A DNA stretch of 64,000 nucleotides from a virus. The position numbers and the translations under genes are program-made. Positions 1-64,000 of this stretch are shown in pieces. The stretch covers positions 1-64,000 of IMG/VR virus record IMGVR_UViG_3300042691_032880; one strand, written 5' to 3'. A model generated the notes under the pieces. The model saw nothing but the letters and a program-made list of their open reading frames with translations. It searched no databases and was not told the DNA's origin. Positions within the stretch are counted from its first letter, which is position 1. Each line of letters begins with the position of its first letter.

Positions 1-11
1 AGGAGTTTCCT

Positions 12-77
12 ATGAAGTTTGTAGGATTCCTCAAGAGTAAGATCAACGATCTGATAAAACAGAAAGTGACATTGTAA
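12..77 (+). CDS. Possible 21-residue peptide
   Basis: A short reading frame encodes MKFVGFLKSKINDLIKQKVTL. An AGGAG sequence at 1-5 lies six bases before the ATG, a good Shine-Dalgarno spacing. The stop codon is followed nine bases later by a strong terminator, which suits the last gene of a transcript entering from the left. The peptide is amphipathic and basic. No family is recognised, and the frame could be a chance ORF at the end of an operon. Confidence 0.35.
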   Translation: MKFVGFLKSKINDLIKQKVTL

Positions 78-86
78 ACCGAGAGA

Positions 87-112
87 CCCCCTGTCAAAAG
101 CAGGGGGTTTTT
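87..112 (+). terminator. Rho-independent terminator
   Basis: CCCCCTG (87-93) pairs perfectly with CAGGGGG (101-107) around a seven-base loop and is followed directly by TTTTT (108-112). It closes the plus-strand transcript coming from the left, just before the 311-residue gene starting at 128. Confidence 0.85.
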
Positions 113-127
113 CATAATCTTTATTCC

Positions 128-1063
128 ATGATATTCAGAAAACTGGAATTGATTACACCAACAGGGGATGTGATAAACATATCTCTCCCCGACTTCAAAG
201 GATACTCCCATGTGGAGTCTGAAGAAGAATTCATAGAGACACTCAAGAAATACTCCAAAGGACTAAAGGGATTGCGTAACCGCAAACCTGAGTTATCCAT
301 GGGTAAGAACAAGAACTTTGAGACTCTGGATGAGCAAATGCATTGTCTTACCAATGCTCGTAAGTATGTGGATGGTAACTTCGTAAAAATAGATTCATTG
401 TTAGTGAGTCAAAAGTTTACCTTGGACCTTGCCAAAGGTACCTGTACCATCTATGGTGTGTCTGATGAAGAAGTAGGTACTTTGTATCTGGATGCCATCT
501 TCGATAACTGGAAAGAGTTGTTCCATCCTGATCTGTATCCCGTAGTCAAAGCTGAAGTGTTTGCCCTTGGTGCCATTGAAGAAGAACCATGTGAAGAACA
601 TGACGAGGATGACGAGGAAGATCTGGCACTCGACACGGTAAGACTCCTTGAAGATCACAGGAAGAAACTCAATGATGAAATTGATGATGATCAAGCCATG
701 GAACTGTGGAACTACTGCATGAATCTGGATCTTGAACATGGAAGTGAGAACATGACTTACACAATCGAGTATAGTGGTGGTGGAGATAGTGGTCAGACAG
801 ATGATGTCACAGTCAAGAATTCAGAGGGTGAAACAGCTGATCTAATCCAAAGTAGACTTCGAACCAGTGATGAGTTTGATACTCTGGTCTGGCAGCTGAT
901 TCAACATCACGAAGGTGGATTCTACAATGATGAAGGTGGTCGTGGTACGATTGAATTCAGCATGACGCATTTTCAGTGGAATCATTTCAACTATTATCAA
1001 GATGAGAATCAAACTATAGGTTGGAATGTAGGCGCTCCTAAAACAGAAGAGGAGGTAGAATAA
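128..1063 (+). CDS. Hypothetical acidic protein, 311 aa
   Basis: The family is not recognised. The N-terminal 80 residues are mixed. The middle, around residues 155-170, is a dense run of Glu and Asp (EEEPCEEHDEDDEEDLAL). The C-terminal third is Gly- and Tyr-rich with motifs such as YSGGGDSGQTDD and an aromatic end (HFQWNHFNYY). No signal peptide or membrane segment is visible. It is the first gene after the terminator at 87-112, and its stop codon overlaps the ATG of the next gene by one base, so the two are probably translated together. An acidic early phage protein of this kind may bind host proteins or mimic DNA, but that is only inference. Confidence 0.75.
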   Translation: MIFRKLELITPTGDVINISLPDFKGYSHVESEEEFIETLKKYSKGLKGLRNRKPELSMGKNKNFETLDEQMHCLTNARKYVDGNFVKIDSLLVSQKFTLDLAKGTCTIYGVSDEEVGTLYLDAIFDNWKELFHPDLYPVVKAEVFALGAIEEEPCEEHDEDDEEDLALDTVRLLEDHRKKLNDEIDDDQAMELWNYCMNLDLEHGSENMTYTIEYSGGGDSGQTDDVTVKNSEGETADLIQSRLRTSDEFDTLVWQLIQHHEGGFYNDEGGRGTIEFSMTHFQWNHFNYYQDENQTIGWNVGAPKTEEEVE

Positions 1064-1452
1064 TGGCTACACCTATGCATCATGCCATGTCTTCCGCAAG
1101 GAAACATGGAGGTACGTGGGAGCAATATGTCCACATCCACAACTGGTTTGACGAGACAAAGTCCTGGATTCCTGATGTCAGACACAGGGCGTTTAGACAC
1201 CATGCTGAAGGAATCTTTGAATGTGAGAAGATATTTGGGGTATCTGTAAAGATCACCCTCGAATCAGGTCACATCAAGGAAGTTCCTGTCAGGGTACTTG
1301 GTGAGCAACATGTCAAAGAAGACTGCGGATTCATTCCCAATGCTAAAGAATACTTTAAGCATGTGAAAATGGAACCTTGGCAGATGACTGTTGGTAAAAA
1401 GATAGATATTGATCTAAAAGGCAATTATCAAGAAAGTGATGTTCACTTATAG
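1063..1452 (+). CDS. Conserved phage protein, DUF6915-like, 129 aa
   Basis: The sequence has the pattern of a small conserved phage family that I recall as DUF6915: an N-terminal HAMSSARKHGG, then IHNWFDETKSW, then RHRAFRHHAEGIFECEKIFG, and later GEQHVKEDCGFIPNAKEY followed by PWQM. Many His residues are conserved (RHR, RHHAEG, EQH), which could bind metal, but no catalytic role is established. A strong Shine-Dalgarno sequence (GAGGAGG, around 1049-1055) lies at the end of the upstream gene and decides the start. About 90 non-coding bases follow. The family name is from memory and was not checked by search. Confidence 0.75.
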   Translation: MATPMHHAMSSARKHGGTWEQYVHIHNWFDETKSWIPDVRHRAFRHHAEGIFECEKIFGVSVKITLESGHIKEVPVRVLGEQHVKEDCGFIPNAKEYFKHVKMEPWQMTVGKKIDIDLKGNYQESDVHL

Positions 1453-1474
1453 TGATATAATGCCAGTAATTTCT

Positions 1475-1482
1475 TAAATTTG
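1475..1482 (+). promoter_or_regulatory. Candidate Bacteroidota -7 box
   Basis: The 89-base gap 1453-1541 contains TAAATTTG, an exact match to the TAnnTTTG -7 element of Bacteroides sigma-ABfr promoters. It lies about 60 bases upstream of the 83-residue gene. No clear TTTG -33 element is seen about 20 bases upstream, and a virion RNA polymerase may use a different promoter, so support is weak. Confidence 0.2.
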
Positions 1483-1541
1483 TAAAGTTTATTCCCAATT
1501 ATTGGTAGTTTGGTAGTCTATGTGTATGTATATCTATCATA

Positions 1542-1793
1542 ATGATTATCAACCTTCCGAACGGGAAAACCATAGAGGTTTCTGCGGAAGTTTATCTAAG
1601 GATGACGGATGAGGATTTCGAATACCTTGTTTCCATAAATTGTGGTGACGATGTGACCAACCCATTCGAAGCCAGTGTCTTACTGTACGGTGAGGCAAAA
1701 CAAGATGATGAAGAGGAAGATGATGCCCCTGAACCGTCTGACTTAGATAAGCTTCTGGACCTCGATGCTGAAAATATGAGCGATGAAACTTAA
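1542..1793 (+). CDS. Hypothetical acidic protein, 83 aa
   Basis: The N-terminal half (IINLPNGKTIEVSAEVYLRM, then TDEDFEYLVSINCGDDVTNPF) looks like a compact conserved domain that I recall in small proteins of Bacteroidota phages. The C-terminal half is a disordered acidic tail (DDEEEDDAPEPSDLDK). The function is unknown. The gene overlaps the HNH gene by 11 bases, and both follow the candidate promoter gap at 1453-1541. Confidence 0.75.
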   Translation: MIINLPNGKTIEVSAEVYLRMTDEDFEYLVSINCGDDVTNPFEASVLLYGEAKQDDEEEDDAPEPSDLDKLLDLDAENMSDET

Positions 1794-2193
1794 GCAGTGT
1801 GCTGCCTGCGGTGAGATGCGACCTATTTGGAAAAATGACGCAGGTCACCGTTACTGTAAAGACTGCTGGTTCAGGAAGGAACCAGTTAAATTTCAAAGTA
1901 AATCCAGGGTGTTGAACCCGAAATCTCCAAAAAGAGATGTTCTGGATAAGTTGTATTCTAAAATGAGGGTGGAGTTTCTAACCAAATATCCGTTTTGTAA
2001 AGCTCACTTGGTCGGTTGTACGGGTACTAGTACGGACGTACACCACAAAGCGGGTAGAGGTAAGAAATATCTACAGCAGGATACCTGGTTGGCGGTATGC
2101 AGAACATGCCACGATTGGATAGAGAAACACCCTGTTAAAGCAAAAGAACTTGGATTTTCAGAATCTAGGTTGGAAGAACAAGACAGTGATTAA
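1783..2193 (+). CDS. HNH endonuclease with N-terminal zinc finger
   Basis: Residues 6-28 form a four-cysteine zinc finger (C6-x2-C9 and C25-x2-C28, CKDCW). The C-terminal half is an HNH nuclease core: C72 and C79 as one knuckle, DVHHKAGRGKKYL at 85-97 with the catalytic His pair H87/H88, then CRTCHDWIE with C106, C109 and H110, and H116. Phage HNH proteins of this type nick or cut DNA, either as free-standing homing-type nucleases or as helpers of packaging or replication. Its place in an early operon of small proteins, far from a terminase, makes a free-standing nuclease more likely here. The start ATG lies inside the previous gene. Confidence 0.8.
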   Translation: MKLKQCAACGEMRPIWKNDAGHRYCKDCWFRKEPVKFQSKSRVLNPKSPKRDVLDKLYSKMRVEFLTKYPFCKAHLVGCTGTSTDVHHKAGRGKKYLQQDTWLAVCRTCHDWIEKHPVKAKELGFSESRLEEQDSD

Positions 2194-2211
2194 ACCTATA
2201 AAACAAAAACC

Positions 2212-2553
2212 ATGAAGTACAAAATCTTATCCTTGATCCTAGGCATCATCTGCATTGTCCTGGGTATCAATTTCTACAGATTGCAGAAATTTGCAAATAC
2301 CCTGGAGGTCCCCAAGTGTGGACATACCTTGGAGATTGAAAAGCTTGAAGCTGAGAAAAAAGCTTGGCTTGAACGCGAGGATGTATTCCTCAAACAGACT
2401 GCTGAACTGGTAGTCCAAGTGAACGAATTGAAAATGCAACTTAATCGTAAACCCCAAATAATCTATAAAAATGTACAGAAGAGAAATATTGACGCTGATG
2501 CTAGTGAGTCTATCATTGAGCTTCTCGAAGAGCGTTACAGCCCAAACCACTGA
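2212..2553 (+). CDS. Membrane-anchored coiled-coil protein, 113 aa
   Basis: An N-terminal hydrophobic segment (ILSLILGIICIVLGINF, residues 4-20) is followed by a charged heptad-like region rich in Lys, Glu and Leu (about residues 38-85). This is the topology of an inner-membrane protein with a periplasmic coiled coil, similar in plan to Rz i-spanins. Its last 83 bases overlap the next gene in another frame, an arrangement also seen in Rz/Rz1 pairs, although the next protein has no lipobox. It lies far from the lysis operon at 16.5-20.9 kb, so a lysis role is only a possibility. Confidence 0.7.
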   Translation: MKYKILSLILGIICIVLGINFYRLQKFANTLEVPKCGHTLEIEKLEAEKKAWLEREDVFLKQTAELVVQVNELKMQLNRKPQIIYKNVQKRNIDADASESIIELLEERYSPNH

Positions 2554-2929
2554 GTCAGTAAATGATACTTTGGTCTATGTACCAGAGTACTTGATGGAAT
2601 CTTTGTTAATGGATTTGAATAGCTGCGATCTTGAGCGTATTGAACTTAAGAAAGCGAAAGCTGAACTTGCCCTGATTTATGTTGATCTGGCCAAGAAAGA
2701 TGCAGCTATTGCTTCTTTGAAGAGAGATCTGCAGTCTACTCGTGAGTACAATGATACGCTCACATCCCAGAATATGCAACTTGCCATAGACAATACCAAG
2801 CAGCTCAAGAAGGTAAAGCGTTCACGCAATGTGTGGTTTACTACAACGATTGCTGCTACTCTTGGTATGTTTGGTATCCATCAGGACTGGAAGAACTCCT
2901 GGTTTGGCAATATCGTAGGAAAAGACTAA
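2471..2929 (+). CDS. Secreted or membrane coiled-coil protein, 152 aa
   Basis: Residues 1-24 look like a signal peptide: RR near the start, a hydrophobic core LTLMLVSLSLSF and a likely cleavage near TAQ|TT. Residues about 50-120 are a long coiled coil (repeated LKKAKAELA- and DLAKKDAAIASLKRDL-like stretches). Near the C-terminus WFTTTIAATLGMFGI could be a second membrane segment. The gene starts inside the preceding one (83-base overlap, different frame), so the two are translationally linked and could form a membrane pair. No cysteine lipobox is present, so it is not a classical o-spanin. Confidence 0.7.
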   Translation: MYRREILTLMLVSLSLSFSKSVTAQTTESVNDTLVYVPEYLMESLLMDLNSCDLERIELKKAKAELALIYVDLAKKDAAIASLKRDLQSTREYNDTLTSQNMQLAIDNTKQLKKVKRSRNVWFTTTIAATLGMFGIHQDWKNSWFGNIVGKD

Positions 2930-2930
2930 C

Positions 2931-3185
2931 ATGAAAAATCTTAAAATAGACACCCTCAGCAAGTGGCTGATAGGGGTGGTGGTAGTCCTATGCCTTGTTT
3001 TATTCTACACCAGAACCAAAATAGATACCCGTATTGGGTTCTATGGCAAGGTGATGGACGAAATGACCTTCATGTATGGTAGCCCCCATCAACTGGGGTA
3101 TACCATACCTATGGAGATCAGTTACATTATGAATGATACAGTATATATTGTTACCAAAGACACATCTAAAAAATCAGTAAAATGA
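2931..3185 (+). CDS. Small single-pass membrane protein, 84 aa
   Basis: Residues 13-27 (LIGVVVVLCLVLFYT) form one strong membrane segment after a short N-terminal tail (MKNLKIDTLSKW). The remaining 55 residues are soluble with several Tyr and Met. No family is recognised. The gene starts one base after the previous stop codon and overlaps the next ATG by four bases, so it belongs to a tight group of four membrane-associated genes (2212-3586). Confidence 0.7.
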   Translation: MKNLKIDTLSKWLIGVVVVLCLVLFYTRTKIDTRIGFYGKVMDEMTFMYGSPHQLGYTIPMEISYIMNDTVYIVTKDTSKKSVK

Positions 3186-3586
3186 GTGATTCACAACAAA
3201 GCCCCTGGGTGGGGTATCTTATCCTATTTATAGTGTTTGCAGTATTGGTCAGCATGTGTGGTACATGTGGCGATGATGTGGACAAAGCAACTACTCCTGA
3301 GAAAAGCGAAAGGGTAGAACTCAGTCAGACTGAGGAAGATCTTATCAATCAAGCTGAAGCAAGTGGTTATGTCAGGTTTGAATCAGGATCACGCGATGTA
3401 TATGTGAAGCCTGTCTTCTGGTATGCAATGAACCATACCGCCAAGAAGAACTTCGGAGCCATATGCGCAGTCAAATGCGGCAATGCTGATGGTAGCACTA
3501 CTTATTACTGTAATATCATTGACGATATGACTGGTAAGAAGCTTGCTGAGTACAGTGAGACCTGGGGTCTTGAAATAGAAGAATGA
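3182..3586 (+). CDS. Membrane-anchored protein, 134 aa
   Basis: An N-terminal membrane segment (VGYLILFIVFAVLVSMC, residues 10-26) is followed by CGTCGDD and then a soluble domain of about 100 residues containing several cysteines (ICAVKCGNADG, YYC). The Cys at the end of the hydrophobic stretch is not in a clear lipobox. The soluble part ends in an acidic tail. The function is unknown. It overlaps both neighbours by four bases, consistent with coupled translation. Confidence 0.7.
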   Translation: MSDSQQSPWVGYLILFIVFAVLVSMCGTCGDDVDKATTPEKSERVELSQTEEDLINQAEASGYVRFESGSRDVYVKPVFWYAMNHTAKKNFGAICAVKCGNADGSTTYYCNIIDDMTGKKLAEYSETWGLEIEE

Positions 3587-3774
3587 AAAACGACTTGTCT
3601 CCTATAGAGTCGCTTATAGACCTTTTTAACAAAGACATAGACAAAAAGCGCAAGGAGTATTTGGACAATCCATCCATGCGCGTATTGAGGGAAATATCCC
3701 TGATCGAGGACGTAGTCTATCAGCTGGAACGCAAGCTGGACTATGAGAAAGAGTATCATAAAAAATGTGGATAA
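3583..3774 (+). CDS. Hypothetical small protein, 63 aa
   Basis: This is a highly charged, helical small protein (KDIDKKRKEYLD, VVYQLERKLDYEKEYHKK) without membrane segments. It overlaps the previous stop by four bases and ends nine bases before the tRNA-like gene. No family is recognised. Confidence 0.65.
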   Translation: MKNDLSPIESLIDLFNKDIDKKRKEYLDNPSMRVLREISLIEDVVYQLERKLDYEKEYHKKCG

Positions 3775-3782
3775 TCCACATC

Positions 3783-3873
3783 AGTCAGGTGGCTGAAAGG
3801 GGAAGCGGTTGACTCAACAAAACATTAGAAAAGAGGATCAACAATGATGCAGGTTCGATTCCTGTCCTGACTA
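3783..3873 (+). tRNA. tRNA-like gene with abnormal anticodon arm
   Basis: A seven-base acceptor stem is perfect: AGTCAGG (3783-3789) with CCTGACT (3866-3872), then discriminator A and no encoded CCA. The T arm is canonical (GCAGG-TTCGATT-CCTGT, 3849-3865) and the D arm is plausible (GCT...AGC around a G-rich loop). The anticodon arm is odd. GTTGA (3808-3812) can pair only with TCAAC (3838-3842), leaving a 25-base loop instead of seven. The loop begins CTCAACA, the usual form of a Leu(CAA) anticodon loop. It could be a tRNA with an 18-base insertion in the loop, a degenerate class II tRNA-Leu with an unpaired anticodon stem, or a tRNA mimic. Confidence 0.5.
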
Positions 3874-3888
3874 CTAAATCTATTATAC

Positions 3889-4137
3889 ATGAAAGCAATA
3901 TTGGAATTTGACCTGAATGATCAGGATGAAAGAATGGCGCATATGGCAGCTGTCAAAGCACAGGATATGGCTATATTACTCTTCCAGTTAAGGTTCAATC
4001 TACGCAAACAGGTATATGCTGAAGCAGACTTACTGGATGATCAAGACAAATACGATCCAGGTATTGAGCTTGTACTAGCCAATATAAATGAGTTGTTTGA
4101 CAAGTACAATATCAACGTAGAGGAACTGACTCGCTGA
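3889..4137 (+). CDS. Conserved small phage protein, 82 aa
   Basis: The start MKAILEFDLNDQDER and the following helical region (LRFNLRKQVYAEAD) match a small protein type that I recall from many phages, where it lies among replication genes; its function is unknown to me. It has no membrane segment and is acidic overall. It begins 15 bases after the tRNA-like gene and is followed by an intergenic hairpin. Confidence 0.7.
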   Translation: MKAILEFDLNDQDERMAHMAAVKAQDMAILLFQLRFNLRKQVYAEADLLDDQDKYDPGIELVLANINELFDKYNINVEELTR

Positions 4138-4141
4138 GATA

Positions 4142-4170
4142 TGCGGAGAATACGAGGGTTATTCTCCGCA
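4142..4170 (+). other. Intergenic perfect hairpin without U-tract
   Basis: TGCGGAGAATA (4142-4152) pairs with TATTCTCCGCA (4160-4170) over 11 perfect base pairs with a seven-base loop. It is followed by CAAATCAT, not a run of T, so it is not a standard terminator. It lies directly after the stop codon of the 82-residue gene and resembles two other gap hairpins at 10240-10275 and 15777-15814. An RNA processing or mRNA-stabilising role is possible. Confidence 0.7.
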
Positions 4171-4193
4171 CAAATCATACCCAAACGAGTATT

Positions 4194-4213
4194 AATCGTA
4201 TCAAATCGTATCA
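4194..4213. repeat. Two tandem 10-bp repeats before a start codon
   Basis: AATCGTATCA is repeated twice without a gap, just upstream of the 74-residue gene (ATG at 4227). A related GAGTATTAATCGTAT precedes it. The 10-base period equals one helical turn, so the copies would face the same side of DNA as an operator could. No protein is known to bind it. Confidence 0.6.
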
Positions 4214-4226
4214 AAACAGGTATAAA

Positions 4227-4451
4227 ATGAAAAAGAAACAAACAGCAGTTGAATGGTTAATGTCCCGCTTTGAAAGCGGAGACATGTACAATGTAGAAGA
4301 TGCTCAATTGATAAAGCATCAAGCCTTATGGATGGAGAAGGATCAGTTGATTGACGCCTATACTGAAGGATATGACATAAGAGATAATATGGGAAGTTTA
4401 TTAACTAATCCAACAGGTGAACAGTATTATAATGAAAACTATGGAAAATGA
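4227..4451 (+). CDS. Conserved small phage protein, 74 aa
   Basis: The pattern KKKQTAVEWL, a helical middle with KHQALWMEKDQLIDAYTEGYD, and the C-terminal GEQYYNENYG matches a small family that I recall from Bacteroidota and other phages, usually annotated as hypothetical. No catalytic residues are visible. It overlaps the helicase gene by four bases, so it is made together with it and could be a partner protein. Confidence 0.7.
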   Translation: MKKKQTAVEWLMSRFESGDMYNVEDAQLIKHQALWMEKDQLIDAYTEGYDIRDNMGSLLTNPTGEQYYNENYGK

Positions 4452-5569
4452 CAGAAGAAGTAACAGGATCTAAACGTATGAGCGTCCAGAAAGAGGCGCT
4501 CGAAATGACAAAGGACAAAAAGCATTGCGGTCTTGCACTCAGCATGGGTGTCGGTAAGACATATGTCGGACTGATGCACATGGACTGGTACCTCAGGGAG
4601 GTTAACGCAGATGCTAAATTCCTAGTAGTAGCACCCAAGAAAAGCATATTCGGTAGCTGGTTTGACGATATGTTCAAATTTGGACTTTCCCACCTAAAGG
4701 ATAGGGTTGTAGTCACGACTTACTTATCTTTGACTAAACAGTCATTGTCATATGATGTCATCTATCTTGACGAATGCCATAGTCTTTTACATTCTCATCT
4801 TGTGTGGCTTAGTATGTTTAACGGCAGAATTGTCGGTCTTACTGGTACGCCGCCCCGACACAAGAGAAGCGAAAAAGGTGAAATGGTGGACCGTTTTTGT
4901 CCTATTGTTTACTCTTACATCACTGATGACGCTATTGATGATAAGATACTTAACGACTATCGGATTCTTGTACATCCAGTAAATCTGGACAGGTTACCCC
5001 GTCATACGGTAAAAACCGCCAAAAAGACTTGGACTACAAGTGAGTATGAAAGCTATCGTTATTGGTGTGACCGTGTAAACAGCGCGCAGGATCCTAAAAG
5101 TGACCAGTATTTCAGGATTGCTAGGATGCGTAGCATGATGGCATATGAAAGCAAGGAACGATACGCCTCCAAACTGATGAAGGATATTGAAGGTAAATGC
5201 ATTGTGTTCTGCAATACCCAGGAACAAGCTGAAAGAATGTGTACACACAGCTATCATAGTCAGAATCCAGAAAGCGAGGAGAATCTCCGCATGTTCAAGG
5301 AAGGTGTCATAGACAGATTATCTTGCGTTCTTCAGCTTAACGAAGGTGTGAACATACCAGATTTGAAGAATGCTATTATCCTTCATGCCTATGGTAACGA
5401 ACGTAAGTCCGCACAGCGACTAGGACGTGTACTGAGGTTGAATCCTACGGAAACAGCCAATGTCCATATCCTGATGTATCGGGATACCATTGACGAACAC
5501 TGGGTAAAGAAAGCATTGTTGGACTTTGACGAAAAGAAAATAACTTACAGAGATGTACACCATAATTGA
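4448..5569 (+). CDS. SF2/SNF2-type DNA helicase, 373 aa
   Basis: The protein has the main superfamily 2 motifs in order: Walker A GVGKT (34-38), FLVVAPKKS (motif Ia, about 58-66), DECH box (108-111), TGTPP (motif III, 132-136), IVFCNT (motif IV, 252-257), LNEGVNIPDL (motif V, about 298-307) and QRLGRVLR (motif VI, 323-330). It therefore has both RecA-like lobes but almost nothing else, so it is a compact form. Similar SNF2-like helicases are part of crAss-like replication gene sets, where they may remodel or branch-migrate DNA. It overlaps both neighbours. Confidence 0.88.
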   Translation: MTEEVTGSKRMSVQKEALEMTKDKKHCGLALSMGVGKTYVGLMHMDWYLREVNADAKFLVVAPKKSIFGSWFDDMFKFGLSHLKDRVVVTTYLSLTKQSLSYDVIYLDECHSLLHSHLVWLSMFNGRIVGLTGTPPRHKRSEKGEMVDRFCPIVYSYITDDAIDDKILNDYRILVHPVNLDRLPRHTVKTAKKTWTTSEYESYRYWCDRVNSAQDPKSDQYFRIARMRSMMAYESKERYASKLMKDIEGKCIVFCNTQEQAERMCTHSYHSQNPESEENLRMFKEGVIDRLSCVLQLNEGVNIPDLKNAIILHAYGNERKSAQRLGRVLRLNPTETANVHILMYRDTIDEHWVKKALLDFDEKKITYRDVHHN

Positions 5570-5948
5570 GTATTCGGTAGACGACAAAGGGGTCATGGCA
5601 CCCCTTAATGAAAAGGAATTGCAAAAATTCAACAGAATGCTCCTGTCCTTGAAACCAGGTAACAGGGTAAGCTGCATGTTTGAGGTAATAAAAGATGACC
5701 ACAGTCTTGTGCAACTAGCTAAGGTTCACGCACTTATACGTGAATTAGCTCATTGTACAGGTAATGAATTCGAAGATGTGAAGTTGGAAGTAAAGCGAAA
5801 AGCTGGACTGACAGTCAAATCCAAGGATTCTGAAGGTAAATTGATTGAGTATGTGAAAAGCTTTGCTGATTGTAGCAAAGAGCAATTGTCAATGGCGATA
5901 GAAGCCTGTATCCTCATAGGCGAGGAAGTAGGATGTATCCTTTATTGA
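5553..5948 (+). CDS. Hypothetical protein, 131 aa, possibly recombination-associated
   Basis: The core contains KVHALIRELAHCTGNEF, then EVKRKAGL and FADCSKEQLSMAIEACI. This order (a helix with His, an aromatic/TG turn, K-x-K, then a C-terminal helical part) loosely recalls NinB/Orf-like phage recombination proteins, but the similarity is weak and I cannot confirm it. The gene overlaps the helicase gene by 17 bases and its 3' end overlaps the convergent minus-strand gene by seven bases. Confidence 0.7.
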   Translation: MYTIIEYSVDDKGVMAPLNEKELQKFNRMLLSLKPGNRVSCMFEVIKDDHSLVQLAKVHALIRELAHCTGNEFEDVKLEVKRKAGLTVKSKDSEGKLIEYVKSFADCSKEQLSMAIEACILIGEEVGCILY

Positions 5949-6280
5949 TCCTCCTTAGGTAACTCTGGAAGAGGATTCTCATTTATCAAACGCTGCATTT
6001 CATCCAAGCTTATAGTGGTAGTCATACCATTTTCTTTGGCATAACTTTCAGCATTTTGTATCAAATACAGCATGGTTTCATAGTTAGCAACCCACGGATC
6101 GGTAATGTTCTTATCTAGTATCTGCTTATTAGCCTCACTGATGTCTTCAGGAGTCTTGTCTGCAATCATACTGGTAAAGATCATTACCAACCGTTGGTAA
6201 AACGTCCTGTTGTACTTTAATACGATTATAGCATCTTCTTTCAGGACTTCAATAGTCCTTGGTTCCATGTTCTGTTCCAT
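5942..6280 (-). CDS. Small protein, 112 aa, paralogue of the next gene
   Basis: It begins MEQNMEPRTIEVLKEDAIIVLKY. The segment IEVLKEDAIIVLKY matches VNILKKDAVITVPF of the protein encoded at 6280-6501, so the two appear to be diverged paralogues with an N-terminal beta-strand motif followed by helices. The C-terminus is acidic. Both lie on the minus strand inside the plus-strand replication block, which suggests they are expressed with the late minus-strand genes. The stop overlaps the convergent upstream gene. An internal start at the second Met (6268) is possible. The function is unknown. Confidence 0.75.
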   Translation of the reverse strand: MEQNMEPRTIEVLKEDAIIVLKYNRTFYQRLVMIFTSMIADKTPEDISEANKQILDKNITDPWVANYETMLYLIQNAESYAKENGMTTTISLDEMQRLINENPLPELPKEDQ

Positions 6281-6501
6281 TAGAAATTGACTTCTTTAGA
6301 TTCGGTTTGATTTTGTGTCTTAGCCTCATCATCAATCCTCTGACATAGATCCTCAATGGTTTGCCAAGAAGCATCATCCAAAGATACAGACTTATCCAAA
6401 TGCTTTAAAAGGATAGCATGTAACTTAGTGATGTCGTTTGGGGTGAACGGAACCGTAATCACTGCATCCTTTTTTAGAATGTTTACATAAGTTTTAGCCA
6501 T
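6280..6501 (-). CDS. Small protein, 73 aa, paralogue of the preceding gene
   Basis: YVNILKKDAVITVPF near the N-terminus aligns with IEVLKEDAIIVLKY of the 112-residue neighbour. The rest is helical (DITKLHAILLKHLDK, TIEDLCQRIDDEAK). The two genes share one base (stop/start overlap). The start lies only 22 AT-rich bases from the divergent uracil-DNA glycosylase gene, so any promoter for this pair must overlap that start region or lie within the glycosylase gene. No function is known; I recall similar short proteins in other crAss-like genomes. Confidence 0.75.
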   Translation of the reverse strand: MAKTYVNILKKDAVITVPFTPNDITKLHAILLKHLDKSVSLDDASWQTIEDLCQRIDDEAKTQNQTESKEVNF

Positions 6502-6523
6502 AAGTTTAAATTTTATAATTTAT

Positions 6524-7258
6524 ATGAGCGAAGTTAAAGAAAAATTGTCTGTTGACCAAATACGGGACAGATTAATCGAGAAGCTTGGTCCCAGTGGTTG
6601 GTCGGAATTCCTTAGAGGATTCCTCAAATCAGGGGACTTTGACAGTATTATCCAATTCCTGGTAAAGGAAAATGAATCAGGTAGACGGTTTACCCCTGCT
6701 TTGAAACAGTTATTCAGAGCCTTTGAAACCTGTCCAGTGGACACTGTAAAGGTGGTAATGATTGGACAAGATCCGTATCCGCAGCCTACGGTTGCAGACG
6801 GTATAGCATTTAGCTGTGGCAATACAGGTAAACCAGAAGCTAGTTTACGATACATCCTTAACAGTATCGAAACAACCGTACCTTTTGAAGACAAAGCCGC
6901 TGTGGATGAGACTGATAGATGTGATTTGTCCAGATGGTCCAAACAAGGTGTTTTAATGTTAAACGGAGCATTGACTACTGAGGTTACCAAAACAAACAAA
7001 CACACGGATATTTGGCGTCCATTCCTTGAATACGCGGTGGATATGCTCAATTTCAAGCAATCAGGTTTGATATGGGTTCTAATGGGTAAGCAAGCACAGT
7101 CATTCGAAGGTCTTATAGGAGATCATCACTTGGTTATTACCACTACCCATCCCGCATATGCTGCATACCTACGTGCACATGAATGGGATTGTAATGATGT
7201 GTTTAACAAGATAAATGCACAATTGGTTGAGTTAAAGAAAGAAAAAATCTTGTGGTAA
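6524..7258 (+). CDS. ung: Uracil-DNA glycosylase, family 1
   Basis: The enzyme removes uracil from DNA. Key motifs are the catalytic water-activating GQDPYP (81-86), LMLNGALTTE with the uracil-binding Asn (N147), and the DNA-intercalating region THPAYAAY (208-215, H209), where the usual HPSP is HPAY. Length (244 residues) is normal for the family. Uracil-DNA glycosylase is one of the signature genes of crAss-like phages and lies at the head of their replication block. The 22-base AT-rich gap before it is the divergent junction with the minus-strand pair. Confidence 0.95.
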   Translation: MSEVKEKLSVDQIRDRLIEKLGPSGWSEFLRGFLKSGDFDSIIQFLVKENESGRRFTPALKQLFRAFETCPVDTVKVVMIGQDPYPQPTVADGIAFSCGNTGKPEASLRYILNSIETTVPFEDKAAVDETDRCDLSRWSKQGVLMLNGALTTEVTKTNKHTDIWRPFLEYAVDMLNFKQSGLIWVLMGKQAQSFEGLIGDHHLVITTTHPAYAAYLRAHEWDCNDVFNKINAQLVELKKEKILW

Positions 7259-7295
7259 ACTTTGAAAATTTAAATTTAATTAATAGATTCGTGAA

Positions 7296-8228
7296 ATGTC
7301 CAAATCCCTAAAAGAACAAGGTTTCATACACATTTCAGAAGCCTATGACCAAGCTATCACATACGCTGAAAGAAGAAGAAGTGGTGATATAAAAAGCATT
7401 CGAACTCCATGGCAAAAGTTCAATGAAGTATCCATGGATGGTTTGGAGTGGAACAGTCTGACTGTAATAGCAGGTAGACCAGGTAGCGGTAAAACGCTTA
7501 TAGGAAGTATGATTAGCAGAGAAGCGTTCAGATTGAATCCTGAACAGAACTTCTGTGTACTGGACTTCCAGTTCGAAATGCTGGCTAGAAGCATCGCTAT
7601 GCGTGAAATCAGCGGAAATATCGGAGTAAACGTAAGGAGGTTGTCATCGGTAGGTGGTGCAGCATCCAATGAAGACATGGAATCAGCAAAAAAATATTGT
7701 GACGATAATAGACATAGAGAGATATACACATACGAAAGACCTCTGGATGTCGAAGGAATGAAGAACAAAATAGAGTCTTTTTGCAATGCAGTCAAAAAAC
7801 CAGTACTTATCACGTTGGATCACAGTCTTTTGATTAAGAAAAGTGCCAGTGAGAAAGACAGGATAGAATCCCTGTATAACCTTGGTAATATGCTTGCAGA
7901 AACAAGAAGGCAACTACCTGTTTGTTTCATAGTACTTAGTCAATTGAATAGAGAGATCGAAACAGTTGACCGCATCAAAAATGCCAGTATTGGCAACTTC
8001 GTCAAGGATAGTGATATCTTCGGCGCAGACGCATTACTGCAATTCACTGATATTCTTATTGGTATTAACAGACCTGCAAAGTACGGTATCAAGGAATATG
8101 GTCCTCAGAAGATACCTGTGGATATAAACACCCTTGCGGTACATTTCCTCAAGGTTCGTACAGGTGATCCAGCGTTGACTATGTTCAGAGCTGACTTTGC
8201 AAAAAGCAAGATTCATCAAATATTCTAA
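7296..8228 (+). CDS. dnaB: DnaB-like replicative helicase, 310 aa
   Basis: This is the RecA-fold ATPase half of a DnaB-type helicase, which unwinds DNA at the fork. Walker A is GRPGSGKT (60-67). Walker B is LITLDH (171-176, D175), and SQLNRE (215-220) is the sensor-like H3/H4 region typical of DnaB. The N-terminal primase-interaction domain of bacterial DnaB (about 150 residues) is missing, leaving only about 40 residues before the core, a known form in phages. A 37-base AT-rich leader precedes the ATG. Next is a small unknown gene, then the Sak4-like ATPase. Confidence 0.9.
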   Translation: MSKSLKEQGFIHISEAYDQAITYAERRRSGDIKSIRTPWQKFNEVSMDGLEWNSLTVIAGRPGSGKTLIGSMISREAFRLNPEQNFCVLDFQFEMLARSIAMREISGNIGVNVRRLSSVGGAASNEDMESAKKYCDDNRHREIYTYERPLDVEGMKNKIESFCNAVKKPVLITLDHSLLIKKSASEKDRIESLYNLGNMLAETRRQLPVCFIVLSQLNREIETVDRIKNASIGNFVKDSDIFGADALLQFTDILIGINRPAKYGIKEYGPQKIPVDINTLAVHFLKVRTGDPALTMFRADFAKSKIHQIF

Positions 8229-8231
8229 AAA

Positions 8232-8789
8232 ATGGCTAAAACAAAAGTTCAAAAATCAGCTTGGCAACAAGCGAAAGACCTTGTAGAGGACTATGCAATC
8301 AAGGATTTGAAAGAAAACTATGGTATCGAAGCTGTAACTGCTCAGATTACTCCCAAAACACACAGGGGTAATCCTGACCATATACTGTTATTCGGTCATG
8401 AGTTTGCTAAAAACCTGATTTATATCATCTACAAGAATCAGTACAAACTGTTCTCCAATGAACATGGTGAGATTGTGGATAGTCCGCAATACTTCATGAT
8501 TGACAAGGAGAAGGTTGCTCAGAAAGTATCTTCAGGACGTTACACCAAGGCACCTTCAGGTACTGCAAGTGACGAGTCCTGGGAGTTTCCTGTAGAGGAT
8601 ATGATAAAACTCAAACCTTTGCAGTCTGTAGATGACCACATAGAAGAAACAATTGAAGACGATACTGACCAAAATATCAGTTCTCTTACAATCCGTGACT
8701 TTTACGCAATCATACAGAACAAACCTGTAAGCAGTAAACAATGGTTAAACCGCATAATCTCTAAAAACAATGTCAGAAATCAAGATTGA
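8232..8789 (+). CDS. Conserved hypothetical protein, 185 aa
   Basis: The N-terminus is basic (AKTKVQKSAWQQAKD). The middle holds aromatic and glycine residues (DHILLFGHEFAKNLIYIIYKNQY), and the last 60 residues are acidic then basic (EETIEDDTDQN...SSKQWLNRIISKNN). No catalytic motif is seen. It lies three bases after dnaB and overlaps the Sak4-like gene by 20 bases, so a replication or recombination accessory role is likely from context. Confidence 0.75.
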   Translation: MAKTKVQKSAWQQAKDLVEDYAIKDLKENYGIEAVTAQITPKTHRGNPDHILLFGHEFAKNLIYIIYKNQYKLFSNEHGEIVDSPQYFMIDKEKVAQKVSSGRYTKAPSGTASDESWEFPVEDMIKLKPLQSVDDHIEETIEDDTDQNISSLTIRDFYAIIQNKPVSSKQWLNRIISKNNVRNQD

Positions 8790-9519
8790 ACTACCTCTGT
8801 CACCTGTAAAGGCGTTGACAAAATCACCTAAGGAATTGATAATTTTCAGTAAACCTAAAGTGGGTAAGACCACGCTATTGTCAGGTTTAAAGGACTGTCT
8901 CATTCTTGATTTCGAAAACGGTACCGATTATATCGAAGCTATGAAGCTGAAAGTCAAGAACACTGATGAACTCAAAGCTATTGGTAAAGCAATCAAGGAT
9001 GCAAATCACCCTTATAGATATATTGCAATCGATACCGTTACAGCATTGGAAGAGTTTTGCATTGCCTATGCGGAGGATCTCTACTCGAAGTCCAGCATGG
9101 GTAAGAACTGGTTTACAGAAGGTAAACCTAAATACGGTACTATTATCAATATGCCGCAAGGTGCAGGTTACCAATGGTTAAGAACCGCATATACTAAGGT
9201 ATTGGACTTTGTAAGGACACTCGCTCCAAGAATTATCCTGATGGGTCACGTAAAAGACACCATACTGGAAAAAGCTGGTAACGAGTTCAATAGTCTTGAC
9301 CTGGATCTTACAGGAAAAATAAAGCGTATTACTGCTAGTAATTCCGACGCCATTGGTTATCTTTACCGTAAAGGTGACAACAATATTCTCTCATTCAAGA
9401 CGAATGACGAGATATCGTGTGGTGCCAGACCGCAGCATTTAAGGAATCAAGAAATCGTCGTGTCCGAATCAACGGATGCGGGGATAATTACACACTGGGA
9501 TAAAATTTACATTGATTAA
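8770..9519 (+). CDS. Sak4-like RecA-fold ATPase (phage recombinase)
   Basis: This is a P-loop ATPase of the AAA_24/Sak4 type: Walker A SKPKVGKTT (27-35), then CLILDFENGTDYIEA (43-57), and Walker B YIAIDTVT (84-91). The region AGYQWLRTAYTKVLDFV followed by RIILMGHVKD is typical of the family. Sak4 proteins are RecA-like single-strand annealing or exchange proteins used in phage recombination and replication. The following gene is a likely single-strand DNA-binding protein, a common partner, and a PD-(D/E)XK exonuclease lies downstream. Confidence 0.85.
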   Translation: MSEIKIELPLSPVKALTKSPKELIIFSKPKVGKTTLLSGLKDCLILDFENGTDYIEAMKLKVKNTDELKAIGKAIKDANHPYRYIAIDTVTALEEFCIAYAEDLYSKSSMGKNWFTEGKPKYGTIINMPQGAGYQWLRTAYTKVLDFVRTLAPRIILMGHVKDTILEKAGNEFNSLDLDLTGKIKRITASNSDAIGYLYRKGDNNILSFKTNDEISCGARPQHLRNQEIVVSESTDAGIITHWDKIYID

Positions 9520-9538
9520 CCAACTAAAATTAATTGAC

Positions 9539-10222
9539 ATGTTTAGCAGCAAAGAAGCAGACAAAAAGATGGGTGGTACACCAGGTACTCCTAAAGTAAT
9601 CCAACCAGGCAACGTCGTTGCAAGAATCCTTGACATTAAATTGGAGGTTCCACCTTATGATTCCTCCGCATACAATCTGATCCTCCATATCGAAAGCGAA
9701 CCTATCGGTGATGATTTCGAGGGTTTGCCTATCAACAAGGACATGCCTGAACTAGGTAACCACACTGGTCAGGTAGCTCGTGTTCAATCACAGCAATATT
9801 CTTACACCGACTACACCAACAAAGAAGGACGTCTTACTACCAAAGAAGACATGATTTTCCGTTGGTTGTGGAACTTCGCCAAGGAAATCGGAGTAGCTGA
9901 TATCCTGAAAGAAAAAGACATTCAAGGTTCTACCATACAGGAATACGTAGACAACGTGAAAGCTTACATGGTAAGCAAAGACCGTTGGATTCATTTCTGT
10001 GTAGCAGGTTCCGAATACGAAAACAAGAACGGATATATCCAACACCGTTTGTTCCTTCCTAAACCTGAGAAAGGTTTACAAGGTTATGAATTGGTACGTG
10101 TAGGAGTTGAACCGAAACGTTTGATCAAGTTCGACGAATCACAGCACATCAAGAAAAAGAAATCCGAGGTTGTGGATTCCTTCGCAGGAAGGGATGCAGG
10201 TAGCGATCTAGACCTCGACTGA
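9539..10222 (+). CDS. Probable single-stranded DNA-binding protein, 227 aa
   Basis: The protein has a central beta-rich domain (VVARILDIKLEVPPYDS, LILHIESEPIG, WIHFCVAGSEYENKNGYIQHRLFL) and a flexible Lys-rich linker. It ends in a short acidic tail (DAGSDLDLD) like the partner-binding tail of SSBs. It directly follows the Sak4-like ATPase and precedes the primase, the usual place for a phage SSB. The ATG at 9539 was chosen because the only upstream in-frame start is a TTG at 9512 inside the previous gene, while 9539 has an AT-rich leader. The SSB role is inferred from shape and context. Confidence 0.7.
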   Translation: MFSSKEADKKMGGTPGTPKVIQPGNVVARILDIKLEVPPYDSSAYNLILHIESEPIGDDFEGLPINKDMPELGNHTGQVARVQSQQYSYTDYTNKEGRLTTKEDMIFRWLWNFAKEIGVADILKEKDIQGSTIQEYVDNVKAYMVSKDRWIHFCVAGSEYENKNGYIQHRLFLPKPEKGLQGYELVRVGVEPKRLIKFDESQHIKKKKSEVVDSFAGRDAGSDLDLD

Positions 10223-10239
10223 TAAACTGTTGTTGCCAC

Positions 10240-10275
10240 GTGAAAAGGGGGATGCTTACCATGCCCCCGATTCAC
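10240..10275 (+). other. Intergenic hairpin between SSB-like and primase genes
   Basis: GGGGGATG (10247-10254) pairs with CAT-g-CCCCC (10260-10268, one bulged G). Outside it GTGAA (10240-10244) pairs with TTCAC (10271-10275) across a small internal loop. No U-tract follows. The design (tight inner stem, separate outer stem) resembles the hairpin at 15777-15814. Confidence 0.65.
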
Positions 10276-10288
10276 CAATTCCAATCGT

Positions 10289-11233
10289 ATGTTTTCAAGT
10301 AGAAAAGCCGTATTTACAAAGACAGATGTTCCTAGTAAGTGGATCTTCGAACATTACCTAAACCTACCTTGCAAGCTGAATGGACAAGATGTCAAAATCA
10401 ACAGCATATTCAATCCTCTGGATAAGACTCCAAGCTTTTTTGTTTACATCAACAGAAATTGCAACGACTATACCTTTAAATGTTTCAGTACTGGGGTTGC
10501 TGGGGATGGAATCACTCTTGTCAAGCTTATTTACGGACTTAATTTCAGCGACGCACTTCACAAGATAATCTGTGATTACAGGGAGTATCTTGATAAGACT
10601 GAGGTTGATTACGATACTACCATTGTAGTACAGGAGAAATGGCGCATGAAGGAGATTGTCAAACGCAGCTGGAACAAAGCTGACGCTGACTATTGGAGTC
10701 CCTATAATATCGGTAGCGATTTGTTGAACAAATACAATGTGATTCCAATGGCTTCATATACCATGAGTCGTGGAATGGAGGAACTCACACGCAATTGTTT
10801 GACAGGAAAAGTCTACGCTTATTGTACAAGGGACAAAGTTTACAGGGTTTACGAACCTATGAATACTGAGAGGAAATTCTTGACATTCATGAATCACATT
10901 CAAGGATGGGACCAGGTTACTGGAAAACCCACACTGTTCATCTGCAGTTCCTTGAAGGACGTGATGTCATTGGATTCCCTTGGAATTGAAGCGGATTTCA
11001 TTGCACCTAGCAGTGAAAACGCAAACATTGAACCTATTATAGAATGGGTCAATGAATATCCAAATAAGTATGTTATATTTGACAACGATTCCACAGGTCT
11101 GAGGATGATGAACCGTTACAAGGAACAGTACGGAATACCGTACATACACCTTGAACTGAGTAAGGATCTGAGTGACTCTGTAAGGGATCATGGAGCGCAA
11201 AACGTAAAATCAATCATAACATCATTAATGTAA
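10289..11233 (+). CDS. DnaG-like primase without zinc cysteines
   Basis: This enzyme is expected to make RNA primers for replication. The N-terminal part resembles the CHC2 zinc domain (FNPLDKTPSFFVYINRN, YTFKCFSTGVAGDGI at 61-75), but three of the four zinc ligands are missing and only C65 remains. The TOPRIM domain lies at about 215-310: SLKDVMSL (221-228), SSEN (241-244), YVIFDNDSTG with the DxD metal site D265/D267, and KDLSD (291-295). In place of the usual EG of the first TOPRIM motif is SS, a form I recall from other phage primases. It ends where the RusA-like gene begins (one-base overlap). Confidence 0.88.
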   Translation: MFSSRKAVFTKTDVPSKWIFEHYLNLPCKLNGQDVKINSIFNPLDKTPSFFVYINRNCNDYTFKCFSTGVAGDGITLVKLIYGLNFSDALHKIICDYREYLDKTEVDYDTTIVVQEKWRMKEIVKRSWNKADADYWSPYNIGSDLLNKYNVIPMASYTMSRGMEELTRNCLTGKVYAYCTRDKVYRVYEPMNTERKFLTFMNHIQGWDQVTGKPTLFICSSLKDVMSLDSLGIEADFIAPSSENANIEPIIEWVNEYPNKYVIFDNDSTGLRMMNRYKEQYGIPYIHLELSKDLSDSVRDHGAQNVKSIITSLM

Positions 11234-11676
11234 TGTCAACACCTACACTGTTCTTCATACCAGGAGCTGTACCTTCTAGCAAGAACAGTAGGGTGATGAC
11301 GCGGAGTGGTCTCTTTATCGCCAGTAAGGCGACACAGAAGTATCGGAAATCATCTGCAGCATATTGGTCAAAGCATAAACCAGAGTTTCAAGCGGTTATT
11401 GCGGAGATGACCAAACCTATAATCATAGGAATGCATTTTGTCAGAGCAAGTCGTCATAAGTGGGATTTTATCAATCCTGCTCAAACGATTCAAGATGAAA
11501 TGTCAAAAGCTGGATGGATTGACGATGACAATGTAGAGGAGATACTCCCTGTACCACTTTACATCGACGGTAGACCTTGGAGTTATGACAAGGAAAAACC
11601 TGGGGTGTATATTGCAATCCTCGACTCCTTTTGTACGGAGATCGATAATCCAAAACCAGATGAAACCATTCCTTAG
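11233..11676 (+). CDS. RusA-like Holliday junction resolvase
   Basis: The enzyme cuts four-way DNA junctions. The N-terminus FFIPGAVPSSKNSRV (7-21) is the family start motif. The acidic catalytic residues lie in KWDFINPAQTIQDEM (D78, D88) and GWIDDDN (D97-D99), followed by the C-terminal strand ending in YIAIL. Length (147 residues) is normal. It sits between the primase and the PD-(D/E)XK exonuclease and overlaps both, giving a recombination and replication-resolution group. Confidence 0.85.
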   Translation: MSTPTLFFIPGAVPSSKNSRVMTRSGLFIASKATQKYRKSSAAYWSKHKPEFQAVIAEMTKPIIIGMHFVRASRHKWDFINPAQTIQDEMSKAGWIDDDNVEEILPVPLYIDGRPWSYDKEKPGVYIAILDSFCTEIDNPKPDETIP

Positions 11677-12727
11677 TACTTACGAAATGGACCTCGTAGA
11701 GAGGTTGAAACTAGAAGATGAATTCTTCGCGCAAGGGTTCCTGATGTCCTATTCAGGATTAAACAGACTCTTGTATAGTCCTGGTGCTTTCTATCAGCAC
11801 TATATCCTCAAACAAAGGGAGGATACCACAGACAAAGCAATGGCTGAAGGTAAACTGATCCACTGCATGCTTTTGAATCCAGAAAACTTTGAAGACGAAT
11901 TTGTCGTTCTTCCATACAGTTTTCCCAGTGAGAATCCAAAGCGTGTAATGGAACGATTGCATTCGCACATTGCGGAAACATATCCAGAAATCAAGGATTC
12001 CAGGGAGACCATACTACCTTATCTAGGTAATGTGCAGAATGCATTGCTTGATATTCTGAAAGATGAGAACCTGCATCAGACACTTAAGACAGACCAGCAA
12101 CGATTTGACAGGATGCTGACTGAAAAGAACATGGAGTATTTGGACTTCTTATTGAAAAGAAAAGACCGTACTGTAGTCGACAAAGACATGGTTGTGTTCG
12201 CTGAAAGGGTACGTGAGACCTTTAAGAACAGTGAAACCATGCGTGATCTGATGGGTATGAATAATCTCGAGTGGATGTCTGTACATAATGAAACGGAACT
12301 TGTGATGTTTTCGGAAGATTACCAGTTCGGAATACGCGGTATCATTGACAACCTGGTGGTAGACCATAAGCAGAAGGTGATACGCGTGAACGATTTGAAG
12401 AAAAGCTCCAAACCACTGGCTTTGTTTCCTGAAACGGTAGAGTATTACAAATACTGGTTGCAAGCAGCGATTTACAAGATGATTGTAGACAATGTAAAGC
12501 AAACAACTTACGGAGTGGATTATCCTGTAGAACTGAGGTTTCTTGTGGTTGATCCGTATATGCAGATAGCACCTATGAGAGTGTCTGATGAAACCATGTC
12601 CAAATACATGGAAATGGCACTTGATGCATTAAGTGTGGCAAACAAACATTTTCTTGCGAAAGACTTCAGTTTGCCACGTCATGGTCTCAAATTTGCTGAA
12701 ACGGGTTATGAAGAATTCCTTTTATGA
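11660..12727 (+). CDS. PD-(D/E)XK exonuclease, RecE/Cas4-like, 355 aa
   Basis: The N-terminal part (MSYSGLNRLLYSPGAFYQHYI, with H68 in GKLIHCMLLNPENFE) and the core GIRGIIDNL (D230), VNDLKKSS (D245-x-K247) and WLQAAIYKM (Q268) are the motifs of RecE/Cas4-type nucleases. The expected role is 5'-to-3' resection for Sak4-mediated recombination. The ATG at 11660 was preferred over an upstream one at 11585, which would overlap RusA by 92 bases and add 25 residues that do not fit the family. The remaining overlap with RusA is 17 bases. Confidence 0.85.
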   Translation: MKPFLSTYEMDLVERLKLEDEFFAQGFLMSYSGLNRLLYSPGAFYQHYILKQREDTTDKAMAEGKLIHCMLLNPENFEDEFVVLPYSFPSENPKRVMERLHSHIAETYPEIKDSRETILPYLGNVQNALLDILKDENLHQTLKTDQQRFDRMLTEKNMEYLDFLLKRKDRTVVDKDMVVFAERVRETFKNSETMRDLMGMNNLEWMSVHNETELVMFSEDYQFGIRGIIDNLVVDHKQKVIRVNDLKKSSKPLALFPETVEYYKYWLQAAIYKMIVDNVKQTTYGVDYPVELRFLVVDPYMQIAPMRVSDETMSKYMEMALDALSVANKHFLAKDFSLPRHGLKFAETGYEEFLL

Positions 12728-13326
12728 CAACATCGCGAATCAAAAAACCCTACAATCGGTATTTCCAGAAATCAAAAACCTTTCTGGTTCCCATACTTGG
12801 CATTAAGCGAGAATGCAGATATCCATTTGACGAATCATACGTAGCATGGGAAGACAAGTACAACACTGGCGATCAAAAGCTGGTGTTGACTTATCCCAGA
12901 AAATACGATGATCCCTTGTGGGATGAATATCTTCTTGTAACTTTGATGGGAAGCAAGATGTTCAACGAATACCACGAGATAGACGAATCCACTATTGCAG
13001 TATCTTTCGACTTGCACTGCATCGAACATGACTACCGTTGTTTTGTAAACGGTACATACAGTCAGATGAGCAGATTGCTGAAACAGAAAATACGTGATTA
13101 CTACGGCACCGACAGTCCCGAATGGGTGTACATGGAGAGTTTCCTATTTCCCTCCAGGTTCACCAAAGTGTATAGTCTATTGCTTGATGTCGAAGAAGAA
13201 CATATCAAATTCACAGGTGAACTCTGTGATAAACCGAATTTGAAACTGGAAACACTTAAACTTAAAGAAAATGCAAAAATCAATGATGTGCATCCACTCA
13301 TCGTGGAACAAGGGAAAAACCTTTAG
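12724..13326 (+). CDS. Conserved hypothetical protein, 200 aa
   Basis: The N-terminus is basic and aromatic (SRIKKPYNRYFQKSKTFLVPILGIKR). The middle has FDESYVAWEDKY and ...LVTLMGSKMFNEYHEI, and a central PSRFTKVYSLLLDVEEEHI follows. No membrane segment or catalytic motif is recognised. It overlaps the exonuclease by four bases and lies two genes before DNA polymerase. I recall similar proteins of this length at the same place in other crAss-like phages, with unknown function. Confidence 0.75.
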   Translation: MTTSRIKKPYNRYFQKSKTFLVPILGIKRECRYPFDESYVAWEDKYNTGDQKLVLTYPRKYDDPLWDEYLLVTLMGSKMFNEYHEIDESTIAVSFDLHCIEHDYRCFVNGTYSQMSRLLKQKIRDYYGTDSPEWVYMESFLFPSRFTKVYSLLLDVEEEHIKFTGELCDKPNLKLETLKLKENAKINDVHPLIVEQGKNL

Positions 13327-13327
13327 A

Positions 13328-13657
13328 ATGATACCTGTCCATGTGGACTGTCCTTACAATGAAGTCATTTATGACAAGGATCAGCATGTACTGGCGGTAA
13401 TCAGCAAGGAATGCAAGGAAGCTTTCCAACTTGTACCTAAGATGACCGACAAGGGAGATGTGAGTTATCTCCGTGGACCACGCGAAAATGGCAAGAATTA
13501 CGCTGAAGAACGGCGTGTATTGGACACATGGTATGAGTACTACGTGGAAAATCCTGAAGACATTGAAGCTTTCATGGAATATTTCATGATGAATACCGAG
13601 TTCGATTACAAGCAGTATATGAAATCCGAACCTGTAATACCCCCTGTAAACGTATGA
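13328..13657 (+). CDS. Hypothetical protein before DNA polymerase, 109 aa
   Basis: It starts MIPVHVDCPYNEVIYDKDQ directly after the previous stop codon and has a GPRENGKNYAEERRVLDTWYEYYVE stretch near the middle. An alternative upstream ATG (13271) adds 19 residues but would overlap the previous gene by 56 bases, so the later start was chosen. It overlaps the polymerase start by four bases. The function is unknown; a polymerase partner is possible from the tight linkage. Confidence 0.7.
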   Translation: MIPVHVDCPYNEVIYDKDQHVLAVISKECKEAFQLVPKMTDKGDVSYLRGPRENGKNYAEERRVLDTWYEYYVENPEDIEAFMEYFMMNTEFDYKQYMKSEPVIPPVNV

Positions 13658-15576
13658 CCGTAAAACACTGGGTATATGACCTAGAGACCCTGGTGAATTG
13701 TTTCATCGGGGTCTTTGAGTCTTATGGAGGTTCTGAACGCAAGATCTTCGTCGTCCATCCTTTGAAGAACGACATGGTTGAATTGCTTCGTTTCCTTCAT
13801 GACTGTAAGCGTAAAAAGACATGGATGTTCGGATTCAATAACGTCGCTTTCGATGCTCAGATTCTGGAACATATCCTTGAAAATGGAGACAATCTAGTGC
13901 TTATGTCCGCAGAGGATGCTGCAACAGACATCTACCAGTATGCGCAACGAGTCATATCCAGAATGAACAGCGGGGAGTTTTCAGACTATCCCGAATGGAA
14001 ACTCAGCATGCCTCAGATAGATATCTTCAAACTGAATCACTGGGACAGCGAAGCGAAGAAATGCGGATTGAAGTGGGTGCAGTACAGCATGGATTGGCAT
14101 AATGTAGAAGAAATGCCACATGAACATTACAAACCTGTACATGGAATGGAAACATTGAATCGTGTGGTAAGTTACTGTATCAATGACGTAGCAAGCACTA
14201 AAGCCATATTTCTATTGGAGGACATGAAAAAGCAGATAAACCTGCGTGCGAAACTCAGCAAGGAATACGGTCTTAGTCTACATTCAGCGAGCGAACCCCG
14301 CATCAGCAAGGAGATGTTCATACACTTCCTCAGTAAGAAGCTAGGTAGGGATAAGAAGTCCATAAAAGCACTCAGAACCGTACGTGAGAAGGTAGAGATA
14401 CGCGACATCATCCTTCCTTATATACGGTTCCAGACACCGCCGTTTGCAAACATGTTATCATGGTTCAGACGGTTGGTGGTATCCATAACCGAAGGCAAGA
14501 TAAAAGGTCCACAGCACATCATGAAAGCATGTGGAGTGGATACTGTATATGCATTAGGTGGCATTCATGGTTGTACGAGTCCTGGTACTTATGTATCGGA
14601 CCAGACTCATGTAATAGTAACGGCGGACGTTACTAGTTTCTATCCGAATCTAGCTATCCGTAACAAATGGTCACCTGCACACATACCTCAAGAGGAGTTC
14701 TGTGAGCTGTATGAATGGTTCTTCGAGGAACGTAAAAAGTATGGTAAGAAGGATCCGCTGAATTACCTATTCAAAATCATCCTGAATTCAACTTACGGTC
14801 TTAGCAAGAACAAACACAGCTTCCTGTATGATCCAGAACTGACCTTTCGCATTACTGTCAACGGTCAGTTGCTGTTGAGTATGCTGTATGAAATGGTCAT
14901 GCTTGAAATACCTGAAGCTGAACCACTTATGCAAAACACCGATGGTTTGGAGTTCCGAATACCTCGTTCAGAAATGGATAGGTTTCATAAGGTATGCAAA
15001 CAGTGGGAAGAAATGACCAGTTTGCAGCTGGAATGTGACACCTACCAGAAGATGGTGATTGCTGACGTAAACAATTATATTGCCGTATATGGTGATGACA
15101 GGGAACCTAAGTCAAAAGGCAGGTTTGAATGGAAGAATCTAGCTCTTCATAAGAACAAGAGTTTCCTTGTTGTCTCCAAAGCATTACACGAGTACTTTGT
15201 CAACGGAACAAAACCCGAAGATTACCTGGAATCCAATAGGAACATCTTTGACTATTGTGGTGGAGTCAAAGTACGAGGTGAGTGGTATTTGGTCAAGAAA
15301 TACATCAAAGACGGTATATACTGCCAGGATAAGCTCCAGAAACTTGTCAGGTATTATGTATCGGAAACAGGTGTCAAACTCTCCAAATGCAATCCTGATG
15401 GAAGGGAGATACAACTTGAATCAGGACACTGGCTCCAGACAGTGTTCAACAAGCATGTTGAGATGCCTTTCGAGGAATACGGAATAGACAAAAGGTATTA
15501 TCTTGAACAGATATACCAGGAAATAGCTAATATTGAAGGTAGCAAACAAAAGCAACTTCAAACAACATTATTCTAA
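13654..15576 (+). CDS. DNA polymerase, family B
   Basis: This is the replicative DNA polymerase with 3'-5' proofreading. Exonuclease motifs: DLET (9-12), FNNVAFDAQI (61-70) and YCINDVASTKAIF (174-186, D178). Linker LGGIHG (301-306). Polymerase motif A is ADVTSFYP (324-331), motif B FKIILNSTYG (373-382), and motif C QNTDG (427-431), where the usual DTDS is NTDG, so the first Asp is Asn. At 640 residues it is short for family B, close to protein-primed polymerases, but no terminal-protein insert is evident. crAss-like phages carry either family A or family B polymerases; this one is B. Confidence 0.92.
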   Translation: MTVKHWVYDLETLVNCFIGVFESYGGSERKIFVVHPLKNDMVELLRFLHDCKRKKTWMFGFNNVAFDAQILEHILENGDNLVLMSAEDAATDIYQYAQRVISRMNSGEFSDYPEWKLSMPQIDIFKLNHWDSEAKKCGLKWVQYSMDWHNVEEMPHEHYKPVHGMETLNRVVSYCINDVASTKAIFLLEDMKKQINLRAKLSKEYGLSLHSASEPRISKEMFIHFLSKKLGRDKKSIKALRTVREKVEIRDIILPYIRFQTPPFANMLSWFRRLVVSITEGKIKGPQHIMKACGVDTVYALGGIHGCTSPGTYVSDQTHVIVTADVTSFYPNLAIRNKWSPAHIPQEEFCELYEWFFEERKKYGKKDPLNYLFKIILNSTYGLSKNKHSFLYDPELTFRITVNGQLLLSMLYEMVMLEIPEAEPLMQNTDGLEFRIPRSEMDRFHKVCKQWEEMTSLQLECDTYQKMVIADVNNYIAVYGDDREPKSKGRFEWKNLALHKNKSFLVVSKALHEYFVNGTKPEDYLESNRNIFDYCGGVKVRGEWYLVKKYIKDGIYCQDKLQKLVRYYVSETGVKLSKCNPDGREIQLESGHWLQTVFNKHVEMPFEEYGIDKRYYLEQIYQEIANIEGSKQKQLQTTLF

Positions 15577-15776
15577 TGAGCAAAAAAACAATAATCGATA
15601 GGGTCGTTGAACAGATTATAGACGACATTTGCAACTACAACGATACGGCCGCACTGGAGGAGTTTCTGGTGCTCCTGTACTCGGAAAAAACACATCAGTT
15701 TTTCCAAGGTTACATTCCTGAAGAGGAGTGGAAGGATTATAGTGATTTCGATGATGAAATCAAGAGTTATTCATAA
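15576..15776 (+). CDS. Hypothetical small acidic protein, 66 aa
   Basis: This is a helical acidic protein (DRVVEQIIDDICNY, EEFLVLLYSEKTHQF) with an acidic tail (DYSDFDDEIKS). It overlaps the polymerase stop by one base and is followed by a gap hairpin. No family is recognised. Confidence 0.7.
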   Translation: MSKKTIIDRVVEQIIDDICNYNDTAALEEFLVLLYSEKTHQFFQGYIPEEEWKDYSDFDDEIKSYS

Positions 15777-15814
15777 GCGGAAGGGGAGCGTCAGAGTATG
15801 CTCCCCTCAACCGC
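15777..15814 (+). other. Intergenic hairpin without U-tract
   Basis: AGGGGAGC (15782-15789) pairs with GCTCCCCT (15800-15807). Outer GCGG (15777-15780) pairs with CCGC (15811-15814) across an internal loop. It starts immediately after the stop codon of the 66-residue gene. Together with 4142-4170 and 10240-10275 it forms a recurrent type of gap element. Confidence 0.65.
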
Positions 15815-15826
15815 ACTCCTAATGAA

Positions 15827-16159
15827 ATGGAAGAAGAAAAATTCTTTACAAAATCAAAACACCAATCCACAACTAATACAATAGAGGCATGGGGGATGAT
15901 GCGAAGACACTACGATGACTTATGTAGAATTACACATAGGGAATTACCCCATGAAGAATATATGAAGATATGGAGATATCGAAGATTAGTTTTGGAGTAC
16001 ATAAGATACCTTGAGACATTACCTGCATTCATGGTAATAGCTGAGGAAGATCCTGTATATAAAGGAGATAAGAACAAAGCTTGCTCACCCATGCAATACA
16101 TAGGACCATGCGTAGCGATAATAGAGACAATAGAAACATATGGTGGGTCTGGATCCTGA
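15827..16159 (+). CDS. Hypothetical protein, 110 aa
   Basis: The N-terminus is KSKHQSTTNTIEAWGMMRRHYDDLCRITHRELPHEEYM. The rest holds ...WRYRRLVLEYIRYLETLPAFMV and ends in a Gly-rich tail. No motif is recognised. Its last 52 bases overlap a short membrane-protein frame starting at 16108. Confidence 0.65.
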   Translation: MEEEKFFTKSKHQSTTNTIEAWGMMRRHYDDLCRITHRELPHEEYMKIWRYRRLVLEYIRYLETLPAFMVIAEEDPVYKGDKNKACSPMQYIGPCVAIIETIETYGGSGS

Positions 16160-16215
16160 TAACGTTATTCGTTATTGGTTTCTGGACTTCCATCATATGG
16201 TCATTAATCAATTGA
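16108..16215 (+). CDS. Single-pass membrane peptide, 35 aa
   Basis: A short frame encodes MRSDNRDNRN followed by one strong membrane segment rich in Trp, Ile and Leu (residues 11-33, beginning IWWVWILITLFVIGF) and ends in SLIN. It ends one base before the ATG of the next gene and overlaps the previous gene in another frame. The clear charged N-tail plus membrane span is unlikely by chance, though it could be a by-product of the overlapping frame. The function is unknown; small phage membrane peptides often act on host processes. Confidence 0.5.
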   Translation: MRSDNRDNRNIWWVWILITLFVIGFWTSIIWSLIN

Positions 16216-16216
16216 T

Positions 16217-16495
16217 ATGGAAAATACAGCTGAACTCATAGTCAAGGTCTGCGATGACCTGAAGAATCTTCTATTGGAAAAGAACGCCGCGTATGGCGAT
16301 GCAGTACATCAAAGAGGTCCTCTTTTCGATGTGGATCCTGTAGTGGGTATCCAGTCCAGGATCAATGACAAATTACGCAGGATACAGAACACAGGTTTGA
16401 ACAAGGATACAGAGGACAGTCTCACTGATCTCATGGGGTACTTGGTACACTTGAAGATTGCATTGGATAGGAAAAAAGAAACCCCCATCTACTAG
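16217..16495 (+). CDS. DUF1599-like nucleotide-modification-associated protein, 92 aa
   Basis: The pattern LLLEKNAAYGDAVHQRG, GIQSRINDKLRRI and EDSLTDLMGYLVHLKIALDR matches the DUF1599/Nmad1-type family, a helical nucleotide-associated domain related in shape to MazG/dUTPase-like all-alpha pyrophosphatases. It may act on modified or free nucleotides in the phage pool, but no activity is established for this member. It is the last plus-strand gene of the replication block, ending in the terminator at 16472-16510. Confidence 0.75.
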   Translation: MENTAELIVKVCDDLKNLLLEKNAAYGDAVHQRGPLFDVDPVVGIQSRINDKLRRIQNTGLNKDTEDSLTDLMGYLVHLKIALDRKKETPIY

Positions 16496-16510
16496 AGACG
16501 GGGGGTTCTC
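16472..16510 (-). terminator. Convergent terminator between replication and spike operons
   Basis: AACCCCC (16480-16486) pairs with GGGGGTT (16501-16507). Read on the minus strand the stem is followed by TTTCTTTTTT, a good U-tract, so it ends the spike/spanin operon. Read on the plus strand only TTCTC follows, so termination of the replication operon would be weaker. The left arm overlaps the last codons of the DUF1599-like gene. Confidence 0.75.
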
Positions 16511-16549
16511 AATCAAACAATCAAACAAGCCAAACAACCCAAACAATCA
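16511..16549. repeat. A/C-rich short tandem repeat
   Basis: Four imperfect copies of an 8-10 base unit containing CAAACA (ATCAAACA, ATCAAACA, AGCCAAACA, ACCCAAACA) fill the gap right after the terminator hairpin and run into the last codons of the tail spike gene (stop at 16547). No function is known. Confidence 0.55.
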
Positions 16550-18826
16550 GGGTATTCTTACTGCTCCAATGGAGTTGGTAGCTTGGTCATGGTACAGGTA
16601 TGTACCAGTGGTAGCACCAGGAGCTATGATCACAGCAGCTGCGGCTGCGTAGTTAGCATATGAAGGAAGACAATCGTTAGAGATAATGGTGGAGTTTGGA
16701 ATTGCATTATTGGCTCCTGCAGCATTACCAAGTGCGACAACATAGTTTGCAGTATTGGTTTGTGCAGCACCTGAACCCATAGCAACTACAAAATCTCCAG
16801 AGTTACCTGCACCTGCAAGTACACCTATCGCATGAAGCTTGTCACCAGTGTTCGCATTACCTGCGCTCTTACCAATGGCAACCACTTCGATTCCAATGTT
16901 GTTGAATCCTGCACCTTGTCCAATCAAGGTAGCATCAGCACCTGTCTGGTTCTGACCTGCGTTCTCACCAATGGCAATCGCATCATCTGCAGTGTTACCT
17001 GACAGTGCATTGTTACCTATGGCAACCACATCATCACCTGTGTTGGTCAGAGCTGCATTCTTACCAAGTGCAACAACATCGATTCCACTGTTGGCACCAG
17101 CAGCATCGGAACCAAGTCCAATTACATCGCTGGCACCTGTGTTGTTTTCACCCGCATCAGTTCCAATGAAGAGGAGACCATTATCAATTGCCTTGCTTGC
17201 AATAAGGACTTCCTGTATTCCACAGCATGCTTGAACTGGATTAATATAGATTAACTCGTCAAGTGCTGGAATAGTAGCAGGAGCAATAGTTACCCAAAGG
17301 TTATTTGCAGGATCTACAATCTCAGCAGGAGTCACTGTAGGATCTCCTCCAAAGTCAACAGTTTGGAAGTTCCACACGTTGTCTCCTACGTTCCTGAACA
17401 TTGTATAAGTACCTCCGAAAAGAGTTGGTAAAGGAAGTGTAGGAACTACAGGATATTGTGAATAAATACGTATATTTCTAAGCTCAACTACAGGTTTTTT
17501 ACCTGGAACACCTGGAGGATATGCTTCTATATTAATAACTGAAGTTGGAGATGTATTGACAATTGCAAATGGATATACATATACTGTGTCAATCATATAT
17601 CTAGCAGTTCCACCTGATTCTGCTAAAATTCCTCCAGTTTTTAAAGTAATTAGAGCATTTATCCATCCTTGAGGAGCGTATCCATTATTAATGCTTGTAT
17701 ATAATGTATTATAAGTTATATTAGTAACCTTACAACCATATCCACCTGGTGAACCAGCGAATCCCGAAGTTCCTGAATCGTAATATACTCCATGATTAAA
17801 TTTTGTAGTTCCACTAAGTAAAATGTGAGATATTTCTACAGATACACCTCCAATAACTTTTATACATATATCTTGAGAAAGCGTATCATTAATTGTTATT
17901 TGAGTTATAAGGACATTTGAACATCCAACAGCAGTTGTACCAAACCAATTACCAGATTGAAGCAAAATACTATTAGTTGTAACACCAATAGTTGATATAT
18001 TTTTAATAACTAAACTGTCACATGTTTCTATTCTAAGACCAATATCAAAATTGTTTATAACAATGTTTTCTATAATCGAATTATTTGAAGCAGCTAACAT
18101 TAAAAATGAATATCCACTTCCTTGCCAAACACCAGTACCTCCATCTGCTGCAAAGTTTTTAAACGTAATAGCTGTTTGAGCCATTTGTAATGCAACGCTA
18201 GCATTTACAGGATAACGAACAAAAAAGTCAAATTGATTATTATTTGCTTTTTTAAATGTGGCTCCGTTACCATCAATCACGATTGACCCATTGATAGGTG
18301 TAATAGGTGGAAATCCACCACTAAGACCTACAGGAAGATCAACACCTCTTGTAAGGTGATATGTCTTGGGTTCAAATGTCAATGAGTTTGCATTTACAGG
18401 AAGACCTGTTCCAGCACTTGGAGTAGCATTCAATGCAATCATATCATCCATGAACTTCATTGCATACCTGATAGCTGTGGTATCATAGTTATCAGTGGTG
18501 GTAGCAAAGCCAGGTCCATACCAGGAGTCAAGCTGCAATTGGCTTACACCAAGCTGAGCGTAGGTATTAGGAATAGTTACACTGTTTTGACATCCGAACC
18601 AGCTTACTGAGATTGGACCATCGAATGAACGAATCCAGTATCCTGTAACAGCATTCACAGGTTTGATCCTGACACCAGGAATATTGGTTATGGTGGTATT
18701 GTTTACACCACCTACCCAGCGGAAGATACCTCCGCCAGTAGTTGTATTGCGATCGAATGCCCCAATCACATGTGAGGAATACGTTGTGGAATTCGCGAGA
18801 TCCCAGAAATACTTATAGAATGCCAT
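16547..18826 (-). CDS. Tail spike / receptor-binding protein with beta-roll repeats, 759 aa
   Basis: The N-terminus (WDLANSTTYSSHVIGAFDR, GGIFRWVGG..., GYWIRSFDGPISVSWFGCQ, residues 8-80) is typical of head-binding parts of phage tail spikes. Residues about 100-470 read as a parallel beta-helix with pectate-lyase-like turns (SIVIDGNGATF, IENIVINNFDIGLRIETCDSLVIKNISTIGV). Residues 552-711 hold ten repeats of 16 residues of the form VVAIGxxAxxxNTGDD, a left-handed beta-roll like that in YadA-type and Bacteroidota tail fibres. The last 45 residues are Ala-rich. It probably binds or degrades surface glycan as a trimer. It is the last gene of the lysis/spike operon. Confidence 0.85.
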   Translation of the reverse strand: MAFYKYFWDLANSTTYSSHVIGAFDRNTTTGGGIFRWVGGVNNTTITNIPGVRIKPVNAVTGYWIRSFDGPISVSWFGCQNSVTIPNTYAQLGVSQLQLDSWYGPGFATTTDNYDTTAIRYAMKFMDDMIALNATPSAGTGLPVNANSLTFEPKTYHLTRGVDLPVGLSGGFPPITPINGSIVIDGNGATFKKANNNQFDFFVRYPVNASVALQMAQTAITFKNFAADGGTGVWQGSGYSFLMLAASNNSIIENIVINNFDIGLRIETCDSLVIKNISTIGVTTNSILLQSGNWFGTTAVGCSNVLITQITINDTLSQDICIKVIGGVSVEISHILLSGTTKFNHGVYYDSGTSGFAGSPGGYGCKVTNITYNTLYTSINNGYAPQGWINALITLKTGGILAESGGTARYMIDTVYVYPFAIVNTSPTSVINIEAYPPGVPGKKPVVELRNIRIYSQYPVVPTLPLPTLFGGTYTMFRNVGDNVWNFQTVDFGGDPTVTPAEIVDPANNLWVTIAPATIPALDELIYINPVQACCGIQEVLIASKAIDNGLLFIGTDAGENNTGASDVIGLGSDAAGANSGIDVVALGKNAALTNTGDDVVAIGNNALSGNTADDAIAIGENAGQNQTGADATLIGQGAGFNNIGIEVVAIGKSAGNANTGDKLHAIGVLAGAGNSGDFVVAMGSGAAQTNTANYVVALGNAAGANNAIPNSTIISNDCLPSYANYAAAAAVIIAPGATTGTYLYHDQATNSIGAVRIP
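16694..17173 (-). repeat. Ten in-frame 48-base repeats in the tail spike
   Basis: Ten consecutive 16-residue units (from LFIGTDAGENNTGASD to VVALGNAAGANNAIPN) each contain an IG or LG turn and an N-x-G or N-x-A loop. The DNA copies have diverged, so this is a protein repeat and not a recent tandem array. The number of copies can set the length of a trimeric stalk. Confidence 0.85.
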
Positions 18827-18828
18827 GT

Positions 18829-20010
18829 TTAGATGTATTTGTTGTTTACAAAGATTGAGTCAGCAAGAATGATTTTGGATTCGTCAAAGAACTCCGCATA
18901 ACGGTGGCGAGGAATAAGTCCTTGATACCAGCGTGCAGCTCCGAATATGTTACGTCCATCGTATATTTCTTTGAACTCCCAGGTCATCACATCTGAAATA
19001 GGTGTAATGTCGCAAGATACTCCAGCTGGGATACCACCTTGAGTCCTGAACAATGCACTTTGAGGAAGCCAAGGTACGTTTTCTACGTATAAATGAGGAT
19101 TCGGCATATTGTTTACCACATATGCATTTCCTTCGACAATCACCATTTGGGAAGTTCCATCGGAAGTTATGTATAAACCATCGATTTTTGCAAATCCAGT
19201 GGACATATACAGATGTATCATCGCACCCTTTACCAAGGGATCAGCGGTAAGTGCTACACCGAAACCGCTGTAATTGCGTATCTGAACGTTGTTTATCTCA
19301 TTGGGTGTGGAAACCAGCGGTTGGTTGACGTCGATTCCGTAGAACATCAACTGAAGAGTAGCACATTCATAATATGCAACTCTTGCAGTAGAGTATGATC
19401 TGAAACCTGTAACGGTAGGACCTGAGTTGCTATCGCAGTTAACAGTACAGTTGGTATAAGTAATGTCATTACAACGGGTATTTACATTGGTTCCATCGAT
19501 TGTGTCTGTAAATCCAGCCAAACGAATGCCGTCCGCATGACAATTGGTGATCGTTGCACGATTTATGTTTACAAGGACAAGTCCTCTTTTGCAGTTAAGA
19601 AAGCGGCAGTTTTCGAATATGACATTGGTTGCGGTATACAACTCAACACAAGTCATTGCTGTTCCCCTGCAATCAAAGTTGACATTCCTGAATACAATGC
19701 TGCATAGTTTGTTGTCCTGACCTGGGGTATTCCTTTTAATGAGAGGAATATCCGTACCAAAACCCGCGGCTGTGTTTGGACGTATGGTTACACCGTTACC
19801 TTCAATGATCAAGGTCTTTGAAAAGTTCCCTACGAAGTTGGGTGGAATAACCAGAGTGGAAGCAAGTTCCATAACATCACCTCCCAAACCAGGAGTACCA
19901 GCAGTCTGCTCAATACTGATAGTGGTATAATCAATGTTATTGAAGATCGTACTCTGTACAGCAGTTACGAAATCAGCTGCATTGGTAGCTATATATTTGT
20001 TTACAGACAT
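18829..20010 (-). CDS. Beta-helix (pectate-lyase-like) tail protein, 393 aa
   Basis: The sequence has the rhythm of a right-handed parallel beta-helix: LIIEGNGVTIRPN, CSIVFRNVNFDCRGTAM, CVELYTATNVIFENCRFLNCKRGLVLVNINRATITNCHADGI, DITYTNCTVNCD. N-terminal residues 1-50 (NAADFVTAVQSTIFNNIDYTTISIEQ) resemble the start of single-strand beta-helix hydrolases. It lies just upstream of the tail spike in the same operon and may be a second receptor-binding or glycan-degrading spike. No catalytic residues could be assigned. Confidence 0.75.
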   Translation of the reverse strand: MSVNKYIATNAADFVTAVQSTIFNNIDYTTISIEQTAGTPGLGGDVMELASTLVIPPNFVGNFSKTLIIEGNGVTIRPNTAAGFGTDIPLIKRNTPGQDNKLCSIVFRNVNFDCRGTAMTCVELYTATNVIFENCRFLNCKRGLVLVNINRATITNCHADGIRLAGFTDTIDGTNVNTRCNDITYTNCTVNCDSNSGPTVTGFRSYSTARVAYYECATLQLMFYGIDVNQPLVSTPNEINNVQIRNYSGFGVALTADPLVKGAMIHLYMSTGFAKIDGLYITSDGTSQMVIVEGNAYVVNNMPNPHLYVENVPWLPQSALFRTQGGIPAGVSCDITPISDVMTWEFKEIYDGRNIFGAARWYQGLIPRHRYAEFFDESKIILADSIFVNNKYI

Positions 20011-20011
20011 G

Positions 20012-20560
20012 TTATAGTGGTTTTATGAACCTTAATACGGAAATGACTCCTGCTGCGATTATCAGAATTATAAGACCTATGAAGTAACTTTTGTAGCAAC
20101 GCAGTTCCTTTTTGAGTTCTTGTATGTTTGCCAGATTGGTTTCAATCACTCCTTTTTGACGATTGATCTCATCATCTCTGGATTCCAGATCCATTTTGAG
20201 TACGTCCTCGTATTTTGTATCCCTGATGTAGTTGTCTACGGTCTTGATCACCTCCCTGGTTCTTTCTTTTATTACTTCACTAACCATCAGGTATCCATCT
20301 TCTAGGCGTATCCAGGTACCAGATGCCAAAACTGTATCAAACTCACATTCAGTGCCTACAAATATAGTGTCAGAAACACTTGTAGTGTACACATAGACCG
20401 TATCTTTTACGGTTGTAACCTTGGTCGTATCGTTTACACAGTAGCCACGTCTAACCGCTTCCTGAGCCACTTGTTCGAATTTCTCGTTGTCTTTGAGAAC
20501 CTTCTTTACAGGATTGCAGGAAAACAGCAGTATCGCAGATATGTATATCAGATATTTCAA
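20012..20560 (-). CDS. Probable unimolecular spanin (u-spanin), TTG start
   Basis: A spanin joins inner and outer membranes in the last step of lysis. The N-terminus is a lipoprotein signal with lipobox LLFSC (C15), so the mature N-terminus would be lipid-linked in the outer membrane. Residues about 90-150 form a coiled coil. The C-terminus has a membrane segment (YFIGLIILIIAAGVISVL, near 159-176) followed by RFIKPL. Lipobox plus C-terminal membrane span is the u-spanin plan of phage T1 gp11. The only possible start is TTG at 20558-20560: an in-frame TAA lies just upstream and no ATG precedes the lipobox. An AGGAAGA sequence sits before it, and the TTG overlaps the stop of the upstream gene. 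Confidence 0.7.
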   Translation of the reverse strand: MKYLIYISAILLFSCNPVKKVLKDNEKFEQVAQEAVRRGYCVNDTTKVTTVKDTVYVYTTSVSDTIFVGTECEFDTVLASGTWIRLEDGYLMVSEVIKERTREVIKTVDNYIRDTKYEDVLKMDLESRDDEINRQKGVIETNLANIQELKKELRCYKSYFIGLIILIIAAGVISVLRFIKPL

Positions 20561-20877
20561 GCTGTTTCTTCCTGTGGTTTAGGTACTTGTGGTTCTTCTT
20601 CTTTCTTGGCAATCATCTTATACCAAGGTGTTGAAACAGGACCTTGATACGCCAAAGGTTTATTGTCGCTGCACACTCTTTGTCTCACGCGGTCAATCTC
20701 CTTTTCAAGCATGTCAATCTTCATACTAGAGGCCGCATCGCGTGCTAACAAAGTCTTTACGTCAGTCTTAAGTTCGGATAATTCCGCCCACAACATGACT
20801 CCGAGTATTGTAATCAACCCTGGGGTGATGTATTCTTTGACCCTGGATACAATAGGGTCTTTACCTGAACTGCTCAT
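20557..20877 (-). CDS. Small membrane protein, candidate holin, 106 aa
   Basis: Residues about 17-29 (ITPGLITILGVMLWA) are a single hydrophobic segment. They are followed by a coiled-coil-like helix (SELKTDVKTLLARDAASSMKIDMLEKEIDRV) and a Pro/Glu-rich tail. Many phages place such a protein beside the spanin, and a one-span holin is plausible, but a pinholin-like or spanin-partner protein cannot be excluded. Translation of the spanin candidate is coupled to its end. Confidence 0.65.
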   Translation of the reverse strand: MSSSGKDPIVSRVKEYITPGLITILGVMLWAELSELKTDVKTLLARDAASSMKIDMLEKEIDRVRQRVCSDNKPLAYQGPVSTPWYKMIAKKEEEPQVPKPQEETA

Positions 20878-21015
20878 TTCCTAATAGATACATATATATT
20901 ACAATTAGAATTTAATAAAAAAAAGCGTTAAAAACAAGTGTTTTGCTTTCTTATTACGATATTGCATCTACAAGGCGTGGATGCTTAGTGCCATAAACTA
21001 TTAACCTATTTCATT
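20878..21015. promoter_or_regulatory. Divergent intergenic region, 138 bases
   Basis: This is the only divergent gap between the minus-strand lysis/spike operon and the plus-strand gene at 21016. It must hold promoters for both, unless the operons are read from further away. It is AT-rich, with a run of eight A (T on the minus strand) and a short inverted repeat GCATC...GATGC. No clear TAnnTTTG box was found on either strand. Confidence 0.4.
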
Positions 21016-21600
21016 ATGAGAGAATTATTTCAACTGTTGAAAGACAATGAATTGACGCCAAACGGGTATTATGTATTACATTGTATTGAAAACAATGCAA
21101 TCATGGACCTGCAGCTGGCGTATAGTACGGAGATGCACCGACTTAAGCTACAAGGATTTCTGGATGAAAAGTCCAACTTAACCGACAAATCAATCAAGGT
21201 TTTAAACCAAGCAGCAGTCATAGAACCTAAGAAAAGTAAAGGTGTTAAAGAAGTAATTACCCAGGATTTTAAACAAAACTTATTGAAATACAGGGAGTTA
21301 TTTCCTACAACAAAGGATGCAGGACGACCTGTAAGAAGTACAATGGTAGACTTAGAACCAAGAATGCAGTGGTTTTTCAGAACATATCCTGACTATACAT
21401 GGGATATGATCCTGAATGCTACTCGCAAGTATATCGAATCTCAAAGCGGAGACTACAGGTATTGCATGACTTCAGCATATTTCATTAAGAAGGATGACAA
21501 AAACCGTAGTACATTATCTACATTAGCTACGTGGTGTGAAGCTGAAAATGACGAGCAACCTGATTCAAACCCATTTGTAGGATTTAACAGATTAGTCTGA
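21016..21600 (+). CDS. Possible winged-helix DNA-binding protein, 194 aa
   Basis: Residues 1-65 read like a winged helix-turn-helix (LTPNGYYVLHCIENN, MHRLKLQGFLDEKSNLTDKSIKVLNQ). The rest is a mixed domain with RSTMVDLEPRMQWFFRTYPDYTWDMIL, then Ile/Tyr-rich helices and an acidic C-terminal end. With the next gene it forms a plus-strand island between two minus-strand operons, a good place for a switch regulator, but this role is only inferred from shape and position. Confidence 0.7.
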   Translation: MRELFQLLKDNELTPNGYYVLHCIENNAIMDLQLAYSTEMHRLKLQGFLDEKSNLTDKSIKVLNQAAVIEPKKSKGVKEVITQDFKQNLLKYRELFPTTKDAGRPVRSTMVDLEPRMQWFFRTYPDYTWDMILNATRKYIESQSGDYRYCMTSAYFIKKDDKNRSTLSTLATWCEAENDEQPDSNPFVGFNRLV

Positions 21601-21606
21601 TAATCA

Positions 21607-21897
21607 ATGAGAAGCAACAACGAATGTAATAACTGTCCTATTAAAGCAGGAGCTATGGAAAAGAAACTAGAGTTTGTATTAAGTATTGAAATTGAAGATG
21701 ATGATGTCCGTGTAGGGTTGTACAACCTAGAAGACGTATTTGACGTGGAGGATGACAATACGGAGCCGCAAGGTCCCGTATTGTACCCCTCTGGGTCTAC
21801 GACTTATGGTATGGAGTATATCAGTACCACTACAGCTGAGGTATCAAACATAACGTTTGTCATACCGCTGGAATACGGTGATCCTGAAAAAGAGTAA
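21607..21897 (+). CDS. Hypothetical acidic protein, 96 aa
   Basis: The N-terminus contains two Cys (ECNNCPIKAG), then an acidic beta-rich body (LSIEIEDDDVRVGLYNLEDVFDVEDDN). No family is recognised. It begins six bases after the previous stop codon. Its own 3' end lies inside the stem of the minus-strand terminator at 21886-21920. Confidence 0.65.
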   Translation: MRSNNECNNCPIKAGAMEKKLEFVLSIEIEDDDVRVGLYNLEDVFDVEDDNTEPQGPVLYPSGSTTYGMEYISTTTAEVSNITFVIPLEYGDPEKE

Positions 21898-21920
21898 AGG
21901 TCCCCCGAAGAGAACCTTTA
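21886..21920 (-). terminator. UUCG-capped terminator of the virion operon
   Basis: On the minus strand, TAAAGGTTCTC (21920-21910) pairs with GGGGACCTTTA (21905-21895) over 11 pairs, including two G-U, with a TTCG tetraloop, and is followed by CTCTTTTT. Read on the plus strand the two G-U pairs become C/A mismatches and no T-run follows, so it is directional. It lies 44 bases after the stop of the 54-residue gene. Confidence 0.85.
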
Positions 21921-21963
21921 CAACCCTTTTAAAAGCGACAAATGGAAGCCTCTACAAAGTTAA

Positions 21964-22128
21964 TCAATGCTCGCCATAATGACAAGGCATCACCTTTGCT
22001 TTTGGATTCATGTTCGGTTTAACACCCTTGCTACCAGGGGTGGTCTGAACTGAAACTTTGGGATTCAACCCTACAATAGTCCCCTTTGATCCAGGAGTCT
22101 TTTGTACTGTTACTTTTTGATTTTTCAT
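21964..22128 (-). CDS. Small basic protein with internal repeat, 54 aa
   Basis: The protein reads KVTVQKTPGSKG, then LNPKVSVQTTPGSKGVKPNMNPKAK, and ends PCHYGEH. The unit KV(T/S)VQ(K/T)TPGSKG occurs twice, 17 residues apart. It is similar in style to Gly/Lys-rich proteins that I recall near the structural genes of crAss-like and marine phages. It is the last gene of the virion operon, just before the terminator at 21886-21920, and is likely a minor capsid or DNA-associated protein. Confidence 0.65.
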   Translation of the reverse strand: MKNQKVTVQKTPGSKGTIVGLNPKVSVQTTPGSKGVKPNMNPKAKVMPCHYGEH

Positions 22129-22130
22129 GA

Positions 22131-22271
22131 TTAGCCTTTTTTACCACCATACTTATAGGTGCTTCCACCCATTCCTTTGGATGAAACTTTTCCTTTAGTA
22201 CCACCTTTTGCCATGTAAGCTGAATCGGTTTTACCACCCATTGCTTTTTTTGGTTTACTTGTTTTTTTCAT
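22131..22271 (-). CDS. Small Gly/Lys-rich protein, 46 aa
   Basis: It encodes MKKTSKPKKAMGGKTD, then AYMAKGGTKGKVSSKGMGGSTYKYGGKKG. Four GG pairs are each near a Lys and an aromatic or Met residue. It is followed two bases later by the ATG of the 54-residue gene. It belongs to the run of basic proteins at 21964-25346, probably packaged with the DNA. Confidence 0.65.
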   Translation of the reverse strand: MKKTSKPKKAMGGKTDSAYMAKGGTKGKVSSKGMGGSTYKYGGKKG

Positions 22272-22297
22272 TGCTTTAGTTTTTTAGTTGGTTAGAG

Positions 22298-22573
22298 TTA
22301 TTTTTTACGTTTATTCTTCTTAGCACCTGCGATACGGTCAGCTGCTGTAATCTTATCATATGGAGGAGCTAAAGCTGCAAACTTCTTTGCTTTGGTTGTT
22401 CCACCCTTCTTGTACATGGCATAGTTGCTCATGGTGTCACCTGAGATAGCCATAGGTTCCTTTGGTGAACGTTTATCTAGTGTAGCACGTTTAGCGATAC
22501 CTGCGGTACTTTTTGTTGACTTCCCTGTTTTTCTGGCGGGTGAAGTCTTCGCCTTTCCTTTGTTCTGTGACAT
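22298..22573 (-). CDS. Basic Lys-rich protein, 91 aa
   Basis: The N-terminal 45 residues are Lys/Ser/Thr-rich (KGKAKTSPARKTGKSTKS). The middle holds MSNYAMYKKGGTTKAKKFAALAPPYDKITAADRIAG, and the tail is KKNKRKK. The KKGGTTKAKKFAALAPPYDKIT segment is a recognisable small phage protein type. It has a histone-H1-like composition, is part of the basic cluster and is likely a virion DNA-binding protein. Confidence 0.75.
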   Translation of the reverse strand: MSQNKGKAKTSPARKTGKSTKSTAGIAKRATLDKRSPKEPMAISGDTMSNYAMYKKGGTTKAKKFAALAPPYDKITAADRIAGAKKNKRKK

Positions 22574-22574
22574 G

Positions 22575-22766
22575 TTATTTCTTTTTACGCATTTTACCTA
22601 ATGTTTGAGCGAGTGCAGCTTGACGCTTGGTACGCGTACTCGCCTTACTACCTTCCTTCAATACGCTTTTAGCATACGCACTGACGGACTTACCTGCTGC
22701 TTTAGCTTTAGCGGTGAACGCACCTGGACGTTTGATCGCCTTCTGTATCCAGTTTTTTTCAGCCAT
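22575..22766 (-). CDS. Basic protein, 63 aa
   Basis: It encodes AEKNWIQKAIKRPGAFTAKAKAAGKSVSAYAKSV, then KASTRTKRQAALAQTLGKMRKKK. The start NWIQKAIKRPGAFTAKAKAAG matches a small phage protein type in which 'I..PGAL...L......E.I....' is kept. It is strongly cationic and spaced two bases from the next gene on either side. The role is probably virion DNA binding or capsid decoration. Confidence 0.75.
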   Translation of the reverse strand: MAEKNWIQKAIKRPGAFTAKAKAAGKSVSAYAKSVLKEGSKASTRTKRQAALAQTLGKMRKKK

Positions 22767-22768
22767 GG

Positions 22769-22987
22769 TTACTTCTTCTTTTTTGTGGTCTTACCTGTAG
22801 TACTACCACCCATAACTAACTTGTTAAGGTCTGAAGCTGCTTTTTGGATATCGCGCATCATTCCTCCGTCTTTTCTGATTTGATCAGCTCTTTGTAAAGT
22901 ACGCATAGCGTCTTCAATTTCATATTGACGCATGCGTTTTGTGTCTTCTGGAGACATTCTGATAGGTGTTGGTTTCAGCTTTGCCAT
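22769..22987 (-). CDS. Hypothetical basic protein, 72 aa
   Basis: The protein is helical: MSPEDTKRMRQYEIEDAMRTLQRADQIRKDGGMMRDIQKAAS, then a Gly/Ser/Thr stretch (LVMGGSTTGKTTKKKK) ending in four Lys. It is less basic than its neighbours except at the end. It belongs to the basic cluster of the virion operon. Confidence 0.75.
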   Translation of the reverse strand: MAKLKPTPIRMSPEDTKRMRQYEIEDAMRTLQRADQIRKDGGMMRDIQKAASDLNKLVMGGSTTGKTTKKKK

Positions 22988-23016
22988 GATTTGGTTGGTT
23001 TAGACTGTAAATATAA

Positions 23017-23298
23017 TTAGCAATTCCATTTTCGCAAAGACTTGTTAATCCTTGAGTTAGGATCATTGGCTGTCTTAGCTGAAGTAAGCTTGGCTTTCAT
23101 ACCTTTCATCCTGGAACAGAATGACTTACGACGCTTTGCATCTTTACTTCCCTTCTTAATCTTGGAAGGTTTGGTGGTCACTGCGGTCTGCAGCTTACTA
23201 CCAGGATTAGCTCTACGATAGGATGCAACACCTTTGGCATTGAGACCCCCCTTGGGATCTTTACCTTCTTTGCGTTGCCATGCTGGTGACTTTGCCAT
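23017..23298 (-). CDS. DUF6321-like basic phage protein, 93 aa
   Basis: The sequence SPAWQRKEGKDPKGGLNAKG, then SYRRANPGSKLQTAVTT, KSFCSRMKGMKAKLTSAKTAND and NSRINKSLRKWNC is very close to a small conserved protein common in marine and gut phages that I recall as DUF6321. It is Lys/Arg-rich with two Cys (SFCSRM and the terminal WNC). The role is not proven; its presence in many unrelated phages suggests a general virion or DNA-binding role. Confidence 0.85.
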   Translation of the reverse strand: MAKSPAWQRKEGKDPKGGLNAKGVASYRRANPGSKLQTAVTTKPSKIKKGSKDAKRRKSFCSRMKGMKAKLTSAKTANDPNSRINKSLRKWNC

Positions 23299-23300
23299 TG

Positions 23301-23543
23301 TTACTTCTTCTTTCCTTTATACTTATAATCAGGATTATCCTTATGCCACTTCTTGGTTGCGGCGACCCCTTGTTTTACTGTCTTTGCCTTACCTATTTTG
23401 GTCAGGTTGATCGTGTCCCACTTACCCTTGTCCTTGGTAGGATGATTGACCATGATGTCTCCAGGTTCTCCTTTGCCACGCTTGGTAGTCTTCTTGTAGA
23501 CTACATGCTTCTCACCACCTGCAGTTACCTTAGTCTTCTTCAT
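23301..23543 (-). CDS. Small basic protein, 80 aa
   Basis: It encodes MKKTKVTAGGEKHVVYKKTTKRGKGEPGDIMVNHPTKDKGKWDTINL, then GKAKTVKQGVAATKKWHKDNPDYKYKGKKK. It is strongly cationic with a GG pair near the start and an aromatic Lys-rich end. I recall similar proteins near virion genes of Bacteroidota phages. It starts four bases into the overlap with the 51-residue gene. Confidence 0.75.
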   Translation of the reverse strand: MKKTKVTAGGEKHVVYKKTTKRGKGEPGDIMVNHPTKDKGKWDTINLTKIGKAKTVKQGVAATKKWHKDNPDYKYKGKKK

Positions 23544-23695
23544 TTCTTCTTGGACTTCGCCTTGATCTTACGCTCTTGTTTGAGCATCTCAGCTGTAGGT
23601 TTCTTACCTGATCCTTTGTTGGCGCGGATGTTGTCCCACAATCCTCGTTGGGAGTAGGAACCATCAGCACGCTTTATCATCTGTTTCTTTTTCAT
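23540..23695 (-). CDS. Small basic protein, 51 aa
   Basis: It encodes MKKKQMIKRADGSYSQRGLWDNIRANKGSGKKPTAEMLKQERKIKAKSKKK. The motif KRADGSYSQRGLWDNIRA...GSGKKPT is a recognised small phage protein type. The ATG at 23693-23695 overlaps the stop of the 504-residue gene (ATGA), which is better than an upstream start inside that gene. The stop overlaps the next gene by four bases. Confidence 0.75.
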   Translation of the reverse strand: MKKKQMIKRADGSYSQRGLWDNIRANKGSGKKPTAEMLKQERKIKAKSKKK

Positions 23696-25206
23696 GGACA
23701 AGCTATTTGTACAAAATAATAATATGTTCCTGGTAATAATGCTGATTCCATATATGGTCCTGAGAATGGAGGAGCATACCATGTATTGAATACACGTATC
23801 TGGAAGTCTCCACTTGGAAGAGTGGTTACTTGAGCAGTGCAACCTGCTCCATATAATGCTTGATATATCTGGGTTAGAATACTGCTTGAAAAAACATTAT
23901 CAGCAAGATCCATTGGACCAAATATGTAACTATTATAAAAATCTATTTTTACACTACCAAGTGCTTCATATAAGTTAGCCAAATATTGATCGGTTGAAGG
24001 AACTACAAGTTCCATGCATCCAGATTGACATGTTGGATTTGGTGCACTCCAACCAAATGGTTTCTGAATGTAGGCTACACCTGGACCCACGTCTATGGTT
24101 ATAAGGTCTGCATATCCAGTGTTGACATTGAAACAAAAATACCTTATTCCTGATAGAGGATCAATTGATGAAAATCCATAACCACCCATTAATCCACCAA
24201 GAGTGACATAACTAGCTGGATCATCAGCATCCAATCCATTGATTGTATATCCTGAAACAGGATATGGGACAGATCCATAACTTGTCCAGTAACAAGGAGC
24301 ACATGTTGGTATGGGATAAATGTTTGTACCATAACAAGTGAGTGCTCCAGGAACATATACAAAAGTTGATTGCAATGGGAATATAGGGGAATAACCTACG
24401 TTATAAAGACCACATGCTCCAAGAGTATATGAACCAGTTGGTGTTTCAGGTAAAGTCAATGGAATAATCTGAGGTCCGAATATCGCATACAAAGCCCTTT
24501 GCAGTCCAGATGTATTTGACAGGTTTATATTTGGAGTAAGAAGTATGTCATTTGGTGCTTGTCCAAGTATTGTTAGTTCATAATCCGCATCTATTGATGC
24601 AAATCCTCCACAAGTTGAAAAAAACAATGTATGCTGATATGCCTCATCGATATCAAAAACACAACTGACAGGCGTCCAAACAAGTGGAATGTCTACTGCA
24701 CCAGTTGCCTTCTTTTCAAAATGCGCACCCCAGTTTGGAGGAGTTGGAGATTCTATATATATGACTAATCTATCACGAGCTGGACCACAGTTACCCCAAA
24801 CAAGATATCCAAGAGCTTGTAGGTCAACAAACATGGTTGTCCAATCTCCAAAAAGAGAACCTGCTATAGTTGTAGAAGTATCTACATCATAAATACTGAC
24901 ATCATCAAACGTTCCAAAAGGATACATAACAGTTGCCGTATATACACAAGAAGCAGGAGCAAAGGATATGCACTTGAACAGCTGCGCCTTGTACCAAGGG
25001 TAAATCATGTACTTGTACTTACCCTCATTGAGAAGTCTCCAGGCAGCCGCAGGTTGGTTGTTGTCACCGTAGACCACCAGCTTCTCATACAGCTTACGCA
25101 TATGACGATAGTCCCAATTATAGGTGCCACCCCTTGGACCTTTCCAAGGCATGGACCGCATCTTCATGATGCAGTTCCATAATTGTTCTTTCTCAGCAGG
25201 TGTCAT
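23692..25206 (-). CDS. Cys-rich virion or tail protein, 504 aa
   Basis: Residues 1-65 are basic and helical (MTPAEKEQLWNCIMKMRSMPWKGPRGGTYNWDYRHMRKLYEKLV). The remaining 440 residues are beta-rich with many Gly, Pro, Tyr and over 20 Cys (CGGFASID, CGLYNVGYSP, CAPCYWTSYG, CQSGCMELVV). No membrane segment is present. The mix recalls phage tail-fibre or adhesin proteins, but no family is recognised. It lies between the giant nuclease protein (through the 47-residue gene) and the basic cluster. Disulfides are possible if it is outside the cell. Confidence 0.75.
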   Translation of the reverse strand: MTPAEKEQLWNCIMKMRSMPWKGPRGGTYNWDYRHMRKLYEKLVVYGDNNQPAAAWRLLNEGKYKYMIYPWYKAQLFKCISFAPASCVYTATVMYPFGTFDDVSIYDVDTSTTIAGSLFGDWTTMFVDLQALGYLVWGNCGPARDRLVIYIESPTPPNWGAHFEKKATGAVDIPLVWTPVSCVFDIDEAYQHTLFFSTCGGFASIDADYELTILGQAPNDILLTPNINLSNTSGLQRALYAIFGPQIIPLTLPETPTGSYTLGACGLYNVGYSPIFPLQSTFVYVPGALTCYGTNIYPIPTCAPCYWTSYGSVPYPVSGYTINGLDADDPASYVTLGGLMGGYGFSSIDPLSGIRYFCFNVNTGYADLITIDVGPGVAYIQKPFGWSAPNPTCQSGCMELVVPSTDQYLANLYEALGSVKIDFYNSYIFGPMDLADNVFSSSILTQIYQALYGAGCTAQVTTLPSGDFQIRVFNTWYAPPFSGPYMESALLPGTYYYFVQIACP

Positions 25207-25346
25207 CTACCTTGTCCCCTGTATTGTTTCTTGTATAACTTACTGGATTTCAGCTTGCTAGTCTTAGTCTTGGCATGAATTCCAGGTCTGTTGATCTCAC
25301 GTTTAGCGACAGTTTTGACGCTCTCTGTCTTTTTAGGTTTGGCCAT
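25203..25346 (-). CDS. Small basic protein, 47 aa
   Basis: It encodes MAKPKKTESVKTVAKREINR, then PGIHAKTKTSKLKSSKLYKKQYRGQGR, with about one third Lys/Arg. The stop TGA overlaps the ATG of the 504-residue gene (ATGA), and the start follows a 43-base gap after the 2,293-residue gene. PGIHAKTKTSKLKSSK resembles a small basic protein type that I recall in phages of this group. It is likely a virion DNA-associated protein. Confidence 0.65.
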   Translation of the reverse strand: MAKPKKTESVKTVAKREINRPGIHAKTKTSKLKSSKLYKKQYRGQGR

Positions 25347-25389
25347 ACTATAATATAAGCAAAATTCAGTTTATAATCAACAGTATCAA

Positions 25390-28300
25390 TTACTTCTTAG
25401 GTTTGGTCATTTCCTTGGCGCGTGGTTCAGGATCGAATGTGTCAATGACGTTACTTATACCCAGCAGGTCATAAAGGTTCTTCAATACCTTGGGATCACC
25501 CTCTTCAAAATAGATGGTGTTCTGCTTATAGTATCCAAGCTCATAGGATTTTTCGTCACCTGTAAGGCTATAATCCATAAAGTAAAACGCGTTATTTCCT
25601 AGGTTTATAATCGTTTCTCCTTCTTTAAACGCAGTAGTAAACTGACCAAAGGTTGTGAGATAGTCTTGAGGTTTACCGACGGTGAAAACAGGATTCATGG
25701 AACGGGTCTCGTTGGTAGCTTTGACTAATGCTCTGTATAACTGAAGCTCAGTCCATGTTAATTCCTCATCGTCATCTTTTTCCCACAAGGCTGCTCGAAG
25801 TACATAGTACAGTTGTAATGCTAAGTAACCTAGCATGAGTTCCCTAGCTGCCATAGACGCTCTGGATCGATACGCATCTGAGGGTTCTATTCCTGTTTTA
25901 AATGTCTCACGTATTCCTTTACTAAGTCGTCCACCACCTAATGAAGCTATACCTGGGAACGAAGCAATTCCATCTACAATAAAAGACTTGGCTCCTTTGA
26001 AGAAACCATAATACCTTACCATTTTAGCAGTAGCAGTCCACCATCCCATATATGCTTCATTGGTTGCCCATCCAAAAGATGATCCAACTCCTCTGTAAGT
26101 ATCTGCGAATGCTCCTTGGAATCGAGCACTAATTGCAGGTACGAGGTATTTACGATAAAATTCAAACAACGTACCTGGAAGTGTTGAACCAAAACGAGTC
26201 CTGGTGTCGGTTGAATAGTTACCTTGGAATCTGTATATCTCAGTCATTATCAATACCTTAAGATCCTCAACTTCTTTCATTGAAAGGTTGACGTCTTTTC
26301 GAATTGCAATACTGTTGTTCTCCAGTTTAAATGCGTCTATACCATTAATATAGACGTTGTTACCAGAAGCGTCTTTCTTTATCTTTTTAACGCCGTTTTC
26401 AATGATAGGATTACCCTCGGCATCCGTTTCAAATACCTCGTAGCGGCGGTTTATCAATATCATAAGTGCGGTGGTAACACCGATTTCAACCTCACCTTTG
26501 TCCTGAATCATCATTGACAAATCACCTACGTTAAAAGTTCTGTTTGCCAACCTACGCATCTTTCCTGCTGTATTGGCATCCATCATCCTATCTAGATTTT
26601 TAGTCAGAGGATTAAGGAACCTGATAAGTTTGGTTTCAAATCCTGCATCAGATATCTTACCCCAGTCACGCATCATTGATGGCATGAACCTCATGTAAAA
26701 TTCCTTCTTCGCTTTCAGATAATCTCCTTCTGTGGCATGACGAGTGGAAGATAGCGACAGATACTGTTGAATATTACCTGAAATAAGGTTACCTGCTTGC
26801 AGACCTACATCAAAAGCCATACGACTGAATGCTGCGACACTTGTAAGTATCCTGAGGTTTTTACGGTTGATAACCGATTGCTGCTGTTCAACCTCATAAC
26901 CTTTCTCATAAATCTGACCAAACACAAACTTGTTTTTATTGAATTCAATCTGGTTTATGATTGTCTGCAACTTCCCTGCATATAGGGTAGCTTCATCAGT
27001 ACCTCTTGCAGTCATTTTTCGTTGTTCTTCCTTTAACCAGTCTATGGATGAACCCATTATCACATTCAGCTGAGCCATCTGGAGATTCAGATAGTATCCT
27101 GCATTCCAGTTTACGATTGCTTCTATACCATTGGTGGTTGTAAGATCGGCTGATACCTCATAGTTTTCTTTGAACAGAATCCTGTTTTCACCCATCAAGC
27201 CTGACTCATTGGATGCTTTTTCAAGTTCACTACCTGCATAACTCAACTCATCAACCTTTGATTTCATTTCCCTTACAGCACCTTCCATACCTTTAGAAAC
27301 AAGGTTGTCAAAACCCAATTGCTGAACAAAAGGCAGACTGAAACCTAAGGGTGTTCCGCTTGCATTCTTTTGCTTCATCAGATACTGTTCAATAACCCAC
27401 TTGGAATAGAACTCGGAAGCAGTATTGTTTCCAAGGATGGCTTTGAACTTAGGATTTGCATACTTTGCATCCTTTGATATTTCAAACATGTTTGTATCAG
27501 GATTCAATCGAATACCCTTAGGCATAGGATAGTTTCCACGAGAAAACCTGTTCTTCGTATAGGATTCTTGGTAGTCAGGATTATATGCATTGTCTTTCAA
27601 TACTTTAATCCTATACTTCTTGTTAGGTACCAGCTCCATATCCTTTTCATTTGCTGGAATGAAATGGTACAAGTGCTGACCCCACTGTTCATTGAGAGCC
27701 ATTCCTTTTGCAATAGAATCTCTATCACCTGAAAATTTGACTCTACTATGCTTATTGAAGAATGTAATAAATTCATCAACATGTCTGTTGTATTGGTTTT
27801 CTTCATCAAGTATCTTGTCCAAGAACGCCCTGTCAACCGATTCTTTCTGATCGCGTTCACGATACATTTGCTGAAGATTGTTATATAAACGAACAACTTG
27901 CATGCGTTTTTCCTTGTAGTCCTTTGCAAAATCAGAACGAAGAACTTCCTTACGGAGTGTCTTCAGTTGTGTGAATAATGCATTTTTCCTAGCTTGGATA
28001 TCTGGATCAAATTCAGCATCTTCATTTTCTTCACGAAGCTCGTCCTTTCGTCTTTCACGTTGAAGTTCAAGTTCTTCATAACGCAATATCTCCTCTTCAT
28101 TGAGGTACTTGTAATTGAACTTACCACGTACAAAGGCTTTTGACCTGAGCTTGGACATTTCCTGATTGATCTCTTTCAGTTCCTCATCCTGTGTACCCAA
28201 CTCGGCAAGTTTCTCATATATCTTTGATATCTGCTCATTCCATTCCTCAGTAGGGACATAGTCACTATTGTTTTGATGGAACCTTTCAATTGCTGCTGGA

Positions 28301-31300
28301 TTTCCTTCAGCTTCTAATGCGGACAACTTCTTCTGCCATAGATTCCAGTTGGGACGGAATGTATAATACTCTTGTAGTTTCTTATACACGTCCATTGCTT
28401 CAGGATTCTTTTGACGCATGTCATAAAGTATCCTGGATATTTCAGATTCAAGATTGTCAATTTGGTCTTGTTGCAAATCAGTAAGGTACGCATCACTTCC
28501 TGCACTTCTTATGATTGCGGAAATAGTCTCTTGCAATTCGGTTATTTCAGCAATATCGACGCCGCTACCCATTTGAAGCATCAGAACTTCAGGTTTGAGA
28601 ATCGTATTGGTTTCTGCTATCTTCCATAGTACAAAGTCCTTTCTCTTCTGAGCAAGTTCAGTTCGAAGAGCATCCCTGTTCTGTCGGAGCTTATCCAATA
28701 CCACATCCTCACCACCGTTGCTTATCTCCGCATTAATCTCATCAATCCTTTCGTTCAAGTTCTTCAAGGAAACAGTGTAACTATTATAAGTTTCATAAAA
28801 CTCCTGACTTACAGGATCTACAAAGCGGCGTATTCTTTTGGTTTCTGTGACATTTCCATCTTTATCATAGCCTATTGGAACATCGACTTCTTCAACAATA
28901 AAGTTGTTTGCATTAGCCAAACCACCCATTGAGTTTATGAAGTTCTCTTTGAACTTGTCAATACCAAGTGAATCAGCCCATTTTAGGAATTCAGTCCTTC
29001 CCCTTTCCTTCATTGTGAACATGTACTTCCACATTGCGGATATGATCAATTCCGAGTTTGCATTCGCTCCGATAAAATCATCCGCGTTAAGAAATCCATT
29101 AACTGTTCCTGTAGTGCTTCCCAAATAAAATGGATGGTCTGAATTGTTGAACACACCATTGAGATACATATCGATGGTGTCGTCGTTCAGTTCATTCAGT
29201 TCAATCATCTTTCGGATTTCAGCGGCTTTCTTCTCATACTCTTCTAAAGTTGTCTGTGCACCAACTGATTCAATACCAACTATTCCTTTCAAGAACCGCA
29301 TTGCTTTCCATCCCATGGATGTATCGTTTGCAGTACCGTTTTTTATCTTGGCAATTTGATTCTCAAGGAACTTGAGTTGAGGTTCCAGGATAGCTTTCAT
29401 TTGACCAAACACACCTGCGGAAGCCAGTCCACCTTGTGTTTCTTTTATGATCGCTTTGATTACATCGCGGGATGTTCTATAATAAACATCACTGATATTG
29501 ACTATCTGTATTTCTATCTTGGAAAGGTAGTTGAGAATATCTTCCTTGATATTCTCTTCCAGAGTAGTGACAGCTCTTATGGAGTTCTTGAACATCTCCA
29601 TTGTATTAGCCATACTGCTGAGGTTCTTCATGTATGACTGAAGACTGCTTAACGCCTCATTGTTTTCTTTCGAGTTCAGTTGGTATGTTTCAGGAATGTC
29701 AATCTCGCGGATTTTCTCCTTCATGTAATTGATTTCGGAAATCATCACATCCAATGCAAGACGTATCAGATTTGCTTTGGAGAACTTACTGTCAGCCAAA
29801 CCTGAAGACTTTATGTTTGTACGTACTGCAATTATACTCGACTGCCTTTTGGTAATGGCATCAACCATTTCCGTACGACGTTCTTCTTCAATTTGTTTGT
29901 TCTGTCTTATGTTTTGCTTTTCTCTTTCCAGTGATTCATATTGCTCTTTGGCGAGTTCATCAAGACGATCTAAAATGATCTTTTGTACATCTTCGCTCAT
30001 GTGAGCAAACGGATTGTCAGCATTTTTAGGATCACTTGGAACAGAAGTATCATCAGAAATATCATCCTGAAAACGGAAACTGTTACGCGCAGCCATTTCA
30101 ACTTCGTTGGAATGAACTGGTTGGTTTGCAGGATCATAACCTTGACCATGTCCCATTATGTCCAATTCATTGAACTTACTGTATTTATATCCAGCAAGCT
30201 GTACTGTTTCTGGTTTTTTGGGATCACCTATGTACTTATATGCTAATGCCCATACGGTTCTTCCATTCACATTTAAGTTAAGCCTGCGAAGCATCTCTGA
30301 ATACACAGCAAGCTGCATGTGATATTTGGTCAGTGCGTTTCTTGCACGTATATCAGAGAACAGAATGTTTGCTCCAGGTTTGTAATTACCTTTGAAAGTA
30401 TCCATTTTCCTGAAAGTGTCCATTGGAAACACATCTAGATTTCCAACGTTTCCATCGGTTTTTTTGGTTTTCAAATCGACAATCTCGATGTTACCTTTCA
30501 AGTCTACTGCCAGGATATCAAATCGACCCAGTACGTAGTTACCATTCAAATCCTGTTGTACAACGCTGATTTCAGGAAGAAGAACCTTGTTCTCGCTCAA
30601 TAGGTTCGACATGGACGTAGCTATTTCAATAGCTGCATTACGCAAAACGTTTACGTCATAGTCTTTAAACATGATAAGGTCTTTGTTCTTGGCATAGAAC
30701 TTATCAAAGAAATCAGTGGTTGATAGTGTAATGTTGGGTTTTACACCTCCTTTAGCATACTCGTTCTGCAATTCCTCTACCATATAGTGAAAGAAGTTAC
30801 CGAAGTTTGCTCCTAACTTTGTAGTAAAGTCATTGAGGATTTGGGTATCTTCCGAACCAATGTATTTGGTTACCCCAATGGTTAATACATTTTGTTCAAG
30901 AAGACCTATCTTGTACTTTACGTTTTCCTCAAGAGTATCAATGACTTTTAATACCTCTTTATATTTGTTCTTGGCAAGGGTGGAACCTTTAGGTGTTGAA
31001 GGAGTTACCCCTGAAAGAAGATCCCTAGTCTTCTGCAATGCGACCAACTCACTTTGAGCTTTTTCCAAATTCATTTCCTTGGCGGTCTTCTTCTTGTTTC
31101 GAGGAGAAGCTCTATCCAAATCCTCCCTGTCTTCGGGATTGAAGTCTGCTCCTTCTACATTATCTGTACTGTAGTACATGTAGGGATCAACCTCTGGAGC
31201 ATTGAACACCATGCCATCAGTATTGATCATTTGAGCAATCGTGGCAAGTTTTGTTTCAGGGAATAAGGTATTTGTCTGTAACAATTCAGACAACCATTCG

Positions 31301-32271
31301 AAAAAGCGTTCAATCAGTTTACCTAATGCTGACTGTTTCCTTCCTTCAGGAGCTTGTTCCAATTCCGCTTTCATAGCGGTAGCCAAGTTCTTTGATATGA
31401 ACTCATGCTTGACTATGGTTTCAGGATTACTTAAACCTTTGGCTGAGTAATGCCTACGAAGATTCAGTATCTCAGCTGCAAACCTGGGATCATCCTTGAA
31501 TGCATTGAAAAGACCTGTGAACAAAGCTGGACGGTCTTGACGAAGGACCTCAACAAAAACGTGCATTACCTCTTCAATCGCGTCCTCAGGTATCACCCTA
31601 CCCTCAACAAGAATGATTTTATTGTTGCGAACATAAGCACGTATGGACGAGATAGGTTCGTAGTGATTGTTCTGATTCAGCTCATTCGGATTGATCCACT
31701 GGTAAGAAAGACCCTTGAACTTACCCACCAGATAATCCATTATAGGATTGATCTTTTGCTTTTGTAATTCAATCTCTTTCTTTGAGTATTTAATCGGTCC
31801 TTGGTTCTTATATGAAGGAAGAAACTTTATACGCGCCATACCTGGTAAAGAGTAGTTACGTTCAAGGTCTATCTTCACATCAGGAAACCTTTTTTGAAAA
31901 GCGGCTTTGAATCTAAGTACTTTAGCTTCAGGTTGCCAAGGATCTTGACCAGGATGAAACTCATGCCAGTTATAAAACTGTTGCTTTATGATCTTATTGA
32001 TCTCCGATGGAAGATAAAGGATGTTTTCCAACAGAGGTTCCCCGTTGTCATCCAGCCTTAAGTTTGTAACTCCGTTACGCCAGTCACCATGTCTTTGTAT
32101 AAACTTGTTGTTATAGGCTATGGACCAAGCTCTTAACGCTGCTCTTTCATCTTGTTCAAAGAAATCTTTGGCACTTTGATACAAAAGTGAAGGTTTTCCA
32201 TTAGGAGCTAATACCTGTTTACGGCTCTTGGTGGTTTCATCGTGTATTATTGAACACTTACTATTATCCAT
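25390..32271 (-). CDS. Giant virion protein with PD-(D/E)XK nuclease domain, 2,293 aa
   Basis: The start MDNSKCSIIHDETTKSRK leads into a domain ending in EEVMH (233-237), which lines up with the HExxH metal site of the 3,987-residue neighbour but has Glu in place of the first His, so it looks like an inactive zincin. Residues about 500-720 contain a RecB/Cas4-like nuclease: GRFDILAVD (D585), IEIVDLKTKK (D599, K601) and HMQLAVY (Q653). Long coiled coils follow (about 760-1,000 and 1,200-1,650). Near the C-terminus are several Gly-rich and hydrophobic parts (MAARELMLGYLALQLYYVL). It is next to the virion RNA polymerase gene and probably enters the cell with it. Confidence 0.85.
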   Translation of the reverse strand: MDNSKCSIIHDETTKSRKQVLAPNGKPSLLYQSAKDFFEQDERAALRAWSIAYNNKFIQRHGDWRNGVTNLRLDDNGEPLLENILYLPSEINKIIKQQFYNWHEFHPGQDPWQPEAKVLRFKAAFQKRFPDVKIDLERNYSLPGMARIKFLPSYKNQGPIKYSKKEIELQKQKINPIMDYLVGKFKGLSYQWINPNELNQNNHYEPISSIRAYVRNNKIILVEGRVIPEDAIEEVMHVFVEVLRQDRPALFTGLFNAFKDDPRFAAEILNLRRHYSAKGLSNPETIVKHEFISKNLATAMKAELEQAPEGRKQSALGKLIERFFEWLSELLQTNTLFPETKLATIAQMINTDGMVFNAPEVDPYMYYSTDNVEGADFNPEDREDLDRASPRNKKKTAKEMNLEKAQSELVALQKTRDLLSGVTPSTPKGSTLAKNKYKEVLKVIDTLEENVKYKIGLLEQNVLTIGVTKYIGSEDTQILNDFTTKLGANFGNFFHYMVEELQNEYAKGGVKPNITLSTTDFFDKFYAKNKDLIMFKDYDVNVLRNAAIEIATSMSNLLSENKVLLPEISVVQQDLNGNYVLGRFDILAVDLKGNIEIVDLKTKKTDGNVGNLDVFPMDTFRKMDTFKGNYKPGANILFSDIRARNALTKYHMQLAVYSEMLRRLNLNVNGRTVWALAYKYIGDPKKPETVQLAGYKYSKFNELDIMGHGQGYDPANQPVHSNEVEMAARNSFRFQDDISDDTSVPSDPKNADNPFAHMSEDVQKIILDRLDELAKEQYESLEREKQNIRQNKQIEEERRTEMVDAITKRQSSIIAVRTNIKSSGLADSKFSKANLIRLALDVMISEINYMKEKIREIDIPETYQLNSKENNEALSSLQSYMKNLSSMANTMEMFKNSIRAVTTLEENIKEDILNYLSKIEIQIVNISDVYYRTSRDVIKAIIKETQGGLASAGVFGQMKAILEPQLKFLENQIAKIKNGTANDTSMGWKAMRFLKGIVGIESVGAQTTLEEYEKKAAEIRKMIELNELNDDTIDMYLNGVFNNSDHPFYLGSTTGTVNGFLNADDFIGANANSELIISAMWKYMFTMKERGRTEFLKWADSLGIDKFKENFINSMGGLANANNFIVEEVDVPIGYDKDGNVTETKRIRRFVDPVSQEFYETYNSYTVSLKNLNERIDEINAEISNGGEDVVLDKLRQNRDALRTELAQKRKDFVLWKIAETNTILKPEVLMLQMGSGVDIAEITELQETISAIIRSAGSDAYLTDLQQDQIDNLESEISRILYDMRQKNPEAMDVYKKLQEYYTFRPNWNLWQKKLSALEAEGNPAAIERFHQNNSDYVPTEEWNEQISKIYEKLAELGTQDEELKEINQEMSKLRSKAFVRGKFNYKYLNEEEILRYEELELQRERRKDELREENEDAEFDPDIQARKNALFTQLKTLRKEVLRSDFAKDYKEKRMQVVRLYNNLQQMYRERDQKESVDRAFLDKILDEENQYNRHVDEFITFFNKHSRVKFSGDRDSIAKGMALNEQWGQHLYHFIPANEKDMELVPNKKYRIKVLKDNAYNPDYQESYTKNRFSRGNYPMPKGIRLNPDTNMFEISKDAKYANPKFKAILGNNTASEFYSKWVIEQYLMKQKNASGTPLGFSLPFVQQLGFDNLVSKGMEGAVREMKSKVDELSYAGSELEKASNESGLMGENRILFKENYEVSADLTTTNGIEAIVNWNAGYYLNLQMAQLNVIMGSSIDWLKEEQRKMTARGTDEATLYAGKLQTIINQIEFNKNKFVFGQIYEKGYEVEQQQSVINRKNLRILTSVAAFSRMAFDVGLQAGNLISGNIQQYLSLSSTRHATEGDYLKAKKEFYMRFMPSMMRDWGKISDAGFETKLIRFLNPLTKNLDRMMDANTAGKMRRLANRTFNVGDLSMMIQDKGEVEIGVTTALMILINRRYEVFETDAEGNPIIENGVKKIKKDASGNNVYINGIDAFKLENNSIAIRKDVNLSMKEVEDLKVLIMTEIYRFQGNYSTDTRTRFGSTLPGTLFEFYRKYLVPAISARFQGAFADTYRGVGSSFGWATNEAYMGWWTATAKMVRYYGFFKGAKSFIVDGIASFPGIASLGGGRLSKGIRETFKTGIEPSDAYRSRASMAARELMLGYLALQLYYVLRAALWEKDDDEELTWTELQLYRALVKATNETRSMNPVFTVGKPQDYLTTFGQFTTAFKEGETIINLGNNAFYFMDYSLTGDEKSYELGYYKQNTIYFEEGDPKVLKNLYDLLGISNVIDTFDPEPRAKEMTKPKK

Positions 32272-32274
32272 CGT

Positions 32275-35200
32275 TTAAGGGTTTTTACACTTGTTCTCTT
32301 CCTGTTCTATTTGATCATCCATATCCTTGATGGTAATTCCATCAGGTCTGTTTTCCAATGGATTATACACAGAATTTACAAGATCATACACAAATATATA
32401 CGATTCCCCTTTCATAAAACCCTCAAATCGCGAATCATTTTTGAGAGCATCCCAGGTCGGAGTATTGAACATGATTCTAGCAAAGTTGTCGAACCTTTGA
32501 GGATCATTCTTAAACAAAACTTCAGCATACGTTTCATCCAAGGGATTATACTGAATGATTCTTTGAGTCCTAGGATCATAAGCATAACGATAAAATTGTT
32601 CTTGGGTAGTAACCTTTGATCCATCCATTCGAGTAAGCGTCCTTCCTGCAATAGCTGAACTAGGGGTTTCCGACTCAGATAGCTGATATGCCTTATTGAT
32701 CTGGGGTATGACATTCACTGAATCAGGAAGCTTGATTTCTCTCATGATTGTAGTAGACTGAGGCTTCGTATTGATCATATTATGAATCTCAGCACCCTGT
32801 TGATTATTGAATGCAAACGGAGAAATCTTTGAAGTACCTTGTTTCACAACTGTTTCATACTCAGCTGATTTACCCCTGAGTTCTAAAGCATTACTTCCGA
32901 TACCCATTTCTGTTTCTAAGAGGGTATTTATAAATGTCTTACCTATACCCTGACCATCGATCTTTTTAAGGACCATGATTTGACCATAGATGTTGGTCTT
33001 ATACAGTGGGAACTTGAATCCATCCTTAAAATTACCTTGAATATCCGCAGCTCTTAAAAGCATTCTTACATCATCTGCAGTTTCATCTGTTATATCTGGT
33101 ATGGTTATAGTGAGCTTTCCTGTAACATCAGGTGTATACAGATCATAACTGTTGGCTTTTGCAGTTGCAGCTACACCACCTCTAATCTGAGGTCTGCTTA
33201 TTGTGATTTTTGCTTCATCTTTCAGTTTGTCTTTGAACTCACGTTTTGCAATGATAAACTGGTGATTATCAGGAGTAACAGTCTCAAAGAACTGAACAAA
33301 CTGTTCATCTGATATATTCTCGAACTTATCACGTCTTATTAGACTTGTCTTTTCTTCAACAGACTCATCGTTAAGACGCATGCTTACGATCTTGGATATG
33401 GATTCTGTAATCAAATCATCCAATTTCATTCCGCCGAAAGTATCCGAGAATATAGAGTCGATTGCATTTTGGTACTCTGTTTCCGCAGCTTCGGGAAGAC
33501 TATATGTACCATCTTGATTATCAATCTCTTTGTGTTTTGATAAAATAAGTTTATCAAGATCAACTAGTCTCTTTTGCAACTTCCATATGCCTTCCGCCAT
33601 TGGTCTGGACAAGAAGGAAGGAAGAAGGTCATAGTATCCACCAACAGTCATGTTGCCACCAGCTTTTATCATACCGTGGTATGCTATCCTGAAAGCTTTT
33701 ATCTTTTCATCTACATTTGGTGACTCTAAGAGAAACATCAAATCCGTAAACGCTTTTTCCTTTCCACTTGAACCCAGTTTGGACGTGGCTATTTCAAGAA
33801 CCTTCATTCCTGATCTAGGAGGTCCTATATTAACTGTCTTTATAGCCAATAAGAATTCGTTGTTCGGATATGCCTTGAGGAGACTGTGGTAGTCAGAAAT
33901 GACCTGTCCTCCCAGGAAGTTTTTGGGATCCAATTGCTCAAGATATATCTGAGCAGCAACACTATCCTTCTTTTCCTCAAGAGCGGAACGTTGGATTTGC
34001 ATTGCAAGGAATGACTTCAGATCCTTGCGGATATCCATTACATCATATCCATATTCCGTATTGAATAATGAAACCAATCCTTTCATAAAGCTTGTACGTT
34101 CCATCATGATCATTCTGGAAACATCGCTCATGTACATAATGGATTTCATATTCTCATCCAACACAGGATATGTCTCAAACAGTTTCTCCATCGTAGCCTT
34201 GGTAAAGAACTTGAGTTTACCCGCCTTGGCTTTGGTATAATCATTAACCAACGAGTCAAACCTGTCAAAATCAGGACGTAATGCTTTGAGGGGATCCGTA
34301 AGTTTGGTTATACCAAAACTTATCTCATTACCAAACTGCAAATACTTATTGAACTCGTTGAGCAATATGAGATTCTCGATTTCCATGGACACAGGTAGTC
34401 CTTTGGAATCTTCAATCCTGTAACCGAAGTTATCAATCGGTACCGTACCTGTAGATATCTGTTCCTGGGTATCAGGTTTGATATCATCATTGTATATGAT
34501 CTTATACGAATCGGAAACCAGTGTACCATCAGACATCAGTCCTCGATTTATCAGTTCAGAGTTAAGCTCCTTTTTAATAGAATCGAGTCTTTTGGTTATG
34601 AATTTTTGCAATGATACCCTGAACCTACGCTGCGTACTGGAATATGCGCTACCATAAGTCTGGTTGTATTCAGTTATGATATCCTTGATTACAGGCAATG
34701 ACTGGAACATGATTGCCGCCATCTTTGGAACCCCTGAAGCAAGCATTGAAGCAAGTACAGGTGTAGTAGTCCTATTCATATTCAAAGGACCAGGGTATGG
34801 ATTATTGGCAGCATCCGCATATATACCGATAAGACTTCCCACAAGTTGGACAGCATCATCCACTATCCTATCTGTTGTAACCTTTTGAATCTTGGTGGAA
34901 GTCTTTCCTGTTTTAGGATTGGCTTGTACGATTTCCTGGTAAAAAGAATTGGTTATGTTAGATACCATTTCCGCGTTAATCGTAGCTAACATGCTGACAC
35001 CTTTGTTGAAACTTGCAGCTATACCCAAAGAGTCCTTGGACTCGGAGTTGAGCGAACGTGCAACCGCAAGAGCGGTAGGAGTGTAAAGATTCTGCTTATT
35101 GTAAATCTCTTTTTCACTCAAACCTCTTCTCTCAACTGCGTTTTTATAATCATCAACTACAGCATCAGCACGCATACCCGTATCGGCAAAGAATCTGTCG

Positions 35201-38200
35201 AATACCTTTTCATTTGAAAGGATTCTGACCTTTGCATCAAGTGTATCATTGAGAATGATTTCTGGAACAGGATTTGTCTTGGTTTGAGTGATATACTGAA
35301 CCAATTGTCCAGGACTGGCTGGCAACGATGAAGCTTCGAGTTCACGTAGTATATTAGCCGTAGCTATTAACCTTTGGAACGGAATGAGTATTTTCTTGTT
35401 CTGTTTTGTTTCAGGTTGATCGAGAATGTCGGCATTTTCATTGAAATACTCTTGCATTTTTCCTCCCTCGAAGTATTCTCCAAAGGCGATTGCAGACTCT
35501 TTCATATAACCTGTCTGGTTCTTGATCTTACGAACCTCTTCGTTAACCTTGTCTTCCAGCAACTCATCATTGCTCATTGAAGTCAGATACTCAATGAACT
35601 TGGCTTCTGGAACACTCATACCATACTTTTCTATATAGTGACTGTATTCACCATAAGGAATCCTGGTTCCATCCAGTGCGTAGTATGATGCTTTGATATA
35701 CGCATAAAGTGTATCGATATCAAAGTCAGAACCTGCCAAAAGGTGGATTTGGAATGGTGCAGCGATGTTGCTACCATATGCCTCATCCATGTAATCCACC
35801 ACTTTTGCCACGAACATGCTTCGTCTATCCTCAGTAGGAATACGAGTCGCAAAGAATTCGGAAAGATATTTTTCCAAAAACGCCTGATCAACCTTTTCAA
35901 GTTCCCTTGGGACTATTACTTCAAAGGTGTATTTCTTTATCTTTTCCTTGGTCTTAGGATCAACAACTTCTTCCACACTCATATTGAGATAGCGGCTTGT
36001 TGCCTTTTCATATTTCTTAGGATCACGTTTGTAATCCATTCGTTTGACAATCTGACCATCCATTTCCATTACTGGGAACAGGATAGGACTGACATGGTAA
36101 TACTTACGACCTTCGATCTTCTTATCATATATGTTCTTGTTGAACATGCTGAAGAAATAGTACACCATGATCCTCTCCAACCTAGGCATATCTGGAGGAT
36201 TGATAGGTTGATTTTTGGTGGTGTCCAACTCGAAGTACTGGAGAATGCTGGCATCCGCTCCTTGTTCTTTCAAACCCGCGGATATGTTCGCATAAAGCTT
36301 TTTGATGATGTTCTTGTCATTGGTATTGAACATCCTCTTCATACGCTCGGTCTGTGACTTTACAAAGTCAGCAAGACCTTCCTGGTATGCTTCCAGATCC
36401 TTACGTATCTCCTTGTATCGAGGATCATCCTTGCTCATCTGACTTATAAGAAGAAGCTTCTGTTGGATACCTGATGTAACCTTCTTGGTGATTTTGGATG
36501 TTTCAACCTGCAGATAAGTCAAATCGTTGGGTACGTTCTCCACTGCACTTTCCAAATCAAGATAAGCACCAGGACGAGCGTCTTGAGCCATATCGAAGTT
36601 CAAAGGAGCAACTGTGGATTTTTTACTGGAAGTAGGATCATAAACCTGCTCTATCCTATGAAGCTCCATTGAGTTGAGCATGTTATGAAGGAATCCACCT
36701 AGCGGTCCTTTCACAGCAGGTCTATAATAAGAGTGTATCTGCTGCATGATACCCATGTAACTTTCAACCAGCGACTTTGTCATGTCTTCTTCTTGCGGTT
36801 GACCAGATGTAAGTTTCATGAAATCATAGTCAGACATTTCTGGATCATATGTAAGTGGTTCGTTACCAGCACCTGACTCTATCAGCATTGCGTAGTAATC
36901 CGCTTGAGCATAAAGATCTTCCAGCTCTTTCATTGAGGTTTCATAATTCAAACCTTGACGAAGCATACTGACTTCTTTCCTTATAAGTGTATGCTCAGAC
37001 TGTTTGATTGTAACCATAGGTGCTGCAGTCAGAGACTTCACACTGTTGAATACAATTCCTGCTTCACGCAACTTCTCTACACCTTCCCTGTATTCTTTTG
37101 TGGAACGCGTTTCAAAACGCATCCTCTTCATTATTTGCATCGAGTCATAGTCCAAAAGTCCTAAAGAGTCTGCAATACGCATCCTCCTATCCATTGTATG
37201 AATGGATTGACCGTCAAACGGACTGATCTTCCTATTACTCTTAAGTGGTTTGCCATCTTCATCCAAGAAAGGTGTCGGCTGCATCGGTTTGCTCAAGTCA
37301 GCATTATCCAAATACATTACGATCTCCTTGATAACGGCGCTTCTGTAAGTCTTGGTATTTCCATATTCCGCCCTTGATGGATCGTATATGTTGGAACCAG
37401 AAGCAGCACCTGACTTCTGACGCTTAAAGAAGTTGGCAAAATCTTTTACACCTACGGCAATAGGACCATCAAACAACTGGTTAACAAACATGCCGTTTAC
37501 CCAGGTATTGGCAAAGAAATTCCTTTTGAATTGTTCTGGACTAGCTGTAAGTGGAAGATCAACATCTTGAACACCTATCTCTGACAGATAGGTTTCAAAC
37601 CTTTGATACTGCTCATTCACATATGAATCTATTGCCTTTACTATTGCAGTCTTACTTGATGGATTGGAAAGAATAGCATCGAAAGGTGTATTGTTTCTTG
37701 CTAGATCTATCAGATCTTCACGCAAATCTATCCTTTGTCCCAAAGCGGAATCTATCCGTGTAGGATCAACGTTCACGCCGAACATGTCCGATAATACATT
37801 GAAAGTGAATCCTCTCAGTGAATTACCATTCTCATCTTTCTCTGAGGTATTGTATCCTTTGTATCTTCTTACACCCTCCTCATTTAACTCCTTGAAGTTT
37901 TTCAGCATCAAATTATACTCTTGACGCATCATTTTCATGACGTGATCAGTCACCAGTTTCACGTTGTTTCTAGATACTGGATTTCCCTTTTCGTCATAAT
38001 AGTTGGTAAATAAGCCATCCACAACAATACTGGTACTAGTAGCCTCGTATTGCGTAAGTATACGTTTGAACGTAGTAAGCTTTTCTGTTGTACCAGGAAT
38101 AACGGTTTCAGTCATCTTGGTGAACAAACCGAACATAGACAACATATATGCTTTATCATCAATTGTCTTGAACGTACTGGTTTCACCTTCTTTGAACTGC

Positions 38201-41200
38201 TGAAAGATATTGAAGTTCTGACTGAATCCTGCAAATGCACCAACACTCAAGTTCTCCAAGAAGAACTTTAATACTGGAATATCAGCATTGAGCATCGGAT
38301 TGTCCCTGAAATATTCGGTCATCCCCATGTAGTCCTCATTGATCAGCTTGTTCAAACCTTCCTGGATATCGATTTTTCCAGTAACAGAGTCAAACATGCT
38401 TTGCAGTTTCATCATTACTACATAAGCAGGTGTAGCTTTTACATACTTGTTGACTAGGTTTCCATTGGCGTCCCTGGTAACAGAACCTGAAATACGAGGA
38501 TTATATTTCATAATGAACTCACCCATTGAGTCAACATAGGCGGTAAGGAATCTCTTTAAGTCATCATCGGTGATGCCTCTTTCAATCTGTTTTTGCCGTT
38601 CCTTATCGGTACGTACTGCAGATTTGCTCATCAACATCTTTAACTGGCTAGACCAGAAAGAGTAATTGAGGTTTTTGATTTCCTTAATCAGGTTTTGATT
38701 TGCACGGAGTATCATCCTTAACTCACTATCCGAGTGGAACATATTGACATTCCCTCCCAAACCAACAAACGCTTGTAAACCTAATGATGTATAAATTACA
38801 GAATAAGGTATATTAAGATTGAACTTCGATACTGCAACATAAACCTTGTTTACAAAAGAACGGAACTTGGCATCATTGAACATGCCGTCTTCTGTCATAA
38901 ACTCCTGTTTAAGGTTCTTTTCATTTCTGTAAGTAACAGTGATTTCATCCAATACATCTAGACTTGGTTTGATTTCATCCATTCCAAATCGCATATTGGT
39001 AACCCTTTCACGCAGGTCATTGCGAATCTTGTTTATGTCACCTTGTACTACGATGTCACTTACATAGTAATCTTGTCCAGTAGCTACAAACCTTTTGTTT
39101 TCAGCATCCCATTCCTGTTTGGTTTTCAATTGTACCTGCATCAAACGAGCGTCCACTGTGTTAAACACATCCTGGAACATGACCAATATGTGTTTGTTCT
39201 TGGTAGCATATCCCAGTGGATTCATGCCAACGCTGTCAACCAACACGTTGTAAACAGCTTTGAGCGAATCACGCAAGTCAATCATATCCGTTATGTCATC
39301 AGGAGTACGGATACCGTTCTGTTCAATCTGTGATTGCAACTCATCATTGTACTGGAAAATGTCACTTTCCAAACGCTGTATCTCTGCAACAATTCGAGGT
39401 ACAATCTCCTCCTTCTGCAGGTTTGCAGTTATCTTTCGGATAGTACTGAATATCAGTTTGCTATCAATCATCCTGGTTCTAGTGATACCAACCTTTGAGT
39501 CATAATACTCATAGGGGATATACTTGAACATCATTCTAAAGTACGCACTTCCTTCATATGGAGCTTTGTTAGCAAAGCCTGCATCAGCAAACTGTTGTCC
39601 TGACTCTTGTTCATCATCCTCCCGTTTCAATGTTGCATCCAACTCATCCATATCCATTTCAATGGAGTCCTTGTACACGGAGTTATACTCCTCCATGATA
39701 CTGTTCATGAACTTGGTAGCATTGAATCTACTGATATTTGTCTGGACTTTGTTATTGACTATGGGATTGTTTTGATACTGGAGGTTGCCTGTATAATTAC
39801 GATACATAAAGGTTTCCCCTTCTTCATGCAATGCTCCCAACAACCATCTGGTACTATCGTATTGAAACCCGTATCTTTCGATTATCGCAGCCTTGTTTTC
39901 AGGATTCTTTGCAATAAGGTTTTCAATCTTGTATTCTTCCAGTATACGCTCTCTTGCAAGATTATAAACAACGTTATCCCGCAAGTCAGGTTTGGCTGTC
40001 TTGATCGACGCCATATAATAAATCATTTTATCACTGACCTCGGATACCACTCCTGAAGGTATTACCTGATTACCAAACATCAGCTTGTTGTTCCGATCCA
40101 TGGTGAGGTAAGGTATACCTTTGAAATCCATACTGTAAAGACGTTCAACATCCGTAGTCCTTTCACGAACTTGTGCGGTTTTGAACCTTCCCAACGTGAT
40201 ATCATAGAAGAGGTTGTCAATCCGACCACCTTTCTTGAACAGGTTCAACAGCTTCTTGAGGTATGCGAACAGCTTCTGCATCCATGTCCTGGGAACCTTG
40301 TTGTCCGCCATGAATGACTGGAATGAGTCAGCCAAGTATTCTTCATATATCAGATCCTTGATCTGGCTATCACTAAGGTGAACATAACCCCGCTGTTTAC
40401 GGAATTCTGATGCATACACCTTGCGAGAACCAACCTGGATGTATTTTCCTTTGCCATCTGTTTTGTAATCACCTAGTGTTTCACCTGCTTTCTTCAAGTA
40501 ATATGTTTGTTGTTCGGGAGTCAAAAGTCTCCTGAATACAACGTGGAACGTCTCGTGATAAGCTACACCCTTCGCCTTCAAAGCATCATTTAAGGCTATC
40601 ATTTCCCCTTGAAGATATCCTAAGGCATGTCCGTCGACATTGACATCTTCAAAGTTCTTTCTTACAAATTCAAACAGACTGGGAATAAATTCCTTTGCTG
40701 TTTCTATCTCTGATAAGAAATCCTCTTCACTCAAAGCCAGGAATCCTTCCAAAGATTCAACTATGCTGAATGCAGTATCATCAATCGCATTACCTTCAGA
40801 TAGCGTATTAGGATCGATATATCCTGGTCCAGGTTCTGATATGATTCCAGGATCGATAGCTGGCTCTGAATGGTCTACATTGATGACAGGAGATGATATA
40901 TCGCTTGAAGGAGTCTTGGAAGCAGGCCTCGATGCCTTCATCCTGACGGTACTGGGAAGAACCACCCGTTTTGCAGTATCCTTCCTTGAAAGATTCAACT
41001 CATTGTTCTGAGTTGTTTTGACCATCACATAACTGTACAGCTGGTCAAGCTTTTCACCCCTGCGAAATACCCTTAGAGACTTACCGCTAAACAGTCCATA
41101 AGTCATGAACTTATCAGTCAATAGTCCTCCACTGACTCGACCATTGCTTACATTGGTATCGTAAGTGTTTATGACCTTGGAAAATCCATTTGATATCTCA

Positions 41201-44200
41201 TCTGTGAACTTTGAGTAGGTTTCAAACAGTTCATTCAATGCAGGAAACGATACAGGAGTGACAAGTCCAGCAGTCGATGCCTCTCTACTGACATCTTCAA
41301 TGGACATGTCCTTGGTTATTTTGGTACCTGTATAATCAAGAACCTTGTTCAGGTTATCATACAGCTCATTGAGGGTATCCCTGTTGAGTTTGATGTTGAA
41401 GTTTTTCGAATAAGCGTTGAATTTTTCAACCATCTCATCCGTATTCTTTTCATTAGGAAGCATTGTGAACTTTATACCAAAGGTCTTTTTGTCACCTACT
41501 TGGCTAAGAATCACAAACTCCGCTCTTATTCCGTCTATGACGTTGAAACCCCAACCATTCTTGTCGAGGTCTATCATTGCGGTATTACCCTTTTCAATGG
41601 ACGCGTTTTGGAATGCATGCAGCATTGTGGCGATAAAGTCCACCATATCTGCAGGACTATTCACCATCTCCTTTGGTATCATGGGTTCTGCAACTGGTTT
41701 CAAGGTATCCTTTACAACCTTGAAATTCAAATACGCTGCAGTCCATGTGGGGAAGTTCTTCATGTACTCCGCCACATTTATACCAAACTCCCCTTTCAAA
41801 TAGGAGTCTATTGTCAGATACGTCTTTCCCGATTCCCCAATGATTTTCTTGTTTATTGGTGAGGCCGCGTTGAGTGTCAGCGTATCAACTATCTCCCATA
41901 CGTTCTTCGTTTTACGAACTACTATAGGAATCCTTTCTTCCGCAGGATCACCCATCAACTCACCAGACTCATTGTACTTCTGGGTAACCATAGGTAAGCG
42001 TCCTTCAAATGCTTTTATATGCTGAGCTAAAGGTGCACCTTCTTCATCACCTTTATACTCGAGTTTGTTAGGACTGTTGGTAAGATCGTAGTATTTGAAA
42101 AAGATATCTCGTATGTCAACATTACTCTGATCACCAGTGCTTTCCAATCTTCTGGTTACTTCCATTTGGAAAGCCTTGTATGTATTAATCGACTTCTTGA
42201 GTTCGTCTAACTGTGCTTCGGTAATATCCTCGGTGTAACGATAAATGTCAGTAACCGACTCAAAAGCCTTGTCATTCCTGATTCGTATCATGTTCCTGAG
42301 CATCTCGACATGTGTATTGTTGTCGATGTCAAGGGGAACCACCGTATTGTCAGGATAAACAAATGCAAGATTTGTCAGTGGATCTATTTCAAATGACTTA
42401 TCCCCTTGAGGATTTGTCACTGTAATGGTAAATCCCTCGATGGGTTTGATGAATGTAAGAATCGGACCTTTGCCTTCTTGCAAAGCTTGTACTTGTACAG
42501 GAAGTTCAGAGGTCTCAATCGTACGTTGAGGATAAGCCGCACGTATTCTTTCAAGTCTTTTCCTATTGAAGTCTACAGTTTGGAAACCAGCTACAATCCT
42601 GATAGCATCATAGAAACGCATATCAACAGGCAATGTTGAAGCTAATTCATCTCTTACAAGTTTTTCTGATAACTCTTCCTTTTCAGTACCTAGTATTAGA
42701 CCTGTAAGGACATCACCCAACTTCATTCTTACCTGTAATGTTTCCTTATCAATGGTTTCACCATTATCTTTTTTGTAGATTGCAGTTATCTGGTCACCTG
42801 GTAGTCTTTCTATTTCTGTTTCATGTATTTCAGGATTTGAAGGATCATAGTATATGTATCGTTTATTTACAGTATCATATCCAGCCTCAAACTTTTCTCC
42901 ATTTGCTCTTCTAAATTCATATAATGGTCGATTTTTATAAAAACCGATTCCTGGAACTTTAGGAAGGGGTATGTACATCTCACCTTCCTCTTTTCCTTGA
43001 CTCCTTTTCTTTATCTCCTCGTTTATGACATTCCCGATTGTGACCTTGGAGGTACTGTCTTTTCTGGAGTTTACTTCTCGCAACGCATTTTCCAAATACG
43101 CAAGCGCCATGTCCGAGGTTATACTTTCCTTATTCGAATCAATAAGCGTCACAATATTTTTGAAAGTATCCAATAAGTAGTTGTCCGCTACGTCTGCAAG
43201 ATCCGCTATCTCGGAAGCTATGAGTTCTTGAGTTGTTGGTGGAATGTCTTCTACTTCCACAGGAGCTGCTGGTGCAGTAGTAGGTTTACCTGATACAAAC
43301 TCCTTAAATCCTTCTATAGTTGGGTTATTAGTAGTTTGTAAGTATTGAGAGTATATTTGTAGAGCTTGTTGTTTTTGTTGTGGGGTTACATTTCTAATTT
43401 CATCAGAAGTTTTAATTCTAAAAGCTCTTTCTTGAGTTACAAAACTGTCTGGATATTCTTCACTTGCTTTACCAATATCTCCTATTTTTTCAGCATATCC
43501 TTTTTTAACTAATGAATTTAATAGTTGTATTTCTTGACTACTGTTTTGATAATCAGAATATAAATTACTGTTGTAGTCTTTCTTAGCTAAATCTGACATT
43601 AGAATATGAACTATTTGTCCATAGCCTTTATTCTGATATTCTTCATTAATTTCAATAGATAGTCCTAATTGTCCTTTTTCCCCATTATTTACAAACTTAA
43701 CTCTACCTATTTTTTTATTATTAAGCTGGATAGACATCCAACCAACACTTGTTTCTTCTGATAGTGTTATTCCTTTAGTATCAAATGTAGATTTATTAAA
43801 CCCTAAAGCTTCATATACAGCATTAGCTAATTCAGGATTGGATTCAAACAGTTCTAATACACCCTTTTTTACTTTTGTAGTTACAGTAGGAGCAGGAGTT
43901 GCAGGTGCAGGAAAAATACTTTGCAGACCTTTCTCGCTTGTAAGTATATAGGAATAGTCAAAAGGTATCTTACCCGTAATCATAGGTTCGATAAGCTGTT
44001 GCACCCGAAGATACTTTCCTTCACTCCACTCTTTCGTCTGGAGTCTTTCCTCCTTGAACGCAGCTGAATGCATGAAACCTGAATAATACCAGATGGCATG
44101 CATCTTAGCCTCTTCAGGAATGTTCAGTTTCAGCACATCGTTTATGACAGCTGAAAGATGTTTATACTTGTTGATGTCTTTTCGGAAAGCGTTGAAGAGC

Positions 44201-44238
44201 GTATCTTCAAGGTTGCTTGCGGGAATCCTACAGCTCAT
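32275..44238 (-). CDS. Giant virion RNA polymerase, 3,987 aa
   Basis: The DFDID metal-binding motif at 2838-2842 (in LAGSDFDIDTLYAYIKASYY) is the catalytic signature of the YonO-like RNA polymerase of crAss-like phages, known from phi14:2 gp66. A second conserved segment, SPFDGQSIH (2339-2347), lies where another polymerase barrel is expected. The first 1,330 residues are extra: an AT-rich GNAT-like insertion (about 128-325) and a zincin-like site HETFH (1228-1232) with a possible third ligand in EEYLADSF (1299-1306). By the phi14:2 precedent it would be packaged, ejected and would transcribe early genes. At nearly 4,000 residues it is much longer than phi14:2 gp66 (about 2,180). Confidence 0.92.
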   Translation of the reverse strand: MSCRIPASNLEDTLFNAFRKDINKYKHLSAVINDVLKLNIPEEAKMHAIWYYSGFMHSAAFKEERLQTKEWSEGKYLRVQQLIEPMITGKIPFDYSYILTSEKGLQSIFPAPATPAPTVTTKVKKGVLELFESNPELANAVYEALGFNKSTFDTKGITLSEETSVGWMSIQLNNKKIGRVKFVNNGEKGQLGLSIEINEEYQNKGYGQIVHILMSDLAKKDYNSNLYSDYQNSSQEIQLLNSLVKKGYAEKIGDIGKASEEYPDSFVTQERAFRIKTSDEIRNVTPQQKQQALQIYSQYLQTTNNPTIEGFKEFVSGKPTTAPAAPVEVEDIPPTTQELIASEIADLADVADNYLLDTFKNIVTLIDSNKESITSDMALAYLENALREVNSRKDSTSKVTIGNVINEEIKKRSQGKEEGEMYIPLPKVPGIGFYKNRPLYEFRRANGEKFEAGYDTVNKRYIYYDPSNPEIHETEIERLPGDQITAIYKKDNGETIDKETLQVRMKLGDVLTGLILGTEKEELSEKLVRDELASTLPVDMRFYDAIRIVAGFQTVDFNRKRLERIRAAYPQRTIETSELPVQVQALQEGKGPILTFIKPIEGFTITVTNPQGDKSFEIDPLTNLAFVYPDNTVVPLDIDNNTHVEMLRNMIRIRNDKAFESVTDIYRYTEDITEAQLDELKKSINTYKAFQMEVTRRLESTGDQSNVDIRDIFFKYYDLTNSPNKLEYKGDEEGAPLAQHIKAFEGRLPMVTQKYNESGELMGDPAEERIPIVVRKTKNVWEIVDTLTLNAASPINKKIIGESGKTYLTIDSYLKGEFGINVAEYMKNFPTWTAAYLNFKVVKDTLKPVAEPMIPKEMVNSPADMVDFIATMLHAFQNASIEKGNTAMIDLDKNGWGFNVIDGIRAEFVILSQVGDKKTFGIKFTMLPNEKNTDEMVEKFNAYSKNFNIKLNRDTLNELYDNLNKVLDYTGTKITKDMSIEDVSREASTAGLVTPVSFPALNELFETYSKFTDEISNGFSKVINTYDTNVSNGRVSGGLLTDKFMTYGLFSGKSLRVFRRGEKLDQLYSYVMVKTTQNNELNLSRKDTAKRVVLPSTVRMKASRPASKTPSSDISSPVINVDHSEPAIDPGIISEPGPGYIDPNTLSEGNAIDDTAFSIVESLEGFLALSEEDFLSEIETAKEFIPSLFEFVRKNFEDVNVDGHALGYLQGEMIALNDALKAKGVAYHETFHVVFRRLLTPEQQTYYLKKAGETLGDYKTDGKGKYIQVGSRKVYASEFRKQRGYVHLSDSQIKDLIYEEYLADSFQSFMADNKVPRTWMQKLFAYLKKLLNLFKKGGRIDNLFYDITLGRFKTAQVRERTTDVERLYSMDFKGIPYLTMDRNNKLMFGNQVIPSGVVSEVSDKMIYYMASIKTAKPDLRDNVVYNLARERILEEYKIENLIAKNPENKAAIIERYGFQYDSTRWLLGALHEEGETFMYRNYTGNLQYQNNPIVNNKVQTNISRFNATKFMNSIMEEYNSVYKDSIEMDMDELDATLKREDDEQESGQQFADAGFANKAPYEGSAYFRMMFKYIPYEYYDSKVGITRTRMIDSKLIFSTIRKITANLQKEEIVPRIVAEIQRLESDIFQYNDELQSQIEQNGIRTPDDITDMIDLRDSLKAVYNVLVDSVGMNPLGYATKNKHILVMFQDVFNTVDARLMQVQLKTKQEWDAENKRFVATGQDYYVSDIVVQGDINKIRNDLRERVTNMRFGMDEIKPSLDVLDEITVTYRNEKNLKQEFMTEDGMFNDAKFRSFVNKVYVAVSKFNLNIPYSVIYTSLGLQAFVGLGGNVNMFHSDSELRMILRANQNLIKEIKNLNYSFWSSQLKMLMSKSAVRTDKERQKQIERGITDDDLKRFLTAYVDSMGEFIMKYNPRISGSVTRDANGNLVNKYVKATPAYVVMMKLQSMFDSVTGKIDIQEGLNKLINEDYMGMTEYFRDNPMLNADIPVLKFFLENLSVGAFAGFSQNFNIFQQFKEGETSTFKTIDDKAYMLSMFGLFTKMTETVIPGTTEKLTTFKRILTQYEATSTSIVVDGLFTNYYDEKGNPVSRNNVKLVTDHVMKMMRQEYNLMLKNFKELNEEGVRRYKGYNTSEKDENGNSLRGFTFNVLSDMFGVNVDPTRIDSALGQRIDLREDLIDLARNNTPFDAILSNPSSKTAIVKAIDSYVNEQYQRFETYLSEIGVQDVDLPLTASPEQFKRNFFANTWVNGMFVNQLFDGPIAVGVKDFANFFKRQKSGAASGSNIYDPSRAEYGNTKTYRSAVIKEIVMYLDNADLSKPMQPTPFLDEDGKPLKSNRKISPFDGQSIHTMDRRMRIADSLGLLDYDSMQIMKRMRFETRSTKEYREGVEKLREAGIVFNSVKSLTAAPMVTIKQSEHTLIRKEVSMLRQGLNYETSMKELEDLYAQADYYAMLIESGAGNEPLTYDPEMSDYDFMKLTSGQPQEEDMTKSLVESYMGIMQQIHSYYRPAVKGPLGGFLHNMLNSMELHRIEQVYDPTSSKKSTVAPLNFDMAQDARPGAYLDLESAVENVPNDLTYLQVETSKITKKVTSGIQQKLLLISQMSKDDPRYKEIRKDLEAYQEGLADFVKSQTERMKRMFNTNDKNIIKKLYANISAGLKEQGADASILQYFELDTTKNQPINPPDMPRLERIMVYYFFSMFNKNIYDKKIEGRKYYHVSPILFPVMEMDGQIVKRMDYKRDPKKYEKATSRYLNMSVEEVVDPKTKEKIKKYTFEVIVPRELEKVDQAFLEKYLSEFFATRIPTEDRRSMFVAKVVDYMDEAYGSNIAAPFQIHLLAGSDFDIDTLYAYIKASYYALDGTRIPYGEYSHYIEKYGMSVPEAKFIEYLTSMSNDELLEDKVNEEVRKIKNQTGYMKESAIAFGEYFEGGKMQEYFNENADILDQPETKQNKKILIPFQRLIATANILRELEASSLPASPGQLVQYITQTKTNPVPEIILNDTLDAKVRILSNEKVFDRFFADTGMRADAVVDDYKNAVERRGLSEKEIYNKQNLYTPTALAVARSLNSESKDSLGIAASFNKGVSMLATINAEMVSNITNSFYQEIVQANPKTGKTSTKIQKVTTDRIVDDAVQLVGSLIGIYADAANNPYPGPLNMNRTTTPVLASMLASGVPKMAAIMFQSLPVIKDIITEYNQTYGSAYSSTQRRFRVSLQKFITKRLDSIKKELNSELINRGLMSDGTLVSDSYKIIYNDDIKPDTQEQISTGTVPIDNFGYRIEDSKGLPVSMEIENLILLNEFNKYLQFGNEISFGITKLTDPLKALRPDFDRFDSLVNDYTKAKAGKLKFFTKATMEKLFETYPVLDENMKSIMYMSDVSRMIMMERTSFMKGLVSLFNTEYGYDVMDIRKDLKSFLAMQIQRSALEEKKDSVAAQIYLEQLDPKNFLGGQVISDYHSLLKAYPNNEFLLAIKTVNIGPPRSGMKVLEIATSKLGSSGKEKAFTDLMFLLESPNVDEKIKAFRIAYHGMIKAGGNMTVGGYYDLLPSFLSRPMAEGIWKLQKRLVDLDKLILSKHKEIDNQDGTYSLPEAAETEYQNAIDSIFSDTFGGMKLDDLITESISKIVSMRLNDESVEEKTSLIRRDKFENISDEQFVQFFETVTPDNHQFIIAKREFKDKLKDEAKITISRPQIRGGVAATAKANSYDLYTPDVTGKLTITIPDITDETADDVRMLLRAADIQGNFKDGFKFPLYKTNIYGQIMVLKKIDGQGIGKTFINTLLETEMGIGSNALELRGKSAEYETVVKQGTSKISPFAFNNQQGAEIHNMINTKPQSTTIMREIKLPDSVNVIPQINKAYQLSESETPSSAIAGRTLTRMDGSKVTTQEQFYRYAYDPRTQRIIQYNPLDETYAEVLFKNDPQRFDNFARIMFNTPTWDALKNDSRFEGFMKGESYIFVYDLVNSVYNPLENRPDGITIKDMDDQIEQEENKCKNP
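43250..43870 (-). other. AT-rich GNAT-like module inside the polymerase gene
   Basis: Codons about 125-325 of the giant polymerase are clearly richer in A and T than the flanks. The encoded segment starts LELFESNPELANAVYEALGF, contains LGLSIEINEEYQNKGYGQIVHILMSDLAKK, which has the strand-turn-helix and (Q/R)xxGxG-like turn (YQNKGYG) of GNAT acetyltransferases, and ends with TPQQKQQALQIYSQYL and NPTIEGFKEFVSGKP. I recall these two end motifs flanking different inserts in other giant phage proteins. Confidence 0.55.
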
Positions 44239-47200
44239 TACTCGCAGTATGTGGAATTTTCATTAAGTGAATTGAAGGGATTGATTCCGTCATCCTTCAC
44301 AGGCGCAGCAATGGATGCGTCTATCGATTCCCGTATGTTTTTGAGTTTTTTGGAAGAGATCTTGTTTATCATGTTTGTCTCCCTTCCTATACGCATATTG
44401 ACCATTCCCGTAGTAGATGGACGGGTGGTCTTTGCGGCTGCCTTTTTACCTTTCTTTTCGAAACTGGTTTGTACCTGATCAACAGCGTCAGCTACGCTTT
44501 TCTTCTTTGCTCCCTTTTTTGGTTTAGACTCTGCTGGTACTGTCTCATCACCTCGTTTGCGTTTTGAGGGCTTACCAGCTTCAGTAGACTTCGCATCTCG
44601 TTCCTTTTTCGAAGTATTTCGCTTCGTAGCTTTTCGGTCTCTTGCTTGTTTGGTTCCATCCTTGTCTTTTTCTGTAAGTAAGGTATCAATAGGGTTTATG
44701 TATTCCTTGGTAAGCTGTGTAAGGAATCCATTGACAATCGGATTGTTAATGTAAATACTCCACTGTTTCTTTATCTTCTTCCTAAGGTCACCTGCCCACA
44801 GTGCTAACTCAACGAGTTCATCTGCAGTCATTTGACCTCTTGTCTCTGAATTACCAAATTTAGTTCTTAATTCAGTAATATTATCAGGAGTATTGACATT
44901 TATTATCTTGTTCAGCTTGAACTGGTCCATTATCTCCTGACGCACTCTCTTGGTCGTCGACTCTTCGGTAATGACCGTATCTATAGCTGCAATTGCCTCA
45001 TCCAACGCATCACTCATGTCTTGCATATCCTGAGGATCAGTAGGCACCTCAGGCATTGCGAAGTTGATAAAGGCATTGACTACCGCAGCATACTGTTGTC
45101 CCTTATCGGAATTACGAACGCTTAAACGCTGGGGAATCATTTTGACGTTCTTACCCTTGCGTCTTTCCTGTTGCCATAAGAATGCACTCAGTTCTCCAAG
45201 TTCATTATACTCAAGGGTATAATATATACCGTTTATCTGAACAGCTGTAAGTTGCTTTCTTCCTGTAACTTCATCAAAATCAAGGAAATAGTCTACAGCA
45301 AGCTCTCCTTCTTCGGTAGCTTCAATGACAGGATTAGGATTAGGAGAAACAACTGCCGCATTCTCAGGAGCCAGCATTGGATATGCTAGACTCAAACCAT
45401 CGTAGTCATCAGTAGTTGTCTCTTCATTTGACTCTGGTAGACTGGTAACTGCACCATCAGACCATTCAATCGTGAATGCTCCTTCAGGAGTCATTCGCAA
45501 TGTACCACTCTCACCATTCAGAACAACTGTCTGGTCAACATGATTTATAAGCTTCTTTTTCTCATTGTCAAGTTCCTCGACCAACTCTGCACTTTCCCGT
45601 TCCGTAGGTTTGTTCAAAGCGGCTTGGTATTCCTGGTATTTGATTTCTTCAATTACATCCAAGTACTGCCTTAACTTCTCAAAGTTGTCGATTGGAACTT
45701 CGCCTTCACCTGCGATAAGTTCATAGGTCGCAGGTATTGTAACAGTATCAAATGCGATACGGGAACCATCAGGATGCTGATAATGGCGATTTATAGTACG
45801 TTGTGCAGGGTCGCTGCTATCATAAGGAAATCCGTCTGCAAGCTCATCAAGGTTATAACGCATTGCAATGTAAGCGTCAGCTTCATCATATTTGTTTGCG
45901 TCATAAAGATCATAGACCGATATTGGCAGTTTGCTGCGTGCAATAGCTATATCTTCCTCACGCTTAGCTTGTTCCTTTTTGATTTCCTCTTGAGCCTCTT
46001 TGAACATTCCCAGAAGAAGTTCATTCTTCTTCTCTACCAGGTTGTTCATGATCTCCTGTAACTTGTTATAGTTCTTATAGGTACCGTACGGGGTCTTGCT
46101 GAACTCAAGCAAATCCTGCATCAACTTCTGGGTATCCTCGTTTTCAAAGAACTTCTGTCCCTCACTACCGAGTTCCTTGAGCATGTTCAACTGATCGTAG
46201 AGCAATCTTGCATGCGCACCTGCTCTAGCATCCATTGAGTTCTCATAGAACTTGGTCATGTTATCTGGATCACTCAGCAGATTGACCGCCTGCATGTATT
46301 CGTGATGATCCTTTCCAAGAGTTATGTAATCGTATATGTCAGTGATTGCAGAGTAAACCTCCTCCTTGTTTACAACAGAAGTCAATCCCGCCTGTTTGTT
46401 TTTCAAAGCAAGGTATTCGGCAAGGTTGTCTGCCACACTCCTCATTTCTGAGTTTATCCTCGATGCCTTTGGACGAGTGTAACGAATCTTATTGTCAGGA
46501 TTGTTGGGGTCAACCTCCTCGACACTTTCATACATCTCATCTTTTATCTTTTCCAGGAGTTCAATCTCCCTTTGCTTAGAGGCTATTATGTCCTTGGCAT
46601 TCTGATCCAGAATACCAGATTCCTGCAATGACTTTATCTCGTTGTTGAGTATCAGAACCTGGTCAGATATTTCCTTTGAATCCACAATGGTATTCCAAGA
46701 ACTAGCCAGACTATTACCGATACTTTTGAGTTGACTGACTCTTCTGATTATCTCCTCACTGCGTACTGTAGCCTGTTGTCCTTTGGCTTCAGCAAATGCA
46801 ACCGTTTCAATCGCATCCATCAATGCAGCCTTGCGGATGCTGTACTTCATCTTGGATGAAGGATCCTTCATGTATTCATCCAGACTCAACATCAAACCGT
46901 ACTTGGTCTGATATTTGTCATACAACTCACTGAAGGTATTCACATTGGATGCGATTTCATCCATTACCTCCTTTGGAGAGGATTTCTTCAAGTCCTTGGG
47001 TGTGTAACCGAAAGCCTCCTTGAATTCTTTTTCACTGAAGTTTTCACCGTAACCCTTTAGGAACTGGTACATGTAATCCATTGTACCTGTACGCTTTGCA
47101 TACATGACCGCCTGTATGAGAGCGGAATCCTTGTTGTTGAAGTATTGGTATTTATTACCGTTTGCAACCGCATCACGCATGTTCTGACCATATTCGGTCT

Positions 47201-49133
47201 GTAACTTGAGTGTCTTGAGATGCTCGTTCAATACGTTCTTACTTACATCGCTACTGTTATAGAAGTTGTTAAGGACATCTATCATCCTTCCAACCGACTC
47301 AGCTTGTTCTTTTGATTGAGCTGAAAACGCCTTGTGTGCGTATTGCGCGCTGTTTACTATGGGGTTGACAAACATACCTGTCATAGCACCCATCAAGAAT
47401 ACCTTCGCACCTTGTTTACCCAACTGCGATTCAACAGCTTCATTAAATGACTCACCCCAATTGTTCACACCATTGCGATACAAGTCAGTGTAATAGTCTA
47501 CATAGAATGCATTAGTACCTTCTTGCAGGTTTTCCTGGAGACCTTCAACTACTTGAAAATTAGTGACTCCGCGCAATACATCCTTACCGATTTCCCATGC
47601 AAGTACTTTCTTTCCAAAATCCCTTTTGATTTGACCAGCAACACCGATTGTTCCAAACAAACCTTGGAAACCTTTCAGTTGGTAGTGTTTTGGTACACCT
47701 TTTCTGATTACGGTTTTGACACCAAGGTCCCTTGCAAGATCGCTACCTACGGCATTTTTGAGCTGAGTAAGTAACCTGGAATCCATTCCAAACCTTCCAA
47801 GAAGATTCCCAAACATGATCTTATTGCTGATAGCAAGTATCGCAACGTTGGTACTGAAGGTGGATCCAGCACTCTGGAATGCCATGTTTCTACGCTGAAG
47901 ATACTCCTCACCTGTGAGTGTTGTCTTACCATTTAACTCATCTAGAAAAGCATTATGGTCCATGAACTCCTTGTAGTTCGCACCCATTTCAATGGCTGCT
48001 TCACCAGCTGCCATCTGCCATTCTGCAAATGATCTACGGAGTCCACCTGCACCTATCTGCATGATTGCTCCAGTGGTCAACTCAGCATTTCTTGCAGCTG
48101 ATGCAAGTCTTGCAGCATCAGCCATGTGTCCGACAAATGGAATTTTAGATGCAATTTTCATCGCATTGTCCCATACGTTGACACCAGCTGCTGCACCAGC
48201 TAATCCTGCGTTGGTTGATGCATTCATCAACCTGAGATCTTCAACTACAAGCTTACCAGTTCTTGCTGGCTGTTGTAACATGTACCTGCTGGCACCAAGT
48301 TCGAAAGTTCCAGCTTTCGTAGTGGAAAGCTTTGCAATGTCATCCGTAGCGGAAGCATTGAACATTCTAACCACATTACTCCAGAAAGTATTAAGTTTGG
48401 AAGTGGTGTTTGCAGCTTGTCCTGCAACCACACCTGCAGCTGGAGCTACACCACCACGGGACGCAAGTGCTCCTGATACCAAAGATGTTGCAGCCCACTC
48501 AGTACCTAGTTCCGCCAGCGTACCGAAAGTATAACCGAGATTCTGTATTGTTTCAGCAAGAAATCCCTTGGTAAGGAAGTCGTCTTCGGTACCGCGTTCG
48601 TAAAATATCGGATTCTCCTTCTGACTCTTTTCGAGTTCATAAGCAAGCATTTCAGTCTCTCCCTCTGTGGGTTTGAGATAATCCGCATCAAGATTGAATA
48701 ATGCTTTTGCAGCTCGTGGCCATACGTATGCTGATTGTGAAAACGAAGCCATGAAACTGTCTTTGAATCCTCCCCATCCTGTGGCTACTGCATCCCATGC
48801 ATCCCAATTCTCCAACGCAAGCTTTTCGTTGTTAAGCGAAGGCATGTAGCGTTCATTATATATATTGGGAAACTGGTCATACCTCTCTTTTCCTTCCTGA
48901 CTATAGGTTACTCTGGTGGTATAGTCAGCAGCCTCTTGATCCTTACTGTATTTTGCAGAAGCATTGTCAACTGCGGATAAGAAAGGATCCCTCACTGGAG
49001 TAGATGGACTATCCATGTTCTGATCTTCCGCAACAACAGGAGCTGTCAAATTTGCATCAGGTGTCTGCATATGATCAGCAGACAACCCATTCATATCAAA
49101 TTCTTGGGAATCAATACCTAAGATGTTGTCCAT
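44238..49133 (-). CDS. Large virion cargo protein, 1,631 aa
   Basis: The N-terminal 130 residues are acidic and mixed. Residues about 200-340 hold several Ala/Gly-rich hydrophobic stretches (LVSGALASRGGVAPAAGVVAG, AGLAGAAAGVNVWD), and another is near 580 (VFLMGAMTGMFVNPIV), as expected of a protein that crosses or lines a membrane during ejection. The middle is coiled coil. The last 150 residues are an extreme Lys/Arg-rich tail (KQARDRKATKRNTSKKERDAK, KRKRGDE, KPKKGAKKK). It overlaps the RNA polymerase by one base, so it is probably produced and packaged with it. Confidence 0.8.
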   Translation of the reverse strand: MDNILGIDSQEFDMNGLSADHMQTPDANLTAPVVAEDQNMDSPSTPVRDPFLSAVDNASAKYSKDQEAADYTTRVTYSQEGKERYDQFPNIYNERYMPSLNNEKLALENWDAWDAVATGWGGFKDSFMASFSQSAYVWPRAAKALFNLDADYLKPTEGETEMLAYELEKSQKENPIFYERGTEDDFLTKGFLAETIQNLGYTFGTLAELGTEWAATSLVSGALASRGGVAPAAGVVAGQAANTTSKLNTFWSNVVRMFNASATDDIAKLSTTKAGTFELGASRYMLQQPARTGKLVVEDLRLMNASTNAGLAGAAAGVNVWDNAMKIASKIPFVGHMADAARLASAARNAELTTGAIMQIGAGGLRRSFAEWQMAAGEAAIEMGANYKEFMDHNAFLDELNGKTTLTGEEYLQRRNMAFQSAGSTFSTNVAILAISNKIMFGNLLGRFGMDSRLLTQLKNAVGSDLARDLGVKTVIRKGVPKHYQLKGFQGLFGTIGVAGQIKRDFGKKVLAWEIGKDVLRGVTNFQVVEGLQENLQEGTNAFYVDYYTDLYRNGVNNWGESFNEAVESQLGKQGAKVFLMGAMTGMFVNPIVNSAQYAHKAFSAQSKEQAESVGRMIDVLNNFYNSSDVSKNVLNEHLKTLKLQTEYGQNMRDAVANGNKYQYFNNKDSALIQAVMYAKRTGTMDYMYQFLKGYGENFSEKEFKEAFGYTPKDLKKSSPKEVMDEIASNVNTFSELYDKYQTKYGLMLSLDEYMKDPSSKMKYSIRKAALMDAIETVAFAEAKGQQATVRSEEIIRRVSQLKSIGNSLASSWNTIVDSKEISDQVLILNNEIKSLQESGILDQNAKDIIASKQREIELLEKIKDEMYESVEEVDPNNPDNKIRYTRPKASRINSEMRSVADNLAEYLALKNKQAGLTSVVNKEEVYSAITDIYDYITLGKDHHEYMQAVNLLSDPDNMTKFYENSMDARAGAHARLLYDQLNMLKELGSEGQKFFENEDTQKLMQDLLEFSKTPYGTYKNYNKLQEIMNNLVEKKNELLLGMFKEAQEEIKKEQAKREEDIAIARSKLPISVYDLYDANKYDEADAYIAMRYNLDELADGFPYDSSDPAQRTINRHYQHPDGSRIAFDTVTIPATYELIAGEGEVPIDNFEKLRQYLDVIEEIKYQEYQAALNKPTERESAELVEELDNEKKKLINHVDQTVVLNGESGTLRMTPEGAFTIEWSDGAVTSLPESNEETTTDDYDGLSLAYPMLAPENAAVVSPNPNPVIEATEEGELAVDYFLDFDEVTGRKQLTAVQINGIYYTLEYNELGELSAFLWQQERRKGKNVKMIPQRLSVRNSDKGQQYAAVVNAFINFAMPEVPTDPQDMQDMSDALDEAIAAIDTVITEESTTKRVRQEIMDQFKLNKIINVNTPDNITELRTKFGNSETRGQMTADELVELALWAGDLRKKIKKQWSIYINNPIVNGFLTQLTKEYINPIDTLLTEKDKDGTKQARDRKATKRNTSKKERDAKSTEAGKPSKRKRGDETVPAESKPKKGAKKKSVADAVDQVQTSFEKKGKKAAAKTTRPSTTGMVNMRIGRETNMINKISSKKLKNIRESIDASIAAPVKDDGINPFNSLNENSTYCE

Positions 49134-49135
49134 AA

Positions 49136-52027
49136 TTAGAAGTTTACACGTGGATCACTCCAAGGAATGTAATTGGGATTTGTGCTAGCTGCTACACCGT
49201 TATTGGTTATCCTGTTGTAACTGTTTGAAGTGTTTTCGTTATCATAGGATACACCTAAAGTATAAAGGAACTTGTTCACTTTATTGTCAGCATATGCTCC
49301 TGTAGTCGGATTACGTAAATCAGCAACAGTAACACCTGCACTACTACCTGTTGCAGTATTGGCTGTAACATCTATTACCTTGGGAGGTTGGTTCTCATAC
49401 ATGATTGTAGCATATAATCTACCGTCAGCTCCCGCCGAAAGTTTTCCTCCAGGAATAGTCATAGTCAAAGATTGAGGGAAATTGACTTCTCCTGTTGAAT
49501 TTTGTGTAACCTTACTTACCCAACTTCTTCTTGGACTTATATCTTCTTCTTGCATCAGACTGATAAGCCTATCGCGAAACTCATTCTTTACCACTGTTAC
49601 TTTTCCGCTACTTAATTCTATAGTCTGCTGTCTTGGTATCACACCTTCAGAAATAACTTTCTCAAAAGGCATTTTGAATTCCAGGTAGTTTACATCTTGT
49701 CCAGCAACAGCTTTAGATGGGTTCATTCCCAAAGCATTGATCATTTTCTTGGCATTACCTCCTTCACCTGTTTTAACAAGAAGTGGTATTCTTGCCACTA
49801 TGTAATCAGTTCCGCCTTCTTTCTTTCTATATATCATGGTACCCTGGGATCCCATGAACTCAGATAGATTCTGTCCACCTACCGCCAAGTCTTTAAAATT
49901 CTGCAATTCCGTTTCACCATCCATTCCTATGAACTCTCCAGTTTTTCTATCAATTACACCGATGTAATCGGAAGCCTGGATGATCTTTGAGAACAAACTG
50001 TAATCAAAATCTTCAGGTTTTGAAGAGTTTAGCATAATACTGCTGTATTTGGTAGCAGTCAGGTTATCATAGTTCTCAACTTGAGATGTAGGTATTAGTC
50101 TTCTATATATAGCGTCTTTTACATCTTGATTAATATTAGCACCTTCAAGTTTTGCATAGTCAATAGCATATGCATTTCCAGCACCTCTAACTACAAATTG
50201 TCTAATATCAACATTACCAATTGGTACAGGAACAGCACTATTTGCAATGCCTGTTAGATGTTTATTCGTTTCACCCCACATCGATATGTAGTTCTCACGC
50301 GCTACATTAGACTCTCTGAGTTTGTCAAGAGCATAAGTACCAAAATTCTTATCATTCTTTGCGTTCTTACCTACTGCGCTACTAATAGTACCAGATATAT
50401 CTTGCCAAGATGCTTTTAACGGATTTAAATTAGAACCAACAGCCTTCAAGTACCTGCTTAAATGAACAGCTTGTTCTTGAGTAAGTTGTGCATTGTTTGC
50501 TTTAGCGGTTAACGCCATTGAAACCTTTTGCAAATCAAAGTTGATATTATTCGCTCCACTTATTACAGCTGCACCGTTTGCTTGCCTTTGTACCTGAAGA
50601 TTCGCACCTATTGCAAGGATTGTAGGATCATTGTATGCTTGCAAACTTTTATCAAAGTTACCTGCAATCTCTTGTGAATAAGCAGACTGGAGACTGCGTT
50701 TTCCAGCATCAATGAGAGGACCTTTTTCAACACCTTGTACAGAACCTGCAACCTTACCTTCCAGTTCCAGTTTGCGAATTTCAAACTCCTCCTTACGATC
50801 CTGCATCTTTTCAGCATGTGCGAACTCCGCTTGTTTCATTGCCCAAGAATGAGCTTGTTGGTCTTCTTGTAGTGCAACAGGATCACCTGCAAGTGTAACT
50901 TTGCTATTAGCCGCCCACTTCATTGCAAACGCATTGGCGTACTGATTCCTTACTTGACTATAAAACATCTGTCCAGGATTGGAACTAAAGTTCTGGATAG
51001 CCTTGTTCTTCAAATCTTGATCGGATGTCTTGCCATTACGAAGTTTGGTCAACTCATCAGTAAACCTCTCCTTTTGTTCACGAAGCACATCAACATGTTC
51101 CATCAAACGAGGGTCCAGTCCTTTTGGATACTTCTTGCGATAAGCGCGCATCTCATTATCAATGAGACTGATGTTTTGCTCAAGGTCGGTAATATCGTCA
51201 TTATAATCCTTGACATATGCATCAGCAAACTCATTTGACAATTTACCAATCGCAGCTTGTTCCGTAAGAGTCGGATCCTGCGCCATCAAACTTTTTATTT
51301 GTTTGTCAGCTACAACCATCGCTTCTATGGAATCCTGACGATCAAACTTGGTACCTACCGTGTTTTTGTACCATTGATTGAAAGTACCTAGGACTTCCTT
51401 GTTGAGACCGTTGACACGGGTCACCAAGTACTTGTTCTCACTAGTTGTCCTGCTAAACTCCAATCCTTGTTCTTTTGCCATTTTGGAAGCGTATTCAATC
51501 CTGTCTTCCCATGGCATCCAGTTATGTACAGCAGCAGCTTCAATTGAACCGTCGCCACGTTTTGTCTTTCTAAGACGCTCCCTTCCAATATTAAGGTAAT
51601 CATCCATGATAGGACTCCATGTAGCACGTTCATCCTTATTGGTACTGTTCATCATGGACCTGCTCTTTGCAATCTGAGAGTTTTGAGCGGAGGTCTTGTA
51701 CAAATCAGTGAGGTATTCCTTATCATTAGTCAATGGTTCAAACAATGACAACGCCTGCTGCATGTTTGCAGCATTAGCCAAATCCAGGTAAGCTACCTGT
51801 TTAAGGTATCCATCGGCTTTCTTAAGGAAGTCCGCTCTGAACTGTTCGTTATCGCTAGATGATAATTCCCTGTTTATCAAGGAACTATACATCGACTTCC
51901 ACTGGTCTACACCTCTTTCATAACGCTTCTGTAAAGAAGATAATGCCGTACCTAGAAAACTATAGTCTACAGGTGTAGGTGCAAATGTTTGAACGTCGTC
52001 CGTTACACCTTTAATATATGTTGCCAT
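49136..52027 (-). CDS. Large helical virion protein, 963 aa
   Basis: The N-terminus (TPVDYSFLGTALSSLQKRYERGVDQWKSMYSSLINRELS) and the following helical repeats resemble the conserved cargo proteins encoded beside the RNA polymerase in crAss-like phages. Residues 280-340 and 400-450 are coiled coil. The C-terminal 350 residues are beta-rich (IYRKKEGGTDYIVARIPLLV, SLTMTIPGGKLSAGADGRLYATIMY). No enzymatic motif was seen. It lies two bases from the 1,631-residue gene. Confidence 0.78.
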   Translation of the reverse strand: MATYIKGVTDDVQTFAPTPVDYSFLGTALSSLQKRYERGVDQWKSMYSSLINRELSSSDNEQFRADFLKKADGYLKQVAYLDLANAANMQQALSLFEPLTNDKEYLTDLYKTSAQNSQIAKSRSMMNSTNKDERATWSPIMDDYLNIGRERLRKTKRGDGSIEAAAVHNWMPWEDRIEYASKMAKEQGLEFSRTTSENKYLVTRVNGLNKEVLGTFNQWYKNTVGTKFDRQDSIEAMVVADKQIKSLMAQDPTLTEQAAIGKLSNEFADAYVKDYNDDITDLEQNISLIDNEMRAYRKKYPKGLDPRLMEHVDVLREQKERFTDELTKLRNGKTSDQDLKNKAIQNFSSNPGQMFYSQVRNQYANAFAMKWAANSKVTLAGDPVALQEDQQAHSWAMKQAEFAHAEKMQDRKEEFEIRKLELEGKVAGSVQGVEKGPLIDAGKRSLQSAYSQEIAGNFDKSLQAYNDPTILAIGANLQVQRQANGAAVISGANNINFDLQKVSMALTAKANNAQLTQEQAVHLSRYLKAVGSNLNPLKASWQDISGTISSAVGKNAKNDKNFGTYALDKLRESNVARENYISMWGETNKHLTGIANSAVPVPIGNVDIRQFVVRGAGNAYAIDYAKLEGANINQDVKDAIYRRLIPTSQVENYDNLTATKYSSIMLNSSKPEDFDYSLFSKIIQASDYIGVIDRKTGEFIGMDGETELQNFKDLAVGGQNLSEFMGSQGTMIYRKKEGGTDYIVARIPLLVKTGEGGNAKKMINALGMNPSKAVAGQDVNYLEFKMPFEKVISEGVIPRQQTIELSSGKVTVVKNEFRDRLISLMQEEDISPRRSWVSKVTQNSTGEVNFPQSLTMTIPGGKLSAGADGRLYATIMYENQPPKVIDVTANTATGSSAGVTVADLRNPTTGAYADNKVNKFLYTLGVSYDNENTSNSYNRITNNGVAASTNPNYIPWSDPRVNF

Positions 52028-52042
52028 TGCTGATTAACTTAC

Positions 52043-55000
52043 TTATTGAAAAGGATACGGATTGTAATTATATGGATATCCTGGTGCTTGATTCTGTTGA
52101 TTCTTTGCTTGATTTTGAATCTTTAGCAACTCTAGTGTTAAAGCTTGATCATTATTAGTTAATTTTTGCAATTGAGTATACTGATCGTAGATATTTTGCT
52201 GTCCAGAACCTGTAAATGAAGCCGCAGATGGATCAAAATAATAACTTCCAGTTTGAGGGTCATATTTATAAGCAGTTTTTACATTTTCTGCAGCAACCCT
52301 ATCTCTTTGACTTTCAGCAAACATATGTGCAGCCAATCGCTCCTGATTCAGTTTCTTACGTTCGTTCCATTCCTGCTGACCTTGGGTTTCTTTCTCATCA
52401 AGATAACGCTTCATATATCCCAGATTCTGTCTATCAGCTTGAGCCTTAAAGGTAGCATTTTGAGCTAATGCATTGTTTATGATACCCAGATCAATTTGAT
52501 TTTTTCTTGCAATTTCATTGGCAATGTTCTCACTGCTTTGTCCAGACAACTGCAACTGAGCTGCACGCATCACTGAAGGATCTGCAGTAATAGACTGAAG
52601 TGAATCTTCAGTAGTACGCTGAGCACCTTTTATTCCAGCAAACCTTCTTGCCATGTCATCCAAGACATATGGAACTTGTGGAATAGGTTCCTGCTGCAAT
52701 ATCGGAGGAGCACCTTCGTAAGGTTGTTGAGCCATAGCACCATAGTAATAATCCATGGCAAAAGGACTCATCCTAGGAGGAGGATAAACACTTGGACTAC
52801 AAGGAGGACATGCTCCGTTTGGTAGTGCTGGAACTTCTTCCATCTTACCTGTCTTTTTGTTAAGACACTTACAAGGTTCTTTTACAACAGGTTGGCAGTT
52901 CTTCAATGCTTCCTCAGGTGTATCAAAACCTGTACCGTCTGTACTTTCAACAGCCTTTCCATCAACGCACTTGTATTTTTTTGCAGGGTCGCAGGGAGGA
53001 CAGTCTTTTTGATCAAGTACTTCCAGTATTACACCATTCTTATCAGCACAGGGACACTTTATTTTTTGTGGTCTATCTTTAAAGGTAAACCCTTTCATTG
53101 TACCAGCAATCTCTTGTCCAAAATTCCATGCGTTCTTATCATTCGGATCAACAAGAAGTGGTAAGCCTTCTGCTTCCTGTTGACTAAACCCTTGTTTGAC
53201 AAGTTCTGCTACCTGTTTTTCTCTTAGTTTAGTGTACGCCCATTTATTTGCAGCTTGATGTGTATCAACATTTCCTGAACCTTTAGCAATATCCGCTTTA
53301 TATAGAGCTATACCTTTAGCCTCATCTCCACCTGCAGTACCATATTCTCCAAAATTTACACCTAGTTTTTTCAATTCAGCAATCTGACTATCCACACCTG
53401 TCCAACCCATTGCTGTTGGATATACAGGTTGAGTGCCTATCTCTTTTCCTCTGTCGTCATACATAATAGGTGCCAGTGTTCCTTCTTCATTCCATGCATA
53501 TTTTGTGGTTTTTGTTTGTTCGCCTACACCTTTTGTTGTTTGATCTTTGCCTAAACCATAAAACTGCTGAGCATAACTTGGATAATATATCTCAACATCC
53601 ATGTTTTTGCTTTCAGCCAATTTCTTAAGGTAATCTATATATGGGTTGTCTGAAATATCATAAACAGGTCCATCTGTCTGATGCTTTGGAAGACCATTTT
53701 CTCCACCATCTGCAAAGGTTTTAGTCATGGTGTTCTCTGCAGGATCATATACATAAATGACCGAACCACCTGATTTTTTAGTTGGAGAACCTATGTAAAC
53801 AGAAGGATATTGTTTAATAAGACTTTTTAGACTATCTATATCAGCCTGTTCTGTCCAACCTTTATCACGAATCATCTGTTCTATTTCAGCATCAGATTTA
53901 CCTATAGAACCTGAACTTCTCGGTGCAGAAGTCCTAGGTTGTTGATTTACAGGTTGTTGAACTGTTGGTTGAGGTTCAGCTACTATAGGAGTAGTTTGGA
54001 CAGGACCTACTGCAGTATCACCAAGAAGAGCATTATACTCAGCCAACATAGCTGAATCCACAGGAGCTTCGCTGACTATACCTGCTGTAGTATCTGGAAT
54101 AAATCCTGGAGTTGGAACAACACCTTGTTGTCGCAATTCTTCCTCGGTTGCTGGTTTGGATTCACCTGGTCGAGTAAAATAGTTATAAGCTTGTGCTCCT
54201 CCATATACACCTGCACCAGTTAATAAACCCCGTCCTATAGGACTACCTGCTAGCTGCTTTGTCTTTTGCCACATGTTTCCTTGTAACTTTGGAAACGCCC
54301 AAGATGGTAAAGATGGCATTTTCACTTTAGATTTAAGAGCTGAAAGTCCTGCTCCCATAGGCGAACGATAATCTCCAGCTTGATACTGTACTCCATGCAA
54401 TACTTCTGGATTATTTCTTACGTATGTGCTTTTCATCCATGGGAACTCTCCAACATTCCATTTACCAAGGATATCATCAATCATAGCTTGAGATTCAGCA
54501 TTTATCTTACTAGGATCATCGATTAAAGCTTGTGGCAGATTGATTCTAGCTTTTTCTGTAGGAGCATATGCATTCCAAGCATCTATTAATTTTTTTCTTT
54601 CTGTTGGATTTGCCCTAGTAAAAACTTCTGATAATGGTGTACTCTCATCAAAACCTTTAAATGTATTTATGGCCTCATCAATTTTATTTAAAGCATCTTG
54701 TGAATATTCTGGATTTGATTTTTGAATTGGAACTGCATCTCTACCTACAAATAAAGAAGCTCTTTTTCCTTGCATCTTGAAAAGATCGGGTAAAGAAACA
54801 AATTCATCAAAGTCAGAATATCCTCTTTTAACAGGTAAAATTCCTTGAACAGCATCAATAACTTGATTGGGGTCATTTTGCTGAGCATATGCAAACTGTT
54901 CAGCATCCATGATTGTTCCATCTTTAAGCTTATAGGCAGGTTTCACCTTTCCCATCTCCATTCCTTCTACAAATGCCTTTCCTTCAGGATACCTCATTTT

Positions 55001-56650
55001 TGCAATCTTGGTACCGAAGATGTATGGAGAAGCCGCAGCAATACCTGCAGCTGTCAATCCTAAAGTAAGAGCATCTACTCCGCTTCCTTCACCTTCAGCT
55101 ACATTAGTAGCTGATGGAGCAGCCATCAATGGCAAACCTGCACCCATTGTTACATTTTCAGCTCTTGCAAAACGTGGTGCTTTCCAAGAAGATGTAAGTG
55201 CAGGATATGCAGAACGCAAAGAACTGATTGCACCTGGTCCAAACTTAGTAGCTAAATTAATTCCTCCTGAAATACCCAATAAAGTTTCACCCGTCTTACC
55301 AAGCAAATCAGCATCAACAGTTTGTTTTCCTTCAGCTACATCCCTATAACTTCTATATAGATTGGGAGCATCCATTGCCGTATTTACAAGGAATCCAGCA
55401 TTTGCCAAATCACCGAGTGTAAAAGCAGTGGTACTTGTCGTAGCAAGTGGTACATTAGCTACTGCATTTAATGCACTCATTGCATAAGGTGCTGCTGCAT
55501 ATCCTCCATATAGTGCAGCTGTACCAAGTGCTCCAGCTGTTAAAGCTTCTCCTGCTGCTTTGGTCCTTGGATCAGTGGCAACATTCATGTAAGCTTGATA
55601 CGCAGGATCCCACCAAGGTTTTGTATCAGCATCGTAGATCATACCTGGATCCGTTATCGGAGGGGTATAAATCATGTTTGCAGGAATCTGGGTACCTCCA
55701 GGAAGTGTCACATCAGGTCTAACATTAACTTCTGGACCAGTAATTTCTGGCATGTAAGTAGCTTCTCCAAATCGTTCTCCAGGAATCCTTCGAGTTCCTG
55801 CAAGTTGACCTTGTTGCTGAGCCTGAACTAAATTATTTAGAATGCTTTGATACGCATCAGGACTTAAACTTACAGCACTACCTGTTTCGATATCTGTTGC
55901 AACACCATCAGGTGTCACATAATAAGCTCTTTGAGTTGCAGGATCTACATAACTGAATCCTTGTTGATTGACAGGTCCTGTTTTCTGATGCCTAGGTAGT
56001 TTTTTGCCACCCTTACGCATGAACTGTCCTCCGAACTTCATCTGAGGAGCTTGTTGAACAGGTTGTTCTGATGTTATGTTCTTAGTGAACAATGGCATAG
56101 ATATATCAGGAATACCATCAGGGAATCCTTTCATACCCTCCTGAACCAGAGCAAGTTGACCTAGCTTGGTCATATTGCTGTCAATCATCATTTGAGCAGT
56201 CTTCTTATCCAAATAGTCCGCTTCAGGGTCCTTCAGTATGTCGAAGTACTTGTTCAACTCATAACGTTTTGCAATCTGTGCAGGAGTAACGGATTTACTG
56301 GTATTGTATCCGAATATCTTACCTAACATCTCCTTGTTCTTGATTTTCAAGGAACGGGTGTCTGAAAACACAAATGCTCCATCTGGAATGTTCAACGGAG
56401 TACCACCCTCACTGTGACGCTTTCCACCTACAATAGCATGGGTTACTTCACCATCATTATTAGGGTATACAATAGTCTCATTCTTTTCAGCCTCAATTGT
56501 AGCTTCGTCCACAGGTACTGGACTAAGCACATCGGTAACTTGGTTTGTTGTCGGCTTGTCTTCATAGTTCCAGATACTACCTGCAACTAAACCATAGTCT
56601 CGCTGGTCGCCCATGCTACCACCTCTGACTCTTTTTACCTTAACTCTCAT
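52043..56650 (-). CDS. Large virion protein with cysteine cluster, 1,535 aa
   Basis: The N-terminal 190 residues are a globular start with HAIVGGKRHSEGGTPLNIPDGAFVFSD, a pattern I recall in virion proteins of this phage group. Residues about 360-560 contain several Ala/Gly-rich hydrophobic stretches. Residues about 1198-1282 hold a Cys-rich block (KCPCADKNG, DCPPCDP, KYKCVDGK, KEPCKCLNKK, ACPPCSP), with ten Cys in pairs that may bind metal. The C-terminus is Gln/Asn-rich (QKLTNNDQALTLELLK, PYNYNPYPF). GG-LP(R/K)HQ-x-(T)GPV motifs occur near residues 214 and 981. Confidence 0.8.
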   Translation of the reverse strand: MRVKVKRVRGGSMGDQRDYGLVAGSIWNYEDKPTTNQVTDVLSPVPVDEATIEAEKNETIVYPNNDGEVTHAIVGGKRHSEGGTPLNIPDGAFVFSDTRSLKIKNKEMLGKIFGYNTSKSVTPAQIAKRYELNKYFDILKDPEADYLDKKTAQMMIDSNMTKLGQLALVQEGMKGFPDGIPDISMPLFTKNITSEQPVQQAPQMKFGGQFMRKGGKKLPRHQKTGPVNQQGFSYVDPATQRAYYVTPDGVATDIETGSAVSLSPDAYQSILNNLVQAQQQGQLAGTRRIPGERFGEATYMPEITGPEVNVRPDVTLPGGTQIPANMIYTPPITDPGMIYDADTKPWWDPAYQAYMNVATDPRTKAAGEALTAGALGTAALYGGYAAAPYAMSALNAVANVPLATTSTTAFTLGDLANAGFLVNTAMDAPNLYRSYRDVAEGKQTVDADLLGKTGETLLGISGGINLATKFGPGAISSLRSAYPALTSSWKAPRFARAENVTMGAGLPLMAAPSATNVAEGEGSGVDALTLGLTAAGIAAASPYIFGTKIAKMRYPEGKAFVEGMEMGKVKPAYKLKDGTIMDAEQFAYAQQNDPNQVIDAVQGILPVKRGYSDFDEFVSLPDLFKMQGKRASLFVGRDAVPIQKSNPEYSQDALNKIDEAINTFKGFDESTPLSEVFTRANPTERKKLIDAWNAYAPTEKARINLPQALIDDPSKINAESQAMIDDILGKWNVGEFPWMKSTYVRNNPEVLHGVQYQAGDYRSPMGAGLSALKSKVKMPSLPSWAFPKLQGNMWQKTKQLAGSPIGRGLLTGAGVYGGAQAYNYFTRPGESKPATEEELRQQGVVPTPGFIPDTTAGIVSEAPVDSAMLAEYNALLGDTAVGPVQTTPIVAEPQPTVQQPVNQQPRTSAPRSSGSIGKSDAEIEQMIRDKGWTEQADIDSLKSLIKQYPSVYIGSPTKKSGGSVIYVYDPAENTMTKTFADGGENGLPKHQTDGPVYDISDNPYIDYLKKLAESKNMDVEIYYPSYAQQFYGLGKDQTTKGVGEQTKTTKYAWNEEGTLAPIMYDDRGKEIGTQPVYPTAMGWTGVDSQIAELKKLGVNFGEYGTAGGDEAKGIALYKADIAKGSGNVDTHQAANKWAYTKLREKQVAELVKQGFSQQEAEGLPLLVDPNDKNAWNFGQEIAGTMKGFTFKDRPQKIKCPCADKNGVILEVLDQKDCPPCDPAKKYKCVDGKAVESTDGTGFDTPEEALKNCQPVVKEPCKCLNKKTGKMEEVPALPNGACPPCSPSVYPPPRMSPFAMDYYYGAMAQQPYEGAPPILQQEPIPQVPYVLDDMARRFAGIKGAQRTTEDSLQSITADPSVMRAAQLQLSGQSSENIANEIARKNQIDLGIINNALAQNATFKAQADRQNLGYMKRYLDEKETQGQQEWNERKKLNQERLAAHMFAESQRDRVAAENVKTAYKYDPQTGSYYFDPSAASFTGSGQQNIYDQYTQLQKLTNNDQALTLELLKIQNQAKNQQNQAPGYPYNYNPYPFQ

Positions 56651-56716
56651 AAACTTTTAAAATTTATTTGTTGCTGAAACTCACCTACTTAAATTTAATA
56701 AATTTCCGTGAAGATA
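56651..56716 (-). promoter_or_regulatory. AT-rich leader between two virion genes
   Basis: This 66-base gap is one of the few real gaps in the virion operon and is strongly AT-rich, with TTAAATTTAAG and AAATAAATTTTAAAAGTTT before the ATG of the 1,535-residue gene. The same kind of AT-rich sequence precedes ung and dnaB, so it may be a Bacteroidota-style ribosome-loading leader instead of a promoter. Confidence 0.35.
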
Positions 56717-59419
56717 TCAAATAAAGTCTATCTGATAACCCTTGCGGATAAGGTCTCGGATTGTATCCATATCCAAGTCATATTCCCCGTCTAGGTCACC
56801 CCCATCCTCAAATGAACCACCATACATTGCAAATGCTGGAGCTGAATAAGGGAGAGGTTTATTAAGATCCCCTGGAGTCTGAGGTACCATGTTCATGAAC
56901 AATGCTCGGTTACTCATGCTTTTACCAGGATCCTGAACCATCTTTCCTGTAATGTTTGGAGACACGTTGCTACCCATTGTGGCATTTGCGGTATATGTTC
57001 CAGCCATCTGTGGCGTTCTTTCTACAGGTGCAAACTGATTCAGTGTATTATAAGCTGAAAGCTTTCTGTCTTTAAGTGCTTGTTTATTAGCGTTGAAATC
57101 CTCAAGGAATCCGCTAACTGCACGCATACCAGCCAGTTCCTGCTGTTGAGTACCTATATCAAAATAAGGTCCTGATTTATTAGGATTTCCTTCTGGTCGC
57201 CAACCTGCATCGTATGCGTCTTTCATAGCAGGATTCACACTAACCTTATTGCCTTGAGCATCTGTACCTTCAAAAGTTCCTTCTGGAGCATCTTCACTAA
57301 CTTGATTATCATCTCCTCCAAATATTCCACCCAAGAACATACGATCAAGGTCACCTCCATACATTGCTTCATTTTTACCTCTTCCAGTAAGGAATCTTAA
57401 AGGAGCACCTGCTACTCTAGTTGCTCCACGCATTGCTTTTCCTGCAGCTTTGAACGGTAAAGCAGCTGTCATAGGTAATCCTTTTCCAAGACCTCCAAGA
57501 ACTTTAGCAGCTCCAAACAATGCGGAAGTAAGACCAAAAGGAGTTTCTGCACGGTTCCTACCTGCTCGCATCATTTCAGAGATACCTAATGCAGTGGTTG
57601 GAGTCTTACCTCTATAGTAATTTCTAACCATTTGCTGAATCCTTTGGTTCATTTGTTTTATCTGCTCTTCAGTATACTGAGGGGTTGATCCTGAACCAGT
57701 TGTACCCGCATTAGTTGTTCCACTTGCATTGGAAGCAGTTCCTGTATTGCTAGCAGTGGAGCCAGTAGTGGAACCTGTGGTTGTTCCAGTTGATGTTGTA
57801 GGACCTGAACCTGTATTTGAAGTTGTAGCAGATGCGGTAGAACCTGTTGATGTTGATGCTGCAGGTGCTGCTGTTGACGTTGCAGTAGCAGTTGTTCCAT
57901 CATTGGTTGTAGCATCTGCCCAATAATCATAGTTTGGATCTGTAGGAACAAAAGTAGTACCGTATGCAGAAGCATCTACACCAGAAGTCGGAGGTAATGG
58001 ATAAGCAAAATCAGATCTATTGGCAATTATGTTAGCTCTAGCTAAAGCATCTCCTTGATGAGTATCATCATGAAGATTTTCTAAACCTGCTTTTGTACTA
58101 TGTATTGAATAATCATTAGTAGATAAATCGTCACGCATCCAAGCATTATAAATACCCTCTTGTAGCGATTTACCATAGTCCGTAATATTTTGGACATAAG
58201 ATGATCCATCATAACCATAGTCTGGATGATTTGGATCCTGTTTTTTATCATAACCATAAATAGCCAAACTTCCATCTGAATCTCTACGTGGCATCTTTTG
58301 AAGATATGTGGAAAGAGCTACTTGATCATTATAATTTGTAGGAATGTCTGCAACATATGTTTGAGCATCTTGTACTTTCCTTCGTCTTATATATTCTTCA
58401 GGACTTATCGATTCTGCGCTACTCATGTAAGTTCCTTCAGGTACCCCATAATCACTTACTTGAGATGTCCTAGCTTGATACTTGGTAAGACCTCCGTTCT
58501 TCATAAGGTAATCCGAGAACTGATCTTTGGACATACCCTTGCCACGTTTCAACTTAGGATTCATATTCAGACCACCAGCTGCCATGATCTTGTAGACTTG
58601 CTCGTTGGTGAACTGACCTCCAAACTGATCGGATGTACCGCCAGCAGCAAACATGAAGTTAGGTCTGGTTTCACCAGCTCTGTCGTAAGGAAGGTATGTC
58701 TGAGCCTGAGGAAATGCTTCTCCACCTGTAGCATACTGTGTACCTGAATATCCCACCCATGATTTAGGATACATGTTAGCTTGTGGGAATGCTTCACCTC
58801 CTTCTTTCTTATAGAACCAGTTCAGATCCTGAGCTTGAGGAGATGGATTGTATTTGTCAAAACAACCGATACAGGGTTCACCTCCTTCTTTTGCAACCTC
58901 CATGCTGTTGTCCAACATTCCCATTGGAGCAGTAGGGGTCATTAACTCTTGAGTCTCTTCCTCTTTGAGTTTTGCGGATATCGCAGTATATGCCTGCATC
59001 TGTTCCTTTTTGGACAATGCTGTGAATTCCTTTACCAGGTCATCATAGTCTATGTTCTTCAACTTTGCCCACTTGGCGAGAGTAGTTGCAACATCGCGGG
59101 TACCAGTTGTTCCAGGAGCGGTATATCCCATTTGAGAACCATCCATTGCGGTATCTCCTCCAAATGCAAAGTTCTTACCTGTTATAATGGTGGGAAGTCC
59201 TGGAAAAAGATTCTGACCTTGTTGCGTTGTCTTAAAAGAATCCCCGCTTTTGAACTCCTTTCCCATCATAGGATCAGGAGGAGTCATGGGAAGTTCAAGC
59301 ATCGCATTACCCAATGCTGCGATATCCATTCCTCCTTGAGCTTTGAACGCACCATAGGGTGTCAAACCTATCATAGGTTCTGTTTGGGACTTTGTAGTAA
59401 TTTTAGTTGAAGCTGCCAT
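56717..59419 (-). CDS. Virion protein with Ser/Thr/Gly linker, 900 aa
   Basis: Residues 1-170 contain LTPYGAFKAQGGMDIAALGNAMLELPMTPPDPMMG and TGKNFAFGGDTAMDGSQMG. Near residues 215-245 the phrase GGEAFPQA occurs twice (GGEAFPQANMYPKSW and GGEAFPQAQTYLPYD). Residues about 506-580 are an almost pure Ser/Thr/Gly/Ala linker. Residues about 620-690 hold hydrophobic Ala/Gly-rich helices. Many aromatic/Met-x-x-GG motifs are present (FAAGGTS, YATGGEA, MAAGGLN, AMYGGSF). No enzyme motif was found. It is probably a structural or ejected cargo protein. Confidence 0.78.
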   Translation of the reverse strand: MAASTKITTKSQTEPMIGLTPYGAFKAQGGMDIAALGNAMLELPMTPPDPMMGKEFKSGDSFKTTQQGQNLFPGLPTIITGKNFAFGGDTAMDGSQMGYTAPGTTGTRDVATTLAKWAKLKNIDYDDLVKEFTALSKKEQMQAYTAISAKLKEEETQELMTPTAPMGMLDNSMEVAKEGGEPCIGCFDKYNPSPQAQDLNWFYKKEGGEAFPQANMYPKSWVGYSGTQYATGGEAFPQAQTYLPYDRAGETRPNFMFAAGGTSDQFGGQFTNEQVYKIMAAGGLNMNPKLKRGKGMSKDQFSDYLMKNGGLTKYQARTSQVSDYGVPEGTYMSSAESISPEEYIRRRKVQDAQTYVADIPTNYNDQVALSTYLQKMPRRDSDGSLAIYGYDKKQDPNHPDYGYDGSSYVQNITDYGKSLQEGIYNAWMRDDLSTNDYSIHSTKAGLENLHDDTHQGDALARANIIANRSDFAYPLPPTSGVDASAYGTTFVPTDPNYDYWADATTNDGTTATATSTAAPAASTSTGSTASATTSNTGSGPTTSTGTTTGSTTGSTASNTGTASNASGTTNAGTTGSGSTPQYTEEQIKQMNQRIQQMVRNYYRGKTPTTALGISEMMRAGRNRAETPFGLTSALFGAAKVLGGLGKGLPMTAALPFKAAGKAMRGATRVAGAPLRFLTGRGKNEAMYGGDLDRMFLGGIFGGDDNQVSEDAPEGTFEGTDAQGNKVSVNPAMKDAYDAGWRPEGNPNKSGPYFDIGTQQQELAGMRAVSGFLEDFNANKQALKDRKLSAYNTLNQFAPVERTPQMAGTYTANATMGSNVSPNITGKMVQDPGKSMSNRALFMNMVPQTPGDLNKPLPYSAPAFAMYGGSFEDGGDLDGEYDLDMDTIRDLIRKGYQIDFI

Positions 59420-59431
59420 CTTGTATTATTA

Positions 59432-61897
59432 TTATTCGAATACCCATCCGAAGTATTCTTTTTGTTTATCTGTTAGTGAACCACCAGCTTTATACTGTAT
59501 TTCAGGATGTTTTGCATTCCTGAATATTTCATAATATGGCTCGACACTCTGAGGGTGTACGTTTATCAAATCATCTCTATATCTATTTACCTTATCGATA
59601 TAGTCAAACTTAAATCTTTCAGGATTAGGATTATTTTTTCCAAACAGGTAGAAATCAACCAAATTCGGGTTTGCAGCTTTACCTGGACTATTCCACATCA
59701 ATACTGTTAGATCCATCAACTGTCTAGGTGATGCATTTGGATATAGCTTTTTGACCTTATTGTAATTCTCGGCCATCAGTCCTAATCCATTTACGACAGA
59801 ATTCTCTACAATATCATTACTTACTCCCGATAGCCTATCAGTTGAAGTTTGAAACTTCTGTCTGAACATTCCTTTTGAAGCTTCAGGAGTTGACAATGTA
59901 TACTTAGGTTTAGGTTGGTACCTTGCAAATACCTGCTGAATCGCCTCATCCAAAGGAATACCACTTTCTTTTGAAAGAATGGCAGCTTCCATTTCCACTG
60001 TAGCCAAACCTGGAAACTTGGGTAATGTACTTGCACTAGCTGTTGAACTAGTAGCGTTAAGTCCTTTTTTGATGATATTAAGAGTTTGTTTTATGGGTTT
60101 AGTGAGACCCAAATCAACCAAAGCATCCTGAACTTTTATTTTTGCCTTTGATGCGGTGCTTCCTGCAAGTTCACCACTTAGCTTGGTCTCTTGAGCACCA
60201 ATTCCAATAAGACCGTTCAACAATTCATTGAACTCGTCATTTGTGATGTCATAAGTCTTCTTTATTGTTTCCCTATGATTTTCAGCATCATTCAATATAT
60301 TTTGTACAGTTGGATTATTTGAACTATATGTTGCTACCGCAGGTTTATCTCGGAATGCATATCTTATATTCTTGTCAGTAAGAGCTTTTCCAAAATCGTC
60401 TCCAATGAATTCAAAAGGTCTTACTACCTGTCTTACCGTATTAGGTCCTGTAAAAGTATGAGCTACTGGATTGATATGTAATGCATTGGACGCACCACTT
60501 TCAAAAAGAACAGGTATAAGTGTTCCATCTACATCTCTGAGTCCTGCATACATTCCAGCATGTCGTACAGTTGGATCAGCTGTAAATCCTGGTACGTATG
60601 TGGATTGGTCAACAGCGTTACCCATCAATACCCTATCGCCTACTTTTAAAAATTCATTTGTAACATTCTCAGCACCATGTCTTCTCATTTGTTCCTCCAT
60701 ATGCCAAGCGTTATGTGCATTCGCATTGACATCAAAAGGTCTACCTGTAATATCTGTATAAGTTCGACTTGTTACAGCATTTGCTGTTTTAGCGCATGCA
60801 CTTCCAGGTGCACAGAACTTCTCTTTTAACAACATTGCCTGAGCATCGTCTCCAAATTGAAGCTGTGTAAACATGGATGTAGGCTTTGCACCTTTGAACT
60901 CCACAAGAGGATTATCAAAAGCATCCCTATAATTATCATACAATGTCTGAAGAAAGTAATCATACTCTTCAGGTGTCATTGTATTACGTATATCACTTTG
61001 TACATTGACAGTACTTCTATTTATAGGATCTACTTTTTTCAATCTTTTAGGAGTAAACACGTCAAACTTGGGATTTGCAGTGTTCATTCTCCTAGCTAAC
61101 ATTGCAGAAAGTGCTAGATTCTTCGACTGTTTTCCAGCAGATCCCAACATACCCAATGTGGTCTGGACACCTTTACCCAACAAGTGAGGATACATCAAAG
61201 GATCAGTAAGTAAATCAATAGTTAAATCAGTAGCAGTATTGTTGACGTTACCTAAACCTCTTGTAGGTGATACCTCACTTGGTCTAGCATACTCTCCTGT
61301 TAAACCGTATACTATTGATTTTTGAGGAATAGCTAAAGCTTCCAATCCACCTGAAAGCAATGAAGTAGTCATTGCCAACTGCGGAGACATTGGATTATAA
61401 AACATACTTGTTGTTGGATTGAGTGCTTCACCCATTTCATTTCCAACAGATTCTACATATCCTGGTGCATCAGTTGAAATATTAATTACAGGAAGAGTTA
61501 CACCTTCCTGTTTTTCTAAATCAGTATATCCTTTTTGTTGTTTAAGCCAGTCTTGATAACTAAGTGCTTTAGCAAGATTTCTTGAACCTCCTGAGTAAGT
61601 ACCTGTCCAATAGTTTGCAGGTACTGAACCTTCTGACCAGTCTGTTCCTTCAACGTATGGAGTATTGCTTACATAATATCCTTTACCAGTCTGACTCTGC
61701 TCTGTTCCTTGGTATTGATCAAGAGGTCCGCCATCCTGTTTCCTACCACCAGCTATCCAACCAAAGTATCTCTTCTGCTTATCTGTAAGAGGATGACCAT
61801 GGACTGAACCATCACGAAGCATCTCCTTCGCTTTAGCGGTAGTAGGACCACCTGCGACATATTTATCCAGAAATGCAGATAAACTATCCTTCTTCAT
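59432..61897 (-). CDS. Virion peptidoglycan hydrolase (peptidase plus transglycosylase-like), 821 aa
   Basis: Two cell-wall-degrading domains are suggested. Residues about 360-480 resemble NlpC/P60 or CHAP Cys peptidases: FCAPGSACAKTANAV with C368, LKVGDRVLMG (417-426) and VRHAGMYAGL with H446. Residues about 550-610 contain LIGIGAQETKLSGELAG with E570, like the (Q)E(S/T) catalytic helix of soluble lytic transglycosylases. The ends carry matching motifs LTDKQKRYFGWIAGG (37-51) and LTDKQKEYFGWVFE (last 14). The gene ends in three UAA codons in a row and overlaps the muzzle gene. It would open the cell wall during DNA entry. Confidence 0.7.
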   Translation of the reverse strand: MKKDSLSAFLDKYVAGGPTTAKAKEMLRDGSVHGHPLTDKQKRYFGWIAGGRKQDGGPLDQYQGTEQSQTGKGYYVSNTPYVEGTDWSEGSVPANYWTGTYSGGSRNLAKALSYQDWLKQQKGYTDLEKQEGVTLPVINISTDAPGYVESVGNEMGEALNPTTSMFYNPMSPQLAMTTSLLSGGLEALAIPQKSIVYGLTGEYARPSEVSPTRGLGNVNNTATDLTIDLLTDPLMYPHLLGKGVQTTLGMLGSAGKQSKNLALSAMLARRMNTANPKFDVFTPKRLKKVDPINRSTVNVQSDIRNTMTPEEYDYFLQTLYDNYRDAFDNPLVEFKGAKPTSMFTQLQFGDDAQAMLLKEKFCAPGSACAKTANAVTSRTYTDITGRPFDVNANAHNAWHMEEQMRRHGAENVTNEFLKVGDRVLMGNAVDQSTYVPGFTADPTVRHAGMYAGLRDVDGTLIPVLFESGASNALHINPVAHTFTGPNTVRQVVRPFEFIGDDFGKALTDKNIRYAFRDKPAVATYSSNNPTVQNILNDAENHRETIKKTYDITNDEFNELLNGLIGIGAQETKLSGELAGSTASKAKIKVQDALVDLGLTKPIKQTLNIIKKGLNATSSTASASTLPKFPGLATVEMEAAILSKESGIPLDEAIQQVFARYQPKPKYTLSTPEASKGMFRQKFQTSTDRLSGVSNDIVENSVVNGLGLMAENYNKVKKLYPNASPRQLMDLTVLMWNSPGKAANPNLVDFYLFGKNNPNPERFKFDYIDKVNRYRDDLINVHPQSVEPYYEIFRNAKHPEIQYKAGGSLTDKQKEYFGWVFE

Positions 61898-64000
61898 CGT
61901 GGACTCAGTGTTTCTTTTACCGCTGTAACTTTCAAGTTATACTTTAGATTATCAGAGACAGTTTTCCCTAAAATTAACCTATTTCCGTAATGCCTGAATT
62001 TTTTTCTTTCTAGCGGCGATTTGTTATAATCTATGTATGTGGGATTCAATACTTTACGATATCCGTTCTGTTCGGTATTAAACATACGATATTGAATACC
62101 AGAGAACTCACCCCTGTCCTTGGTAGCATCCCAGAACTGGTTGAAGCGATACTTGTTCTCTTCTTTTGAAAACATGATCTCTATTCCATTTGGTGTAATC
62201 TTGGGATAGTTCAACATCTCAGATGGACTATACGGCTTTAGATTCAGCTTCAGAAGACCTGAGTTTTGCTCCGTATTATAAACCATGGCATAGTCAAAGT
62301 TAGCGTCCAGCACATGATATGGATCTATACAATCTTGGGAGTAGTTCAGTACCTCTAGATAATATTCCACACTCTTGATGGTATTTATATTCACTCCTGT
62401 ATTGACAGGCATCTCCACTTCAAAAGCATAGTTTCTTCCATAGAAGTTGCAGAAACTGTTACATGTATCGTTATGCTTCCAGAAGGTATTTCCGTTTACG
62501 GTATAGAAATGGTCGTTAGTTCCCAATACATGGTTAGGATGCCAGTCGTGGAAACTGATCCACATCTTCGTTTTTGGATCGTAACTGATTGTCCAAGAGC
62601 AGTCTTCGAAGTATTCTGGATCACCCAGTTCAATTCTTAGTAATCCCGACTGGCGATTCACATAAAAATAATCTTGCTGCTCATCATACTTTACTGCCGT
62701 AGACTTTGCCTTAAAATCCCTTTTACAGAAATACACAATCTCATATTGGGTATCATATACCGTCTGACATCCAATTCCCACAACGGTATTTTCAACGTGA
62801 GGGAAGTTCGGATACTGAGTGGTCAATACGTTAGGAAGATGCTGAATAAACCAGTAACGCATACCGTTCATTGCAATATCGGAAATTGATCCGCCATAGT
62901 ACCACAACACCTTTCCGCTATTTCGACTCATCCAGAATGTTCCATAAGGTGTGTTTACTACCGACTTGGTATCCTGGCAGGAAGCATATTCAAATTCATC
63001 ATCAGCATTTACCAATGACTGGAATGGTTGAGCAAACAGACCACCATCTCCAATGGTAATCTTGGTACCAGCTCCTGTTTGCAATTGATCAACTCCAGTA
63101 AAACTGGTTGGCTCAGCGTCTTCAAACAGAATCAATCCACCAGTTCGATTAATTGGTTTTATGGAAGATATGGTATTTTCAAAGTCCTTGTAGTTGTTGG
63201 GTAGGTATATCCTCCAGGAATCCCTAGCCTGTTCCGATATCTGAGGAAGACTATAATAAACCTTGCTCCTATTATAGGTAAAACAAGTCTCGGCAACATT
63301 GGGGTCATATGACCTAGGAAGGATTTTTCCAAATCCTACATAGTTGCTGAGAAGTTTGCTGACGGACAAGGAAAAGTCATACTTATAATAATTTCCTGTC
63401 TTTATAATATCGGTTCTGAAAAGACGCGATGTATCTGTAAAATCGGTGCGATCGTAGTGTCTTTGACTATCAAGTTCCCCGTAATCCCTGAATGCCAGAT
63501 TGATTTCGGATTCAACAAAGAAGTCACGAACACCATTGTAGAACAAATAAAACCATGCACTTGTGATCTGAAAACTGTTTGTTGCAGAAGTATTCCTATC
63601 CAAGTGATGGTATGCACTGGCTGCAGTAATAAATCCTAGAAGATTCCCAGAGGTAAGGGATGACCAACTTAACGGTGTCTGTATCGCAGAACCATCCATC
63701 TTATCGAAGTTCGCCCAGTATCTAGGATACAAAACGTTGGCATACTGCTTATAATCTATTTCGGTTCCATCAGGAACATCAAATAACCAAGTATTGAAAA
63801 ACATGAACGGGTTTTTCTCAGTGTACCTGTTGATATAGATATCACCTCCGAACATTGTTCCTGAGTTATACAACTTGTTTTTTATTCTAGAACTGGTCAG
63901 GAAATAACATGTGTTCATGGGTATCTGGGTAATACTCTCCAACTGCCCATATTGATTTTGCAAATCAACTTTAAGACCTACGTAATAAGCTGAAGTCTTT
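61894..64000 (-). CDS. Tail muzzle/stabilization-like protein (5' end outside window)
   Basis: The frame runs past the right edge with no stop, so the start is missing; the TTG at 63963 is not needed as a start. Visible residues include AYYVGLKVDLQNQYGQLESI, then MFGGDIYINRYTEKNPFMFFNTWLFD and TEIDYKQYANVLYPRYWANFD. The FGGD-x(Y/F)INR(Y/F) signature and the beta-rich body fit the tail stabilization or muzzle protein of crAss-like phages, which I place from memory. Position fits too: it lies upstream of the cargo genes on the same strand. Its stop overlaps the next ATG. Confidence 0.7.
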   Translation of the reverse strand, partial: KTSAYYVGLKVDLQNQYGQLESITQIPMNTCYFLTSSRIKNKLYNSGTMFGGDIYINRYTEKNPFMFFNTWLFDVPDGTEIDYKQYANVLYPRYWANFDKMDGSAIQTPLSWSSLTSGNLLGFITAASAYHHLDRNTSATNSFQITSAWFYLFYNGVRDFFVESEINLAFRDYGELDSQRHYDRTDFTDTSRLFRTDIIKTGNYYKYDFSLSVSKLLSNYVGFGKILPRSYDPNVAETCFTYNRSKVYYSLPQISEQARDSWRIYLPNNYKDFENTISSIKPINRTGGLILFEDAEPTSFTGVDQLQTGAGTKITIGDGGLFAQPFQSLVNADDEFEYASCQDTKSVVNTPYGTFWMSRNSGKVLWYYGGSISDIAMNGMRYWFIQHLPNVLTTQYPNFPHVENTVVGIGCQTVYDTQYEIVYFCKRDFKAKSTAVKYDEQQDYFYVNRQSGLLRIELGDPEYFEDCSWTISYDPKTKMWISFHDWHPNHVLGTNDHFYTVNGNTFWKHNDTCNSFCNFYGRNYAFEVEMPVNTGVNINTIKSVEYYLEVLNYSQDCIDPYHVLDANFDYAMVYNTEQNSGLLKLNLKPYSPSEMLNYPKITPNGIEIMFSKEENKYRFNQFWDATKDRGEFSGIQYRMFNTEQNGYRKVLNPTYIDYNKSPLERKKFRHYGNRLILGKTVSDNLKYNLKVTAVKETLSPR

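What the first reader, a model, noticed from the sequence alone, without database searches (positions are those of the whole stretch)
32275..44238. Nearly 4,000-residue RNA polymerase with extra enzyme-like domains
The DFDID motif identifies a crAss-type virion RNA polymerase, but the protein is almost twice the length of phi14:2 gp66. The first 1,330 residues add a GNAT-like segment and a HETFH zincin site with a possible third ligand 67 residues later. If the zincin is active, one polypeptide would combine a protease and a polymerase, and might cut itself or its cargo partners during packaging or ejection.
Basis: partly seen in the sequence, partly recalled or inferred. Interest (0 to 1): 0.85.

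Follow-up and report, generated by a model that had tools for sequence, protein, structure and literature searches.

The report
Phage cargo proteins chained by end cysteines
The giant protease-plus-RNA-polymerase of this crAss-like phage is real but is the usual design of its group; what looks new is that it and its neighbouring virion proteins contain almost no cysteine except one at each end where one protein meets the next, as if the phage ties separate proteins head-to-tail into one thread that it injects into the host.

Summary
Window 32275-44238 (minus strand) encodes 3,987 aa with HETFH at 1228-1232, an invariant Glu at 1300, DFDID at 2838-2842 and a weak GNAT-like segment. The polymerase is a crAss-type vRNAP: a profile of this region hits PDB 6VR4 at E=4.6e-38. 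The zincin is conserved, and AlphaFold gives it a zincin topology (pLDDT 80). Neither length nor fusion is unusual. Published Suoliviridae genomes and most IMG/VR relatives have a single 3,800-5,200 aa zincin-RNAP ORF. The p-crAssphage record already says "RNAP associated protein fused to zincin protease". Zincin-polymerase fusion and self-processing were discussed for N4 in 2017.

The surprise is cysteine. The three adjacent cargo ORFs (1,631 + 3,987 + 2,293 aa) hold only four cysteines, one at each inner end. Over 39 crAss-like genomes, 121 of 121 inner ends carry a Cys within 12 residues; 0 of 72 outer ends do. The rule holds wherever the chain is broken, for accessory links, and when genes lie on opposite strands. 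I propose that cargo proteins are disulfide-tied head-to-tail and ejected as one thread. The pattern is shown; the bond is inferred. The GNAT segment is a mobile cargo module, fused here and a Cys-bounded link elsewhere.

The parts
44238..49133 (-). Link 1 of the cargo chain, 1,631 aa; its only Cys is residue 1630 (second from the C-end; codon 44244-44246)
   Evidence: Homologues in the same place in L015-L018 end ..NCNM..ICKR..FCKL..FCKL.
32275..44238 (-). Link 2, 3,987 aa: variable N-terminal slot, zincin, RNA polymerase; its only two Cys are residue 3 (codon 44230-44232) and residue 3984 (codon 32287-32289)
25390..32271 (-). Link 3 (last), 2,293 aa with a PD-(D/E)XK nuclease domain; its only Cys is residue 6 (codon 32254-32256), none at the C-end
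   Evidence: Pfam PDDEXK_1 E=4.9e-6 over cut-off; Cys count
43333..43899 (-). GNAT-like mobile cargo module (residues ~114-302 of link 2)
   Evidence: Sub-threshold GNAT hits. 82-88% identical module in three other phages in other contexts. The same slot holds a P-loop-like segment or nothing in sister genomes.
40189..40770 (-). Zincin-like metallopeptidase domain (residues ~1157-1350)
   Evidence: AlphaFold2 model, mean pLDDT 80; alignments
40543..40557 (-). HETFH (residues 1228-1232)
40339..40341 (-). Glu1300, probable third zinc ligand
   Evidence: Invariant in 58/58 relatives and in all 9 rows of the published-phage alignment
35401..36633 (-). RNA polymerase core region (residues 2536-2946)
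   Evidence: Profile with relatives hits PDB 6VR4 at E=4.6e-38
35713..35727 (-). DFDID metal-binding motif (residues 2838-2842)
   Evidence: the three Asp are invariant in 37 aligned sequences
30454..30816 (-). PD-(D/E)XK nuclease segment of link 3 (residues 486-606)
49136..52027 (-). Gene upstream of the chain, 963 aa, no Cys at all; outside the chain (crAss001 gp46 position, by order only)

Best explanation
The ORF is the middle link of a three-link set of virion cargo proteins (1,631 + 3,987 + 2,293 = 7,911 aa) in a divergent Crassvirales phage. It carries an accessory GNAT-like module, a probably active zincin and the early-transcription RNA polymerase; the last link carries a PD-(D/E)XK nuclease. 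SHOWN: cargo links are nearly free of cysteine except for one Cys within 12 residues of every end that meets another link; the outer ends have none; break points move in evolution and each carries Cys on both sides. INFERRED: the C-terminal Cys of one link forms a disulfide with the N-terminal Cys of the next, so separately made proteins become one covalent thread. The thread is packed and pulled through the tail N-end first, and the reducing host cytoplasm then releases the links. Internal cysteines are purged because they would mis-pair. Gene fusion and the Cys pair are two ways of making the same connection. The zincin most likely acts after delivery on cargo or on host proteins; it is not needed to separate zincin from polymerase.
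For: Window: four Cys in 7,911 aa, all within 6 residues of the four inner ends, against 1.39% Cys in 72 other genes of the same phage, where 1 of 66 adjacent pairs has Cys on both sides. Survey of 39 genomes: inner ends 121/121, outer ends 0/72. 43 of 44 closed C-ends of IMG/VR zincin-RNAP ORFs carry it, the exception being a probable frameshift. crAss001, DAC15 and cr106 have genes on opposite strands, yet the order given by the Cys rule (gp47, gp50, gp49) equals the fusion order in Suoliviridae and the window. On the RNAP tree break points changed at least 2 + 3 + 1 times, and accessory links inserted in single genomes have Cys at both ends. Homing-endonuclease and ferritin-like genes lying inside the operons lack the pattern. 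Terminal Cys codons vary, TGT 53 / TGC 19, so this is not a fixed DNA word. The GNAT module is fused in the window and a Cys-bounded 256-aa link in L117. The crAss001 virion holds other structural disulfides (PMC10172136). The ejected N4 and T7 proteins, which form no such chain, are nearly Cys-free: N4 vRNAP 0 in 3,500 aa.
Against: No experiment shows the bond. Crosslinks between copies of the same end, or metal binding, are not excluded. Some chain members, mainly Intestiviridae and cr116, keep a few internal Cys. p-crAss gp47, outside the chain, has a lone Cys second from its end without a visible partner. The counts are not corrected for shared ancestry, and N-terminal starts in IMG/VR loci were chosen by eye. 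Hosts may be anaerobic and assembly occurs in a reducing cytoplasm, so oxidation would have to come late.
Confidence: 0.68

Rival explanations
1. One reading: a fused protease-polymerase in which the zincin cuts the polypeptide itself or its cargo partners during packaging or after ejection.
For: Zincin residues are conserved and the model fold is right. The domain sits directly before the polymerase (HExxH to DxDxD ~1,400-1,700 aa in most relatives). Iyer et al. propose autoprocessing for such domains, and P1 DdrB is processed before packaging (PMC5512222).
Against: The zincin is kept where the polymerase is already a separate gene (crAss001). It is missing from the corresponding proteins of phi14:2, DAC15 and cr106. 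N4 vRNAP, which also has one, is packaged uncut (PMC5512222).
Confidence: 0.25
2. The zincin (like GNAT) is an injected effector that acts on host proteins, as proposed for polyvalent proteins. Compatible with the chain model.
For: GNAT and zincin are typical effector domains of injected polyvalent proteins (PMC5512222). The GNAT module moves between phages at 82-88% identity while the polymerases are ~20-35% alike. Its slot is variable.
Against: The zincin, unlike GNAT, keeps a fixed place before the polymerase, which suggests a role in the cargo itself.
Confidence: 0.35
3. Terminal Cys mediate docking without a head-to-tail disulfide: crosslinks between equal ends of several copies, or a shared metal site.
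For: Several copies of each cargo protein may be packed (PMC10172136); two Cys alone do not prove which partner each takes.
Against: Outer ends never carry the Cys (0/72), which fits pairing across a junction and not end-to-end twins. One Cys per end is too few for a usual zinc site.
Confidence: 0.22
4. The pattern is a by-product: ejected proteins lose Cys in general and the terminal Cys are neutral remnants or codon-level signals at gene borders.
For: Ejected proteins of N4 and T7 are also nearly Cys-free.
Against: 121/121 against 0/72. New break points and new links each have Cys on both sides. Opposite-strand genes obey. Codons vary.
Confidence: 0.03

Closest known systems
phi14:2 gp66 virion RNA polymerase (PDB 6VR4) and its neighbours gp65, gp67
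   Same: Polymerase core and DxDxD; same place among virion cargo genes; same three-link Cys pattern (gp67 ..NTIC, gp66 MAC..QECK, gp65 MSC)
   Different: phi14:2 has separate genes where the window fuses a zincin region to the polymerase; gp67 has no HExxH
Suoliviridae single-gene zincin-RNAP (cr1_1, cr4_1, cr114_1, cr6_1)
   Same: One giant ORF with YHExxH 1,430-1,540 aa before GxDFDxD, followed by a last cargo ORF
   Different: Window breaks the chain further upstream, carries GNAT, and its last link lacks the second zincin
p-crAssphage gp45/gp44 (BK010471)
   Same: Zincin directly before the polymerase; Cys on both sides of the break
   Different: Break lies between zincin and polymerase; polymerase is fused to the last link
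phage N4 vRNAP (gp50)
   Same: Giant ejected polymerase with a HExxH domain (PMC5512222, PMC12633501)
   Different: T7-like polymerase, zincin on the C-terminal side, single chain with no Cys at all
Polyvalent proteins (Iyer et al. 2017)
   Same: Injected multidomain proteins with zincin, GNAT and ART-like modules
   Different: No end-cysteine linkage is mentioned in that paper (no occurrence of 'cysteine')

Membership tests
crAss-type virion RNA polymerase | Relation to phi14:2 gp66 over the catalytic core | tested here: met
   Profile of window plus relatives to 6VR4, E=4.6e-38; window alone to crAss-like RNAPs, E down to 7e-8
crAss-type virion RNA polymerase | DxDxD metal-binding motif | tested here: met
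   GSDFDID at 2836-2842; the three Asp invariant in 37 sequences
crAss-type virion RNA polymerase | Two double-psi beta-barrels in one chain | not tested
   Polymerase region was not modelled
crAss-type virion RNA polymerase | Presence in the virion and transcription activity | not testable with these tools
   No virion or protein available; crAss001 homologues gp47, gp49 and gp50 are virion proteins by MS (PMC10172136)
Order Crassvirales | Terminase and cargo-block homology | tested here: met
   TerL best hits are crAss-like phages at ~25-28% over 80-90% of length
Zincin-like metallopeptidase of polyvalent proteins | HExxH and a Glu on the following conserved helix | tested here: met
Zincin-like metallopeptidase of polyvalent proteins | Core of N-terminal helix, three strands, HExxH helix, Glu helix | tested here: met
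   Model order H24-35, E43-47, E57-63, E66-70, H78-91 (HExxH), H143-165 (Glu); definition from PMC5512222
Zincin-like metallopeptidase of polyvalent proteins | Structural match to a known zincin | tested here: inconclusive
   PDB: no significant match. BFVD: crAss-like proteins E to 8e-7; M48 and IrrE proteins only weakly, E 0.27-1.5
Zincin-like metallopeptidase of polyvalent proteins | Zinc binding and proteolysis | not testable with these tools
   Needs protein
GNAT acetyltransferase | Curated family cut-off | tested here: not met
   Best FR47 E=0.0068, 16.8 bits against cut-off 22.1; filed only as GNAT-like
GNAT acetyltransferase | GNAT fold | tested here: inconclusive
   Model pLDDT 47 from four sequences; strand and helix order is compatible
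N4-type vRNAP | Single Cys-free chain | tested here: not met
   Window chain is three proteins with end Cys; N4 gp50 has none

The most novel reading that the evidence does not exclude
Crassvirales package a multi-enzyme cargo as a split polyprotein: separately translated links are joined end-to-end by one disulfide per junction into a thread of several thousand residues, ejected as a unit and taken apart by the host's reducing cytoplasm. Because any Cys-bounded protein can join, accessory enzymes (GNAT and others) can be added as new links or fused in. This would be a delivery principle without a described counterpart that I know of.
Probability: 0.62. Interest if true: 0.93.

Novelty: new variant of a known kind. 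Interest (0 to 1): 0.86.

Why it matters
How podoviruses push polymerases of hundreds of kilodaltons through a ~35-45 A channel, in order and in the right ratio, is open. A cysteine code at the ends would give the order of the links, explain why the same proteins are fused in some phages and split in others, and let one leading end tow the rest. It is testable with cultured phages such as crAss001 and phi14:2, perhaps with existing data: the published crAss001 mass spectrometry compared reduced and non-reduced virions. It also gives a sequence rule that finds cargo proteins and corrects gene starts (crAss002 gp33), and it points to modular cargo that phages swap. If correct, the thread principle could inspire ways to deliver several proteins in order.

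Tried and rejected
(1) Exceptional length: rejected, relatives reach 5,200 aa. (2) A unique fusion: rejected, it is common. (3) Close relatives of the whole protein by peptide patterns: none; a zincin profile found 178. That search required YHE[AT][FW]H, so HExxH conservation in that set is partly built in; the Glu ligand and the RNAP-selected genomes are independent. (4) PDB by sequence: nothing with the single protein or the zincin profile; the RNAP profile worked. (5) Foldseek of the zincin model against PDB: not significant. (6) AlphaFold of the GNAT segment: low confidence, so I did not run a fold search on it. (7) A gene-border DNA signal as cause of the terminal Cys: rejected, because codons vary and opposite-strand genes obey. 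(8) General Cys loss in ejected proteins: true (N4, T7), but it does not explain Cys placed at inner ends only. (9) Literature: no paper in the open library describes these cysteines. Two key papers (Yutin 2018; Drobysheva 2021) are not held, so prior mention cannot be excluded. (10) crAss002 gp33 seemed an exception; an in-frame MSCTPSNP lies inside the annotated N-end. (11) L034 seemed an exception; an overlapping frame carries ..FHKCKK near its end.

Full report
OBSERVATION. Window 32275-44238 is an uninterrupted minus-strand ORF of 3,987 aa. HETFH is at 1228-1232 and DFDID at 2838-2842, each the only match of its kind in the protein. The genome is a 125,114-base virus record. Its terminase is ~25-28% identical to crAss-like terminases, so it is a divergent Crassvirales phage.

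THE POLYMERASE. Residues 2246-3413 hit crAss-like polymerases in the annotated phage collection, E down to 7e-8. A profile of residues 2536-2946 with 36 relatives hits PDB 6VR4 (phi14:2 gp66) at E=4.6e-38 through the DFDID region. The nearest relatives, L015-L018, form one clade with the window (100/100) at 32-35% identity in this region. Two have GSDLDID and two GSDKDID, so the F of DFDID is not fixed.

SIZE AND FUSION ARE ORDINARY. p-crAssphage gp44 is 4,070 aa, and Suoliviridae cr4_1, cr1_1 and cr114_1 have one ORF of 4,272-4,551 aa with YHEA[FW]H and GxDFDxD. Most of the 80 IMG/VR loci found with the zincin profile show one ORF of about 3,800-5,200 aa with the zincin ~1,400-1,950 aa before the DxDxD motif. 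GenBank already calls p-crAss gp45 'putative RNAP associated protein fused to zincin protease'. In crAss001 the zincin is near the C-end of gp47 and the polymerase is gp50, a separate gene on the other strand. Zincin domains fused to N4-like polymerases, with possible autoprocessing, were described in 2017 (PMC5512222).

THE ZINCIN. In an alignment with eight published phages, H1228, E1229, H1232, E1300, A1303 and F1306 are invariant. In 58 IMG/VR rows E1299, E1300 and A1303 are invariant too; HExxH there was part of the search pattern. AlphaFold2 gives mean pLDDT 80, above 90 around the active-site and Glu helices, with the order helix, three strands, HExxH helix, Glu helix. This is the core described for polyvalent-protein zincins. 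Foldseek finds crAss-like proteins in BFVD (E to 8e-7; weak M48 and IrrE matches) but nothing significant in PDB. So zincin fold and ligands are likely; activity is unknown. The domain is common but not universal: cr6 and cr108 have it, while phi14:2 gp67 and the first chain proteins of DAC15 and cr106 lack HExxH.

THE GNAT-LIKE MODULE. Residues ~114-302 match four GNAT families below cut-off. Sister genomes hold a P-loop-like segment at this slot (L015, L016) or nothing (L017, L018). The same module, 82-88% identical, occurs in three other crAss-like phages whose polymerases are far from the window's: as a separate 256-aa protein in L117, and inside other cargo proteins in L118 and L119. It is a mobile cargo module.

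THE CYSTEINE RULE. The window's three adjacent cargo ORFs contain 1, 2 and 1 cysteines in 1,631, 3,987 and 2,293 aa: second from the end; residue 3 and fourth from the end; residue 6. Other genes of the phage have 1.39% Cys, and 1 of 66 adjacent non-chain pairs has Cys on both sides. phi14:2, crAss001 and other published phages show the same. Treating Cys positions as random within each protein, the nine reference chains have a summed log10 probability of -47.5. I then took eight more published genomes by polymerase similarity only and extended 23 IMG/VR genomes. Over 39 genomes, inner C-ends have Cys within 12 residues in 59/59 and inner N-ends in 62/62; outer N-ends 0/34 and outer C-ends 0/38 (Fisher p 7e-55, not corrected for ancestry, starts in unannotated loci chosen by eye). 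The crAss002 polymerase was left out of that tally; its annotated start hides an in-frame MSC.

WHY THIS POINTS TO LINKAGE ACROSS JUNCTIONS. First, break points move: upstream of the zincin (window clade; L084, L089, L026 and L117 at other distances), between zincin and polymerase (Steigviridae, Intestiviridae), and after the polymerase (Suoliviridae and most others). On the polymerase tree these states need at least 2, 3 and 1 changes, and every break carries Cys on both sides. Second, extra links inserted in single genomes (660, 148, 1,198, 205, 711, 256, 257, 289, 1,695 aa) have Cys at both ends; most are unrelated to one another in BLAST, with a few partial matches. Third, genes inside these operons that are plainly not cargo, a GIY-YIG-like homing endonuclease and ferritin-like genes, lack the Cys. 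Fourth, in crAss001, DAC15 and cr106 the genes are on opposite strands, yet the order read from the Cys equals the fusion order elsewhere. Fifth, the Cys codon varies, TGT 53 and TGC 19.

MECHANISM. The simplest reading is one disulfide per junction, C-end to next N-end, making one thread that the tail can pass N-end first. PMC10172136 proposes N-to-C ejection and partial unfolding for gp45, and it resolves other disulfides in the same virion. Ejected N4 and T7 proteins are nearly Cys-free, so the purge is general and the paired ends are the special feature of Crassvirales. The bond, the towing and the release by reduction are inferred. The zincin's role stays open; since the domain is kept where the junction is already a gene break, separating zincin from polymerase is not its only job.

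NOVELTY. As a zincin-polymerase protein this is a new, divergent member of a known kind. The end-cysteine chain was not found in any paper I could search. Two key papers are not held, so I rate the whole 'new variant of a known kind' and give the stronger reading as the novel case.

Noticed in passing
L001:5042-7615 (p-crAssphage gp47): 857-aa protein outside the chain with a single Cys, second from its C-end; its neighbour gp46 has no Cys, so no partner is visible. Unexplained.
   Followed up: no
L129:10653-23390 (crAss002 gp33): Annotated start is probably too far upstream; the Cys rule points to the in-frame MSCTPSNP about 33 residues in.
   Followed up: yes
L134:14765-15606 (cr116_1); L136:15155-15446 (cr108_1): The polymerase gene is interrupted right at the DxDxD motif, probably by an intron (in cr116_1 with a likely homing endonuclease); the C-terminal exon still ends with the expected Cys.
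   Followed up: partly
G017 cargo block (L111) and G023 (L124-L125): A small ferritin-like gene lies between cargo links and lacks end cysteines.
   Followed up: no
L003:6996-15245; L011:7605-15161; GNAT-bearing ORFs in L118 and L119: Motifs like the ADP-ribosyltransferase-type module of polyvalent proteins (..RTKAFKEWFG / ..WFGDW..VYHGT) in cargo proteins.
   Followed up: no
L006 gp65, L012-L014 last links, L120-L121 last link: A second HExxH lineage (ILHExxH..) in the last chain link of several phages; the window's last link lacks it.
   Followed up: partly
L015-L018 polymerase core: First DxDxD motif reads GSDLDID or GSDKDID in the window's sister genomes.
   Followed up: no
L034, 3' end of the zincin-RNAP ORF: Only closed C-end without terminal Cys; an overlapping frame carries ..FHKCKK, suggesting a frameshift or sequencing error.
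   Followed up: partly
N-ends of last and accessory links (e.g. L012:17392, L095 660-aa ORF, L117:1842): A recurrent N-terminal motif C-x-N..[FW]xxL after the Cys, perhaps a docking helix.
   Followed up: partly
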